Shown one piece after another: positions 1 to 32,565 of a stretch of 32,565 nt of DNA. The stretch comes from Ignavibacteriota bacterium (GTDB lineage: Bacteria; Bacteroidota; Ignavibacteria; UBA10030; UBA6906). The DNA lies in contig PMCM01000112.1 of NCBI GenBank assembly GCA_003154155.1, positions 1 through 32,565 on the forward strand. Reading direction: 5' to 3'. A program made the position numbers and the translations under genes. The notes under the pieces are model-generated. The model saw nothing but the letters and a program-made list of their open reading frames with translations, was not told the origin of the DNA and made no database searches. Every line of letters starts with the position of its first letter. Positions within the stretch are counted from its first letter, which is position 1.

Positions 1-107
1 GCGGGCATTACTACGGATGAGTCGGATGTCACGCGTGACGTCTGTTGTCCAAACCCGGGGATGGCCGTCAGCCAACAGAGCGCGAACACGACGGGCGCCG
101 TTCTCAT
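1..107 (-). CDS. Exported protein, N-terminal fragment cut by window edge
   Basis: Read leftward from 107, the sequence gives MRTAPVVFALCWLTAIPGFG followed by QQTSRVTSDSS and stays open to the window edge. The first 20 residues form a typical signal peptide: one arginine, a hydrophobic core, and a small residue before a likely cleavage site ahead of the glutamines. The start ATG overlaps the stop of the preceding PQQ-repeat lipoprotein gene as ATGA, so the two are probably translationally coupled and this is the next gene of that envelope operon. Only 35 codons are visible and no family can be assigned. Confidence 0.6.
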   Translation of the reverse strand, partial: MRTAPVVFALCWLTAIPGFGQQTSRVTSDSSVVMP

Positions 108-1258
108 CGAACACTTCCTTCGAATGCCTGCACGAGCCGGTCATCGGTGGCTATAAACACACGATCCGCCCCCACGACAGGCGTTGTTTTGATCCGTCCG
201 GAAACGCCGCCCTTCCAGAGTATCTCCCCTTTGGCGGCGTCGATCGCAATCAGTTCTTTCCTGAGCGTCCCGACATACAGCACGGCGTTGGCGGCAACTA
301 TTCCCGCGTTAATGGGTGAATGGACATCACAGGACCAGAGCAGTGCACCGGTGCGTTGATCCAGGGCGATGACGACTCCTCCGGTAGTCCCGACATAGCA
401 GCCCCCTCTGTGCAGGAGCGGGGGAGCATAAATTGCCGCACCCGAGGCATGGCTCCACAACAGGGAACCGCCGGTGAGCCCTACAGCGTACATCGTGCCG
501 TGCAACGTTCCCACGTAGACAGTGGTGTCGGCGATGGAAGGGCCCGCCTGGATGGCTCCGTCGGCGGCAAACGTCCATCGCACCTTTCCGGTACGGGCAT
601 CAAGATTGTACAACCGGCCGTCATCTGCGCCGAAGACCACATTGACATCCGCACCGGCAGGAGAGGAACGGATCCCCTTGAGGGAGGTGTTACCCGGGAG
701 GTCAAAATGCCATACCGTCTCTCCGGTGGAGCGATCGACAGCCGTGAACCTGCCGCTGACATTTCCGACAAATACCCGGGCGTCCATGAGCAGGGGGGAT
801 GCCTGGATGTCGACGAGGGCGGTCTTCCAGCGTGCCTTGCCTTCGAGAAAATCATAGCCGATGAGCGTCTCATGTGATCCCGCGACCGGCACGATCACCA
901 GATCCCCGTCGATCACCGGAGCACCCTCGATCGATCCGCCGAGGGTGACCCAGCCGATGCGCTTGCCCGTTTTGGCGTTCAAGGCGTACAGTTCGCCGCG
1001 CAAATTGCCGACCATGATGATGCTGTCGACGAGAAGCAGGGAGCCTGACCCGATGCCCGCTGTAATGTCCTGCTCCCACACCTGCGTCAGGGGGGGCAGT
1101 ATGGTGACCGCGAGGGCGTTCACACGTCCGATGGTATGGGCAAACGTCGGGGTATCATTTTTACCGGGCCGCAACGGATAGCCCAGTCGCAACCCGCTGC
1201 ACCCATTCAGAAGACTGACCGCACAAACAAGCAGGAACGTGCATATCCGGAGGCTCAT
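104..1258 (-). CDS. PQQ-repeat (BamB-like) beta-propeller lipoprotein
   Basis: This 384-residue protein begins with a lipoprotein signal peptide (hydrophobic stretch, then LLNGC), so it is predicted to be lipid-anchored. The rest is a run of PQQ-like propeller blades, seen as repeated units such as LDARTGKVRW, LDQRTGALLW and IDAAKGEILW alternating with VYVGT strands. This is the fold of BamB, the outer-membrane assembly lipoprotein, and of PQQ-enzyme propellers; no PQQ enzyme active site is apparent. Its ATG shares one base with the stop of the upstream gene (TGATG), and that gene ends in an Omp85-type barrel. A BamB-like scaffold role beside this barrel is therefore a reasonable inference, but other extracytoplasmic propeller roles are possible. 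Confidence 0.8.
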   Translation of the reverse strand: MSLRICTFLLVCAVSLLNGCSGLRLGYPLRPGKNDTPTFAHTIGRVNALAVTILPPLTQVWEQDITAGIGSGSLLLVDSIIMVGNLRGELYALNAKTGKRIGWVTLGGSIEGAPVIDGDLVIVPVAGSHETLIGYDFLEGKARWKTALVDIQASPLLMDARVFVGNVSGRFTAVDRSTGETVWHFDLPGNTSLKGIRSSPAGADVNVVFGADDGRLYNLDARTGKVRWTFAADGAIQAGPSIADTTVYVGTLHGTMYAVGLTGGSLLWSHASGAAIYAPPLLHRGGCYVGTTGGVVIALDQRTGALLWSCDVHSPINAGIVAANAVLYVGTLRKELIAIDAAKGEILWKGGVSGRIKTTPVVGADRVFIATDDRLVQAFEGSVR

Positions 1259-4086
1259 CAGAAGTCGTATCCGAAAAAGAACTGGTGGAACAGCCCGTCC
1301 TGAAACCTGTTGAAGTTGTCTTCGATGCGCTTGCCGAGATCATAGCGCAGCACGAGGACGCCGCCGAGGTTGAGACGAATGCCGCCGCCGACGCTTCCGA
1401 GTGTCTGCAGGTAGTCTGTGTCCCATGCACTGCCGGCATCGAAAAAGAGGGCGCCGCGGATGGAGAAAAAGCTCAGGCCGAAGAACGGGAAGCGGACGGC
1501 CAATTCATCGATGAAGGGAAAACGCAATTCGTGGCTTGTCAACCAGAGTTTTTCTCCGCGGATGCTCCAGCGGTCATATCCCCGGAGATCCCAGCTCCCA
1601 CCCATGACAAAACGGCGGGATTCCTTCCCGTCGTTGTAAAAAATCCAGAAGCGGGAGGCGAAGGCGCTGCGCTGGCCGAGCCGGATATAGCTGCGATAGT
1701 CCGCGATCACGGAAAAGTAGTTGACGTTGGAGTACTGGATATCGGAGGTGTACGCGAGCGTCAGATTGAATCTGCTGCCATCCAGCGGACCGCTCGGCCC
1801 CCAGAGGGAATTGTCGTGGGTGAACGCCAATGAATTGGAGACGAGAAGAGCCTTGCGTTCCTCAATCGCACCGTCCACCTCACGATTGGAATTGCTGACA
1901 CTTACTCCCGATTCGATGCGATCAAACTTTGAGATCGGATAGCTCAGGGCAAAATAGCCGCCGAAGACCCGCTCGTAGTAGTATTCATCCTTGGAGGTCA
2001 GATCGTAACGGCGTCCGGTGAACCGGTAGATGCCGTAGGCGTAGTTTGTCCGCTGGCTGAGGGAAATACGGGATATCGCGATGTTGAAGCTGGACAACAG
2101 CTCGTCCTGCGTTTCGGCAGTATTGTAGAGAAGGAAGTAATACTGTTCATTGCCGAGCACATCGCTCAGGGAGAGGAAGGCCCCGCCCGAGGTTCCGAAA
2201 ACGGGATCGGTGGAAATCGTGCTTTGCGCGAAATCCAAGCTGTATTCACCGCGGTATTTGTATCGTTCCTGTTCATTCTCCCCGCGCAGGCTCTGCGGTT
2301 CCCATGGAGCGCCATGAGCGCCGACATCCAAGACCATGGTGGTCGTGGACGTGTCGAGCACGGTCTGTACGTGGGGGATCATCTGAAGCCGGAAACTGAA
2401 TTTCTCAAATGCGGTGAAGACCAGGTCGCCGGAGGAGGTCCATGCGGGATCGAAGGCGGAGGTCAGGAATGCGCTGACCCGGGTCATCATGCGGTGTCCG
2501 GCAGGATGGGGCATCTGCATGTTCATGACCCAGATGTTATTAACCCCGCCGGCGTCACAGGTGAATGCCAGCTGCGACCCGTCATGTGACCATGCCGGCG
2601 AGCCGGCGCTCTCTTTTCCATAGGTGAGGTATTCAATATCGCCGGAGGCCAGATCGTAGAGGAAGAGATTATAGGCTCCGTCTTTGCCGAAGGGCGTACG
2701 ATCAGACACAAACGCGATCTTGTCGCCGTGGGGCGACCACGCGGGATCCCGGTCATCGTAGGTGTCATCGGTCAGTCGCCGGAGTTCCCGTGTATCCGTA
2801 TTCAGGATATACAGGTCATTCTGTCCCCCCCGGTCGATAGCGGAGAACGCCACCCGTTTGCCGTCAGGGGCCCAGGAAACGGACCCGATGCTGACGAGCT
2901 GGGTGAACCGGAAGGTATTGATCATATCGTCGGTGACCACGTCATAGATATGCAGCGCATCCTGCTCGCCGCTTTTCGTCACGAATGCGAGGAGCCCCAG
3001 GCGGGAGATGTCGATCCGGCTCCGCAGGGGATGAAAGGCTTCAAGTTCGTCGGTCTGTTCCCCTTTGATGATGTTGGTTGCGGGGGACTCGGGATTCGGG
3101 TCATTCAGACTCTTTTTATATATGCCGGTATATCCCGTCCGGTTGCCCACAAAGTATACTTCCCGTGTGGTGTCGTGTTCAAACACGGTCGGTTTTGCAT
3201 TGAATCCTTCGATGACAATTCTCTTGGCGGCCTGACTCGGTTGATCACTCACTGCCAGGAGGGGGTAATACTGCTTCTTTAGCGCATAAAGCCACTCCTC
3301 GTCGAATTCGCGGAACCCCTTGCCGATGGTAAGGCGGAACACATCATTGAACGAAGCCTCTTTCCAGAAATTCTCCATCAGCAAAAGCACTTTTTCGTCT
3401 CCATATCGCGCGGCCAGGTGCTTGAGCGCATTCTGTCCTTCCTTGTACATCAGGAACGAGCCGTAGATCTGATCCATATCTACGAGGCCGACGGCGATGT
3501 CGTTCAGTACGGCGTCGCGCATGACCATTTCCGCCTGTTCATCCCATTCGGTCGACCAGAATTCCGCGAGGCCTTCGACGAACCAGAGGGGGGGATACCG
3601 GTCCTGCGTTTTACGGTGGTCGGTCAGCACCCGGCCGATCTTGCTGTGCATGAACACATGGACAAGTTCGTGGCGGATCACATGACGGAACTGGGGGATC
3701 GAACCATCGGCAGGGATGACGACGCGCCCTTTCAAGAACTCAAAGAAACCGCCGACGCCTTCCGGGATGAACCCCCCGGTTGTGTTCGTTTGCTCGAAAT
3801 GGAGGTGCGAACTGTAAAAGATAAGGGGGACGCGCGCGTTGAGGGAGTGATTAAACTTCACCTGGAGAAGCCCGTAGGCTTCCTCGGCAAAAAAGGCCCC
3901 GCGTTCGGCGAGGTCCTTCATATCGGCGTAGTAATAGATGTCAAAGTGTTCGGTACGGAGGACGTGCCAGTCGAAATCGGTGTACTGGACTTTGTTGCGC
4001 CCGAAATAGAAGAACTGTGCATGCACCGTGGAAGCAACGGTGAGGAGGACGAAAACGATGGGTATGGTAAAGAAGGATCTCTTCAT
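1258..4086 (-). CDS. Gluzincin protease / TolB-like propeller / Omp85 barrel fusion
   Basis: This large exported protein (942 residues from the chosen start) has three parts. Residues 1-24 are a signal peptide beginning MKRSFFTIP and ending VHAQ. An N-terminal domain carries a zinc-protease HELVH motif at about 139-143 and a downstream EGLAE at 171-175, the layout of peptidase MA-type gluzincins. Residues about 300-570 hold WD40/TolB-like (PD40) repeats such as SWAPDGKRVAFSA, AWSPHGDKIAFVSD and AWSHDGSQLAFTCD. The C-terminal third is an Omp85/BamA-type surface-antigen barrel with a GGSWDLRGY motif at about 829-837 and a terminal phenylalanine. An in-frame ATG at 4104 would add six residues, but the signal peptide fits 4086 better. 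The gene overlaps the downstream lipoprotein by one base. The domain assignments are by motif; the joint function is unknown. Confidence 0.85.
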   Translation of the reverse strand: MKRSFFTIPIVFVLLTVASTVHAQFFYFGRNKVQYTDFDWHVLRTEHFDIYYYADMKDLAERGAFFAEEAYGLLQVKFNHSLNARVPLIFYSSHLHFEQTNTTGGFIPEGVGGFFEFLKGRVVIPADGSIPQFRHVIRHELVHVFMHSKIGRVLTDHRKTQDRYPPLWFVEGLAEFWSTEWDEQAEMVMRDAVLNDIAVGLVDMDQIYGSFLMYKEGQNALKHLAARYGDEKVLLLMENFWKEASFNDVFRLTIGKGFREFDEEWLYALKKQYYPLLAVSDQPSQAAKRIVIEGFNAKPTVFEHDTTREVYFVGNRTGYTGIYKKSLNDPNPESPATNIIKGEQTDELEAFHPLRSRIDISRLGLLAFVTKSGEQDALHIYDVVTDDMINTFRFTQLVSIGSVSWAPDGKRVAFSAIDRGGQNDLYILNTDTRELRRLTDDTYDDRDPAWSPHGDKIAFVSDRTPFGKDGAYNLFLYDLASGDIEYLTYGKESAGSPAWSHDGSQLAFTCDAGGVNNIWVMNMQMPHPAGHRMMTRVSAFLTSAFDPAWTSSGDLVFTAFEKFSFRLQMIPHVQTVLDTSTTTMVLDVGAHGAPWEPQSLRGENEQERYKYRGEYSLDFAQSTISTDPVFGTSGGAFLSLSDVLGNEQYYFLLYNTAETQDELLSSFNIAISRISLSQRTNYAYGIYRFTGRRYDLTSKDEYYYERVFGGYFALSYPISKFDRIESGVSVSNSNREVDGAIEERKALLVSNSLAFTHDNSLWGPSGPLDGSRFNLTLAYTSDIQYSNVNYFSVIADYRSYIRLGQRSAFASRFWIFYNDGKESRRFVMGGSWDLRGYDRWSIRGEKLWLTSHELRFPFIDELAVRFPFFGLSFFSIRGALFFDAGSAWDTDYLQTLGSVGGGIRLNLGGVLVLRYDLGKRIEDNFNRFQDGLFHQFFFGYDF

Positions 4087-4170
4087 TGCCGGCCATGTCA
4101 GCACAACATCAGCGTCGTTGGCGCATTGTATGGAGTTTCCCGCGGATTTGCAAGAACGATGCGGTGAAAT

Positions 4171-4182
4171 GGCGCTTGCGCC
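4171..4182 (-). terminator. Possible weak terminator hairpin
   Basis: A short self-complementary run, GGCGCTTGCGCC on the plus strand, lies 6 bases beyond the stop of the DUF6600-like lipoprotein gene. On the minus transcript it is followed only by ATTTC, so the U-tract is poor. It may attenuate reading into the protease/barrel gene. Confidence 0.3.
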
Positions 4183-4188
4183 CTGTAT

Positions 4189-5145
4189 TTACTTCTCCGG
4201 TTCTTTCGGGGCCTTGGCTTTTGCCGGGACTGCCGGTTTCTTCGTGGCCGAGCGCGTCGTGTCTTTCTGCGTCTCCCGTCGGGGTGCCGGATGAAGAACC
4301 GCTGGTGGTGTTCGCTTCTTTTCTATGACGCGGGGTGGCGGGGTGGAGGGAGGGGTAGGCTTGGCTGGGGCCGGTCGTGCTGCGGCTGCGGGGAGAACAG
4401 GTGCCGGTTGCTCGGTCGTCGCTGGTGCAGGAAGCGGTGGGGCTGCCTGGACCGGCTGGACCACGTTATCACCCGTGATGTGGATCCTGGTGAGTGTGCG
4501 TTGGCCGTGAACGACATTCTCCTTCTCCGTCCGCCGCTCCCGCACCTGCTGGTTGGCTGTACGCTCGATCTCCCTGGGATCGGGCGGTTTTTCCCTGCTG
4601 CCGGTCCGGCCTGCCATCGGGAGTGCGGGAGGTGCTGTCCGTGTGCGGAACCGGCTTACCCCCGGTTGAACAAAATGATCGGCAGGCACCACCACCCAGT
4701 ACCGGTCACCGCCCGACTCGAAGGCGTCGGGGAATTCGGCCCGCGGCGGCGGAAGCGGGGCCCAGCCGACGTAGTGGTCGGTGACATACCAGCGGACGCG
4801 CGCCGGGGACCATTCATAACCCGGTACCCATACCCATCCGTCCGCGCCGAACCTTGTCCAGCTCCCATAATGATAGACAACCCAACCGTACGGTTCGTCT
4901 GAATCCCACACCCATCCACGATCTGTCCAGACCCACTGACCGTCGACAAATGGGGACCAGTCTCCAGGGACGGCGGGCTGCCAGACGCGGCCATAGCCGG
5001 GGACCTCGATCCAGTTGCCGTAACCGCTGAGGACGGGGAATGGGTCCTGGACTTGCGGGGTGGGTGTGTGGGTCGTGACGTCACCGGCTCCACAACCGGC
5101 GAAGAGAACGGCGACGAGTGAGAAATGCACAAGGAGGTTTTTCAT
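4189..5145 (-). CDS. DUF6600-like tryptophan-rich lipoprotein with proline-rich tail
   Basis: The 318-residue product starts MKNLLVHFSLVAVLFAGC, a lipoprotein signal with the acylated cysteine at 18. Residues about 35-135 contain the tryptophan/tyrosine/glycine-rich repeats typical of DUF6600 proteins, for example GYGRVWQPAVPGDWSPF, GQWVWTDRGWVW, YGWVVYHYGSW and a closing VGWAPLPP. The remainder is low-complexity proline/alanine/lysine-rich sequence, likely a flexible periplasmic or cell-wall-spanning tail. The frame runs open for another 98 codons upstream, but that part has no protein character. The ATG at 5145 is preceded by AGGA at good spacing. DUF6600 has no established function. The gene stands alone between gaps of about 100 and 136 bases. 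Confidence 0.75.
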   Translation of the reverse strand: MKNLLVHFSLVAVLFAGCGAGDVTTHTPTPQVQDPFPVLSGYGNWIEVPGYGRVWQPAVPGDWSPFVDGQWVWTDRGWVWDSDEPYGWVVYHYGSWTRFGADGWVWVPGYEWSPARVRWYVTDHYVGWAPLPPPRAEFPDAFESGGDRYWVVVPADHFVQPGVSRFRTRTAPPALPMAGRTGSREKPPDPREIERTANQQVRERRTEKENVVHGQRTLTRIHITGDNVVQPVQAAPPLPAPATTEQPAPVLPAAAARPAPAKPTPPSTPPPRVIEKKRTPPAVLHPAPRRETQKDTTRSATKKPAVPAKAKAPKEPEK

Positions 5146-5281
5146 GCCGTTCCTGTTGTTCGATGGTACCGCATTTGCCCGCAAGGCTTCTTCCCTATTC
5201 AACACCGGGAAAAACGTCAGGAGTTCCGCGCAGGCGCTCACGACCGTGTGCGGTCTCCGGTCGATGACGCAAGTACGGGTC

Positions 5282-6331
5282 TCAGTGCTGTGCGAGCGAC
5301 TGCTTGAGATAGTCGATGACGGCGACGGGCGTCGGGTCTTCGCCGTGGAGGATCGCCATATAGCAGCTGACCCAGTCGCCAAGCTGCACCAGGGAGAACA
5401 GGCGGGCGAGCAGGCTTTTGCCTTCGCTCCACACTTCAACCACGTGTCCGGTATACCGGCTGATGATCTCCCGTGTCAATTCCATGCGGATCTGCACGCG
5501 CTTGTGGTCATCCTTGTCGCGCAGAAAGACCACGACCATTTCGCGCATTTCATTTTCGAGGACTTTCCAGCCGACGAGCTCGTTGTGGTTCATTTCCGGG
5601 AGCACGTGGCCGAAGGCGAGGGCCTTGCTGTTCTCGGCAATCTGTCCGCGCCAGCGTGTATTGACCGCGTCAAAACGTTCTGTAGACGAATAGCAGACGG
5701 TGATCCGGTGGTGCAGTTTTTGCGCGAGCGCGAGTGCCGGGTTGGTTGAAGGATCCAGGCCGGCGAAGCGCTGTGTCCCGGCATCCATCAGCGCAACCGT
5801 TTCGGCGATGTCCTTTTGACGGCTTTTGATGAGTCCGAGACGGGCGAGGGAGACCAGCAGGGGGAAGAAGGAGTAGCCGAGTGCCGCTCTGGGGGGGAGG
5901 CCGCCGGGCACCTTGATGAACGGCGAACGGCCCTTGCGGGCGAGTTGTTCGGTCAGGCCGTTGGACGACACACACAACAGGCGTGCCTTCCGTTTGAGTG
6001 CCTCCCGGTGCGCCGTAGTGGTTTCCTCGGTGTTGCCCGAATAGCTGGAAATGATGACCAGCGAGTTCGGCCCGACAAATTTCGGCAGCGTGTAGTTGCG
6101 GTTGACGATGAAGGGGACGGGCAGTTCGTCGGCGAGGTAGCTGCGCAGCAGATCGCCGCCGATGGCGGATCCTCCCAGGCCGCACATCACGATATTCCGG
6201 ATGCCGGCGGTGCGCATGCGTACCTGTGCGTTTTCCGCGATCGCCAGGGCATCGCGGATCTGATCGGGAAAACCACGCAGCAGTGTGAGCATGCCGGAAC
6301 GGTCAATTTTGGTGATGTCGTCGGACGTCAT
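5282..6331 (-). CDS. Bifunctional phosphoglucose/phosphomannose isomerase
   Basis: This 349-residue SIS-domain enzyme interconverts glucose-6-phosphate or mannose-6-phosphate with fructose-6-phosphate. The first SIS half shows GLGGSAIGGD (51-60) and the phosphosugar loop SSYSGNTEET (95-104), followed by PGGLPPRAALGYSFFP, a hallmark of the family first described in crenarchaea. In the second half, the RWRGQIAEN and PEMNHNELVGW segments supply the glutamate (about 233) and histidine (about 249) corresponding to the catalytic pair of that family. The gene follows ptsI by 13 bases, and its AGGAA ribosome site overlaps the ptsI stop region, so it is the last gene of the fni-to-isomerase operon. 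It links the operon to sugar-phosphate and probably mannose metabolism. Confidence 0.9.
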   Translation of the reverse strand: MTSDDITKIDRSGMLTLLRGFPDQIRDALAIAENAQVRMRTAGIRNIVMCGLGGSAIGGDLLRSYLADELPVPFIVNRNYTLPKFVGPNSLVIISSYSGNTEETTTAHREALKRKARLLCVSSNGLTEQLARKGRSPFIKVPGGLPPRAALGYSFFPLLVSLARLGLIKSRQKDIAETVALMDAGTQRFAGLDPSTNPALALAQKLHHRITVCYSSTERFDAVNTRWRGQIAENSKALAFGHVLPEMNHNELVGWKVLENEMREMVVVFLRDKDDHKRVQIRMELTREIISRYTGHVVEVWSEGKSLLARLFSLVQLGDWVSCYMAILHGEDPTPVAVIDYLKQSLAQH

Positions 6332-6344
6332 GGGGGTATTCCTG

Positions 6345-8123
6345 TTAGTGTGAGGTCCCTTCGAACTCGAGGGGGATTTCCGGGACCTTGTTTTTGATCA
6401 TGGACGACAAGAACGCGCGGATTTCCGCTTCCGTGTGCAGTGAGCAGACTTTGTCCGCGACGCGTTTCGCGTCTTTCACTTTGATGGACCGGATGATTTT
6501 CTTGATTTCCGGCAGCACAGGGGGGATGACGCTCAGTTCATCGACGCCGAGCCCGACCAGGAACGCCGTGGCGAGGGGGTCGCCGGCCATTTCGCCGCAC
6601 ACGCCCACCCAGATATTTTTCCGGTGTGCCGCCTCGACGACATGCCGCAGGGTGCGCACGACGGCGGGATGATACGGCTGGAAGAGCCGCGCGACGGCGT
6701 CGTTGCCGCGGTCGACGGCCATGATGTACTGCACCAGGTCGTTTGTGCCGATACTCAGGAAATGGACTTCGGCCGCAATCTGCTCCGCCATCATGGCGGC
6801 TGCGGGGACTTCGATCATCACGCCGACTTTTATGCGTGCGTCGAACTTCACGCCGTGCGCTTTCAGTTCGTCCATTGCCTGCCGGAGCAGATGCTTGGCT
6901 TGCTGCACCTCGGTGACGGTGGAGACCATCGGAAACATAATGCGGACGTTGCGCCGCGTGCTCGCCCGGAGGATCGCACGCAGCTGATCAAGGAAGATAT
7001 CGTGCCGATCAAGCATCACGCGGATTCCGCGCCAGCCAAGAAAGGGGTTTTCTTCGTGCTGGCCGTCGGGCGCAAGCTTGTCCCCTCCGACATCGAATGT
7101 CCGGAAAATGACCGGATGGGGGAATGCCGATTCGGCGACCCGCGCGTACAGTGCCGCCTGCTCGTCTTCGCTGGGATATGCCGCTTTGCCGATGAGCTGC
7201 ATCTCCGTCCGGAATAGTCCCACGCCTTCCGACCCCTGGAGGCGGGCGAACTCGACCTCCTCCGCGAATTCGACATTCGACGAAAGCTCGATGTGTTTTT
7301 TGTCCAGCGTGTCCGCCGGGAGGGCGGCAATGCCCGCCAGCTCCTGTGCGAAAGCGAGGAAGCGCTCCGCACGGGCTTGCAGAATCTTGAGCGTATCGGG
7401 GGTCGGGTTGATGATCAGAACGCCGGCATAGCCATCAATGGCCAGCGAATCGCCCGTGGCGATCTGTTTCGTTGCGTTATGCAGTCCGACCACGGCCGGT
7501 ATCTTCAGGGAACGCGAGAGCAGGGCGGCATGAGACGTGACGCCGCCGAGATCGGTGGCATACCCCAGGATCTGGTTGCGGCTGAAAATAACGGTGTCGG
7601 CGGGGGCCAGGGTCTCCGACACGATGATCGAAGCGCCTTCGAGCCGGGAATACAACTTCTGGTCCTGGATATTCCTGATGATGCGGTTCATCACGTCGTC
7701 CACATCGTGCGCGCGTTCGTGCATGTACTCGTCGGGCGACGCGAGCATCATCTGCCGGTATTTGTTGATTTCATCTGCGACGATGAATTCCGCATTCAGC
7801 AACTCCGTGGCGATGCGGTGTTTGATGGACCCCATCAGGATCGCATCGCCGAGGATCATGATTTGCGCTTCGAAGATCGTGGCGCTCTGGGAGCCGAGCT
7901 TCTGTTCGGCAAACGTGAGGACCTTGCGGAGTTCTTTTTCGGAACGCGCATTGGCCGCCTGCAACCGTTCGATCTCCGCATCGACATCGTCCGGCGTGAT
8001 GGCTTTCCGTTCCACGCGCGGGATCTGTTTCGTATACAGATACGCCGGCCCGGTAGCAATGCCGGGCGCTGCGGCGATCCCCTTTAGGACGATTTCTTCC
8101 GTGCCGTGGTGTGGTGTGTCCAT
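6345..8123 (-). CDS. ptsI: PTS enzyme I (phosphoenolpyruvate-protein phosphotransferase)
   Basis: Enzyme I takes phosphate from phosphoenolpyruvate onto a histidine and passes it to HPr. The 592-residue product is full length. It has the GIAAAPGIATGPAY start, the swivelling-domain active site DLGGVTSHAALLSRS with phospho-acceptor His198, the PEP-binding barrel segments GLFRTEM and FRTFDVGGDK, and the catalytic cysteine in VCGEMAGDP (Cys509). It starts two bases after the ptsH stop, so both are expressed together. No EII sugar-permease genes are in the window. The pair may serve a permease encoded elsewhere or a regulatory PTS, which cannot be decided here. Confidence 0.95.
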   Translation of the reverse strand: MDTPHHGTEEIVLKGIAAAPGIATGPAYLYTKQIPRVERKAITPDDVDAEIERLQAANARSEKELRKVLTFAEQKLGSQSATIFEAQIMILGDAILMGSIKHRIATELLNAEFIVADEINKYRQMMLASPDEYMHERAHDVDDVMNRIIRNIQDQKLYSRLEGASIIVSETLAPADTVIFSRNQILGYATDLGGVTSHAALLSRSLKIPAVVGLHNATKQIATGDSLAIDGYAGVLIINPTPDTLKILQARAERFLAFAQELAGIAALPADTLDKKHIELSSNVEFAEEVEFARLQGSEGVGLFRTEMQLIGKAAYPSEDEQAALYARVAESAFPHPVIFRTFDVGGDKLAPDGQHEENPFLGWRGIRVMLDRHDIFLDQLRAILRASTRRNVRIMFPMVSTVTEVQQAKHLLRQAMDELKAHGVKFDARIKVGVMIEVPAAAMMAEQIAAEVHFLSIGTNDLVQYIMAVDRGNDAVARLFQPYHPAVVRTLRHVVEAAHRKNIWVGVCGEMAGDPLATAFLVGLGVDELSVIPPVLPEIKKIIRSIKVKDAKRVADKVCSLHTEAEIRAFLSSMIKNKVPEIPLEFEGTSH

Positions 8124-8125
8124 AG

Positions 8126-8392
8126 TCAGTCTTCGTCAAAGCCCCGTGCGATGAGATCCACGATTGCCTCCGCCGCTTGTTCTTCGTCGGGTCCGTCAAA
8201 CCGGAGGGTCAGGGACGAACCTTTTTCGGCGGCAAGTGTCATGACGCCGATGATGCTCTTTCCGTTTATCTCGAACGAATCCTTGGTGATCGTAAATTCC
8301 GCCCGGAAGCGGGCGGCGGTTTTGACGAGGGCCGCAGCCGGCCGGGTGTGCAACCCCGCCCTGTTGACGATGGTGACGGTTCGCTCAATCAT
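8126..8392 (-). CDS. ptsH: HPr phosphocarrier protein
   Basis: HPr relays phosphate from enzyme I to EII components. The 88-residue product from ATG 8392 has the standard length and spacing: the catalytic histidine is residue 15 in NRAGLHTRPAA, and the regulatory serine is residue 46 in INGKSIIGVM, the site phosphorylated by HPr kinase where that enzyme exists. A longer in-frame start would overlap the upstream prenyl synthase by 37 bases and displace His15, so it is rejected. The chosen start lies two bases after the upstream stop. Whether HPr kinase exists in this organism is not visible here. Confidence 0.95.
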   Translation of the reverse strand: MIERTVTIVNRAGLHTRPAAALVKTAARFRAEFTITKDSFEINGKSIIGVMTLAAEKGSSLTLRFDGPDEEQAAEAIVDLIARGFDED

Positions 8393-8394
8393 GG

Positions 8395-9405
8395 TCAGGA
8401 GGCACGATCGACCAGTGAAGACGACAGCCATCGGAGCATCGCCGTCGCGGCGGAATCCGGAACGGCATCCAGCGCGTGCAGGGCACGCCGGGTGTTTGCG
8501 GCAACGAGGTCCCGTGTTGCGTCGATCACCGCATGATGTTCGTAGACCGCCCGTACGGTGCGGACCAGCCTGCGCCGGCCGGCGGCGGAGAGTGGGCGGG
8601 GCGGGGTCGTTTTTCTCCGCAGGACCTCTTCCAGGAGCCGCCGGTCGCTTCCCCGGGATCGTTCCAGCGCCGTCAGCAACAAGTACGTCCGTTTGCCCTC
8701 GACGATGTCGCCGCCGATTGTTTTGCCGAATTGCCTCTCATCGCCGACAACATCGAGCAGATCGTCCTGCAACTGAAATGCCCGGCCCAGATACGCACCG
8801 AACGCGCGCAATGCGCGCACGGTCGGGGGAGATCCGCCCCCAATCCGCGCACCAAGCTCCGTGGAGGTGGTGATCAGCCGTCCGGTTTTCCGTGCGATCA
8901 TGTCGAAATATTGCGCCACCGTCACGTTGTTGCGCCGTTCGAATGCAAGATCCATCGCCTGTCCCTCGCAGACGTCGTGGACGCCGCGTGTGAGCAGGCG
9001 AACGAGCGTGGGGAGATCGTCATGTCGTGTCCTGAGGAGTTCCTCATAAGCAAGTGCGACGAGGGTGTCGCCCGCGAGGATGGCGGAGTTCAGATCCCAT
9101 TTCACGTGCACGGTGGGTACTCCCCGGCGTGACGGGGCATGGTCCATCACATCATCGTGGACGAGCGTGAAATTGTGCATGATTTCCACTGCCGCCGCTG
9201 CGGGGAGGGCCGCGCGGGCCGTTCCTCCGGCGGCTTCACTGCAGAGCAGCACCAGCACGGCCCGCAGCCTTTTCCCGCCGGTGGTGAGGACATACCGGCA
9301 CGCCTCACGCAGCGTTTCGGGGGGCGCCGGTTTCACCAGCCGTGCAAGATGAGCGTCGACGTGACGCCGCAGGACCTCATACCTGTGGGTGAATATGCGG
9401 CTCAT
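8395..9405 (-). CDS. Polyprenyl diphosphate synthase (short-chain, GGPP-like)
   Basis: This 336-residue trans-prenyltransferase condenses isopentenyl diphosphate onto an allylic diphosphate in the cytoplasm. It has GGKRLR near 43-48, the first aspartate-rich motif DDVMD at 84-88, the second DDLLD at 214-218, and GKTIGGDIVEGKRTYLL. The residue five positions before the first motif is phenylalanine (F79) and the motif has no two-residue insertion, a pattern that in known enzymes favours C15-C20 products such as geranylgeranyl diphosphate. The product length remains an inference. Its ATG overlaps the fni stop as ATGA, coupling it to the enzyme that isomerises its substrates. Confidence 0.9.
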   Translation of the reverse strand: MSRIFTHRYEVLRRHVDAHLARLVKPAPPETLREACRYVLTTGGKRLRAVLVLLCSEAAGGTARAALPAAAAVEIMHNFTLVHDDVMDHAPSRRGVPTVHVKWDLNSAILAGDTLVALAYEELLRTRHDDLPTLVRLLTRGVHDVCEGQAMDLAFERRNNVTVAQYFDMIARKTGRLITTSTELGARIGGGSPPTVRALRAFGAYLGRAFQLQDDLLDVVGDERQFGKTIGGDIVEGKRTYLLLTALERSRGSDRRLLEEVLRRKTTPPRPLSAAGRRRLVRTVRAVYEHHAVIDATRDLVAANTRRALHALDAVPDSAATAMLRWLSSSLVDRAS

Positions 9406-10457
9406 GCGCCGGTTCTCCGCAGAAGGGGCGTATGCTGGAGGCCGGTCAGCGTTCGTGCGCCTGTGAGAAACATCGTACTCCTGAGTTCAAATGCGAGTCC
9501 GTCAATGAACCGTGCTGCGCCGGCCGCTCCGCCATCGTGCAGGGCGCGCAGCACGGGCCGTGCAGCGGCCACCAGATCGGCACCCAGCGCAATGCACTTT
9601 GCCGCATCCAGCCCGTTTGTGATCCCGCCCGATGCGGTCACGTGAAGCGCAGGCGTGCGGAGTTTTTCCGCGGCGAGGTCCTGCAGCGCCCGCGCCGTGG
9701 GTATGCCCCAATCCCAGAACACGGCCGTACCGGAACGGTCTTTGCGCCGGAGGATTTCGACGCCGGCCCAGCTCGTGCCGCCCGCACCCGCGACGTCGAT
9801 ATGGCGCACACCCGCGTCCACAAGCCGCCGGGCGACCGCGGCGGAGATCCCGGCGCCGATCTCTTTGACGATGACCGGGACGGGCAGTTCCCGCACGAGC
9901 ATGGCGATGCCATCCAGCACGCCGCGGAAGGCCGGGGTGCCTTCCGGCTGCAGCAGCTCCTGCAGCGGGTTGAGGTGGACGGCCAGTGCATCGGCGCGTA
10001 CCAGTCCGACCAGCAGCAGTGCCGACCGGGCGTCTCTCATGCGGGCCACTTCAGCAGCCCCGATATTGCCGATCACCGGGATATCAGGCGCCGCTTCGCG
10101 GACCACCGAAAACGATCGGTGGTAGGTGTCGTTCTCGAGCGCCTGCCGCTGGCTGCCGACCCCCATGGCGAGACCGCGGGTCGCGCAGACTTCTGCAAGG
10201 CTGCGGTTGATCCGCGTGGCTTCGGCGTAGCCGCCGGTCATGCACGACACGAGAAACGGCAGGGCGAGGCGCCGACCCAGGAACGAAGTTGTCGTGTCGA
10301 TCTCGTCGAAATTCAGCTCCGGCAGCGCGTTGTGTTCGAACTCCCACTCCTCAAGACCCGTCCTCTTCTCCCTAAACGCGACATCGTTTGTGAGAATGGA
10401 CCGGACATGCTGCTGCTTTCGTGTACTTGTGCCACGGCGAGGAGAGGTACGGGGCAT
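9402..10457 (-). CDS. fni: Type 2 isopentenyl-diphosphate delta-isomerase
   Basis: This FMN- and NADPH-dependent enzyme interconverts isopentenyl and dimethylallyl diphosphate. Family features are the N-terminal STRKQQHVRSIL, FMN-site segments SCMTGGYAEA and MGVGSQR, NIGA, the KEIGAGISAAVARRLVDAG strand-helix, AGAGGTSWAGVE, and the phosphate-binding end ASGGITNGLDAAK with GADLVAAARP. A GTG start at 10511 would add 18 residues without family resemblance; the ATG at 10457 places the RKxxH motif at the usual distance from the N terminus. No strong Shine-Dalgarno supports either start. It is the first gene of the leftward operon, and the next gene overlaps it by four bases. Confidence 0.92.
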   Translation of the reverse strand: MPRTSPRRGTSTRKQQHVRSILTNDVAFREKRTGLEEWEFEHNALPELNFDEIDTTTSFLGRRLALPFLVSCMTGGYAEATRINRSLAEVCATRGLAMGVGSQRQALENDTYHRSFSVVREAAPDIPVIGNIGAAEVARMRDARSALLLVGLVRADALAVHLNPLQELLQPEGTPAFRGVLDGIAMLVRELPVPVIVKEIGAGISAAVARRLVDAGVRHIDVAGAGGTSWAGVEILRRKDRSGTAVFWDWGIPTARALQDLAAEKLRTPALHVTASGGITNGLDAAKCIALGADLVAAARPVLRALHDGGAAGAARFIDGLAFELRSTMFLTGARTLTGLQHTPLLRRTGA

Positions 10458-10624
10458 GCAGGGATGAAGTGAGTGAAACTTCACGTCTTGCTCAGATGAT
10501 ACATATTTCACCGTCCAGAATCAACGCACGGCCTGTGTGTCGTGCGTCACACGGGAGGGGCCGTTTGTTGCTTCTCTGACGGGAGTTGTGTACCATGTAA
10601 CGATTTTCTGGAGCGGATTCTGCT
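10458..10624. promoter_or_regulatory. Divergent promoter region between fni and nucleotidyltransferase genes
   Basis: These 167 bases separate two outward-reading transcription units and must hold promoters in both directions. On the plus strand, TTGCTT (10568-10573) and TACCAT (10591-10596) are 17 bases apart, a weak sigma-70-like match about 30 bases before the ATG. No convincing minus-strand promoter or riboswitch was found by eye. Confidence 0.35.
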
Positions 10625-11602
10625 ATGCATGCAATAATACCTGTTGCCGGAATCGGCACGCGACTTCGCCCGCACACCTTTACGCACCCGAAAGTGCTGT
10701 TAAATGTGGCAGGAAAGCCGATCCTCGGGCACATCCTTGACAAAGTCATTGCCGAAGGGGTGACGGAGGCGACGATCGTCGTCGGGCACATGAGTGAGAA
10801 GATCATGGAGTATGTGCGCTCCGCCTACCCGGATTTCCCCGTGGAATTTGCGGAACAGGACATGCCGCTCGGTCTGGGACACGCGATCTATACCGCACGT
10901 AAGGCTCTGGGGAAGGATCCGGTGTTGATCATCCTGGGCGACACGATTTTTGACGTGGATCTCCGTCCCGTGCTCCAGCGACCGGTGAGTGCCCTCGGGG
11001 TGAAGGCCGTGGAGGACCCGCGTCGTTTTGGCGTTGCGGAGACCGTCGAAGGGATCATTACTCATCTCGTGGAAAAACCCGAACACCCCTCCACCAATCT
11101 GGCTGTGGTCGGACTCTATCACATTGTCAATACTCCCCTGCTCCGGGAATGCCTGGATGCCGTGGTGACGCGGGATATCCGCACAAAAGGGGAGTACCAG
11201 TTGACCGACGTGCTCCAGATGATGATCGACCGCGGAGAACGGATGGAGACCTTCCACGTTGAGGGTTGGTACGACTGCGGTAAACCGGAAACGTTGCTTT
11301 CCACCAACCGCGCCCTGCTGCAGAAGCACTCCACATACAGGCCGATGGCGGGAGTGGTGATCACCGAGCCCGTCTACATCGCACCGACCGCCTCGCTCTG
11401 TAATTGCGTTGTCGGACCGAACACCACGGTGGGCGACGGAGCGGAAGTGAGCGAAGCGATCGTGCGGAACGCCATCATCGGTTCGCACGCGCGGGTCAGC
11501 CGGGTGTTGCTGGAGAATTCCATCATCGGCAATTCGGCGATCGTGCACGGAAGCTATAAACGCTTCAACGTGGGTGATTCCTCTGAGCTGGAGTTTCAAT
11601 AA
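10625..11602 (+). CDS. Sugar-1-phosphate nucleotidylyltransferase
   Basis: This 325-residue enzyme belongs to the RmlA/GlmU-like nucleotidyltransferase family, which joins NTPs to sugar 1-phosphates. The N-terminal Rossmann-like domain has the nucleotide loop [10 protein letters not shown] (7-16) followed by the conserved lysine in HPKVLL, then ILGDTIFD for the metal/nucleotide site, LVEKPEHP and [10 protein letters not shown]. The last 80 residues are hexapeptide-like repeats forming a short left-handed helix, such as [20 protein letters not shown]. The sugar and nucleotide cannot be told from the sequence; glucose-1-phosphate thymidylyl- or uridylyltransferase are likely options. GGAG lies upstream at slightly long spacing. 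A 37-base gap separates it from metK. Confidence 0.85.
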
Positions 11603-11639
11603 TTCGCTGCATGGTTCTGTTCAACAATTGAGGCGCACT

Positions 11640-12782
11640 ATGTCGTATCTCTTCACCTCCGAGTCGGTGTCCGAAGGGCATCCCGACAAAGTCTGCGATC
11701 AGATCTCCGATGCTGTCCTTGATGCGCTGCTGGCGCAGGACAAGCATTCACGCGTCGCGTGTGAGAGCTTTGTGACCACCGGTCTGGCGCTTGTCGGCGG
11801 CGAGATCACGACGAACGGCTATATCGAAGTACAGGACATCGTCCGGGGCGTGATCAAGGATATCGGTTATACGAAGGCGGAGTACCGGTTCGACGGCGAC
11901 AGCTGTTCCGTGATTTCGGCCATCCATTCCCAGTCTGCCGATATAGCGCGCGGCGTCGACACGGGCGGTGCCGGTGACCAGGGAATGATGTTCGGGTATG
12001 CGTCGAACGAAACGCCCGAATACATGCCCATGCCCATCATGTTTGCGCACAAACTGGTGAAACGGCTCGCCGATATCCGGAAAAAGGAGTTGAAGCTGAT
12101 GCCATACCTCCGTCCGGACGCAAAGTCGCAGGTGACGATCGAATACCACGGGCGCAAGCCGGTGCGTGTCCACACGGTGGTGATTTCCACGCAGCACGAT
12201 GCCGATGTGTCGCAGAAGAAGATCCGCGAGGATGTGATCCGGCACGTGATCCGGCACGTCATTCCGGCGGAGATGCTGGACAAGAACACCGTCTATCACG
12301 TCAACCCGACCGGCCGTTTTGAAATCGGCGGCCCGCACGGCGACACGGGGTTGACCGGTCGCAAGATTATCGTGGACACCTACGGCGGCCGTGCGCCGCA
12401 CGGAGGGGGCGCGTTCTCGGGAAAAGACCCGTCGAAGGTCGACCGCAGCGCCGCGTACGCCACCCGCCACGTCGCCAAGAATCTCGTGGCATCGGGACTT
12501 GCTGACGAATGCCTCATCCAGGTCTCGTACGCGATTGGCGTTGTCGATCCCATCTCCATCCACGTGAACACCTACGGCACCGGACGCATTCCGGACATGG
12601 AATTGGAGAAGGTGGTGATGAACGAGATCGATATGACGCCGCGCGGTATCATCAAGCGGCTCAATCTGCTCCGCCCGATCTACCGGAAAACGGCGGCCTA
12701 CGGACATTTCGGACGGAACGACAAGGATTTCAGTTGGGAAAAACTGGATCTTGTGGATACCATCCTGAAGGCGATTAAGTAA
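11640..12782 (+). CDS. metK: S-adenosylmethionine synthetase
   Basis: MetK makes S-adenosylmethionine from methionine and ATP. The 380-residue product is of normal length. It shows GHPDK near the N terminus (13-17), the signature hexapeptide-like [10 protein letters not shown], the nonapeptide P-loop region [32 protein letters not shown], and the C-terminal [13 protein letters not shown]. The frame is open 22 codons further upstream, but [17 protein letters not shown] is the canonical start and TGAGG precedes it by eight bases. It lies 40 bases before ahcY, so synthesis of SAM and removal of the methylation by-product are co-located. No SAM riboswitch fits in the short leader. Confidence 0.97.
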
Positions 12783-12822
12783 ATAACGAACACGATCTCT
12801 CACAACTGCAGAAACATCACCC

Positions 12823-14103
12823 ATGGACCAGAAAGCCGGCAGGTACAAAGTCCGCAACCTCAAGCTAGCACAAGAAGGGGCGAAACTCGTTGAATGGGCC
12901 GAGTCACGCATGCCCGTCCTCATGGCACTCCGCGAGAAGTACAGCAAATCCAAGCCGTTCAAGGGATACAAGATCGCGGGATGTCTCCACGTGACCAAAG
13001 AAACCGCCGTTCTGGTGAAGACCTTCGAGGCCGCCGGGGCAGAGGTGAGCTGGAGCGGCTGCAATCCTCTTTCCACCAACGACGCGGTCGCGGCTGCCCT
13101 GGCCGCGGAAGGCATATCCATCTTTGCCTGGCATGGCATGAATGTGAAAGAATTCTACTGGTGCATCGAGGAGACGCTGAAGTTTCATCCCAATCTGACC
13201 CTGGACGATGGTGCCGATCTCATCTTCACGATCCACAAGAATCATCCGGAATTCGCCAAGCAGTTTGTCATCGGCGGGACGGAAGAAACGACCACCGGCG
13301 TCCATCGTCTCCGCGCGATGGCGGCTGACGGTGCGCTGAAATATCCGGTGATTGCGGTGAACGATGCCGAAACCAAATGGGATTTTGATAACGTGTACGG
13401 CACTGGCCAGTCCACCCTCGACGGCATTCTTCGCGCAACGAGCGTGCTCCTCGCCGGCAAAAATATTGTGGTCGCCGGGTTCGGTCATTGCGGAAAAGGT
13501 GTGGCGATGCGTGCCAAGGGACTCGGCGCCAATGTCATCGTCACCGAGATCAAACCGACAGCAGCGCTCAAAGCGACTCTTGAAGGCTACCGGGTCATGA
13601 CGATGGATGAGGCTGCAAAGGTAGGGGACATCTTCATCACCGCGACCGGGGTGAAGGATGTGATCATCAAACGTCACTTCCAGTCGATGAAGGATGGGGC
13701 CATTGTTTGCAACACCGGCCATTACGACTGTGAAATCAACATCCCGGACCTCGAGGCCGTGGCGAAGGGGAAACGCGATATCCGGGAGAACAATGAAGAA
13801 TACACCATGAAGGACGGCCGTCACATTTACCTGCTTGCGCAGGGCCGTCTGGTGAATCTTGCTGCCGCCGAAGGACATCCGTCGGAGGTCATGGATATGT
13901 CGTTTGCCAACCAATTCATGTCGCAGTTACGGCTGGCGGAACTGCACAGGAAGGGCGTGCGCTTGGACAACGGCGTCCACGACATTCCCGAGTCACAGGA
14001 TCAGGAGATTGCCCTGGTAAAGCTGGGGACTCAGGGTCACAAAATTGACAAGCTGACTCCGGCACAGGTGAAATACGCGGACGATTACAGCGCGGGAACG
14101 TAA
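12823..14103 (+). CDS. ahcY: S-adenosylhomocysteine hydrolase, archaeal/Thermotoga type
   Basis: AhcY hydrolyses S-adenosylhomocysteine to adenosine and homocysteine with bound NAD, relieving inhibition of methyltransferases. The 426-residue product has the substrate segments DDGADL (128-133), EETTTGVHRL (154-163) and NDAETKWDFDN, the NAD-binding loop GFGHCGKG (219-226), and the late NLAAAEGHPSEVMDMSFANQ. Two traits match the shorter thermophile form: GHCGKG in place of the usual GDVGKG, and a C terminus ending LTPAQVKYADDYSAGT without the KPDHYRY tail of mesophilic enzymes. It follows metK directly and ends at a strong hairpin. Confidence 0.96.
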   Translation: MDQKAGRYKVRNLKLAQEGAKLVEWAESRMPVLMALREKYSKSKPFKGYKIAGCLHVTKETAVLVKTFEAAGAEVSWSGCNPLSTNDAVAAALAAEGISIFAWHGMNVKEFYWCIEETLKFHPNLTLDDGADLIFTIHKNHPEFAKQFVIGGTEETTTGVHRLRAMAADGALKYPVIAVNDAETKWDFDNVYGTGQSTLDGILRATSVLLAGKNIVVAGFGHCGKGVAMRAKGLGANVIVTEIKPTAALKATLEGYRVMTMDEAAKVGDIFITATGVKDVIIKRHFQSMKDGAIVCNTGHYDCEINIPDLEAVAKGKRDIRENNEEYTMKDGRHIYLLAQGRLVNLAAAEGHPSEVMDMSFANQFMSQLRLAELHRKGVRLDNGVHDIPESQDQEIALVKLGTQGHKIDKLTPAQVKYADDYSAGT

Positions 14104-14128
14104 GCACGCGATAGCGAAAGATCAGCAT

Positions 14129-14160
14129 GGAAGGCGGGTTGCATCAGCGGCCCGCCTTCC
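14129..14160 (+). terminator. Hairpin terminator after metK-ahcY
   Basis: A perfect 10-base-pair stem (GGAAGGCGGG with CCCGCCTTCC) around a 12-base loop lies 25 bases after the ahcY stop. The following sequence is GGCGTTTCC, so the U-tract is poor, but stem strength and position fit transcription termination. Confidence 0.7.
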
Positions 14161-14263
14161 GGCGTTTCCGGCCTCGATGCCGCTGCCGGGCGGGAGCGCG
14201 GCGGGGAGGAACGCCCCGGCTTGGAAAACCCCGCCGAAATTGGTATTTTTCCGTTGACAATGC

Positions 14264-15688
14264 ATGGCCCTCCCACCGCACATACTCGAGCAGGTTCTGG
14301 ATCTCGTTCCGGATATGTGTTTCGTGTTGCGCGCAGACCTGACGATTCTCGACTGTAACCGGAGAGCGCGCGCGGTGACCGGACTTGCGGCAACACTTCA
14401 CGGGACCGTAACATTTCCCGCGCTCCTCACATCTGATTCCCCCCGCCCCCCGTTCGATACGCTCAACAGCAACAACAGCTACAGCGAGACTGAGGTGAGA
14501 TTTCGCCAGACGGCCCGCCGGGCGATGGATGCACTCGTGTCCGTCCGCTGCATCGAGGAAAACGGTGAATCCCTGTTTTTTGTGTTCGGACGCGATATCT
14601 CGGAATCTAAGCAGCGCGAACTCGACCTGCTCCGTTTTTCGAATGTGGTACACTATACGGTGAATCCCATTCAGATCACCGACGCGCAGGGGAAGATGAT
14701 CTACGTGAACCCGGCGTTCGAACGGTCGACCGGGTACAGCAAGGAAGAGTTGATCGGGCGCAACCCCAGCGTCATCTCAAGCAAGAAGTACACGAAAGAG
14801 TTCTGGACCCGGGTGTGGGATGAGATCAGCTCCGGCAAGGTGTGGAACGCCGAAGTGGAAAATCGCAGGAAAGACGGCTCGCCGATATTTGCCCAGCTGC
14901 TGATTTCCCCCATCATGGATATGGACGGGAAGGTGATCGGGTATCTCGGATCGCATCGCGATATCACCGAACAGAAGGCGCTGGAGCAGCAGCTGATGCA
15001 TTCGCAAAAGATGGAGAGCATCGGCACGCTCGCCGCCGGCATCGCCCATGAGGTCGGCAACCCCCTGACCTCCATCTCTTCGATCGTCCAGGTGCTGCAA
15101 CGTACCATCGACGATGATTTTGCGCGCGACAAGCTGGGCATGGTGCAATCCCAGGTCCACCGCATTACCAAGATCATCCGCGACCTCGTCGATTTTTCCC
15201 GGCCATCGAATTACCAGATGCAACCCACCGACGTGACGAAAGTGCTGACCGATGCGGTGGAAATCGTCAAGATGGGGAAGAAGGCCAAACAGGTGACCTT
15301 CTACACGCACGTGCGCCAGCAGATCCCGCTGCTGTCCCTGGTGCCTGATCAGCTCGCCCAGGTGTTCATCAACATTCTGTTGAATGCCGTCGATGCCCTG
15401 CAGGGCAAGAAGGGATCCATCACCACGGAATTTGAACGGGATGACGACTCGGTGAAAATCACCATTGCTGATGACGGCGAAGGCATTCCTGCCGAGAACC
15501 TGACCAAGATTTTTGAACCCTTCTTTACGACGAAACGTGTCGGAGAGGGGACCGGGCTGGGCCTTTGGGTCAGCTACGGCATCATCAGGAGTTTTCGTGG
15601 CGACATCGCGGTTTCGAGTGAGCGGGGGAGAGGAACCTCCTTCTGCATCCAGGTACCCCTGAATCCGAAGGACTATTCACATGGCTGA
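14264..15688 (+). CDS. PAS-PAS sensor histidine kinase, NtrB-like, cytoplasmic
   Basis: This 474-residue kinase has no signal peptide or membrane segment, so it probably senses a cytoplasmic cue. Residues about 5-115 form a divergent PAS-like domain ending GRDISESKQ. Residues about 122-238 are a clear PAS/PAC module (NPIQITDAQGKMIYVNPAFE to GSHRDITEQK). The dimerisation/phosphoacceptor helix carries AHEVGNPLTS with His262. The ATPase domain has the N box NILLNAVDAL, the G1 box DDGEGIP, EPFFTTKR, and the G2 box GEGTGLGLW. Its last eight bases overlap the start of the next gene, so it is the cognate partner of the sigma-54 activator. No haem- or flavin-binding residues can be assigned to the PAS domains by eye. 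Confidence 0.93.
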   Translation: MALPPHILEQVLDLVPDMCFVLRADLTILDCNRRARAVTGLAATLHGTVTFPALLTSDSPRPPFDTLNSNNSYSETEVRFRQTARRAMDALVSVRCIEENGESLFFVFGRDISESKQRELDLLRFSNVVHYTVNPIQITDAQGKMIYVNPAFERSTGYSKEELIGRNPSVISSKKYTKEFWTRVWDEISSGKVWNAEVENRRKDGSPIFAQLLISPIMDMDGKVIGYLGSHRDITEQKALEQQLMHSQKMESIGTLAAGIAHEVGNPLTSISSIVQVLQRTIDDDFARDKLGMVQSQVHRITKIIRDLVDFSRPSNYQMQPTDVTKVLTDAVEIVKMGKKAKQVTFYTHVRQQIPLLSLVPDQLAQVFINILLNAVDALQGKKGSITTEFERDDDSVKITIADDGEGIPAENLTKIFEPFFTTKRVGEGTGLGLWVSYGIIRSFRGDIAVSSERGRGTSFCIQVPLNPKDYSHG

Positions 15689-17045
15689 ATCGATCTTGAT
15701 CGTCGATGACGAGGAAATCATCCGGGAATCGCTTTCCTTCGTTCTGGCAAAAGAAGGTTACCGGGTGCAGGACGCGGCGAACGGCCGCCTCGCGCTCGAG
15801 AAAGTCCGGGAGCAGGCATTTGATCTCGTCATCACGGATCTGGAAATGCCGGAGATGAAGGGGATCGAGCTGCTGGAGCAGGTGACGCTTCACAGCCCGG
15901 AAACGATGGTGGTCATCATCACGGCATATGGGTCCATCGACACCGCAATTGCGGCGTTGCGCAAGGGCGCCGTGGACTATATTCTGAAGCCCGTGGAGTT
16001 TGATGAGCTTATCGTGAAAATCAGCCGCCTTCTCGCGAGCCGGCGGTTGACGGTGGAAAACAAACTCCTGCGCGGCGAATTGCACCGCCAGTACAATTTC
16101 GACCAGATGATCGGTCAGAGTCCGGCAATGCAGCGTGTGTTTGAGACCATCAAGAAGGTCGCTTCGACGGACGGCACCGTGCTGATCAACGGGAAAAGCG
16201 GGACGGGAAAAGAGCTCGTTGCGCGCGCAATTCACTTTTCCAGCCGGCGCTCAACACGTCCCTTCATTGCGGTCAACTGCGGCGCGGTGGTGGAGAACCT
16301 CTTCGAAAGCGAACTCTTCGGCCACCGTCGCGGTGCGTTTACCGGGGCAACCATGGATAAGGAGGGGTTCTTCAAGGCGGCTGACGGGGGGACGATCTTT
16401 CTGGACGAAGTCAGCGAGATACCATTCCATCTGCAGGTGAAGCTGCTCCGCGCCATCGAGTTGAAAGAGATCACACCCGTGGGGATGTCGATGCCGTTGA
16501 CCGTCGATGTCCGCATTATCGCATCGACGAACAAGAACCTCCAAAAGGAAGTCGAGGCCGGCCGGTACCGCGAGGATCTCTTCTACCGGCTGAACATCGT
16601 CGAAATCAACCTGCCGTCGCTCACCGAGCGCGTGGACGACATCCCTCTGCTCGTCCAGCATTTCGTTGCGAAGTATGCACGGGAGATGACCAAGGACGTT
16701 CACGGTGTTGATACCGATGTCATGAAATGCCTGATCGGCCACGCGTGGAAGGGAGAAATCCGCGAGCTGGAGAACATCATCGAGCGGGCCGTGATCTTTG
16801 CCGAAGGATCCATCATCACGAAGAAAGAGCTGCCGGCGTTTTTCGATCAACGAACCGATGCCATCTACTCGTTTGATGCGCGGCGGTCGATGAAGGAAGC
16901 GGTGGACGATTTCGAACGCCAGTACATCGGACATGTCTTGCGCACCAACCAGTTCAACAAAGAACTAACGGCGAAGGCCTTGAAAATCAGCCTCTCATCG
17001 CTCTACAGAAAGCTCGAAGAATTGAACATCCCTTCGCAGGGTTAG
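15681..17045 (+). CDS. NtrC-family sigma-54-dependent response regulator
   Basis: This 454-residue activator has three domains. The receiver (1-120) has the acidic pocket DDEE, phospho-acceptor Asp53 and Lys103. The AAA+ sigma-54 interaction domain (about 140-375) has a Walker A GKSGTGKE at 171-178, the sigma-54-contacting GAFTGA at 218-223, Walker B GGTIFLDE at 236-243, and the arginine-finger region GRYREDLFYRLN. A Fis-type helix-turn-helix closes the protein (KELTAKALKISLSSLYRKLEE, about 427-447). The residue after the first Walker A glycine is lysine where most relatives have glutamate. It is translationally coupled to the kinase. Candidate sigma-54 promoters lie downstream at 17161, 18277 and 26836, making those genes likely targets. 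Confidence 0.95.
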   Translation: MAESILIVDDEEIIRESLSFVLAKEGYRVQDAANGRLALEKVREQAFDLVITDLEMPEMKGIELLEQVTLHSPETMVVIITAYGSIDTAIAALRKGAVDYILKPVEFDELIVKISRLLASRRLTVENKLLRGELHRQYNFDQMIGQSPAMQRVFETIKKVASTDGTVLINGKSGTGKELVARAIHFSSRRSTRPFIAVNCGAVVENLFESELFGHRRGAFTGATMDKEGFFKAADGGTIFLDEVSEIPFHLQVKLLRAIELKEITPVGMSMPLTVDVRIIASTNKNLQKEVEAGRYREDLFYRLNIVEINLPSLTERVDDIPLLVQHFVAKYAREMTKDVHGVDTDVMKCLIGHAWKGEIRELENIIERAVIFAEGSIITKKELPAFFDQRTDAIYSFDARRSMKEAVDDFERQYIGHVLRTNQFNKELTAKALKISLSSLYRKLEELNIPSQG

Positions 17046-17060
17046 GAATTTCCGCTCCGG

Positions 17061-17085
17061 CATTCCCACAATTCGGAATGTTTTT
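17061..17085 (+). terminator. Intrinsic terminator after the response regulator
   Basis: A 6-base-pair stem (CATTCC with GGAATG) and 8-base loop are followed directly by TTTTT, 15 bases past the stop codon. The stem is short but the U-tract is good. Confidence 0.55.
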
Positions 17086-17160
17086 CCCGTCCCCCTCCCC
17101 GAAATCGGCGAATTTATAGTGTTTTTCGCTATGTTTGGAGACTTTTTCTCTCACTCCCTT

Positions 17161-17175
17161 TGGCACAACTATTGA
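17161..17175 (+). promoter_or_regulatory. Sigma-54-type promoter of the universal stress gene
   Basis: TGGCAC (17161-17166), five bases, then TTGA (17172-17175) matches the -24/-12 consensus TGGCAC-N5-TTGC except for A in place of the final C. The predicted transcription start near 17187 is about 22 bases before the ATG. Two more sites of the same form lie at 18277 and 26836. Confidence 0.6.
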
Positions 17176-17194
17176 AAAACAGGCAGTTGTGCCA
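17161..17194. repeat. Perfect 10-bp inverted repeat over the stress-gene promoter
   Basis: TGGCACAACT (17161-17170) is repeated exactly in inverse as AGTTGTGCCA (17185-17194), separated by 14 bases. The left arm contains the -24 element and the right arm spans the predicted transcription start. It could be an operator for a dimeric regulator. Confidence 0.6.
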
Positions 17195-17208
17195 CAGCGG
17201 ACGAGCAG

Positions 17209-17691
17209 ATGATTTTTCTCAAGAAGATTCTCGTCACGACGGATCTCTCCCCCCACTCGCTGGCGGCGGTGGAGTATGCACTTTCGTTTGGGACTCTGTA
17301 TACCTCGCGGCTCTACCTGCTTCTCGTGATGGAAAAGAGAGAAGCAGTGCATGCACGGGAAGCACATGTTCATTTCCGGACCGAGGAAGAGGCAACGAAG
17401 GCACTCGAGGAGTTCGCGCGCAATAACGTCCCGCATGATGTCCAGATGAATCTCGTCGTGCGGAAAGGAAATCCCGTTGAAGGGATCCTGCGTTTTGCGG
17501 GAGAGGAAGGGATCGACATGATCGTCATGGCCACACATGGTCATACCGGTCTGCGCCACATACTGATGGGCAACGTCACGGAAAAAGTCGTGCGCCAGTC
17601 CCGCATCCCGGTGCTGACAGTGAAACCCCGTCCGTTCCGGGAGAACGATATTCAAGATGAGGACGTGGAGAAAGATCTCCACCTCCGATGA
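17209..17691 (+). CDS. Universal stress protein (UspA family)
   Basis: The 160-residue product is a single Usp domain. It has KKILVTTDLSPHSLAAVEYA at the start, a middle VRKGNPVEGILRFA helix, then GIDMIVMATHGHTGLRHI and a C-terminal PVLTVKP strand. The nucleotide loop reads ATHGHTGLRHILMGN, differing from the G-x2-G-x9-G(S/T) consensus at the first glycine (A) and last position (N), so ATP binding is uncertain. A short acidic tail (ENDIQDEDVEKD) follows. It lies behind a sigma-54-type promoter and 22 bases ahead of a receiver-like gene, between the NtrB/NtrC pair and the cytochrome cluster. A role in energy-stress or respiratory signalling is plausible but inferred. Confidence 0.9.
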   Translation: MIFLKKILVTTDLSPHSLAAVEYALSFGTLYTSRLYLLLVMEKREAVHAREAHVHFRTEEEATKALEEFARNNVPHDVQMNLVVRKGNPVEGILRFAGEEGIDMIVMATHGHTGLRHILMGNVTEKVVRQSRIPVLTVKPRPFRENDIQDEDVEKDLHLR

Positions 17692-17713
17692 GAAGGCTGC
17701 GGGAACCCGGTCG

Positions 17714-18145
17714 ATGAAAAACCTTGCACATACAGAACCAGGAAAACCGTCGGTCTCGCCGGAAGGCGAATCCGCGGAAACCAAGAAAACAATCCTGCTG
17801 TACAGTCCGGATCTGAATTTCTGTTTCAGTCTTTCCATGTTGTTCCAGGATCGTTTCAACGTCATCACGACCACCAATGTCGGGATGTTGGATCGACTTG
17901 TGGCCGACTATTCCGCTGACCTGACGTTGGTGGATGCGGTGCCTTCGGAAAAACTGATCGAGCGGATCGAAGGACTGCGATCAATCAATCCGCGACTCCC
18001 AATCATCCTCCTGTACGTCTACAATTCCAAGGAGATGAACCTCGATCGGAAAATCCGGGCGCACGTCGACTCCGTGTTCTACAAGCCACTTGAAATTGCG
18101 CTCGTTTCCAGGAGAATAGAGGAATTGCTCATCCACGCGTCGTGA
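17714..18145 (+). CDS. Degenerate receiver-domain protein
   Basis: This 143-residue protein has a polar N-terminal extension of about 23 residues followed by one receiver-like fold without an output domain. The first strand reads TILLYSPDLNF, so two of the usual acidic-pocket aspartates are replaced by serine and proline. The position of the phosphorylated aspartate is kept (Asp74 in LTLVDAVP), as is the lysine (Lys124 in VFYKPLE). It may be unphosphorylated or use another signal. The start at 17714 was chosen because the longer frame overlaps the stress gene by 35 bases; GGGAA lies upstream. It probably shares the stress-gene transcript. Confidence 0.75.
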   Translation: MKNLAHTEPGKPSVSPEGESAETKKTILLYSPDLNFCFSLSMLFQDRFNVITTTNVGMLDRLVADYSADLTLVDAVPSEKLIERIEGLRSINPRLPIILLYVYNSKEMNLDRKIRAHVDSVFYKPLEIALVSRRIEELLIHAS

Positions 18146-18197
18146 GATGCCCTCCTGCTCTCGGATGGATTCCTAAGTGTGCAAAATCATTATCAAT

Positions 18198-18239
18198 TTC
18201 TCGCATTTTTGAGAAGCGGGCTCCAAGCTTGTACGAGAA
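18198..18239. repeat. Inverted repeats upstream of the cytochrome promoter
   Basis: TTCTC (18198-18202) faces GAGAA (18211-18215), and TTCTCG (18198-18203) also faces CGAGAA (18234-18239). They lie about 40-80 bases before the -24 element at 18277, a range where enhancer-binding activators bind. Arms are short and could be chance. Confidence 0.3.
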
Positions 18240-18276
18240 TATGTGGTAAAATTCAACATTATTATCCTCCCAACGT

Positions 18277-18291
18277 TGGCATGTAGATTGA
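18277..18291 (+). promoter_or_regulatory. Sigma-54-type promoter of the cytochrome cluster
   Basis: TGGCAT (18277-18282), five bases, TTGA (18288-18291). The -24 GG and -13 G are kept and the -12 C is A, as at the two sister sites. The expected start near 18303 leaves a leader of about 25 bases before the ATG at 18328. Confidence 0.55.
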
Positions 18292-18327
18292 ACGTATTCT
18301 CTGAATAACAAGGGGTATGTGGGGTTC

Positions 18328-20463
18328 ATGGTGAAACGGTTCCTCCTGCTGTTGGTGCTCGGGTTGATTGCTGCGCCGTTTGCCGTTGCGCAATCGGATG
18401 CGGATTGTCTCGGCTGTCACGGCGATGCATCACTCAGCATGTCGCGTCAAGGGAAGAACATCTCCCTGCATGTTGACGCCGGGGCATTCGGAAAATCGGC
18501 GCACGCCGACCTGGGATGCGTCGCCTGCCATGAAGGCTTCAACCCCAACGAATTGCCCCACGCCGCAACGATCACCCCGGTAAACTGTTTCTCCTGCCAC
18601 CAGGACCACCAGCTTGAGCACTATGCGCAGAGCGTCCATGGTAAGGTCATTGAGGGAAAACCGGTGGCTGCCGGGTGTGTCGATTGCCACTCGAAACATG
18701 CGATCACGAAGATTACCGACCTCGAGCCGGGCAGGAGGAAGGAATTCGACCTTGCGCTCTGCTCGCGCTGCCACGGCGACGTTGCCGCACATTATCTCAT
18801 GTCGGACCACAGCAGGGCGTTTGCGAGCGGTGTCAAAGGCGCTCCCGGGTGCATTGATTGCCATGGCGAGCATGCAATCAGAGCCGGCAGCGACTCGCTG
18901 TCTGCGACATCCCGGATGCATGTCTCGGCGACATGTCTGAAATGCCATCTCGACAATCCCGAAGTCCGGGCGCGTGTCGGCCCGTCGGCCGGATTCATCG
19001 CCAGTTACGAGCAGAGCGTCCACGGCCAGGCGATCAAGAACGGAAATGAAGCGGCGGCGACGTGCATCGATTGTCACACCGCACACGAGGTGAAGAAGGG
19101 CGCCAACCCGGCGTCCGGCGTGGCGAAACAGAATATCGCATCGACATGTGGCCAGTGCCACGGCGATATCCGCGATCAGTATGAGGAGAGCATCCACGGA
19201 AAATCGCTCGCGCGCGGGATTACCGCTGCGCCGACATGCACCGACTGCCACGGTGAACATTTTATCCTCTCCCCGAAGGACGCGCGTTCGCCTGTCGCGG
19301 CGGCAAATGTTTCCACACAAGTCTGCTCCCCCTGCCACGCGTCGGTCAAGGTCACACAGAAGTTCGGCATGGCGAACGACCGCTATCAGTCGTTTGCCGA
19401 CAGTTACCACGGGCTTGCCAACAGCGCGGGCTCGGTGGTCGTGGCGAATTGCGCGAGCTGCCACGGCGTGCACGACATCAAGCCGTCGTCCGATTCCACT
19501 TCGCGCATTCATCCATCGCACCTTGCCCAGACATGCGGCAAGTGCCACCCGGGGGCGAACACCAATTTCACCCGGGGTGCGGTGCATGTCATCCCTGCCT
19601 CAGGTCAGGACTCGGTTCTGTATTTCGTGGCGAACTCGTATATCGTCCTGATTTTCGTGATCATCGGCGGGATGGTCCTCCACAACATCCTGGATTTTCT
19701 GAAAAAATCGCGCCGCCAGCTGGCCTACCGGCGCGGCGAGTTGCAGCGATCGCATGTTGCCCACCGGCTCTACGTCCGGATGACCGTACAGGAGCGGATA
19801 CAGCATGGGACGTTGCTTGTAAGTTTCATTACCCTGGTGCTGACCGGTTTTGCGCTGCGCTATCCGGATGCCTGGTGGGTTGCATCGATCCGCTCGATCA
19901 GCACCTGGATGTTCGAGTTCCGGGGGATCGCGCACAGGGTCGCCGCAGTCGTGCTTGTTACGGCAAGCCTGTACCATATCTACTACGTGTTGTTTGTGCC
20001 TCGCGGCAAGCAACTCATGCGGGATCTCCTGCCGCGCAGGCAGGATATTGCCGATGCGGTGGATATCCTGAAGTACAATTTCGGTTTTTCCAAGAGCAAG
20101 CCCCGTTTTGGCCGTTTCAGCTATATTGAGAAAAGCGAGTACTGGGCGCTTGTCTGGGGGACGTTCATCATGGGGCTTACAGGCGTTATCCTCTGGTTCG
20201 ACAACACATCGCTCAATCTGATCACAAAATTGTGGTGGGATGTGGCCCGGACGGTGCACTATTATGAAGCCTGGCTGGCAACGCTCGCGATTATCGTCTG
20301 GCACTTCTACTTTGTCATATTCAACCCGGACACCTACCCGATCAATCTGGCGTTTTGGAAGGGGACGTTAACCGAGGAAGAGATGGAGGAAGAGCATCCG
20401 CTGGAATTGGAAGAGATCAAGCGGAAGGAGATGGAGCAGGAACATCAGACGCCGAAAGCCTGA
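18328..20463 (+). CDS. 13-haem cytochrome c fused to membrane cytochrome b (CbcL-like layout)
   Basis: The 711-residue protein begins with a signal peptide (MVKRFLLLLVLGLIAAPFAVA). Residues 27-406 carry thirteen CxxCH sites (for example CLGCH at 27, CFSCH at 87, CIDCH at 175, CGQCH at 274, CGKCH at 403), so this half is periplasmic. The C-terminal half has about five membrane helices (roughly 432-455, 490-511, 537-557, 606-624, 647-666) with histidines 493, 536, 550, 644 and 659 as candidate b-haem ligands, as in cytochrome b561/FdnI-type domains. This resembles CbcL of Geobacter, a quinol-oxidising fusion with nine c-haems. A GTG three codons upstream is possible, but ATG 18328 gives the better signal peptide. 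It opens the electron-transfer cluster. Confidence 0.9.
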   Translation: MVKRFLLLLVLGLIAAPFAVAQSDADCLGCHGDASLSMSRQGKNISLHVDAGAFGKSAHADLGCVACHEGFNPNELPHAATITPVNCFSCHQDHQLEHYAQSVHGKVIEGKPVAAGCVDCHSKHAITKITDLEPGRRKEFDLALCSRCHGDVAAHYLMSDHSRAFASGVKGAPGCIDCHGEHAIRAGSDSLSATSRMHVSATCLKCHLDNPEVRARVGPSAGFIASYEQSVHGQAIKNGNEAAATCIDCHTAHEVKKGANPASGVAKQNIASTCGQCHGDIRDQYEESIHGKSLARGITAAPTCTDCHGEHFILSPKDARSPVAAANVSTQVCSPCHASVKVTQKFGMANDRYQSFADSYHGLANSAGSVVVANCASCHGVHDIKPSSDSTSRIHPSHLAQTCGKCHPGANTNFTRGAVHVIPASGQDSVLYFVANSYIVLIFVIIGGMVLHNILDFLKKSRRQLAYRRGELQRSHVAHRLYVRMTVQERIQHGTLLVSFITLVLTGFALRYPDAWWVASIRSISTWMFEFRGIAHRVAAVVLVTASLYHIYYVLFVPRGKQLMRDLLPRRQDIADAVDILKYNFGFSKSKPRFGRFSYIEKSEYWALVWGTFIMGLTGVILWFDNTSLNLITKLWWDVARTVHYYEAWLATLAIIVWHFYFVIFNPDTYPINLAFWKGTLTEEEMEEEHPLELEEIKRKEMEQEHQTPKA

Positions 20464-20516
20464 AAGAGTGGCATCTTTTTGTGATTTGCACTACATTCTC
20501 GACATCAACACACTTT

Positions 20517-20521
20517 GGAGG
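20517..20521 (+). promoter_or_regulatory. Strong ribosome binding site fixing the tetrahaem cytochrome start
   Basis: GGAGG lies nine bases before ATG 20531. It selects the MKALTVV signal-peptide start over an upstream in-frame start at 20468 that has no signal-peptide character. Confidence 0.8.
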
Positions 20522-20530
20522 AGAGGTTCA

Positions 20531-21067
20531 ATGAAAGCACTCACTGTAGTTCTGGCGATCGTCCTGACCGTGGCTCTTCTTGCTGGAACCTCGGTTGCCG
20601 AGAACAAGTTTGTCGGCACCAAATCCTGCGCTATGTGTCATAAGGCGAAGGACAAGGGCGAAGCATTCACCATCTGGCAGAAGAGCGCGCACGCGAACGC
20701 TTTTAAGACGCTCGAAGGAGATGCGGCAAAGAAGATCGCCAAGGAAAAAGGCATTGCCAAGCCGCCGTCAGAAGCCCCGGAATGCCTGGCCTGCCATGTG
20801 ACGGGCGGCGGAGCTGCGAAGAATGTCGACGCCACATTCGACATGAAAGAAGGCGTGACGTGTGAGGCATGCCACGGCGCAGCTTCCGGATTCAAAATGA
20901 TTCACACGAAGGCCGAGAACAAGGCGAAAGCAGTGGAAGCCGGCCTGTTGACGGGTGACAAGGCAAGGATCTGCGAGACCTGCCACAATGCGAAGAGCCC
21001 GACGTTCAAGGGTTTCAAGATGGCAGAGATGTGGGCAAAGATCGAACACAAGCTTCCGAAGAAGTAG
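20531..21067 (+). CDS. Tetrahaem cytochrome c554-type protein
   Basis: The 178-residue product has a signal peptide (MKALTVVLAIVLTVALLAGT, cleaved near SVAE) and four CxxCH sites: CAMCH (33), CLACH (85), CEACH (111) and CETCH (148). The opening FVGTKSCAMCHKAKDKGEAF and the spacing resemble the cytochrome c554 family of small soluble periplasmic tetrahaem proteins. Known c554 takes electrons from hydroxylamine oxidoreductase in nitrifiers, but relatives occur widely and no such partner is here. Its place between two membrane quinol-oxidising cytochromes suggests a shuttle carrying electrons across the periplasm to the 14-haem protein. It lies 67 bases after the 13-haem gene and is followed by a hairpin that may reduce transcription of the genes beyond. 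Confidence 0.9.
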   Translation: MKALTVVLAIVLTVALLAGTSVAENKFVGTKSCAMCHKAKDKGEAFTIWQKSAHANAFKTLEGDAAKKIAKEKGIAKPPSEAPECLACHVTGGGAAKNVDATFDMKEGVTCEACHGAASGFKMIHTKAENKAKAVEAGLLTGDKARICETCHNAKSPTFKGFKMAEMWAKIEHKLPKK

Positions 21068-21090
21068 GCGGGCGGTAACCGGTATGAGCC

Positions 21091-21134
21091 AAGGGGGTAA
21101 CCGGAGCCCTGTCTCCGTGAGCCCCCTTTGCTTT
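21091..21134 (+). terminator. Hairpin within the cytochrome cluster (partial terminator)
   Basis: AAGGGGG (21091-21097) pairs with CCCCCTT (21122-21128), enclosing CGGAG/CTCCG around a 6-base loop. The tail TTTGCTTT is only partly U-rich. It lies 23 bases after the tetrahaem gene stop and may give that gene more transcript than the following ones. Confidence 0.6.
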
Positions 21135-21163
21135 GTCTAGAGATCATTGAGGCCCTGACGCCG

Positions 21164-22663
21164 ATGGCAAAACGCAGACTACCTGATTTGCTGTACAACC
21201 CGATGAGTATTTTCGGCGGTGTACTGGCGGCTGTCTGTTTGTTGACGATCATTTTTCTGACCTGTGTGGATCTGTTTCAGTACCAGCCCCCAGCGTACAT
21301 CGGCATCATCTCGTACGTTCTTCTTCCTGTTCCCCTGTTGCTGGGGCTCTGTGTGCTTGTTCTCGGTGTCCTGCGGGAACGCCGTCGCCGGCTCCGGGGC
21401 GAGGCCGCAAGCAGGTTGCTGTTCACGATCGATCTGAATCTTCCGCGGCAGCGGGCCGCGATGACGCTCTTTTCGGCCGTTGCCTGCATCGTGCTCCTGT
21501 TTACGGCATACGGGAGCTACCGGGTGTTTGAATGGACAGAATCCGTCGCGTTCTGCGGCACCACCTGCCACACGGTGATGGAGCCGGAGTACACCGCCTA
21601 CCAGGGTTCCCCGCATGCCCGGGTCAAATGCGTTGAGTGCCACGTGGGTTCGGGCGCCGGCTGGTATGTCCGGTCCAAGCTTTCCGGGGCGTATCAGATT
21701 TATGCGGTCATGACCAACGTCTATCCGCGGCCGATCCCGACGCCGATCCAGAACTTGCGTCCTGCCCAGGAGACCTGCGAACAGTGTCACTGGCCTTCGC
21801 ATTTCTCCGGCGAAAAGAAGCTCGTCAACCGGTATTTCAAGTCGGATGAACAGAACACTCCCTGGACGATAGCGTTGATGATGAAAATCGGCGGCGGCAA
21901 CGAAGCGCGCGGGCCGTCGGGCGGCATCCACTGGCATATGAATATTGCCAACGAAGTCCGGTATGTGGCGGTTGACACCTTGCACCAGAATATTCCGATC
22001 GTCTCGATCCGTAACCGGAAGAGCGGCGAGGTGACCGAGTATGTAGCCGAGAGTGCGGCGGCGGATGCGGGGAAGCTCCGTGCACAGTCGTGGTCCACCA
22101 TGGACTGCATCGATTGTCATAACCGGCCTTCGCACATCTATCGCCCTCCCATGCGTATTGTGGACCAGAGCATGGCGGTGGGACGGATTTCCCCGGCGCT
22201 TCCGCATGTGCGCGAACAGGGGATTGCGATTCTTTCGCAGCCATATGCGACGACCGCGGGTGCCGTCGACAGCATCGCGCTGCAATTGCGTGCCTTCTAT
22301 GCGTCCTCCTATCCTCTGATCGCGGCATCACAGGGTGCGCTGGTGGACGCCGCGATTGCGGAATTGCAGGCGCAGTACCGGAGGAACTTCTTCCCGACCA
22401 TGAACGTCAAGTGGAGCGCCTATCCGAACAACATCGGCCACATGACGGATCTGGGTTGTTTCCGGTGTCATGACGGGAAGCACGTCAGCGCCGACGGCCG
22501 CAGGATCTCGAAGGACTGCAACAGCTGTCACACCATTGTGTACCAGGGAACGGAGCCCGTGCCGCAGACGCTGACGGTGGCAGGCCTTCCGTTCCAGCAT
22601 CCCGAAGACATCGGCGATGCCTGGCAGCAGACCAATTGTGTCGAATGCCACTCGGGACTATAA
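21164..22663 (+). CDS. 7-haem NapC/NirT-family quinol dehydrogenase (ImcH-like)
   Basis: The 499-residue product has three N-terminal membrane helices (about 14-36, 46-70, 98-118) and then a periplasmic cytochrome domain. Six CxxCH sites (CVECH 156, CEQCH 205, CIDCH, CFRCH, CNSCH and a terminal CVECH) join one atypical CGTTCH (131-136) right after the third helix, where NapC/NrfH relatives have their quinol-proximal haem. It is followed by TVME, keeping a nearby methionine. Three helices, seven haems and a NapC core match the layout of ImcH, the inner-membrane quinol oxidase of Geobacter used with high-potential acceptors. The start ATG 21164 follows TTGAGG; the longer frame runs into the hairpin. 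It probably passes electrons to the porin-cytochrome trio downstream. Confidence 0.88.
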   Translation: MAKRRLPDLLYNPMSIFGGVLAAVCLLTIIFLTCVDLFQYQPPAYIGIISYVLLPVPLLLGLCVLVLGVLRERRRRLRGEAASRLLFTIDLNLPRQRAAMTLFSAVACIVLLFTAYGSYRVFEWTESVAFCGTTCHTVMEPEYTAYQGSPHARVKCVECHVGSGAGWYVRSKLSGAYQIYAVMTNVYPRPIPTPIQNLRPAQETCEQCHWPSHFSGEKKLVNRYFKSDEQNTPWTIALMMKIGGGNEARGPSGGIHWHMNIANEVRYVAVDTLHQNIPIVSIRNRKSGEVTEYVAESAAADAGKLRAQSWSTMDCIDCHNRPSHIYRPPMRIVDQSMAVGRISPALPHVREQGIAILSQPYATTAGAVDSIALQLRAFYASSYPLIAASQGALVDAAIAELQAQYRRNFFPTMNVKWSAYPNNIGHMTDLGCFRCHDGKHVSADGRRISKDCNSCHTIVYQGTEPVPQTLTVAGLPFQHPEDIGDAWQQTNCVECHSGL

Positions 22664-22714
22664 GCCGTGCGGAGAGGTGAACAACGATCAGGTGGTCATG
22701 AAAGGGAATCGGGT

Positions 22715-24025
22715 ATGAAAGGAACACGCCTCCTCGGCCTCGCTCTCCTGGTGACGCTCGGAGCGGCGATGGCTGCAGCCCAGTTGGTGACGGGGCGATT
22801 GGTGACCTCCTTCTACGCCTGGGAGCGCTTCGACACCGTCGGCACGTCGCAGCAATCGGTGCGGGCATTCCAGGCCGTCCAGTTGTCGATCGCCCAGGGT
22901 GATGTGTCCCTGAACACCTCCCTCATGGGTACCTCCAACCTCGTGGGCGCATTCGGCGATGTCGGCAGGGTGCGCTTCTACAATCTGTTTCTCAGCTGGC
23001 TCAACATCGGCAAGATGGTCGACCTCCATCTGGGCCGTCAGTTCGTGTATGCCGGGGTCGGCAATGGCACGATCGACGGCGTGATGGCCCAGGCGCATTT
23101 CCTGCAACGGGCCGTTACGGTGACGGGTTTCGGCGGCGCCACGGTGGGGCCGGACTTTACCGGTGTGCGGAGCGACATGCACGACAATTACCACTTCGGC
23201 GGGCAGGTGCTCACGACGCTGATTCCGAACACGCGGTTGGGATTGAGCTATGCCAACCGGCGTGAAGCCCGGGATCCGTACTGGACGTTGCGGACACGGG
23301 ACACCACCTATGCCGCGTACGCGTACTATGTCGCTCCCTATGCCGATGCAGAGGAGCTGGGCAGCGCGGATGCGTCGTACACCCTGCGAGACCGGCTTTC
23401 GGTCTACGGCCGGTACGACTATGACTTCAAGAACGACCGGACATCGCGGGCACAGGGAGGGGTGCGTGTGAATGTGACCGGGGCGCTGACGCTGACCGGC
23501 GACTACATCCACCGGATTCCGGTGATCTCCTACAATTCCATCTTTTCCGCCTTCGTGGCGAATGCCGTCGACGAGCTGGAAGGGGGTGTGGAATACGGCT
23601 TCACGCCGCTTCTCCGCGCCTTCGGGCGCGTCGCCAGCGTGAAATACAGCGACGACAAGAGCACCCGGTGGTCGTTCGGGGTGAACAGCGGCTATGGAAG
23701 CCTGAGTTACTCGGGCAGTGACGGGTATGCGGGCGAGCTGCAGTCGCTGAGCATCCAGGGGACATACCCGCTGTTCGGGCGGGTTGTTGTTCCCAGCGCG
23801 GGCATCTCGTACGCCTCGTACCGTTTGAGCGCAGAAAGCTCACGGGACAACGCTCTGGGCATAGTGGTCGGGGCGATGGTGCGTCCGGCCACGGCGTTCA
23901 GTTTCGACGTGCAGGGACAATGGCTCAGCAACAAATTACTGCAGCAGGACATGCGCCTGCAGATCAGGCTGATGTACTGGTTCGCACAACGGCTCTCGAT
24001 TTTTAATGGGGAGGGTAAGCAATGA
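22715..24025 (+). CDS. Outer-membrane beta-barrel, porin of a porin-cytochrome complex
   Basis: The 436-residue product starts with a signal peptide (MKGTRLLGLALLVTLGAAMA, ending AAAQ) and has no haem motif. The remainder alternates short amphipathic strands rich in Y, F, G and S with turns, for example LHLGRQFVYAGVG, LGLSYANRREARD, LSVYGRYDYDFKND, LTLTGDYIHRIP and LQIRLMYWFAQRLSIF, as expected for an outer-membrane barrel of perhaps 16-20 strands. It does not end in the usual aromatic residue. Its stop overlaps the next cytochrome gene as ATGA, and a multihaem lipoprotein follows, which is the gene order of porin-cytochrome conduits such as OmbB-OmaB-OmcB. The role as haem-sheathing porin is inferred from this context. 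AGGGAA lies upstream of ATG 22715. Confidence 0.8.
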   Translation: MKGTRLLGLALLVTLGAAMAAAQLVTGRLVTSFYAWERFDTVGTSQQSVRAFQAVQLSIAQGDVSLNTSLMGTSNLVGAFGDVGRVRFYNLFLSWLNIGKMVDLHLGRQFVYAGVGNGTIDGVMAQAHFLQRAVTVTGFGGATVGPDFTGVRSDMHDNYHFGGQVLTTLIPNTRLGLSYANRREARDPYWTLRTRDTTYAAYAYYVAPYADAEELGSADASYTLRDRLSVYGRYDYDFKNDRTSRAQGGVRVNVTGALTLTGDYIHRIPVISYNSIFSAFVANAVDELEGGVEYGFTPLLRAFGRVASVKYSDDKSTRWSFGVNSGYGSLSYSGSDGYAGELQSLSIQGTYPLFGRVVVPSAGISYASYRLSAESSRDNALGIVVGAMVRPATAFSFDVQGQWLSNKLLQQDMRLQIRLMYWFAQRLSIFNGEGKQ

Positions 24026-25230
24026 AGCGGCGATCCTCTGTCATTCTCCTGGTCGCGGCCGGCGTGCTCGTATCGGCGGCGGTGGCGTTTCGTCCGACTG
24101 CCCGGCCGGGGTGGACCGTGCCGGACGACAGCAAACAGTTGAAGTTTTCCCACAAGACACATATCGAGGGCGCCGGCATCGGCTGCGAAACATGCCACCC
24201 GAATGCGTCCGCCAGCAAACTTGCCAGCGACAATCTGCGCAGCGTGCACGACAACTGCACTTCCTGTCATGAAGAGCAACTGAACAACCAGTGCGATTTC
24301 TGTCACAAGGATCCGGAGAACATCCAGGTCGCCCCTGCGCAGTTGCGCGAGCTGAATTTCTCGCACGAGCGCCATTTGAATATGAAGAATGTGCAGTGCA
24401 CCACGTGCCACACCCATTTGAACGAGGTAGATGTTGCCGGGCAGGAGAACATGCCCGACATGGCGACGTGCGCGACCTGCCACAACGACCGGAATGTCAG
24501 CAACGCCTGCGAATCGTGCCACACGAGCGTCGCGCAGTTGATACCGCCCGATCATCTGCAGGCGGGCTTCAAGAGGGACCACAAGAATCTTACGCGGCTG
24601 GGGGCCATGGAAACGAACTGTGCCACCTGCCACACGCAGAGTTTCTGCGGTGAATGTCACGATCCGGGTGCCGTCATCCAATTCGGGAAGGGCGCGATGA
24701 TGAGTGATCCCACCCCGCGGGTCTTCCCCGGCACGACCGCTCCGCAGATGAATCTGGAGCGTGCGCACGATCTGAACTACCGTTTCACGCACGGTATCGA
24801 TGCGAAATCCAAGGCCTCCGAGTGCTACACCTGTCATTCCGCCCAGGAGTTCTGCGGTGAATGCCACGAGGCCGGCGACAACATCACGTCCCGTTCCATC
24901 AAACCGGCGTGGCATCTGGGAGCCGGCTTTACGACCCTCGGCGTCGGGAGCGGTGGCGGGCGGCATGCCGAACTTGCGCGGCGCGACATTGAATCATGCG
25001 TCAGCTGCCACGATGCTCAGGGGAACGACCCGGTATGCATCACCTGTCACACCGATGGTGACGGCATTCGCGGCACGGATCCGCGGACACATCCTGCGGG
25101 CTACATGCAAGGCGAACACGGGCCGTGGCACGTCAACGGCGGCGCCACATGCTATAACTGCCATACCGACCTGAATGCCCATCCCGGCGGGGTCAAAGGC
25201 AGAAACTTCTGCGGCTATTGCCACGGCTAA
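24022..25230 (+). CDS. 14-haem periplasmic cytochrome c of the porin-cytochrome complex
   Basis: The 402-residue product starts MKRRSSVILLVAAGVLVSAA, a signal peptide or uncleaved anchor without a lipobox cysteine. It contains fourteen CxxCH sites, in order CETCH, CTSCH, CDFCH, CTTCH, CATCH, CESCH, CATCH, CGECH, CYTCH, CGECH, CVSCH, CITCH, CYNCH and CGYCH, the last ending the protein. Several free histidines in FSHKTH- and FSHERH-like segments fit sixth-ligand positions of cytochrome c3/c7-type packing. Overlap with the porin gene by four bases suggests fixed stoichiometry. By analogy with OmaB or MtrA it would sit inside or below the barrel and accept electrons from periplasmic carriers. The haem count exceeds that of OmaB (8) and MtrA (10). 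Confidence 0.9.
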   Translation: MKRRSSVILLVAAGVLVSAAVAFRPTARPGWTVPDDSKQLKFSHKTHIEGAGIGCETCHPNASASKLASDNLRSVHDNCTSCHEEQLNNQCDFCHKDPENIQVAPAQLRELNFSHERHLNMKNVQCTTCHTHLNEVDVAGQENMPDMATCATCHNDRNVSNACESCHTSVAQLIPPDHLQAGFKRDHKNLTRLGAMETNCATCHTQSFCGECHDPGAVIQFGKGAMMSDPTPRVFPGTTAPQMNLERAHDLNYRFTHGIDAKSKASECYTCHSAQEFCGECHEAGDNITSRSIKPAWHLGAGFTTLGVGSGGGRHAELARRDIESCVSCHDAQGNDPVCITCHTDGDGIRGTDPRTHPAGYMQGEHGPWHVNGGATCYNCHTDLNAHPGGVKGRNFCGYCHG

Positions 25231-25246
25231 GGAGGGCGGAACACTC

Positions 25247-26641
25247 ATGAGAGCATTACTGCGGTTGAGGGGTACCGGCATTCTCATCGCGCTCCTGTTG
25301 GTAGGAGCCGCGGGATGCAGCAAACTGAAAGATGATCTTCCGGCGGCGGACAAGACCGCATCGCAAATCCATGACCCCGGCTGGAACGATCCGACATCGG
25401 CCAATTTCCACGGCGTGGTGCTGCATGCAGACAACTACCAGTACAACCAATGCGTGTCCTGCCATGCCAAGTCTTTTGGCGGCGGCACGAGCGGCGTGGG
25501 CTGTTTCACCTGCCATCAGTCGTTCCCCCACAAAGCCGGATGGTCCGATACCTCATCAACGAACTTTCACGGCAAATTCCTGCGGCTCGGCCTTGGTCAA
25601 TTGACCGATTGCGCATCGTGTCACGGCGCGGCGTTTGACGGCGGCACCAGCGGAAAATCGTGCTTTACGTGCCATGCGTCGTATCCGCATAATGCCGGGT
25701 GGATTGATCCCGCATCGGCCGTCTCTCACGGCAAATTCCTGAAAGCAAAGAGCTGGGATACCGGCGAATGCGCGCGCTGCCACGGCGCGAACTTTTCGGG
25801 CGGTACCAGCGGAAAATCCTGCTTCACCTGTCACCCTGCATACCCGCATACGGTGTTTGCGTCATCCTCGGGACACGCGGGATACCTGTATACCCAGGGC
25901 TATCCCCTGGCGCAGTGCAAAACCTGCCACGGGGCTTCGTATGCCGGCGGCACCGTTGTGAATGTGTCGTGTAGTTCCGCCGGATGCCATGCGGACAATA
26001 CGGGAACGCCGAAGTCTCCCGAAGCCTGCAACACGTGTCACGGTCAGTTCCTTGCGTCGGCGAGTGACGCCCTCTCCGCGGCGCCCCCCAAGAGTGTGCT
26101 GGGTGACTCTGCGACCACGGTGCGCGGTGTGGGTGCCCATGCGAAACATTTGCTGTCCGGAACGCTCGGGAAGAGCGTCAAGTGCGTCGAATGCCATACG
26201 GTCCCCACGACGTTGTTTGCGACCGGCCATGTCGATACGCAGTTGCCGGCGGAAGTTGTGTTCAATGATACGCTGGCGCGCCTGGTCACTGGTGGCGGCA
26301 CATTCGTTCCGAACCCGACATACAATGCCACATCCCTTACGTGCGCGAACACATATTGCCACGGCAAATGGCAGCTCAAGAAGTCGGGTCCGTACGCGGC
26401 ATTCTTCACCACCGATTCCGTCATGGTAGGCGCAGCGAACGCACCGTCATGGACCAGCGGCGCTTCAGGCGCGGCGTGCGGGAGCTGCCACGGACTGCCG
26501 CCAACCGGCCATCCCCCATCCTCCCTGAGCGATTGCCAGAACTGCCATGGCACCGTGGTGAACGGCTCGGGCCAAATCATCAACCATGCGTTGCACATCA
26601 ACGGCAAGGTCAATGTCTTCGGCCAGGAGCTTGCCTTCTGA
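25247..26641 (+). CDS. 13-haem outer-membrane lipoprotein cytochrome with CxxxxCH sites
   Basis: The 464-residue product has a lipoprotein signal with acylated Cys24 (LLLVGAAGCSK), eleven CxxCH and two CxxxxCH sites (CSSAGCH at 242, CANTYCH at 366), thirteen predicted haems. Residues 47-204 are three 53-residue repeats, each with a haem near the middle and a CFTCH after GGTSG; a diverged fourth copy runs to about 247 and ends in the first CxxxxCH. Mixed CxxxxCH/CxxCH proteins are known from Geobacter outer-membrane cytochromes. GGAGG lies 11 bases before the ATG, which is 16 bases after the 14-haem gene. It is probably the cell-surface terminal of the conduit, the counterpart of OmcB. A strong terminator follows. 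Confidence 0.9.
   Translation: MRALLRLRGTGILIALLLVGAAGCSKLKDDLPAADKTASQIHDPGWNDPTSANFHGVVLHADNYQYNQCVSCHAKSFGGGTSGVGCFTCHQSFPHKAGWSDTSSTNFHGKFLRLGLGQLTDCASCHGAAFDGGTSGKSCFTCHASYPHNAGWIDPASAVSHGKFLKAKSWDTGECARCHGANFSGGTSGKSCFTCHPAYPHTVFASSSGHAGYLYTQGYPLAQCKTCHGASYAGGTVVNVSCSSAGCHADNTGTPKSPEACNTCHGQFLASASDALSAAPPKSVLGDSATTVRGVGAHAKHLLSGTLGKSVKCVECHTVPTTLFATGHVDTQLPAEVVFNDTLARLVTGGGTFVPNPTYNATSLTCANTYCHGKWQLKKSGPYAAFFTTDSVMVGAANAPSWTSGASGAACGSCHGLPPTGHPPSSLSDCQNCHGTVVNGSGQIINHALHINGKVNVFGQELAF
25385..25858 (+). repeat. Three 159-bp coding repeats (53-residue dihaem units)
   Basis: Units at about 25385-25543, 25544-25702 and 25703-25858 encode the pattern D-x-x-S, HGKFL, CxxCHGAxF, GGTSGKSCFTCH, YPH. 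Units two and three agree most closely (GGTSGKSCFTCH is identical). Internal duplication appears to have built up the haem chain. Confidence 0.85.
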
Positions 26642-26681
26642 TCTTCTGGGGCCCTCGCGGATGTAACTCCTCTGTGCACCG

Positions 26682-26723
26682 AATCCCGGCGCCGCTCTTG
26701 CGGGCCGGGATTCCTGCTTTTTC
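26682..26723 (+). terminator. Strong intrinsic terminator ending the cytochrome cluster
   Basis: AATCCCGGC (26682-26690) pairs perfectly with GCCGGGATT (26704-26712), with an inner CCGC/GCGG stem and TCTT loop, followed by CCTGCTTTTTC. It lies 40 bases after the lipoprotein cytochrome stop. Confidence 0.88.
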
Positions 26724-26749
26724 ACTCCTGCAAAGGGTTTCCCAAGGAT

Positions 26750-26761
26750 TGGAATATTCCA
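26750..26761. promoter_or_regulatory. Perfect 12-bp palindrome upstream of the haem-lyase promoter
   Basis: TGGAATATTCCA is its own reverse complement and lies 75 bases before the -24 element at 26836, a usual distance for an enhancer-type activator site. Factor unknown. Confidence 0.4.
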
Positions 26762-26835
26762 CCCCATTGGCACGGTCCAATTCATCCGAATGAGCCCCTT
26801 TTCAGGGTTTTGGCGTAGTCCTGACCCGGTTGAGG

Positions 26836-26850
26836 TGGCACACAACTTGA
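26836..26850 (+). promoter_or_regulatory. Sigma-54-type promoter of the haem-lyase operon
   Basis: TGGCAC (26836-26841), five bases, TTGA (26847-26850). It is the same variant as at 17161 and 18277. The predicted start near 26862 leaves a 24-base leader containing GGAG before ATG 26886. Confidence 0.6.
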
Positions 26851-26885
26851 CATTTGAAAGGTACCCAAGCATCTGTGGAGTATCA

Positions 26886-29111
26886 ATGACCGTTCTTGCA
26901 CATCTTGTTCTTTTGCTGGCCCTGTCAACCTCTGTGGCCGCCGGCGTGTTCTACTTCCGCGCCGCCTCCACAAACGATATGAGGTTGACTCTCCCCCGCT
27001 CCACGCTTCTTGCCAGTATCGTCCTTGTTCTCACCGCATCTGCCGTTCTGATCCTCCTGATCCTTCAGCACGATTTCAGCAACGGCTATGTGTACGGCTA
27101 CAGCGACCGGTCGCTTCCGCTTCACTATCTGCTGTCCAGCTTCTATGCGGGCCAGGAGGGCAGCTTTCTGTTCTGGAGCGTGTGTTCCGCCCTCATTGCA
27201 CTGGTTCTGATGCGGTCACGCAAAGGCACCCCGGCTGTCATGACCGTGTTTCTTCTTGCGCACTCGCTGCTTCTCCTCCTTGTGGTGGCAAAGTCGCCCT
27301 TCCGGTCGATCTGGGAGGTGTATCCCCAATTGCCCGCCGGGCAGTTGCCGGCGGACGGCCACGGCCTCAATCCGCTCCTGCAGAATTTCTGGATGGTCAT
27401 TCATCCCCCCGTGCTGTTTCTGGGATTTGCCTTGATGTCCGTGCCATTCAGCCAGGCCATCGCGGCGCTCTGGACAAAGGACTTTGACCTCCTTCCCCGT
27501 CAGGGTATGGGAGGGGTGTTGGCCGCCGTGCTGGTGCTCGGTCTGGGGATTATGCTTGGCGCCTACTGGGCCTACGGCGTGCTTGGCTGGGGCGGCTACT
27601 GGGGGTGGGATCCTGTGGAGAATTCCTCCTTGATTCCCTGGCTCACCGGCGTTGCGCTGGTGCATACGCTCGTGGCCCAGCGGCGGACCGGCAAGTATCG
27701 ACGAACGAATTTTCTGCTGGCCATCTCCTCCTTCTTTTTGGTCATCTACAGCACGTTTTTGACGCGAAGCGGGATTCTCGGCGACGCATCCGTCCATTCG
27801 TTCACCGATCCCGGTTCCACCGTTTACTGGCTCCTCCTCGTGTTCCTCGGCCTCATCGCTGCCGTCGGCATCACGATGCTGGTCCTCCGCCTGCGTGAGC
27901 TTTCGCCCGCACACGCCGCTTCGGGCTGGCTCACACGCGAGACCCTGCTTGCCGGCGGGGCCATCATGCTGCTGCTGAGTGCGGTCGTTATCCTCTTCGG
28001 CACAAGTCTTCCGATTTTTTCGAAAACGCGCGTGGAGCCGGCATTCTACGACAGTACCAACCTTCCTCTTGTCATCATCATGGCGCTCCTGATCGGCGTG
28101 AGTCTCCTGACGCAATGGGAGGAGCAGGATCTCGCCACGAGTGCACGGAAATCGTGGAAGGCCCTCCTGGCGGCCCTGCTGATGACGCTCGTGATCGTTG
28201 CCCTGGGAGTACGCGACGGGCTGAGCGCCGCGCTTGTCTTTACCGCCCTGTTTGCGATCCTCGTCAACGTCGAAAGCGGCGTACAGGGATGGCGGGGCGG
28301 CCTCCTCCTGCTGGGAGGAAAGCTGGCGCACATCGGCATCGCGCTCTTCCTGATCGGCGTGATCAGCTCCGGCAGATATAATGAGACCGCCCGGGTGAGC
28401 CTGCCGCTGCATCAGCCCGTTGAGACACTTGGGCATGCGCTGACCTACGACGGTTATACGGTCCGCCCCGACGGGAAATATGACTTCCAGGTGACGGCGA
28501 TGGCGGGCACGCGCCGCTTCGTCCTGCACCCCGTGATGTTCGATGCGCCCCAGCAGGGTGTTATGCGCAACCCGGACATCGCATCGACAATGACGTCGGA
28601 CTTTTACATTTCCCCGCTCTCCCTGGAAAATGCCGATGACGGTGCGACGGAAGAGGAACACGAGCTTGCCAAAGGCGTTGCCGCGATGGTGGGCGACGCG
28701 CGTCTCACGTTCGTCACATTCGACATGGGCCCGGACGCCGGAAGCAGCATGAGTCATGGCGGAACGATCACCGTCTCCGCAGTGGTGGACGTGCAACGGG
28801 GGAGCGCGAAGGAGACGATCCGGCCGTCGCTCACCCGGAAACAGTCGGGCGAGACAGTGTATGGCGCCGCGCACTCAGACCTGCTGGGCACGGAGGTACG
28901 GCTGCTCAAAATGAATATCGGCATGGAGGCAACGTCGCCCTCGCGCGTCGTTGTGGCATGTACCCGGTCTGACGCCGTGCCAGCACGGACGGAAGTGCTG
29001 ATGGTGGAGGCGAGCGTCAAGCCGTATATCATACTGTTGTGGGGTGGCACGGTAACGATGTTGTTGGGATGTGTACTGGCGATGATCAAACGCATGAGGG
29101 AGACAGCATGA
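26886..29111 (+). CDS. ccmF: CcmF-like cytochrome c haem lyase
   Basis: This 741-residue multi-span membrane protein belongs to the haem-handling CcmF/CcsA family. It has the CcmF N-terminal block SLPLHYLLSSFYAGQEGSFL, a conserved histidine in MVIHPPVLFLG (173), the tryptophan-rich haem-presenting WWD loop from W235 (WGGYWGWDPVEN), and a second histidine in ASVHSF (304). About a dozen hydrophobic helices precede a soluble domain at roughly 505-705, and a final helix closes the protein. CcmF attaches haem to apocytochrome CxxCH motifs in System I. The other ccm genes are not in this window. The frame is open 32 codons upstream, but that region contains the sigma-54-type promoter, and GGAG supports ATG 26886. 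Placement directly after 51 haem sites fits a maturation role. Confidence 0.92.
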   Translation: MTVLAHLVLLLALSTSVAAGVFYFRAASTNDMRLTLPRSTLLASIVLVLTASAVLILLILQHDFSNGYVYGYSDRSLPLHYLLSSFYAGQEGSFLFWSVCSALIALVLMRSRKGTPAVMTVFLLAHSLLLLLVVAKSPFRSIWEVYPQLPAGQLPADGHGLNPLLQNFWMVIHPPVLFLGFALMSVPFSQAIAALWTKDFDLLPRQGMGGVLAAVLVLGLGIMLGAYWAYGVLGWGGYWGWDPVENSSLIPWLTGVALVHTLVAQRRTGKYRRTNFLLAISSFFLVIYSTFLTRSGILGDASVHSFTDPGSTVYWLLLVFLGLIAAVGITMLVLRLRELSPAHAASGWLTRETLLAGGAIMLLLSAVVILFGTSLPIFSKTRVEPAFYDSTNLPLVIIMALLIGVSLLTQWEEQDLATSARKSWKALLAALLMTLVIVALGVRDGLSAALVFTALFAILVNVESGVQGWRGGLLLLGGKLAHIGIALFLIGVISSGRYNETARVSLPLHQPVETLGHALTYDGYTVRPDGKYDFQVTAMAGTRRFVLHPVMFDAPQQGVMRNPDIASTMTSDFYISPLSLENADDGATEEEHELAKGVAAMVGDARLTFVTFDMGPDAGSSMSHGGTITVSAVVDVQRGSAKETIRPSLTRKQSGETVYGAAHSDLLGTEVRLLKMNIGMEATSPSRVVVACTRSDAVPARTEVLMVEASVKPYIILLWGGTVTMLLGCVLAMIKRMRETA

Positions 29112-29368
29112 ACGAGGCGACGACGCGTGTGCTCCGGCGGTTGCCGGGCAATGTTGCGGGGAAATTTTTCACCACAGAGGAATGCGACGGATGCGCGTAT
29201 TGCGCCTCCATCGCGCCAGAAAACTTTGATTTTGCCAAAGGCACCAACACCTATTTTGTGATCCGTCAGCCGCGGACCAAGTCGGAGGAGGATGATATGC
29301 TTGAGGCGATGGAAGATTGTCCTGTCGATGCCATTTGTCTCGAAGACTCGGGCAAGGTGGCAGAGTGA
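29108..29368 (+). CDS. Single-cluster [4Fe-4S] ferredoxin
   Basis: The 86-residue product has cysteines 26, 29 and 32 in CDGCAYC and Cys71 in EDCPVDAI, the pattern of a monocluster ferredoxin; an additional Cys77 is present. The sequence around them (CASIAPENF and acidic stretches such as SEEDD) is typical of small electron carriers. Its ATG overlaps the haem-lyase stop as ATGA and its stop overlaps the next start as GTGA, so three genes are coupled. It may deliver low-potential electrons to the adjacent flavin enzyme or to thiol/haem reduction in cytochrome maturation; both are inference. Confidence 0.85.
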   Translation: MNEATTRVLRRLPGNVAGKFFTTEECDGCAYCASIAPENFDFAKGTNTYFVIRQPRTKSEEDDMLEAMEDCPVDAICLEDSGKVAE

Positions 29369-30411
29369 CATCGCCCGATGCGATGACATTGAGTCCGGCG
29401 TCGGTGTCGGACGACTTTCCCGCGGACGGGCGGTTTGAGCAGCAGGTCACCTTTCTGCTCCGGTTTGCGATCCTGGCCCCCTCGACGTACAACACACAGC
29501 CGTGGCGTTTCCGGGTCAGCTGTGACGGCGTCGAGATCTTTGCCGATTACACCCGGCGGATGCCCGTTGCGGATCCCGGCGGCCGCGAGTTGCTCATGAG
29601 CATCGGCGCGGCGGTGATGAACCTCCGGGTTGCTGCGGCGCATTTCGGATTCGGGTGTGACATCGCGTACAATCATAGCGGCGCCAGCGAAGCCGCGCTG
29701 GCAAACGTCCGCCTCACACCTGCCGTGGCGCAACACCAGGTTGACCGGGCGCTCGCCCCGTTGTTCCCGTTCATCATGCGCCGCCACACCAACCGTCATG
29801 CCTTTTTGCTCAGCCGCATTCCCGTGTCCGTGCTGGAACGGGCTTCGGCGCTGGCTGACGGGACGGAAGCCCGCGCCATGACCTCCACCGACGGGGAACG
29901 GAATGCACGCATTGCAGATCTGGTCGCGCGGGGTGACCGGACCCTCATGGCGGATGCGGCGTACCGCAGGAATATTTCCGCCTGGGTGCACGCGCATGCG
30001 GCGTCGCATGCGGACGGTCTGCCCGCTCAGGCGTTCGGCTTTGACGGACGGCTTGCCGCCATCGCTCCCTGGGCGACGCGCGTGCTGGACCTGGGCAAGA
30101 TCCGCGCCGCACACGACAAGAACCTCTGTCTCGAAGCGCCCGGGCTGATCGCACTGTGCGCCAATGACAGCACCGGGAATTTCCTGGCGGTGGGGGAACT
30201 CCTGGAATGCATTCTCCTGCATCTGACGTGCGACGGCTTGCACCACAGCTATTTCAATATGCCCGTGCAGGTCCCGGAACTCCGCACGGAGCTGCAAGGG
30301 GTGCTCGATGTGAGCGTGCCGCCGCAGCTCTTACTGCGCGTGGGCTATTCCCTGTCGGAACCGATCCGGACGCCGCGGCGGCCGATCGAAGAAGTTGTGC
30401 AGTACCTTTGA
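29365..30411 (+). CDS. Acg-like FMN nitroreductase-family protein
   Basis: This 348-residue protein resembles the double-length nitroreductase fold of the Acg family. It has RFAILAPSTYNTQPWRFRV near the start, an ADYTRRMPVADPGGRELLMS segment, RRHTNRHAF in the middle, and a second half with GDRTLMADAAYRRNISAWV. Acg proteins bind FMN, but several lack normal nitroreductase activity and are thought to store flavin or act in redox stress. The GTG at 29365 is chosen because it forms a GTGA overlap with the ferredoxin stop and AAGGTGG lies upstream; ATG 29383 is an alternative. The ferredoxin neighbour is a plausible electron donor. Confidence 0.8.
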   Translation: MTSPDAMTLSPASVSDDFPADGRFEQQVTFLLRFAILAPSTYNTQPWRFRVSCDGVEIFADYTRRMPVADPGGRELLMSIGAAVMNLRVAAAHFGFGCDIAYNHSGASEAALANVRLTPAVAQHQVDRALAPLFPFIMRRHTNRHAFLLSRIPVSVLERASALADGTEARAMTSTDGERNARIADLVARGDRTLMADAAYRRNISAWVHAHAASHADGLPAQAFGFDGRLAAIAPWATRVLDLGKIRAAHDKNLCLEAPGLIALCANDSTGNFLAVGELLECILLHLTCDGLHHSYFNMPVQVPELRTELQGVLDVSVPPQLLLRVGYSLSEPIRTPRRPIEEVVQYL

Positions 30412-30458
30412 CGCATGTTCCACTCAATGACCACTACGACCGAAAAGCAGGTGACCGC

Positions 30459-31787
30459 ATGAGTATTGCTGATCAGAACTCGGAGCCGGAAGAGGGCGCG
30501 GGTCACTCGACCGAAGCCCATCTGATTTATGGCAGGATGGATGATCCACGGTGGGATTACAGTCACCACCTGCTTCCCCCGATCACCGCGTCGGCGACAT
30601 ACCGTCTGGACAGCGCACAGCGCGGCGCCCAGGGTTTTCTCGAATTTGCGCATACAACGGATGAAGTACATGTGACGAGCAAGGCGCCGATTTATATCTA
30701 TGACCGTCTCGGCGAGCCGAACAAAGACATGCTCGAAGAAAACCTCGCATATGCCGAAGGGGGCGAAGTGGCAGTCACGTTCGCCAGCGGGATGGCCGCA
30801 ATATCCGGCGTGCTGGGGATCCTGACGGGGTCGGGAAGCGAGGTGCTGGCCCACAAGGTGCTCTACGGTTGCACGTATTCCCTGATGACGAACTGGTACC
30901 CGCGATGGAAGATCGCCGTCCAATTTGTGGATTTCAGCAACATTGACGAAGTGGCCGCAGCGATCACGAAGCATACGCGCGTGCTCTACATGGAATCGCC
31001 CGTGAACCCGAATATGCGCCTGATCGATCTTCGGGCAATAGCCGAGCTGGCGGCAAAGATCAATGCGAAGCGCGACGCGAACGACAGGTTGTACACCGTG
31101 GTGGACAACACGTTCGCGTCCCCGTTTTGCCAGCGCCCGCTCGCATTCGGCATCGATTTTGTCATCCACTCGTTGACCAAGGCGATTGGCGGGTTCGGGA
31201 CCGACATCGGGGGGGTCGTTATCGGGCCGCGATGGAGTCACGATCAGTTGATGCTGTTTCGCAAGGATTTCGGTGGGGTGTTGTCGGCAAAGGCGGCGTG
31301 GCCCGTGCTGGTCGTGGGTCTGCCCTCGCTTGCGGTGCGGATGCGGCAGATGCAGACCACCGCTTTAGAGGTGGCGGAATTCCTCCAGACATGCCCAGAA
31401 ATCGAACGAGTGTTGTACCCGGGACTTCCATCCTTCCCGCAGGCAGAACTTGCACGGCAGCAAATGCGCGACTTTGACGGCAACTTTGCGCCGGGGTCCA
31501 TGATTTACTTTGTGATGAAGGGCTCCGATGCTCGTGATGCGCTCAGGCGGGCCGAGGGATTCATCAACACCATTGCGAAAGAAGCGTATTGCGTGACTCT
31601 TGCCGTGAGCCTGGGCAATATCCGGACACTCATCGAGCATCCCGCATCGATGACACATTCGGCGATCCCTCCGGAAGAGCAGGTCGCCAAAGGCCTGGAC
31701 CCGGGCGGGATTCGGCTGGCGATCGGTCTTGAAAAACCCAGCGATATCATCAACGACATTACCCAGGCCTTTCATCACCTGCGGTAG
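30459..31787 (+). CDS. Cys/Met-metabolism PLP-dependent enzyme
   Basis: The 442-residue product belongs to the cystathionine gamma-synthase / methionine gamma-lyase / O-acylhomoserine sulfhydrylase family. The PLP lysine is Lys241 in HSLTKAIGGFG, with Asp216 in VVDNTFASPF and the neighbouring-subunit phosphate residues Tyr81 and Arg83 in YDRLGEPNKD. The C-terminal block PASMTHSAIPPEEQ and GGIRLAIGLE is well conserved. The usual GNPT turn reads GEPN and the lysine context (TKAIGG, usually TKYxxGH) is unusual, so the reaction cannot be assigned. AGGTGA precedes ATG 30459; the open frame further upstream overlaps the nitroreductase and is a shadow. It could connect with the methionine cycle genes metK and ahcY. 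Confidence 0.88.
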   Translation: MSIADQNSEPEEGAGHSTEAHLIYGRMDDPRWDYSHHLLPPITASATYRLDSAQRGAQGFLEFAHTTDEVHVTSKAPIYIYDRLGEPNKDMLEENLAYAEGGEVAVTFASGMAAISGVLGILTGSGSEVLAHKVLYGCTYSLMTNWYPRWKIAVQFVDFSNIDEVAAAITKHTRVLYMESPVNPNMRLIDLRAIAELAAKINAKRDANDRLYTVVDNTFASPFCQRPLAFGIDFVIHSLTKAIGGFGTDIGGVVIGPRWSHDQLMLFRKDFGGVLSAKAAWPVLVVGLPSLAVRMRQMQTTALEVAEFLQTCPEIERVLYPGLPSFPQAELARQQMRDFDGNFAPGSMIYFVMKGSDARDALRRAEGFINTIAKEAYCVTLAVSLGNIRTLIEHPASMTHSAIPPEEQVAKGLDPGGIRLAIGLEKPSDIINDITQAFHHLR

Positions 31788-31841
31788 GTCCCTGATACTA
31801 TCTATTGTTCACAGAACCCAGATCAGGAAAGCGAGGCGCTG

Positions 31842-32132
31842 ATGGCGAGAGGTAAAGTGACATTTGACATCGAAACATGCAAAGGATGCGAAATCTGCAT
31901 CGATGCGTGTCCGCAGGGAAGCATCGCATTGTCCCCAAAAATCAATACCGGGGGGTATCATTACGCAGTGCTGATCAAAGACAACTGCACCGGGTGCATC
32001 AATTGCGCCCTGGTGTGCCCCGATGCCGTCATTACCGTCTACCGCGAGAAGAAGAAGGTCAAGACCCCCGTGGCGCGGATCACCAACGTGACGGAGAACA
32101 TCACCCTGACGATCGACGAGGAAAGGAAATGA
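31842..32132 (+). CDS. 2x[4Fe-4S] ferredoxin subunit of 2-oxoacid oxidoreductase
   Basis: The 96-residue product has two complete cluster motifs, [12 protein letters not shown] and [12 protein letters not shown], joined by a short linker, and a 30-residue polar tail. This is the layout of the small ferredoxin (delta-type) subunit of 2-oxoacid:ferredoxin oxidoreductases. GAGG lies six bases before the ATG, and vorB starts at the stop codon, so it is the first gene of a vor/kor operon. It passes electrons from the thiamine-diphosphate enzyme to soluble ferredoxin. Confidence 0.92.
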
Positions 32133-32134
32133 CC

Positions 32135-32565
32135 ATGAGTGAAATTCGGCTCATGAAAGGCAACGAAGCGTTGGCGGAGGCGGCCATTCGCGCCGGCTGC
32201 CAGGCATATTTCGGGTATCCGATAACCCCTCAGTCGGAGATCCTGGAGTACCTTGCAGATGAAGGCCGCACGCGCGGCATGATCGTTCTGCAGGCTGAAA
32301 GCGAAGTAGCATCCATCAATATGGTCTACGGCGGTGCAGGCGCCGGTGCCCGTGTCATGACGTCCTCCTCCAGCCCGGGCATCAGCCTGATGCAGGAGGG
32401 TATCTCGTATATTGCATGCGCTGAGCTCCCGTGTCTGATTGTGAACGTGAATCGCGGCGGACCGGGATTGGGGACGATCCAGCCTTCACAGGGGGACTAT
32501 TTCCAGTCGGTAAAGGGGGGCGGCCATGGCGATTACCGCCTGATCGTGCTTGCCCCATCAAGCGT
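32135..32565 (+). CDS. vorB: 2-oxoacid:ferredoxin oxidoreductase alpha subunit, 3' truncated by window
   Basis: From ATG 32135 the frame stays open to the window end (143 codons). It begins [18 protein letters not shown] and contains [46 protein letters not shown] and [15 protein letters not shown], characteristic of VorB/KorA, the alpha subunit that binds and decarboxylates branched 2-oxoacids or 2-oxoglutarate together with a TPP subunit. An ATG at 32129 overlaps the ferredoxin stop as ATGA, but AGGA sits seven bases before 32135, favouring the latter. The substrate cannot be fixed without the remaining subunits. Confidence 0.93.

Follow-up and report, generated by a model that had tools for sequence, protein, structure and literature searches.

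A predicted zinc peptidase, a TolB-like propeller and an Omp85 barrel in one gene, with a BamB-like lipoprotein as neighbour

What might a single protein do that carries a zinc-peptidase motif, a propeller and an outer-membrane barrel? The question is raised by a locus of an Ignavibacteriota bacterium (contig PMCM01000112.1), analysed here as a window of 32,565 nucleotides. All features given below lie on the minus strand.

Gene and domain architecture

The fusion gene (positions 1258..4086, stop codon at 1260-1258) encodes 942 amino acids, and the plus strand of the same interval contains in-frame stops. The preliminary description had noted HELVH, EGLAE, PD40 repeats and GGSWDLRGY in a single frame; Pfam matches and motif positions bear this out for the minus-strand ORF 4086-1258. 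The order of domains is a putative signal peptide, a gluzincin-type zinc peptidase, a TolB-like propeller and a 16-stranded Omp85 barrel. The candidate signal peptide (residues 1-24, positions 4015..4086) was recognised by eye from a basic start, a hydrophobic stretch and a conserved FFYFG. For each domain of the fusion, Pfam, two AlphaFold2 models and comparisons with PDB folds are concordant. The model of the full-length protein has a pTM of 0.41 and does not fix the mutual arrangement of the domains. Full-length orthologues are 48-65% identical to the fusion and retain a single uninterrupted frame along the entire length, which rules out a chance mosaic of motifs.

The family and its distribution

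Relatives of the fusion were observed in 93 of the 148 sampled genomes of Bacteroidota, the phylum of the window, and in three related FCB phyla (61/61, 59/59 and 39/40 sampled genomes). Counted in this way across phyla, the fusion is a widely distributed family and not a one-off. The set of homologues was obtained by removing seven hits shorter than 850 residues and merging duplicates, which left 95 sequences, and then removing two slices of the same genes, which left 93. The tree of these sequences was rooted at the midpoint and used only for naming clades; the window protein belongs to the short clade. Among 28 long or divergent members, Pfam detects Peptidase_MA_2 in 18 and Omp85 in nine; part of the case for three domains in these clades thus comes from aligning them with the window protein. 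An AsmA/TamB-like gene was found at 11 of 30 loci of the long clade, ten of them in the order AsmA/TamB-like gene, RNase R gene, fusion gene. No such neighbour was observed in the stretches examined around the window's own clade.

The peptidase domain

The peptidase domain (residues 24-285, 3232..4017) contains the zinc motif HELVH (residues 139-143, 3658..3672), the stretch VEGLAE (residues 170-175, 3562..3579) with E171 as the presumed third zinc ligand, and Y214 (3445..3447), a candidate catalytic tyrosine. Peptidase_MA_2 was found in all twelve A1 members. In the window protein this match (E 2.8e-5, 24.5 bits) lies below the Pfam cut-off of 32.4, which is exceeded by L049 (35.7 bits) and L066 (45.3 bits) of the long clade; the assignment to clan MA is therefore made by motif and fold, not by the Peptidase_MA_2 family.

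In the comparison with PDB folds, the modelled domain resembles the M30 peptidase lugdulysin with a Z of 13.8; Z is roughly 12 for M9 collagenases and roughly 11-12 for M1 aminopeptidases. All 50 matches listed are zinc metallopeptidases (Z 10.5-13.8). Lugdulysin, the collagenases and the aminopeptidases share with the fusion peptidase the fold and an HExxH motif with downstream glutamate and tyrosine, but identity is just 9-17% in the fold alignments listed. For the peptidase taken by itself, Foldseek gave weak E-values, 5.4e-3 at best, and approximately residues 94-128, ahead of the zinc motif, are modelled with low quality. Against PDB sequences, the profile of the domain found nothing beyond a collagenase match below threshold (E 0.08), in which WWSEGIAEY is aligned to LWFVEGLAEY. 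The M1, M9 and M30 family profiles gave no match in the window protein at E 0.01; the M9 profile matched two of the 28 long or divergent members. The M48 profile is absent from the profile matches of the fusion.

The HExxH motif, the glutamate motif and the tyrosine are conserved as a set: 89 of the 93 full-length members have it complete, and the other four (L114-L117) lack all of it; the tyrosine is absent only in these. L118, L119, L120 and L004 retain HExxH and have Q or D in place of E175. This conservation rules out a degenerate peptidase, and the loss of HExxH or the third ligand in most homologues, which would have spoken against the preliminary description, is not observed. Within the short clade, mean pairwise identity is highest in the peptidase (57.3%), followed by the barrel (53.2%) and the propeller (38.2%). 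By motif and fold, the N-terminal domain is a gluzincin of clan MA, with predicted zinc binding and proteolysis.

The propeller and the barrel

The TolB-like beta-propeller (residues 295-578, 2353..3204) is recognised by its PD40 repeats (Pfam, E 5.5e-17) and by its fold, which matches TolB with Z 27.4 and rmsd 2.5 over approximately 242-243 residues. The Omp85 beta-barrel (residues 615-942, 1261..2244) has 16 strands predicted by DSSP of the model. It matches both the Omp85 profile PF01103 above the Pfam cut-off (E 4.9e-13, residues 679-940) and BamA structures (Z about 20-22); the possible failure of the barrel to match Omp85 profiles is thus not seen. GGSWDLRGY occupies residues 829-837, and the LRGY within it (residues 834-837, 1576..1587), presumably the counterpart of the VRGF/Y motif in loop L6 of BamA, is conserved as xRGx in 41/41 short-clade members. 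No POTRA profile was found among the matches of the twelve family members scanned; the BamA of the same genome does show POTRA.

The BamB-like partner and the neighbourhood

The stop codon of the fusion gene overlaps the start codon of the next gene in TGATG (1256..1260). This gene (104..1258) encodes a BamB-like PQQ-propeller lipoprotein of 384 amino acids (PF13360, E 2.8e-48) with a lipobox-like LNGC (1199..1210), seen by eye within LLNGC near the N-terminus. Like BamB (TIGR03300) it is a PQQ-propeller lipoprotein, but its score of 172.8 bits is under the BamB equivalog cut-off of 285.2.

A BamB-like gene directly follows the fusion gene at 58 of 61 testable loci of the short clade and at none of 50 loci of other clades. 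This count leaves out loci with less than 400 bases downstream (L014 and L069 of the short clade and eight others), includes among the 50 a propeller-only protein, L053, and relies on a partner profile for which some of these short-clade loci supplied the sequences. The distance between the two genes was measured from one stop-to-stop frame to the next, which exaggerates overlaps. The partner also co-occurs with the fusion: near-full-length BamB-like proteins are present in 31 of 35 short-clade genomes, with one further piece at a contig edge, and in 0 of 113 other sampled genomes. Common ancestry may account for part of the linkage.

The overlap and the linkage agree with the earlier claim of a BamB-like lipoprotein in the same operon. 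They make it doubtful that the device is self-contained, as had also been suggested: since the BamB-like gene is nearly always adjacent in the short clade, the device more probably consists of two proteins.

In the window's genome the gene for BamA lies elsewhere than this pair, and from genome to genome near-full-length BamB-like genes occur together with the short-clade fusion; on this pattern of presence we reject the view that the partner is no more than the usual BamB subunit of BAM in this organism. The partner may nevertheless bind BamA. Three further Omp85 matches (L139, L140, L141) were observed in the genome.

Upstream of the fusion are genes for a phosphoglucose/phosphomannose isomerase and PTS enzyme I (5282..8123), in an order often kept in relatives. 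The upstream genes IDI2, IDS, PTS enzyme I and PGI were considered as functional partners; they were not seen at several loci that keep the fusion and the BamB-like gene (e.g. L081, L084, L088), and are thus regarded as inherited neighbours.

Comparison with known systems

Fusions of a propeller and an Omp85 barrel were named WD40-Omp85 in 2014 by Heinz and Lithgow, who likened them to a fusion of BamA and BamB; their function was then unknown (PMC4104836). As in our fusion, the barrel follows a TolB-like propeller and POTRA is absent (PMC4104836), and the window protein has all these features. However, the sections of that paper on WD40-Omp85 mention neither a peptidase domain nor a separate BamB-like partner (PMC4104836), and by that description the fusion would be set apart. 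BamA itself has a similar barrel fold, but the fusion lacks POTRA. A recent paper on the structure of the F. johnsoniae BAM does not mention BamB anywhere in its text.

Enzyme domains precede the barrel in other Omp85 proteins as well. PF00149, which we take to be the calcineurin-type metallophosphoesterases, has to be distinguished here from the gluzincins. It is the domain of the 'Metallo' subfamily of Omp85, termed metalloprotease in the relevant part of the 2014 paper, which thus resembles the fusion in domain position but has no HExxH gluzincin and is described there without mention of a propeller (PMC4104836). The patatin-Omp85 protein PlpD has an N-terminal enzyme, located in the periplasm, and an Omp85 barrel; according to the parts of the report used here, it differs in being a homodimeric lipase with POTRA and without a propeller (PMC11116518). 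Profile search found no patatin domain in the fusion. BepA/YfgC is described, in the portion consulted, as an M48 metalloprotease acting on BAM substrates (PMC13067283). It would resemble the fusion, as predicted, in being a periplasmic zinc metalloprotease tied to an Omp85 machine, but it is a separate protein (PMC13067283).

Possible mechanism and alternatives

We infer, at about even confidence, that the fusion is a zinc endopeptidase anchored in the outer membrane and facing the periplasm, complexed with the BamB-like lipoprotein and acting on outer-membrane or exported polypeptides. The barrel would be embedded in the outer membrane, both of its ends on the periplasmic side, and the TolB-like propeller would lie under it, keeping the gluzincin domain periplasmic. 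The lipoprotein from the overlapping gene would join the complex, and close to the barrel both propellers could catch outer-membrane or exported polypeptides in an extended or unfolded state. These would then be cleaved by the peptidase, either in clearance of stalled or misfolded substrates or in a defined maturation cut. In its logic, this would merge BepA, BamB and an Omp85 barrel into one two-protein complex. The periplasmic orientation, complex formation, proteolytic activity and class of substrates are all predicted. The near-constant catalytic set, lost only as a whole, the rank of the peptidase as the most conserved short-clade domain and the action of BepA on BAM substrates count for a protease, and the enzyme domain of PlpD is a precedent for its periplasmic orientation. 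Cleavage by the predicted peptidase, the processing proposed in the preliminary description, is plausible.

Secretion, the other activity proposed there, is unsupported here: PlpD, the best-studied fusion of an enzyme with Omp85, keeps the enzyme in the periplasm, as far as the consulted parts of the report go (PMC11116518). The same observation weighs against a device of type V kind, in which the barrel would carry peptidase and propeller out to the surface of the cell. Such export would suit a passenger preceding the barrel, and PlpD was formerly read as type Vd; but a folded propeller would probably be a poor passenger, and a lipoprotein partner encoded in the operon is easier to reconcile with the periplasmic side, though the phylum does have surface lipoproteins. 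We regard export as very improbable. A less likely reading than the one we favour is that the barrel only anchors a periplasmic peptidase, which trims or breaks down exported peptides or nutrient peptides and is unrelated to assembly of outer-membrane proteins. The absence of POTRA in all twelve members scanned, the general peptidases, collagenases and aminopeptidases as nearest folds and the metabolic genes upstream are consistent with it. However, a mere anchor would need neither so strongly conserved a barrel (53.2% mean identity; xRGx in all 41 members) nor a dedicated BamB-like partner. There is a slim chance that the protein works as an Omp85 insertase, translocase or lipid handler without POTRA, in which the peptidase fold chiefly binds or gates, proteolysis is secondary and the long paralogue beside AsmA/TamB-like genes shares the logic. 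The general role of Omp85, those genes at 11 of 30 long-clade loci and the four deep members that have lost the catalytic residues and retain the remainder of the protein point this way; against it stand the whole catalytic set in the other 89 and the AsmA/TamB-like neighbour not seen for the window's clade in the stretches examined.

Returning to the periplasmic protease, a broader and rather doubtful extension is that an Omp85 machine lacking POTRA, coupled to a protease and equipped with a BamB-like subunit of its own, forms a second, pan-FCB system of outer-membrane assembly or quality control, apart from BAM and TAM. Insertion (or retention) of a substrate versus its destruction would be settled inside one complex, and the long paralogue, at some loci encoded next to a bridge protein resembling AsmA/TamB, would represent a sister system.

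Significance

Fusions of a propeller and Omp85 were named in 2014; relative to that paper, as far as its relevant sections go, the N-terminal peptidase and the BamB-like partner appear to be new, and no description of either was found in open-licence PMC full text. One gene joining a protease, a propeller and an Omp85 barrel, with a near-constant BamB-like neighbour, looks like a widespread, unstudied device that cleaves or checks proteins at the outer membrane. Nearly every sampled genome of three FCB phyla has a relative of it, and in Bacteroidota relatives are common. If the pair is indeed a proteolytic quality-control complex of the outer membrane, it would add a function to Omp85 and offer a directly testable genetic target across the whole superphylum.

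Domain structure of the fusion protein

A single open frame of 942 residues occupies window positions 4086-1258 on the minus strand; the plus strand of 1258-4086 is interrupted by in-frame stops. The encoded protein begins with a probable signal peptide, recognised by eye; next come a peptidase domain with HExxH and a propeller, and an Omp85 barrel forms the C-terminal part. Among Pfam profiles, PD40 is matched with E 5.5e-17, Omp85 (residues 679-940) with E 4.9e-13, above cut-off, and Peptidase_MA_2 with E 2.8e-5, under cut-off. At E <=0.01, Peptidase_MA_2 is found in all 12 aligned relatives, PD40 in 11/12 and Omp85 in 9/12; two of these relatives, L014 and L016, are fragments at contig ends and lack the barrel. 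POTRA profiles are absent from the Pfam matches of the fusion and the 12 relatives.

The AlphaFold2 model of the whole fusion, built from a 12-row alignment (mean pLDDT 71.3, pTM 0.41), is fairly confident for single domains and not confident in their relative placement. Residues 615-940 form 16 main strands, the Omp85 number. Compared with the PDB, residues 307-578 resemble TolB, with Z 27.4 and an rmsd of 2.5 across 243 residues. For residues 618-942 the resemblance is to BamA barrels, at Z about 20-22 and an rmsd of 3.3-3.9 across some 282-298 residues. Predicted alone, the peptidase domain reaches pLDDT 76.6 and pTM 0.77. All 50 matches listed for it in the PDB are zinc metallopeptidases, among them the M30 enzyme lugdulysin (Z 13.8), M9 collagenases (about 12) and M1 aminopeptidases (about 11-12). 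Foldseek alone retrieves the same enzyme kinds with weak E-values (best 5.4e-3). Thus the zinc protease, TolB-type propeller and Omp85 barrel of the preliminary description do lie in one frame, on the minus strand, and the barrel matches Omp85 in both profile and BamA-like fold.

Distribution and clades

The closest named relatives are metagenome-assembled genomes of Ignavibacteria (63-64%); further ones bear the labels Bacteroidetes, Neomarinimicrobiota, Calditrichota and KSB1, and the phylum names used below follow these record labels. When the window's phylum is sampled evenly, 93/148 genomes contain a match at E 1e-20, as do 61/61, 59/59 and 39/40 genomes of the phyla to which the Neomarinimicrobiota, KSB1 and Calditrichota loci belong. 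In the tree of 93 sequences, a short clade, mostly of 940-1000 residues and including the window protein, stands apart from long clades, mostly of 1040-1120 residues. With E <=1e-140 as the limit for membership, the short clade is present in 35/148 genomes of the window's phylum and in 12/61, 44/59 and 35/40 genomes of the other three, respectively. One locus, L066:4559-9148, encodes a 1530-residue frame with the same three domains behind about 450 additional N-terminal residues that no Pfam profile matches.

The window's genome has one copy from the short clade, one from the long clade (contig C77) and one divergent copy (C285). It encodes BamA elsewhere than the fusion and its partner (452 bits, above cut-off), and a TamL piece with TamB nearby (C316). 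Two patatin-Omp85 (PlpD-like) proteins, L133 and L138, also occur elsewhere in this genome; a POTRA match is present in just one of them.

The peptidase active site

HExxH followed by EGxA(E/Q/D) is retained in 89/93 aligned full-length homologues, so the motif and its presumed third ligand are not lost in most of them, and the same 89 carry the tyrosine equivalent to Y214. With one exception among the 89, the tyrosine lies 71-76 residues behind the catalytic glutamate. The distance is 74 in the window protein, compared with 73 in lugdulysin (E242 and Y315, title of entry 7bb9). Conservation within the short clade (n=41) is highest in the peptidase, with mean pairwise identity of 57.3% against 53.2% for the barrel and 38.2% for the propeller. 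Selection for catalysis would be expected to produce such a pattern, which falls short of proof. The remaining four homologues, L114-L117, are divergent proteins of about 1120-1160 residues in which all three catalytic features have been lost together; they offer a natural set on which to test for a role without proteolysis.

The BamB-like partner and other neighbours

The fusion is directly followed by a gene whose start overlaps its stop as TGATG. The product is a PQQ-propeller lipoprotein (PF13360, E 2.8e-48; lipobox-like LLNGC), BamB-like yet under the BamB equivalog cut-off (172.8 vs 285.2 bits), and its gene is the sole close BamB-like one of the genome. A gene of this kind lies next to the fusion, on its downstream side, in 58/61 testable short-clade loci (57 at E <1e-10) and in 0/50 loci of other clades. 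The pair is kept where other neighbours are not seen, its counts being inflated by shared ancestry. Three short-clade loci, L012, L058 and L161, have no such gene after the fusion; in the L058 genome (G039) a BamB-like gene is present on another contig.

Near-full-length matches to the partner profile occur in 31 of the 35 short-clade genomes of the window's phylum. The other 113 genomes have no match of that length, and 12 of them give partial internal matches only. One further short-clade genome, G047, contains a contig-edge piece of the gene. G001, G006 and G096 give no strong match in this search; their fusions adjoin a mostly divergent BamB-like gene (L086, E 1.5e-5; L085, E 2.7e-14; L087, E 5.9e-43). 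The lipoprotein proposed earlier to share the operon is therefore a regular neighbour of the short-clade fusion.

The neighbours of the long clade suggest a different partner for it. An AsmA/TamB-like gene lies near the fusion in 11/30 long-clade loci, in 10 of them in the same-strand order AsmA/TamB-like, RNase R, fusion (L049, L057, L061, L068, L089, L090, L092, L098, L099, L103), and RNase R is often only a few bases from the fusion. In most remaining long-clade loci, the 2-6.4 kb read upstream contains neither of these genes. This linkage is a lead on the long clade, outside the claim for the window protein.

Between the isomerase and fusion genes, window 4189-5289 (minus strand) encodes a DUF6600 protein that carries the lipobox-like sequence LFAGCG; this protein does not recur as a regular neighbour of the fusion in the relatives' loci. 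Window 18319-29111 (plus strand) contains a run of multihaem cytochromes (Cytochrome_C7/c3 profiles, a NapC/NirT-type protein, a b561-containing multihaem fusion) and then a CcmF-like assembly gene, possibly a respiratory or extracellular electron-transfer cluster.

Possible function and relation to known systems

As is established for the Omp85 superfamily, a barrel with an even number of strands has its two ends on the periplasmic side, and so the propeller and peptidase should face the periplasm too. In the likeliest model, the peptidase would be held beneath the barrel with two propellers alongside. Polypeptides near the barrel would be caught by the peptidase-propeller assembly, and those that stall or need maturation would be cut. 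We infer orientation, complex, activity and substrate, and give this model as a whole about even chances. In the best-studied enzyme-Omp85 fusion, PlpD, formerly called a secretion system, the enzyme stays in the periplasm (PMC11116518). The nearest functional analogy is BepA, a metalloprotease acting on stalled substrates at BAM (PMC13067283).

Heinz and Lithgow (PMC4104836, main text) defined ten Omp85 subfamilies. One of them, WD40-Omp85, has a TolB-like propeller and was compared there to a fusion of BamA and BamB. Their 'metalloprotease' subfamily is based on PF00149, which is not the peptidase domain considered here, and that main text has no word beginning 'peptidase', 'zinc' or 'gluzincin'. 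The F. johnsoniae BAM paper (PMC12611786) gives BamADGH as the core in the phylum, and 'BamB' and 'propeller' do not occur in its text. Searches of open-licence PMC full texts yielded no description of a gluzincin-propeller-Omp85 protein or of the lipoprotein that accompanies it.

The architecture noticed in the preliminary description is real. By its architecture the fusion is a WD40-Omp85 protein with a conserved and probably active zinc peptidase and a dedicated BamB-like partner. The fusion is widespread in the FCB superphylum, and such peptidase-bearing WD40-Omp85 proteins and their partner are apparently unstudied.

What the first reader, a model, noticed from the sequence alone, without database searches (positions are those of the whole stretch)
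18328..26641. Complete candidate extracellular electron transfer locus with 51 c-type haem sites
Counted directly: 13 + 4 + 7 + 0 + 14 + 13 haem motifs in six consecutive genes. The order gives two inner-membrane quinol-oxidising cytochromes of different type (b-fusion and NapC-like), a small periplasmic carrier, then a barrel / periplasmic cytochrome / surface lipoprotein set. Geobacter encodes CbcL, ImcH and porin-cytochrome complexes at separate loci; here analogues of all appear side by side. That suggests a self-contained route from the quinone pool to the cell surface, perhaps with acceptor-potential-dependent entry points.
Basis: partly seen in the sequence, partly recalled or inferred. 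Interest (0 to 1): 0.85.

Follow-up and report, generated by a model that had tools for sequence, protein, structure and literature searches.

The report
Ignavibacteria quinone-to-surface electron export locus
Six adjacent genes in an uncultured Ignavibacteria genome encode what looks like a complete wire for pushing respiratory electrons from the inner membrane to the cell surface; its parts are of known kinds, but the one-locus arrangement is conserved across the whole order and makes a tidy testable unit.

Summary
Six same-strand genes at 18328-26641 carry 13+4+7+0+14+13 = 51 c-haem motifs (48 CXXCH, one CX3CH, two CX4CH) against about 0.3 expected by shuffling. The genome is an Ignavibacteria MAG.

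Gene A is a CbcL/MtrH-type fusion (13 c haems plus cytochrome b domain). C has all the published hallmarks of ImcH that could be tested (3 TM helices, one CX3CH, six CX2CH). B is a four-haem c554-type carrier. D is a 22-strand barrel. E is a 14-haem periplasmic cytochrome. F is a 13-haem lipoprotein. D/E/F correspond in type and order to the porin-cytochrome cluster already described in Ignavibacterium album.

Of 80 genomes searched from the order, 58 have A, C, D and E together and 10 have none; 37 have A, C and D on one contig. Many relatives add up to two further quinol-oxidising modules, so this locus is a reduced version, not an unusually complete one. The ImcH part does not share the family's history (AU p=0.002).

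Function, electron direction, surface exposure and potential-dependence of the inlets are inferred. Verdict: new variant of a known kind.

The parts
18328..20463 (+). Gene A: CbcL/MtrH/MtoC-type fusion. Signal peptide, 13-haem periplasmic c domain, C-terminal cytochrome b (Ni_hydr_CYTB/FdnI-like) membrane domain
   Evidence: 13 CXXCH; PF01292 57 bits at residues 485-666, Cytochrome_C7, Cytochrom_c3_2, Paired_CXXCH; formate-DH gamma model TIGR01583 below its cut-off; invariant H493, H536, H550, H644, H659 in 18 orthologues; five hydrophobic peaks after the signal peptide
20531..21067 (+). Gene B: small periplasmic tetrahaem cytochrome of the c554 family, likely carrier
   Evidence: 4 CXXCH, PF13435 Cytochrome_C554 67 bits, signal peptide, exactly 7 His; directly upstream of the porin in many relatives
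21164..22663 (+). Gene C: ImcH-type NapC/NirT-family heptahaem cytochrome
   Evidence: 6 CXXCH + CX3CH, PF03264 49 bits, three N-terminal hydrophobic segments at residues 17-33, 51-64, 104-113 followed by the CX3CH at 131
22715..24025 (+). Gene D: outer-membrane beta-barrel (porin of a porin-cytochrome complex)
   Evidence: no haem motif; no Pfam/NCBIfam/PDB sequence match; AlphaFold model pLDDT 83.8 with 22 barrel strands after a signal peptide; Foldseek finds only generic outer-membrane barrels; overlaps E by 4 bases
24022..25230 (+). Gene E: 14-haem periplasmic cytochrome (402 aa), presumed wire through the barrel
   Evidence: 14 CXXCH, signal peptide, 30 His; profile hits to 3ov0 (12-haem) and weakly to MtrA 6r2q_A; gene pair D-E found together in 60 genomes, D alone in 2, E alone in 0
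25247..26641 (+). Gene F: 13-haem-motif outer-membrane lipoprotein with repeated dihaem units and a C-terminal CxxxxCH/CxxCH domain
   Evidence: 11 CXXCH + 2 CX4CH; PF09698/TIGR01904 over cut-off; lipobox AAGC followed by SKLKDDLP; C-x-x-L-[KRQ] tether conserved in most orthologues with a recognisable lipobox
26790..29111 (+). ccmF-like cytochrome c assembly gene, next to F here and in many relatives; accessory to the locus, perhaps a separate transcript
   Evidence: PF01578 and PF16327; conserved neighbour; weak terminator-like site at 26700-26717 between F and ccmF
14264..17045 (+). PAS histidine kinase and NtrC-type (sigma-54 activator) response regulator upstream; candidate regulators
   Evidence: Pfam; adjacent to A in many relatives
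18277..18292 (+). Degenerate sigma-54-like -24/-12 site upstream of A (TGGCATGTAGATTGAA)
   Evidence: the overall number of such sites in the window equals chance, but position and recurrence in relatives are suggestive

Best explanation
The locus encodes a linked extracellular respiration route. Menaquinol is oxidised in the inner membrane by two alternative multihaem cytochromes: A (CbcL-type, di-haem b domain fused to a 13-haem arm) and C (ImcH-type). Electrons pass through the periplasm, probably by the tetrahaem carrier B, to the 14-haem cytochrome E. [quoted passage not shown] Shown by sequence: the haem motifs, membrane and barrel domains, signal peptides, lipobox, gene order and order-wide conservation. 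Inferred: the complex D-E-F, the direction of flow, surface exposure of F, the acceptor, and any division of labour between A and C by potential.
For: Motif counts and domains. C meets all tested published ImcH features and A the CbcL/MtrH ones (PMC6295460; PMC9129911). D models as a 22-strand barrel, inside the 18-22 range given for Pcc porins (PMC4245776). E (402 aa, 14 haems) and F (atypical motifs) match in type the I. album Pcc cluster IALB_1839-1837 (14 haems, 400 aa). Among 80 genomes searched from the order A, C, D and E are present or absent together (58 all, 10 none; D-E p=5e-16). A, C and D lie on one contig in 37, within 20 kb in 32.
Against: No functional data. No complex or haem geometry could be predicted: the E model has pLDDT 60. 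D has no detectable sequence relation to MtrB/OmbB in PDB or Pfam, so barrel identity rests on fold and neighbours. In a few genomes D-E-F is unlinked to A and C (G022, G053). The C tree conflicts with the A tree, so the parts are not one co-inherited unit.
Confidence: 0.78

Rival explanations
1. The same parts run inward: electrons are taken from an extracellular donor (Fe(II), mineral, partner cell) and delivered to the quinone pool.
For: CbcL/MtrH/MtoC homologues occur in both Fe(III) reducers and Fe(II) oxidisers and no sequence feature separates the directions (PMC6295460); porin-cytochrome routes can be reversible (PMC8258643).
Against: ImcH homologues had been found only in Fe(III) reducers (PMC6295460), and an ImcH-type gene is present here; described Ignavibacteria include iron, arsenic and nitrate reducers and are enriched on anodes (PMC7399161).
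Confidence: 0.1
2. A and C are periplasmic-reductase feeders (nitrite, nitrate, tetrathionate or similar) that happen to lie next to an outer-membrane cytochrome set of separate function.
For: NrfH/NapC-family similarity of C; D-E-F is unlinked to A/C in some genomes of one family (G022, G053).
Against: No terminal reductase gene was recognised among the window genes scanned; A, C, D and E co-occur strongly across 80 genomes; the CX3CH + six CX2CH signature is that of ImcH, not of four- or five-haem NapC/NrfH/TorC.
Confidence: 0.07
3. D is an ordinary solute porin or exporter and F a periplasm-facing lipoprotein, so there is no trans-outer-membrane conduit.
For: Foldseek best matches are FimD, AlgE, MOMP and OccD barrels; the Bacteroidota export motif K-(D/E)2 is present in F but at +5 to +7, not the optimal +3 to +5 position (PMC5080379).
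Against: TM-scores to those barrels are only 0.3-0.55 at 7-13% identity, i.e. generic barrel likeness; no transporter family matches by sequence; D and E go together (60 both, 2 D only, 0 E only).
Confidence: 0.05

Closest known systems
Porin-cytochrome (Pcc) cluster of Ignavibacterium album IALB_1840-1837 (Shi et al. 2014, PMC4245776)
   Same: Periplasmic c-cytochrome next to a porin, a 14-haem 400-aa periplasmic cytochrome and an outer-membrane cytochrome with an atypical motif: the same types in the same order as D, E, F with a c-cytochrome beside them.
Geobacter sulfurreducens CbcL, ImcH and OmbB-OmaB-OmcB
   Same: Same functional types: b/c fusion quinol oxidase, NapC-family CX3CH + six CX2CH quinol oxidase, porin + periplasmic + surface cytochromes.
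Rhodoferax ferrireducens cymA-cymA-mtrH-mtrABC cluster (described in PMC6295460)
   Same: Two classes of quinone-reactive cytochrome in one gene cluster with an outer-membrane conduit.
   Different: Mtr-type barrel and decahaem cytochromes, CymA instead of ImcH.
Unnamed seven-gene 'Bacteroidetes_1' cluster from an anode community (PMC8258643)
   Same: Six multihaem cytochromes plus one beta barrel, best hits in Bacteroidetes or Ignavibacteriae; flagged as an uncharacterised EET cluster. Probably the same kind of locus.
   Different: Gene identities not given in the passages read; sequences not compared.

Membership tests
ImcH (gene C) | Three transmembrane segments at the N terminus | tested here: met
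   Hydropathy peaks at 17-33, 51-64, 104-113; criterion from PMC6295460
ImcH (gene C) | Atypical CX3CH next to the membrane domain plus (5-9, typically six) CX2CH; about 500 aa | tested here: met
   CGTTCH at 131 and six CX2CH in 499 aa; conserved 6+1 in orthologues
ImcH (gene C) | NapC/NirT family membership | tested here: met
   PF03264 49.4 bits, cut-off 24.1
ImcH (gene C) | Direct sequence identity to G. sulfurreducens ImcH and requirement for high-potential acceptors | not testable with these tools
   No named Geobacter protein was fetched; physiology needs a mutant
CbcL/MtrH/MtoC (gene A) | Multihaem c domain fused to a FdnI/HydC-like di-haem cytochrome b membrane domain with conserved His | tested here: met
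   13 CXXCH + PF01292 57.4 bits; five invariant His in the b region
CbcL/MtrH/MtoC (gene A) | Six transmembrane helices as in G. sulfurreducens CbcL | tested here: inconclusive
   Five clear hydrophobic peaks besides the signal peptide; homologues with five are described (PMC6295460)
Porin-cytochrome complex (D-E-F) | Porin-like barrel of 18-22 strands encoded next to a periplasmic multihaem cytochrome (5-14 haems) and an outer-membrane multihaem cytochrome | tested here: met
   22 strands; E 14 haems, F 13 motifs and lipobox; ranges from PMC4245776
Porin-cytochrome complex (D-E-F) | Physical complex that conducts electrons across the outer membrane | not testable with these tools
   No complex prediction offered; E alone models at pLDDT 60
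Mtr complex (MtrCAB) | MtrB-type barrel (28 predicted strands, PMC4245776) and decahaem MtrA/MtrC | tested here: not met
   22-strand barrel, 14-haem E; only a weak profile hit of E to MtrA 6r2q_A, E=6e-4
Bacteroidota surface lipoprotein (gene F) | Lipobox and export signal K-(D/E)2 at +3 to +5 | tested here: inconclusive
   Lipobox AAGC; KDD lies at +5 to +7 and the acidic pair is not kept in all orthologues (PMC5080379)

The most novel reading that the evidence does not exclude
Across an order of Ignavibacteria one modular locus carries up to four different quinol-oxidising inlets (CbcL-type fusion; split 19-haem c + b pair; ImcH-type; Rieske/cytochrome b/11-haem complex) feeding a single porin-cytochrome outlet. 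The inlets are gained, lost and swapped lineage by lineage like gears matched to acceptor potential, and the window shows the two-inlet form with an ImcH of a different lineage from that of many family members.
Probability: 0.35. Interest if true: 0.65.

Novelty: new variant of a known kind. Interest (0 to 1): 0.45.

Why it matters
Extracellular respiration outside Geobacter and Shewanella is mostly known as scattered cytochrome genes whose circuitry must be guessed. A locus that carries a whole route, conserved across an order found in sediments, aquifers and anode communities, gives an ordered parts list. It allows direct tests of which inlet serves which potential by comparing relatives with two, three or four inlets on the same outlet. 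It also shows that a long list of haem motifs here is normal for the group, not a special feature of this genome.

Tried and rejected
(1) 16S search to name the genome: none in the MAG; named instead through relatives of A. (3) Chance or frame artefact for the haem count: rejected. (4) Mtr-type complex: rejected on barrel size and haem number. (5) Sequence match of D to any transporter: none. (6) Structure of E: poor, Foldseek match only to the haem subunit of alternative complex III; used only as a caveat. (7) Sigma-54 control of A by the upstream NtrC-type regulator: suggestive in some relatives, degenerate in the window, site number at chance overall; not claimed. (8) Surface export motif of F: inconclusive. 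(9) 'One stop inside' flags for D and E in relatives: probably alignments running past natural stop codons, not pursued.
Full report
What is there. Motif counts are A 13, B 4, C 6+1, D 0, E 14, F 11+2, total 51. Three are non-canonical: one CX3CH in C and two CX4CH in F. Shuffling the proteins gives at most 0.13 motifs per protein.

Source. The window is bases 1-32565 of a 55.4-kb contig of a 4.24-Mb, 94% complete MAG without a 16S gene. The nearest named carriers of gene A (57-67% identity) are MAGs labelled Ignavibacteriae, Ignavibacteria or Bacteroidetes, so the organism is taken to be an uncultured member of the Ignavibacteria.

Gene by gene. A has a signal peptide, 13 CXXCH and a C-terminal Ni_hydr_CYTB domain, with five histidines in that region invariant in 18 orthologues. 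This is the architecture of CbcL/MtrH/MtoC, whose c-haem number is known to vary from 3 to 23 (PMC6295460) and whose Geobacter type has nine c haems and a di-haem b domain (PMC9129911). C has three hydrophobic segments, then CX3CH, then six CX2CH in 499 residues, and matches Cytochrom_NNT; these are the features described for ImcH homologues (PMC6295460). B is a c554-family tetrahaem protein. Its seven histidines allow three bis-His haems and one with an open or other ligand, as in cytochrome c554 (inference from knowledge of that family). D has no family match but models fairly confidently (pLDDT 83.8) as a barrel; I count 22 strands and treat 189-206 as a loop hairpin. Foldseek returns only generic outer-membrane barrels at TM 0.3-0.55. 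E has 14 haem motifs and 30 histidines, enough for bis-His ligation throughout; its profile finds a 12-haem cytochrome (3ov0) best and MtrA weakly. F is a lipoprotein with a serine after the lipid cysteine, repeated dihaem units and a CxxxxCH/CxxCH domain.

Conservation. Searches of 80 genomes (the window's own and 79 relatives from the order) find A in 68, C in 66, D in 62 and E in 60. All four are present in 58 and all four absent in 10; D and E are nearly inseparable (60 both, 2 D only, 0 E only, p=5e-16). The p-values ignore the relatedness of the genomes. A, C and D share a contig in 37 genomes, within 20 kb in 32. Many of the rest are split by contig ends, but in G022 and G053 the D-E-F set sits beside a complex I-like gene block on a different long contig, so linkage is common, not universal.

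The fuller version. In many relatives the space between A and D holds more: a 19-haem cytochrome with a separate b-type subunit, both related to A, and a Rieske-like protein + cytochrome b + 11-haem cytochrome trio. The query cytochrome b finds a match in 72 of the 80 genomes (some of them other cytochrome b proteins), but none in the window's genome. The 19-haem protein also has no orthologue there, only weak matches to A itself. The window is thus a reduced, two-inlet form; G006 (L090/L137) has the same layout. The absences carry the usual MAG caveat (94% complete).

History. On A the family's 15 sequences form one clade (support 95); on C the same family is rejected as one clade (AU p=0.002); on E the family is split, broadly by a 14-haem and a 12-haem type, without significance (p=0.48). 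G014 holds pieces of both C types, and L120 has two C genes in tandem. So ImcH-type genes have been duplicated and differently retained, or exchanged, inside an otherwise stable locus. These are quick trees, and two C sequences have long branches.

How it most likely works. Menaquinol is oxidised by A or C, electrons cross the periplasm by B to E, pass the outer membrane inside D, and leave through F. Steps shown: composition, topology signals, order and conservation. Steps inferred: complex formation, direction, surface exposure, acceptor. It is reasonable but untested, and homologues in another phylum need not keep the same division.

What is already known. The D-E-F set is of a kind described in 2014 from Ignavibacterium album, including the unusual 14-haem, 400-residue periplasmic member (PMC4245776). 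OmbB-like Pcc genes were reported in anode Ignavibacteria in 2020 (PMC7399161). A seven-gene cluster of six multihaem cytochromes and a barrel, with best hits in Bacteroidetes or Ignavibacteriae, was flagged as uncharacterised in 2021 (PMC8258643). CbcL- and ImcH-type genes were counted in Ignavibacteriae in 2018 (PMC6295460). Two inlet types beside a conduit are known in Rhodoferax ferrireducens (PMC6295460), and in Desulfuromonas acetexigens the ImcH and CbcL homologues have consecutive accession numbers, which suggests adjacency (PMC12133095; inference). I found no open-access paper describing the order-wide combined locus or its multiple inlets, but the library omits most subscription papers and preprints.

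Regulation. A PAS histidine kinase and an NtrC-type regulator lie upstream and stay next to A in many relatives. Sigma-54-like sites upstream of A are stronger than in shuffled sequence on average (46% versus 18% above threshold), but the window's own site lacks the -12 GC. This is a lead only.

Verdict. Observation confirmed; interpretation mostly right in kind, overstated in rarity and completeness. New variant of a known kind, interest 0.45.

Noticed in passing
L083, L084, L087, L091, L095 and others, between A and D: Relatives carry a 19-haem cytochrome + separate b subunit and/or a Rieske + cytochrome b + 11-haem trio in the same locus, giving up to four quinol-reactive modules; absent from the window's genome.
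   Followed up: partly
window 21164-22663 and orthologues: ImcH-type genes of the family fall in two lineages (62-71% versus about 51% identity to C); G014 holds fragments of both and L120 has two in tandem.
   Followed up: partly
L098, L099: In G022 and G053 the porin-cytochrome set D-E-F lies next to a nuoL-like (NADH dehydrogenase) gene block instead of A and C.
   Followed up: no
window 17657-18145: Small receiver-like protein with no Pfam match, conserved directly upstream of A in the family (50-80% identity), with a universal stress protein at 17209-17691 before it.
   Followed up: no
window 31842-32565: Ferredoxin followed by the start of a 2-oxoacid:ferredoxin oxidoreductase-like gene at the window edge.
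   Followed up: no
window 6345-8431: PTS enzyme I and HPr genes side by side, with no sugar permease found among the window genes scanned.
   Followed up: no
window 23980-24025: Porins of the window's nearest relatives carry a short C-terminal tail beyond the strand end at which most other orthologues stop.
   Followed up: no
G000 contigs C229, C9, C246, C32, C109: Further cytochrome c7-type matches elsewhere in the genome, so other multihaem cytochromes exist outside this locus.
   Followed up: no

Follow-up and report, generated by a model that had tools for sequence, protein, structure and literature searches.

One gene in the window, the whole 32,565-nucleotide stretch of Ignavibacteriota DNA that was analyzed, encodes a real, strongly conserved membrane protein in which a 13-haem c-type cytochrome is fused to a cytochrome b domain. 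We put at roughly 78% the probability that this protein sits in the inner membrane as a quinone-reactive cytochrome, works in the manner of Geobacter CbcL, and feeds an extracellular acceptor through a conduit encoded in the same cluster. This reading draws on the domain anatomy of the protein, the conservation of its haem motifs and ligands, and its gene neighborhood, all directly observed (Table 1). Why does it matter? Electron export seems to be a capacity of many Ignavibacteria and of uncultured bacteria related to them, but the inner-membrane step of this process has hardly been described. A clade of 13-haem, five-helix proteins encoded beside an ImcH-like gene provides a clear marker for that step. 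The cluster is also a candidate for having two quinol gates, of kinds that operate in different potential ranges in Geobacter, feeding one conduit.

Table 1. Features of the fusion gene and its surroundings (window coordinates)
Feature	Position	Strand	Details
PAS histidine kinase and NtrC-type response regulator	14264..17045	+	Upstream; often kept upstream in relatives
13-haem c/cytochrome b fusion protein	18328..20463	+	711 aa from ATG 18328
Signal peptide of fusion protein	18328..18390	+	Residues 1-21, end AVA-Q; cleavage site by inspection
Periplasmic c domain, 13 CXXCH	18406..19548	+	Residues 27-407
TM0, with invariant H452, joining c domain to b domain	19612..19731	+	Residues 429-468
FdnI-like four-helix cytochrome b core	19786..20322	+	Residues 487-665; H493, H536, H644, H659, plus H550
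Small tetrahaem cytochrome, cytochrome c554 family	20528..21067	+	PF13435 2e-18, 4 CXXCH; candidate periplasmic carrier
ImcH-like protein	21164..22663	+	Three N-terminal TM helices, NapC/NirT stretch, one CX3CH and six CX2CH
Outer-membrane beta-barrel, putative conduit porin	22715..24025	+	Signal peptide, about 24 strands; AlphaFold pLDDT 73, Foldseek
14-haem c-type cytochrome, exported	24022..25230	+	14 CXXCH, hydrophobic N terminus
Putative lipoprotein cytochrome	25247..26641	+	11 CX2CH and 2 CX4CH; TIGR01904; lipobox-like LLVGAAGC by inspection
CcmF/NrfE-family haem lyase	26790..29111	+	PF01578 8e-29, PF16327

The stop-bounded reading frame of the fusion gene runs from 18319 to 20463 on the plus strand, with the ATG at 18328 as the likely start and a GTG at 18319 as the alternative. 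Residue numbers count from the ATG, except for the Pfam span of PF01292, which is given in GTG numbering. The N terminus is hydrophobic and forms a helix (residues 2-15) in the AlphaFold model, the basis for assigning a signal peptide. Pfam recognizes cytochrome c7/c3 domains and Ni_hydr_CYTB (PF01292, 2e-15, residues 488-669), and NCBIfam adds weak similarities, both below cut-off, to DmsE-type decahaem cytochromes and to the formate dehydrogenase gamma subunit (TIGR01583). One polypeptide thus carries both the 13 c-haems and the cytochrome b domain, as the first-pass annotation had proposed. Scans for promoters and terminators gave nothing beyond the shuffle level, and PADLOC gave no match. 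The window's genome, which is 94% complete, has no second copy of the gene; NrfA (PF02335), tried as a partner for nitrite reduction, had no match there and was set aside. A literature search found no papers on the Ignavibacteria 13-haem gene itself.

How secure is the count of 13? All 26 cysteines of the protein sit inside CXXCH motifs, which start at residues 27, 64, 87, 117, 145, 175, 203, 246, 274, 304, 333, 375, and 403; in 5,000 residue shuffles of the same protein the mean was 0.06 and the maximum 2. Across 75 aligned sequences, 11 non-motif histidines of the c region are invariant and a further one, H98, is present in 89%. These are candidate distal ligands, the last of them being H420, just beyond the c domain, and because they are so well kept the alignment suggests bis-His ligation for nearly all of the c-haems. 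The c domain of CbcL likewise has bis-His haems, with ten non-motif histidines for nine haems (PMC9129911). In a Foldseek search of the PDB, no structure matched the 13-haem c domain as a whole.

The membrane domain resembles FdnI, the cytochrome b556 subunit of formate dehydrogenase N, in both sequence and fold. In the AlphaFold model (mean pLDDT, 85), long helices span residues 429-468, 487-511, 528-556, 599-623, and 634-665, five in all, and Foldseek aligns the membrane domain with FdnI (1kqf_C; TM-score 0.69 by target length, E 3e-4) and with the cytochrome b of hydrogenase-1 (score 0.62). The first-pass annotation had counted five candidate b-haem histidines in five helices. The helices are borne out by the model, but the invariant histidines in the 75 sequences number six: H452, H493, H536, H550, H644, and H659. 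Four of these (H493, H536, H644, and H659) align with the four FdnI histidines that ligate its b haems, so the alignment gives no sign of ligand loss. The other two, H452 in TM0 and H550 in TM2, lie beyond the FdnI ligand set. TM0 itself is also an addition relative to FdnI, as is the c domain, which takes the place of the iron-sulfur partner subunit. No sixth transmembrane helix was found in any of 79 sequences of the 13-haem clade.

The closest described proteins are those of the CbcL/MtrH/MtoC kind, published in 2018 with 3 to 23 motifs from 15 phyla, including Ignavibacteriae, and with a lowest sequence identity of about 29% within the set (PMC6295460). The window protein shares with them a single chain in which an exported N-terminal multihaem c domain precedes a C-terminal HydC/FdnI-like cytochrome b with conserved histidines (PMC6295460, PMC9129911), the indication of bis-His haems, and clustering with genes for conduit cytochromes. 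It has 13 c-haems, more than the nine of CbcL (Geobacter sulfurreducens GSU0274; PMC9129911), as the first-pass annotation had noted. Neither the haem number nor the layout is new, though: with so wide a range already published across so many phyla, the idea that this architecture had gone undescribed largely falls. It has five transmembrane helices rather than the six of most CbcL/MtrH/MtoC proteins, a non-exclusive feature since four published members also have five. It further differs in that six of its membrane histidines are invariant, where three are reported as conserved in the published family, and in having an ImcH-like gene beside it in most genomes. The 13-haem protein is therefore a variant of this kind, set apart by a near-fixed count of haems, by its five helices, and by the additional invariant pair H452 and H550. 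We have more confidence that it works like CbcL than that it is a CbcL, because the six-helix feature is absent and CbcL was compared by its published description rather than by a sequence score. A more distant parallel is Mco of ANME archaea, in which a membrane cytochrome b and a multihaem cytochrome also empty a membrane carrier pool (PMC9012536). Mco differs in being archaeal, in consisting of a VhtC-like cytochrome b and a 7- to 11-haem cytochrome encoded by two genes, in using methanophenazine as carrier, and in having fewer haems.

The fusion gene is the first of a same-strand cluster whose genes are separated by small gaps or overlap. Two genes downstream of it, the ImcH-like protein has the features described for ImcH (PMC6295460): three N-terminal transmembrane segments, a NapC/NirT-like stretch at the third (PF03264 at 109-197), and a CX3CH motif (CGTTCH), kept in relatives, together with CX2CH motifs in the described range of five to nine. 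Downstream sequence of 7.5 kb or more is available for 47 relatives; 43 of these have an ImcH-like gene nearby, in 41 cases on the same strand. Such adjacency may exist outside this clade, judging from the consecutive accession numbers of the ImcH and CbcL homologues of D. acetexigens (Desulfobacterota; PMC12133095). From 22715 to 26641, a barrel and exported multihaem cytochromes are encoded together in the layout of a porin-cytochrome conduit, the 14-haem gene overlapping the porin gene by 4 bases. The barrel has no Pfam match, and when homology to MtrB/OmbB was asked, Foldseek returned general porins and exporters. The lipoprotein cytochrome would lie at the cell surface, to judge from its lipobox-like site. 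Near the fusion gene in the 47 relatives, the porin was recognized by similarity in 13 and the 14-haem gene in 10, within flanks of at most 10 kb. CbcL/MtrH/MtoC homologues (PMC6295460) and porin-cytochrome clusters (PMC7399161) were already known from Ignavibacteria. The haem lyase encoded last in the cluster is perhaps dedicated to these cytochromes, and the upstream kinase/NtrC pair may be linked to the fusion gene in regulation. The stretch from 14264 to 18145 encodes the PAS kinase, the NtrC-type regulator, a universal stress protein, and a receiver-like ORF, and the same order occurs in many relatives.

Together, the cluster would make a plausible electron route from the inner membrane to the surface, for which we infer a quinol site, a direction of flow, and a set of partners. 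Electron exchange between the FdnI-like b domain and (mena)quinol would take place close to the b haem on the cytoplasmic side, from which electrons would pass to the second b haem, the periplasmic face, and the 13 c-haems. The c domain would then unload, probably via the co-encoded tetrahaem c554-like carrier or else by direct contact, to the conduit of porin, 14-haem cytochrome, and 13-motif lipoprotein, and so to the extracellular acceptor. The ImcH-like protein would act as a second quinol oxidase into the same conduit. If the quinone site is placed as in FdnI, near the cytoplasm-side haem, then quinol oxidation coupled to electron export would oppose the membrane potential. ImcH-type enzymes oxidize quinol on the periplasmic side. 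In Geobacter, CbcL serves low acceptor potentials and ImcH high ones (PMC12307469). A difference in the side of the quinol site would fit this split, and by analogy the same may hold for the 13-haem protein.

Could electrons instead flow inward? The conduit might bring them in from Fe(II) or partner cells, with the fusion protein reducing quinone as FdnI does and as has been proposed for MtoC. FdnI reduces menaquinone, and the b domain is FdnI-like. CbcL/MtoC homologues are also reported from Fe(II) oxidizers, and these proteins have been tied to both directions, with no sequence feature that tells the two apart (PMC6295460). The window's genome encodes two haem-copper oxidases, a possible sink for incoming electrons, so other respiratory roles for the fusion protein are possible. 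However, the group to which the co-encoded ImcH-like protein belongs has so far been tied only to quinol oxidation (PMC6295460), and the Ignavibacteria include iron reducers and members of anode biofilms (PMC7399161). We therefore regard uptake as a doubtful, though serious, alternative to the export of electrons from quinol.

Does the number of haems mean anything? They might have multiplied neutrally, by duplication of c7/c3 units and without functional consequence, and relatives with 12, 16, 17, or 18 motifs, like the published range for the family, show that the count can vary. Yet exactly 13 CXXCH motifs occur in all 36 of the window protein and the 35 close relatives examined, and in 78 of the best 80 of at least 576 stretches encoding relatives in a species collection, two sets that share some contigs. 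The exceptions among the 80 are from Calditrichaceae (17 motifs) and Eisenbacteria (12), and remoter relatives have 16, 17, or 18. Identity among the counted 13-haem sequences is only roughly 47-70%, and a count held fixed over that distance points to a constraint on haem number; neutral expansion is accordingly rather improbable. The near-constant count thus marks a subfamily, as the first-pass annotation had suspected, and a b-domain tree groups the 13-haem proteins in one clade with support of 100/100, although the bootstrap had not fully settled. By record title, the best 80 are mostly Ignavibacteria/Bacteroidota with some Gemmatimonadota and a single record each from Acidobacteria, Calditrichaceae, and Eisenbacteria. 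These relatives are mainly metagenome bins, so the lone odd assignments may be binning errors. None was found on a plasmid. In one relative (L083), ORFs with 13, 22, 40, and 10 CXXCH motifs lie in a row about 4-9 kb upstream of the 13-haem gene, the 40-motif ORF spanning 1040 aa.

It is very unlikely that the fusion protein serves a soluble periplasmic reductase, for nitrite, for example, with the neighboring cytochromes in the same pathway and no extracellular transfer: the c region is weakly similar to NrfB and DmsE-family cytochromes and the cluster includes a CcmF/NrfE-type haem lyase, but a porin and exported multihaem cytochromes, one a putative lipoprotein, are encoded there as well.

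Many relatives carry a second, related module (for example, at L067:12101-15028 and L100:11998-14850), which consists in most of them of a 19-haem c protein with the cytochrome b encoded by a gene of its own downstream. It is present in 32 of the 47 relatives with long downstream flanks and was not found in the window's genome. In eight relatives (Gemmatimonadota, some Bacteroidota/Ignavibacteria, and Calditrichaceae) it is a single chain of about 930-1,020 aa. This sister module has the same domain order as the 13-haem protein, a TM0 histidine equivalent to H452, the FdnI ligands, and H550, the last two retained by the b chain in the split form. Its own features are the 19 haems, the two chains in most genomes, and a sixth, C-terminal helix in 41 of 43 b domains (33/34 split and 8/9 fused), by which it comes closer in helix number to the six-helix CbcL than the 13-haem protein does. 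Its b domains form a separate clade, also supported at 100/100. In one relative (L087), two tandem ImcH-like genes, at 15064 and 17124, lie downstream of this module and of the 13-haem gene.

What, then, does fusion contribute? The first-pass annotation supposed that it removes a docking step. This idea has to be given up: CbcL is already one chain, yet its electrons reach PpcA by way of a transient complex with a Kd of 57 uM (PMC9129911), and the sister module occurs in both forms, so a single chain is not required by the architecture. The split falls after TM0, and in each of the 34 split c chains examined the final helix carries the H452-equivalent histidine. The c chain is therefore membrane anchored whether the module is split or fused, and no new step is obvious from joining the chains. 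The one-chain and two-chain sister modules offer a natural test of what fusion does add.

The point of most interest is the role of H452 and H550. One tentative proposal, which we think more likely wrong than right, is that they hold a third b haem, or make up a quinol site of their own, where the c and b domains join on the cytoplasmic side. In that case the proteins of this five-helix, 13-haem clade would be quinol oxidases with three b haems, and together with the ImcH-type oxidase of the same cluster they would give a single conduit two entry gates. When the 19-haem sister module is made as two proteins, the pair of histidines is kept, one coming from each.
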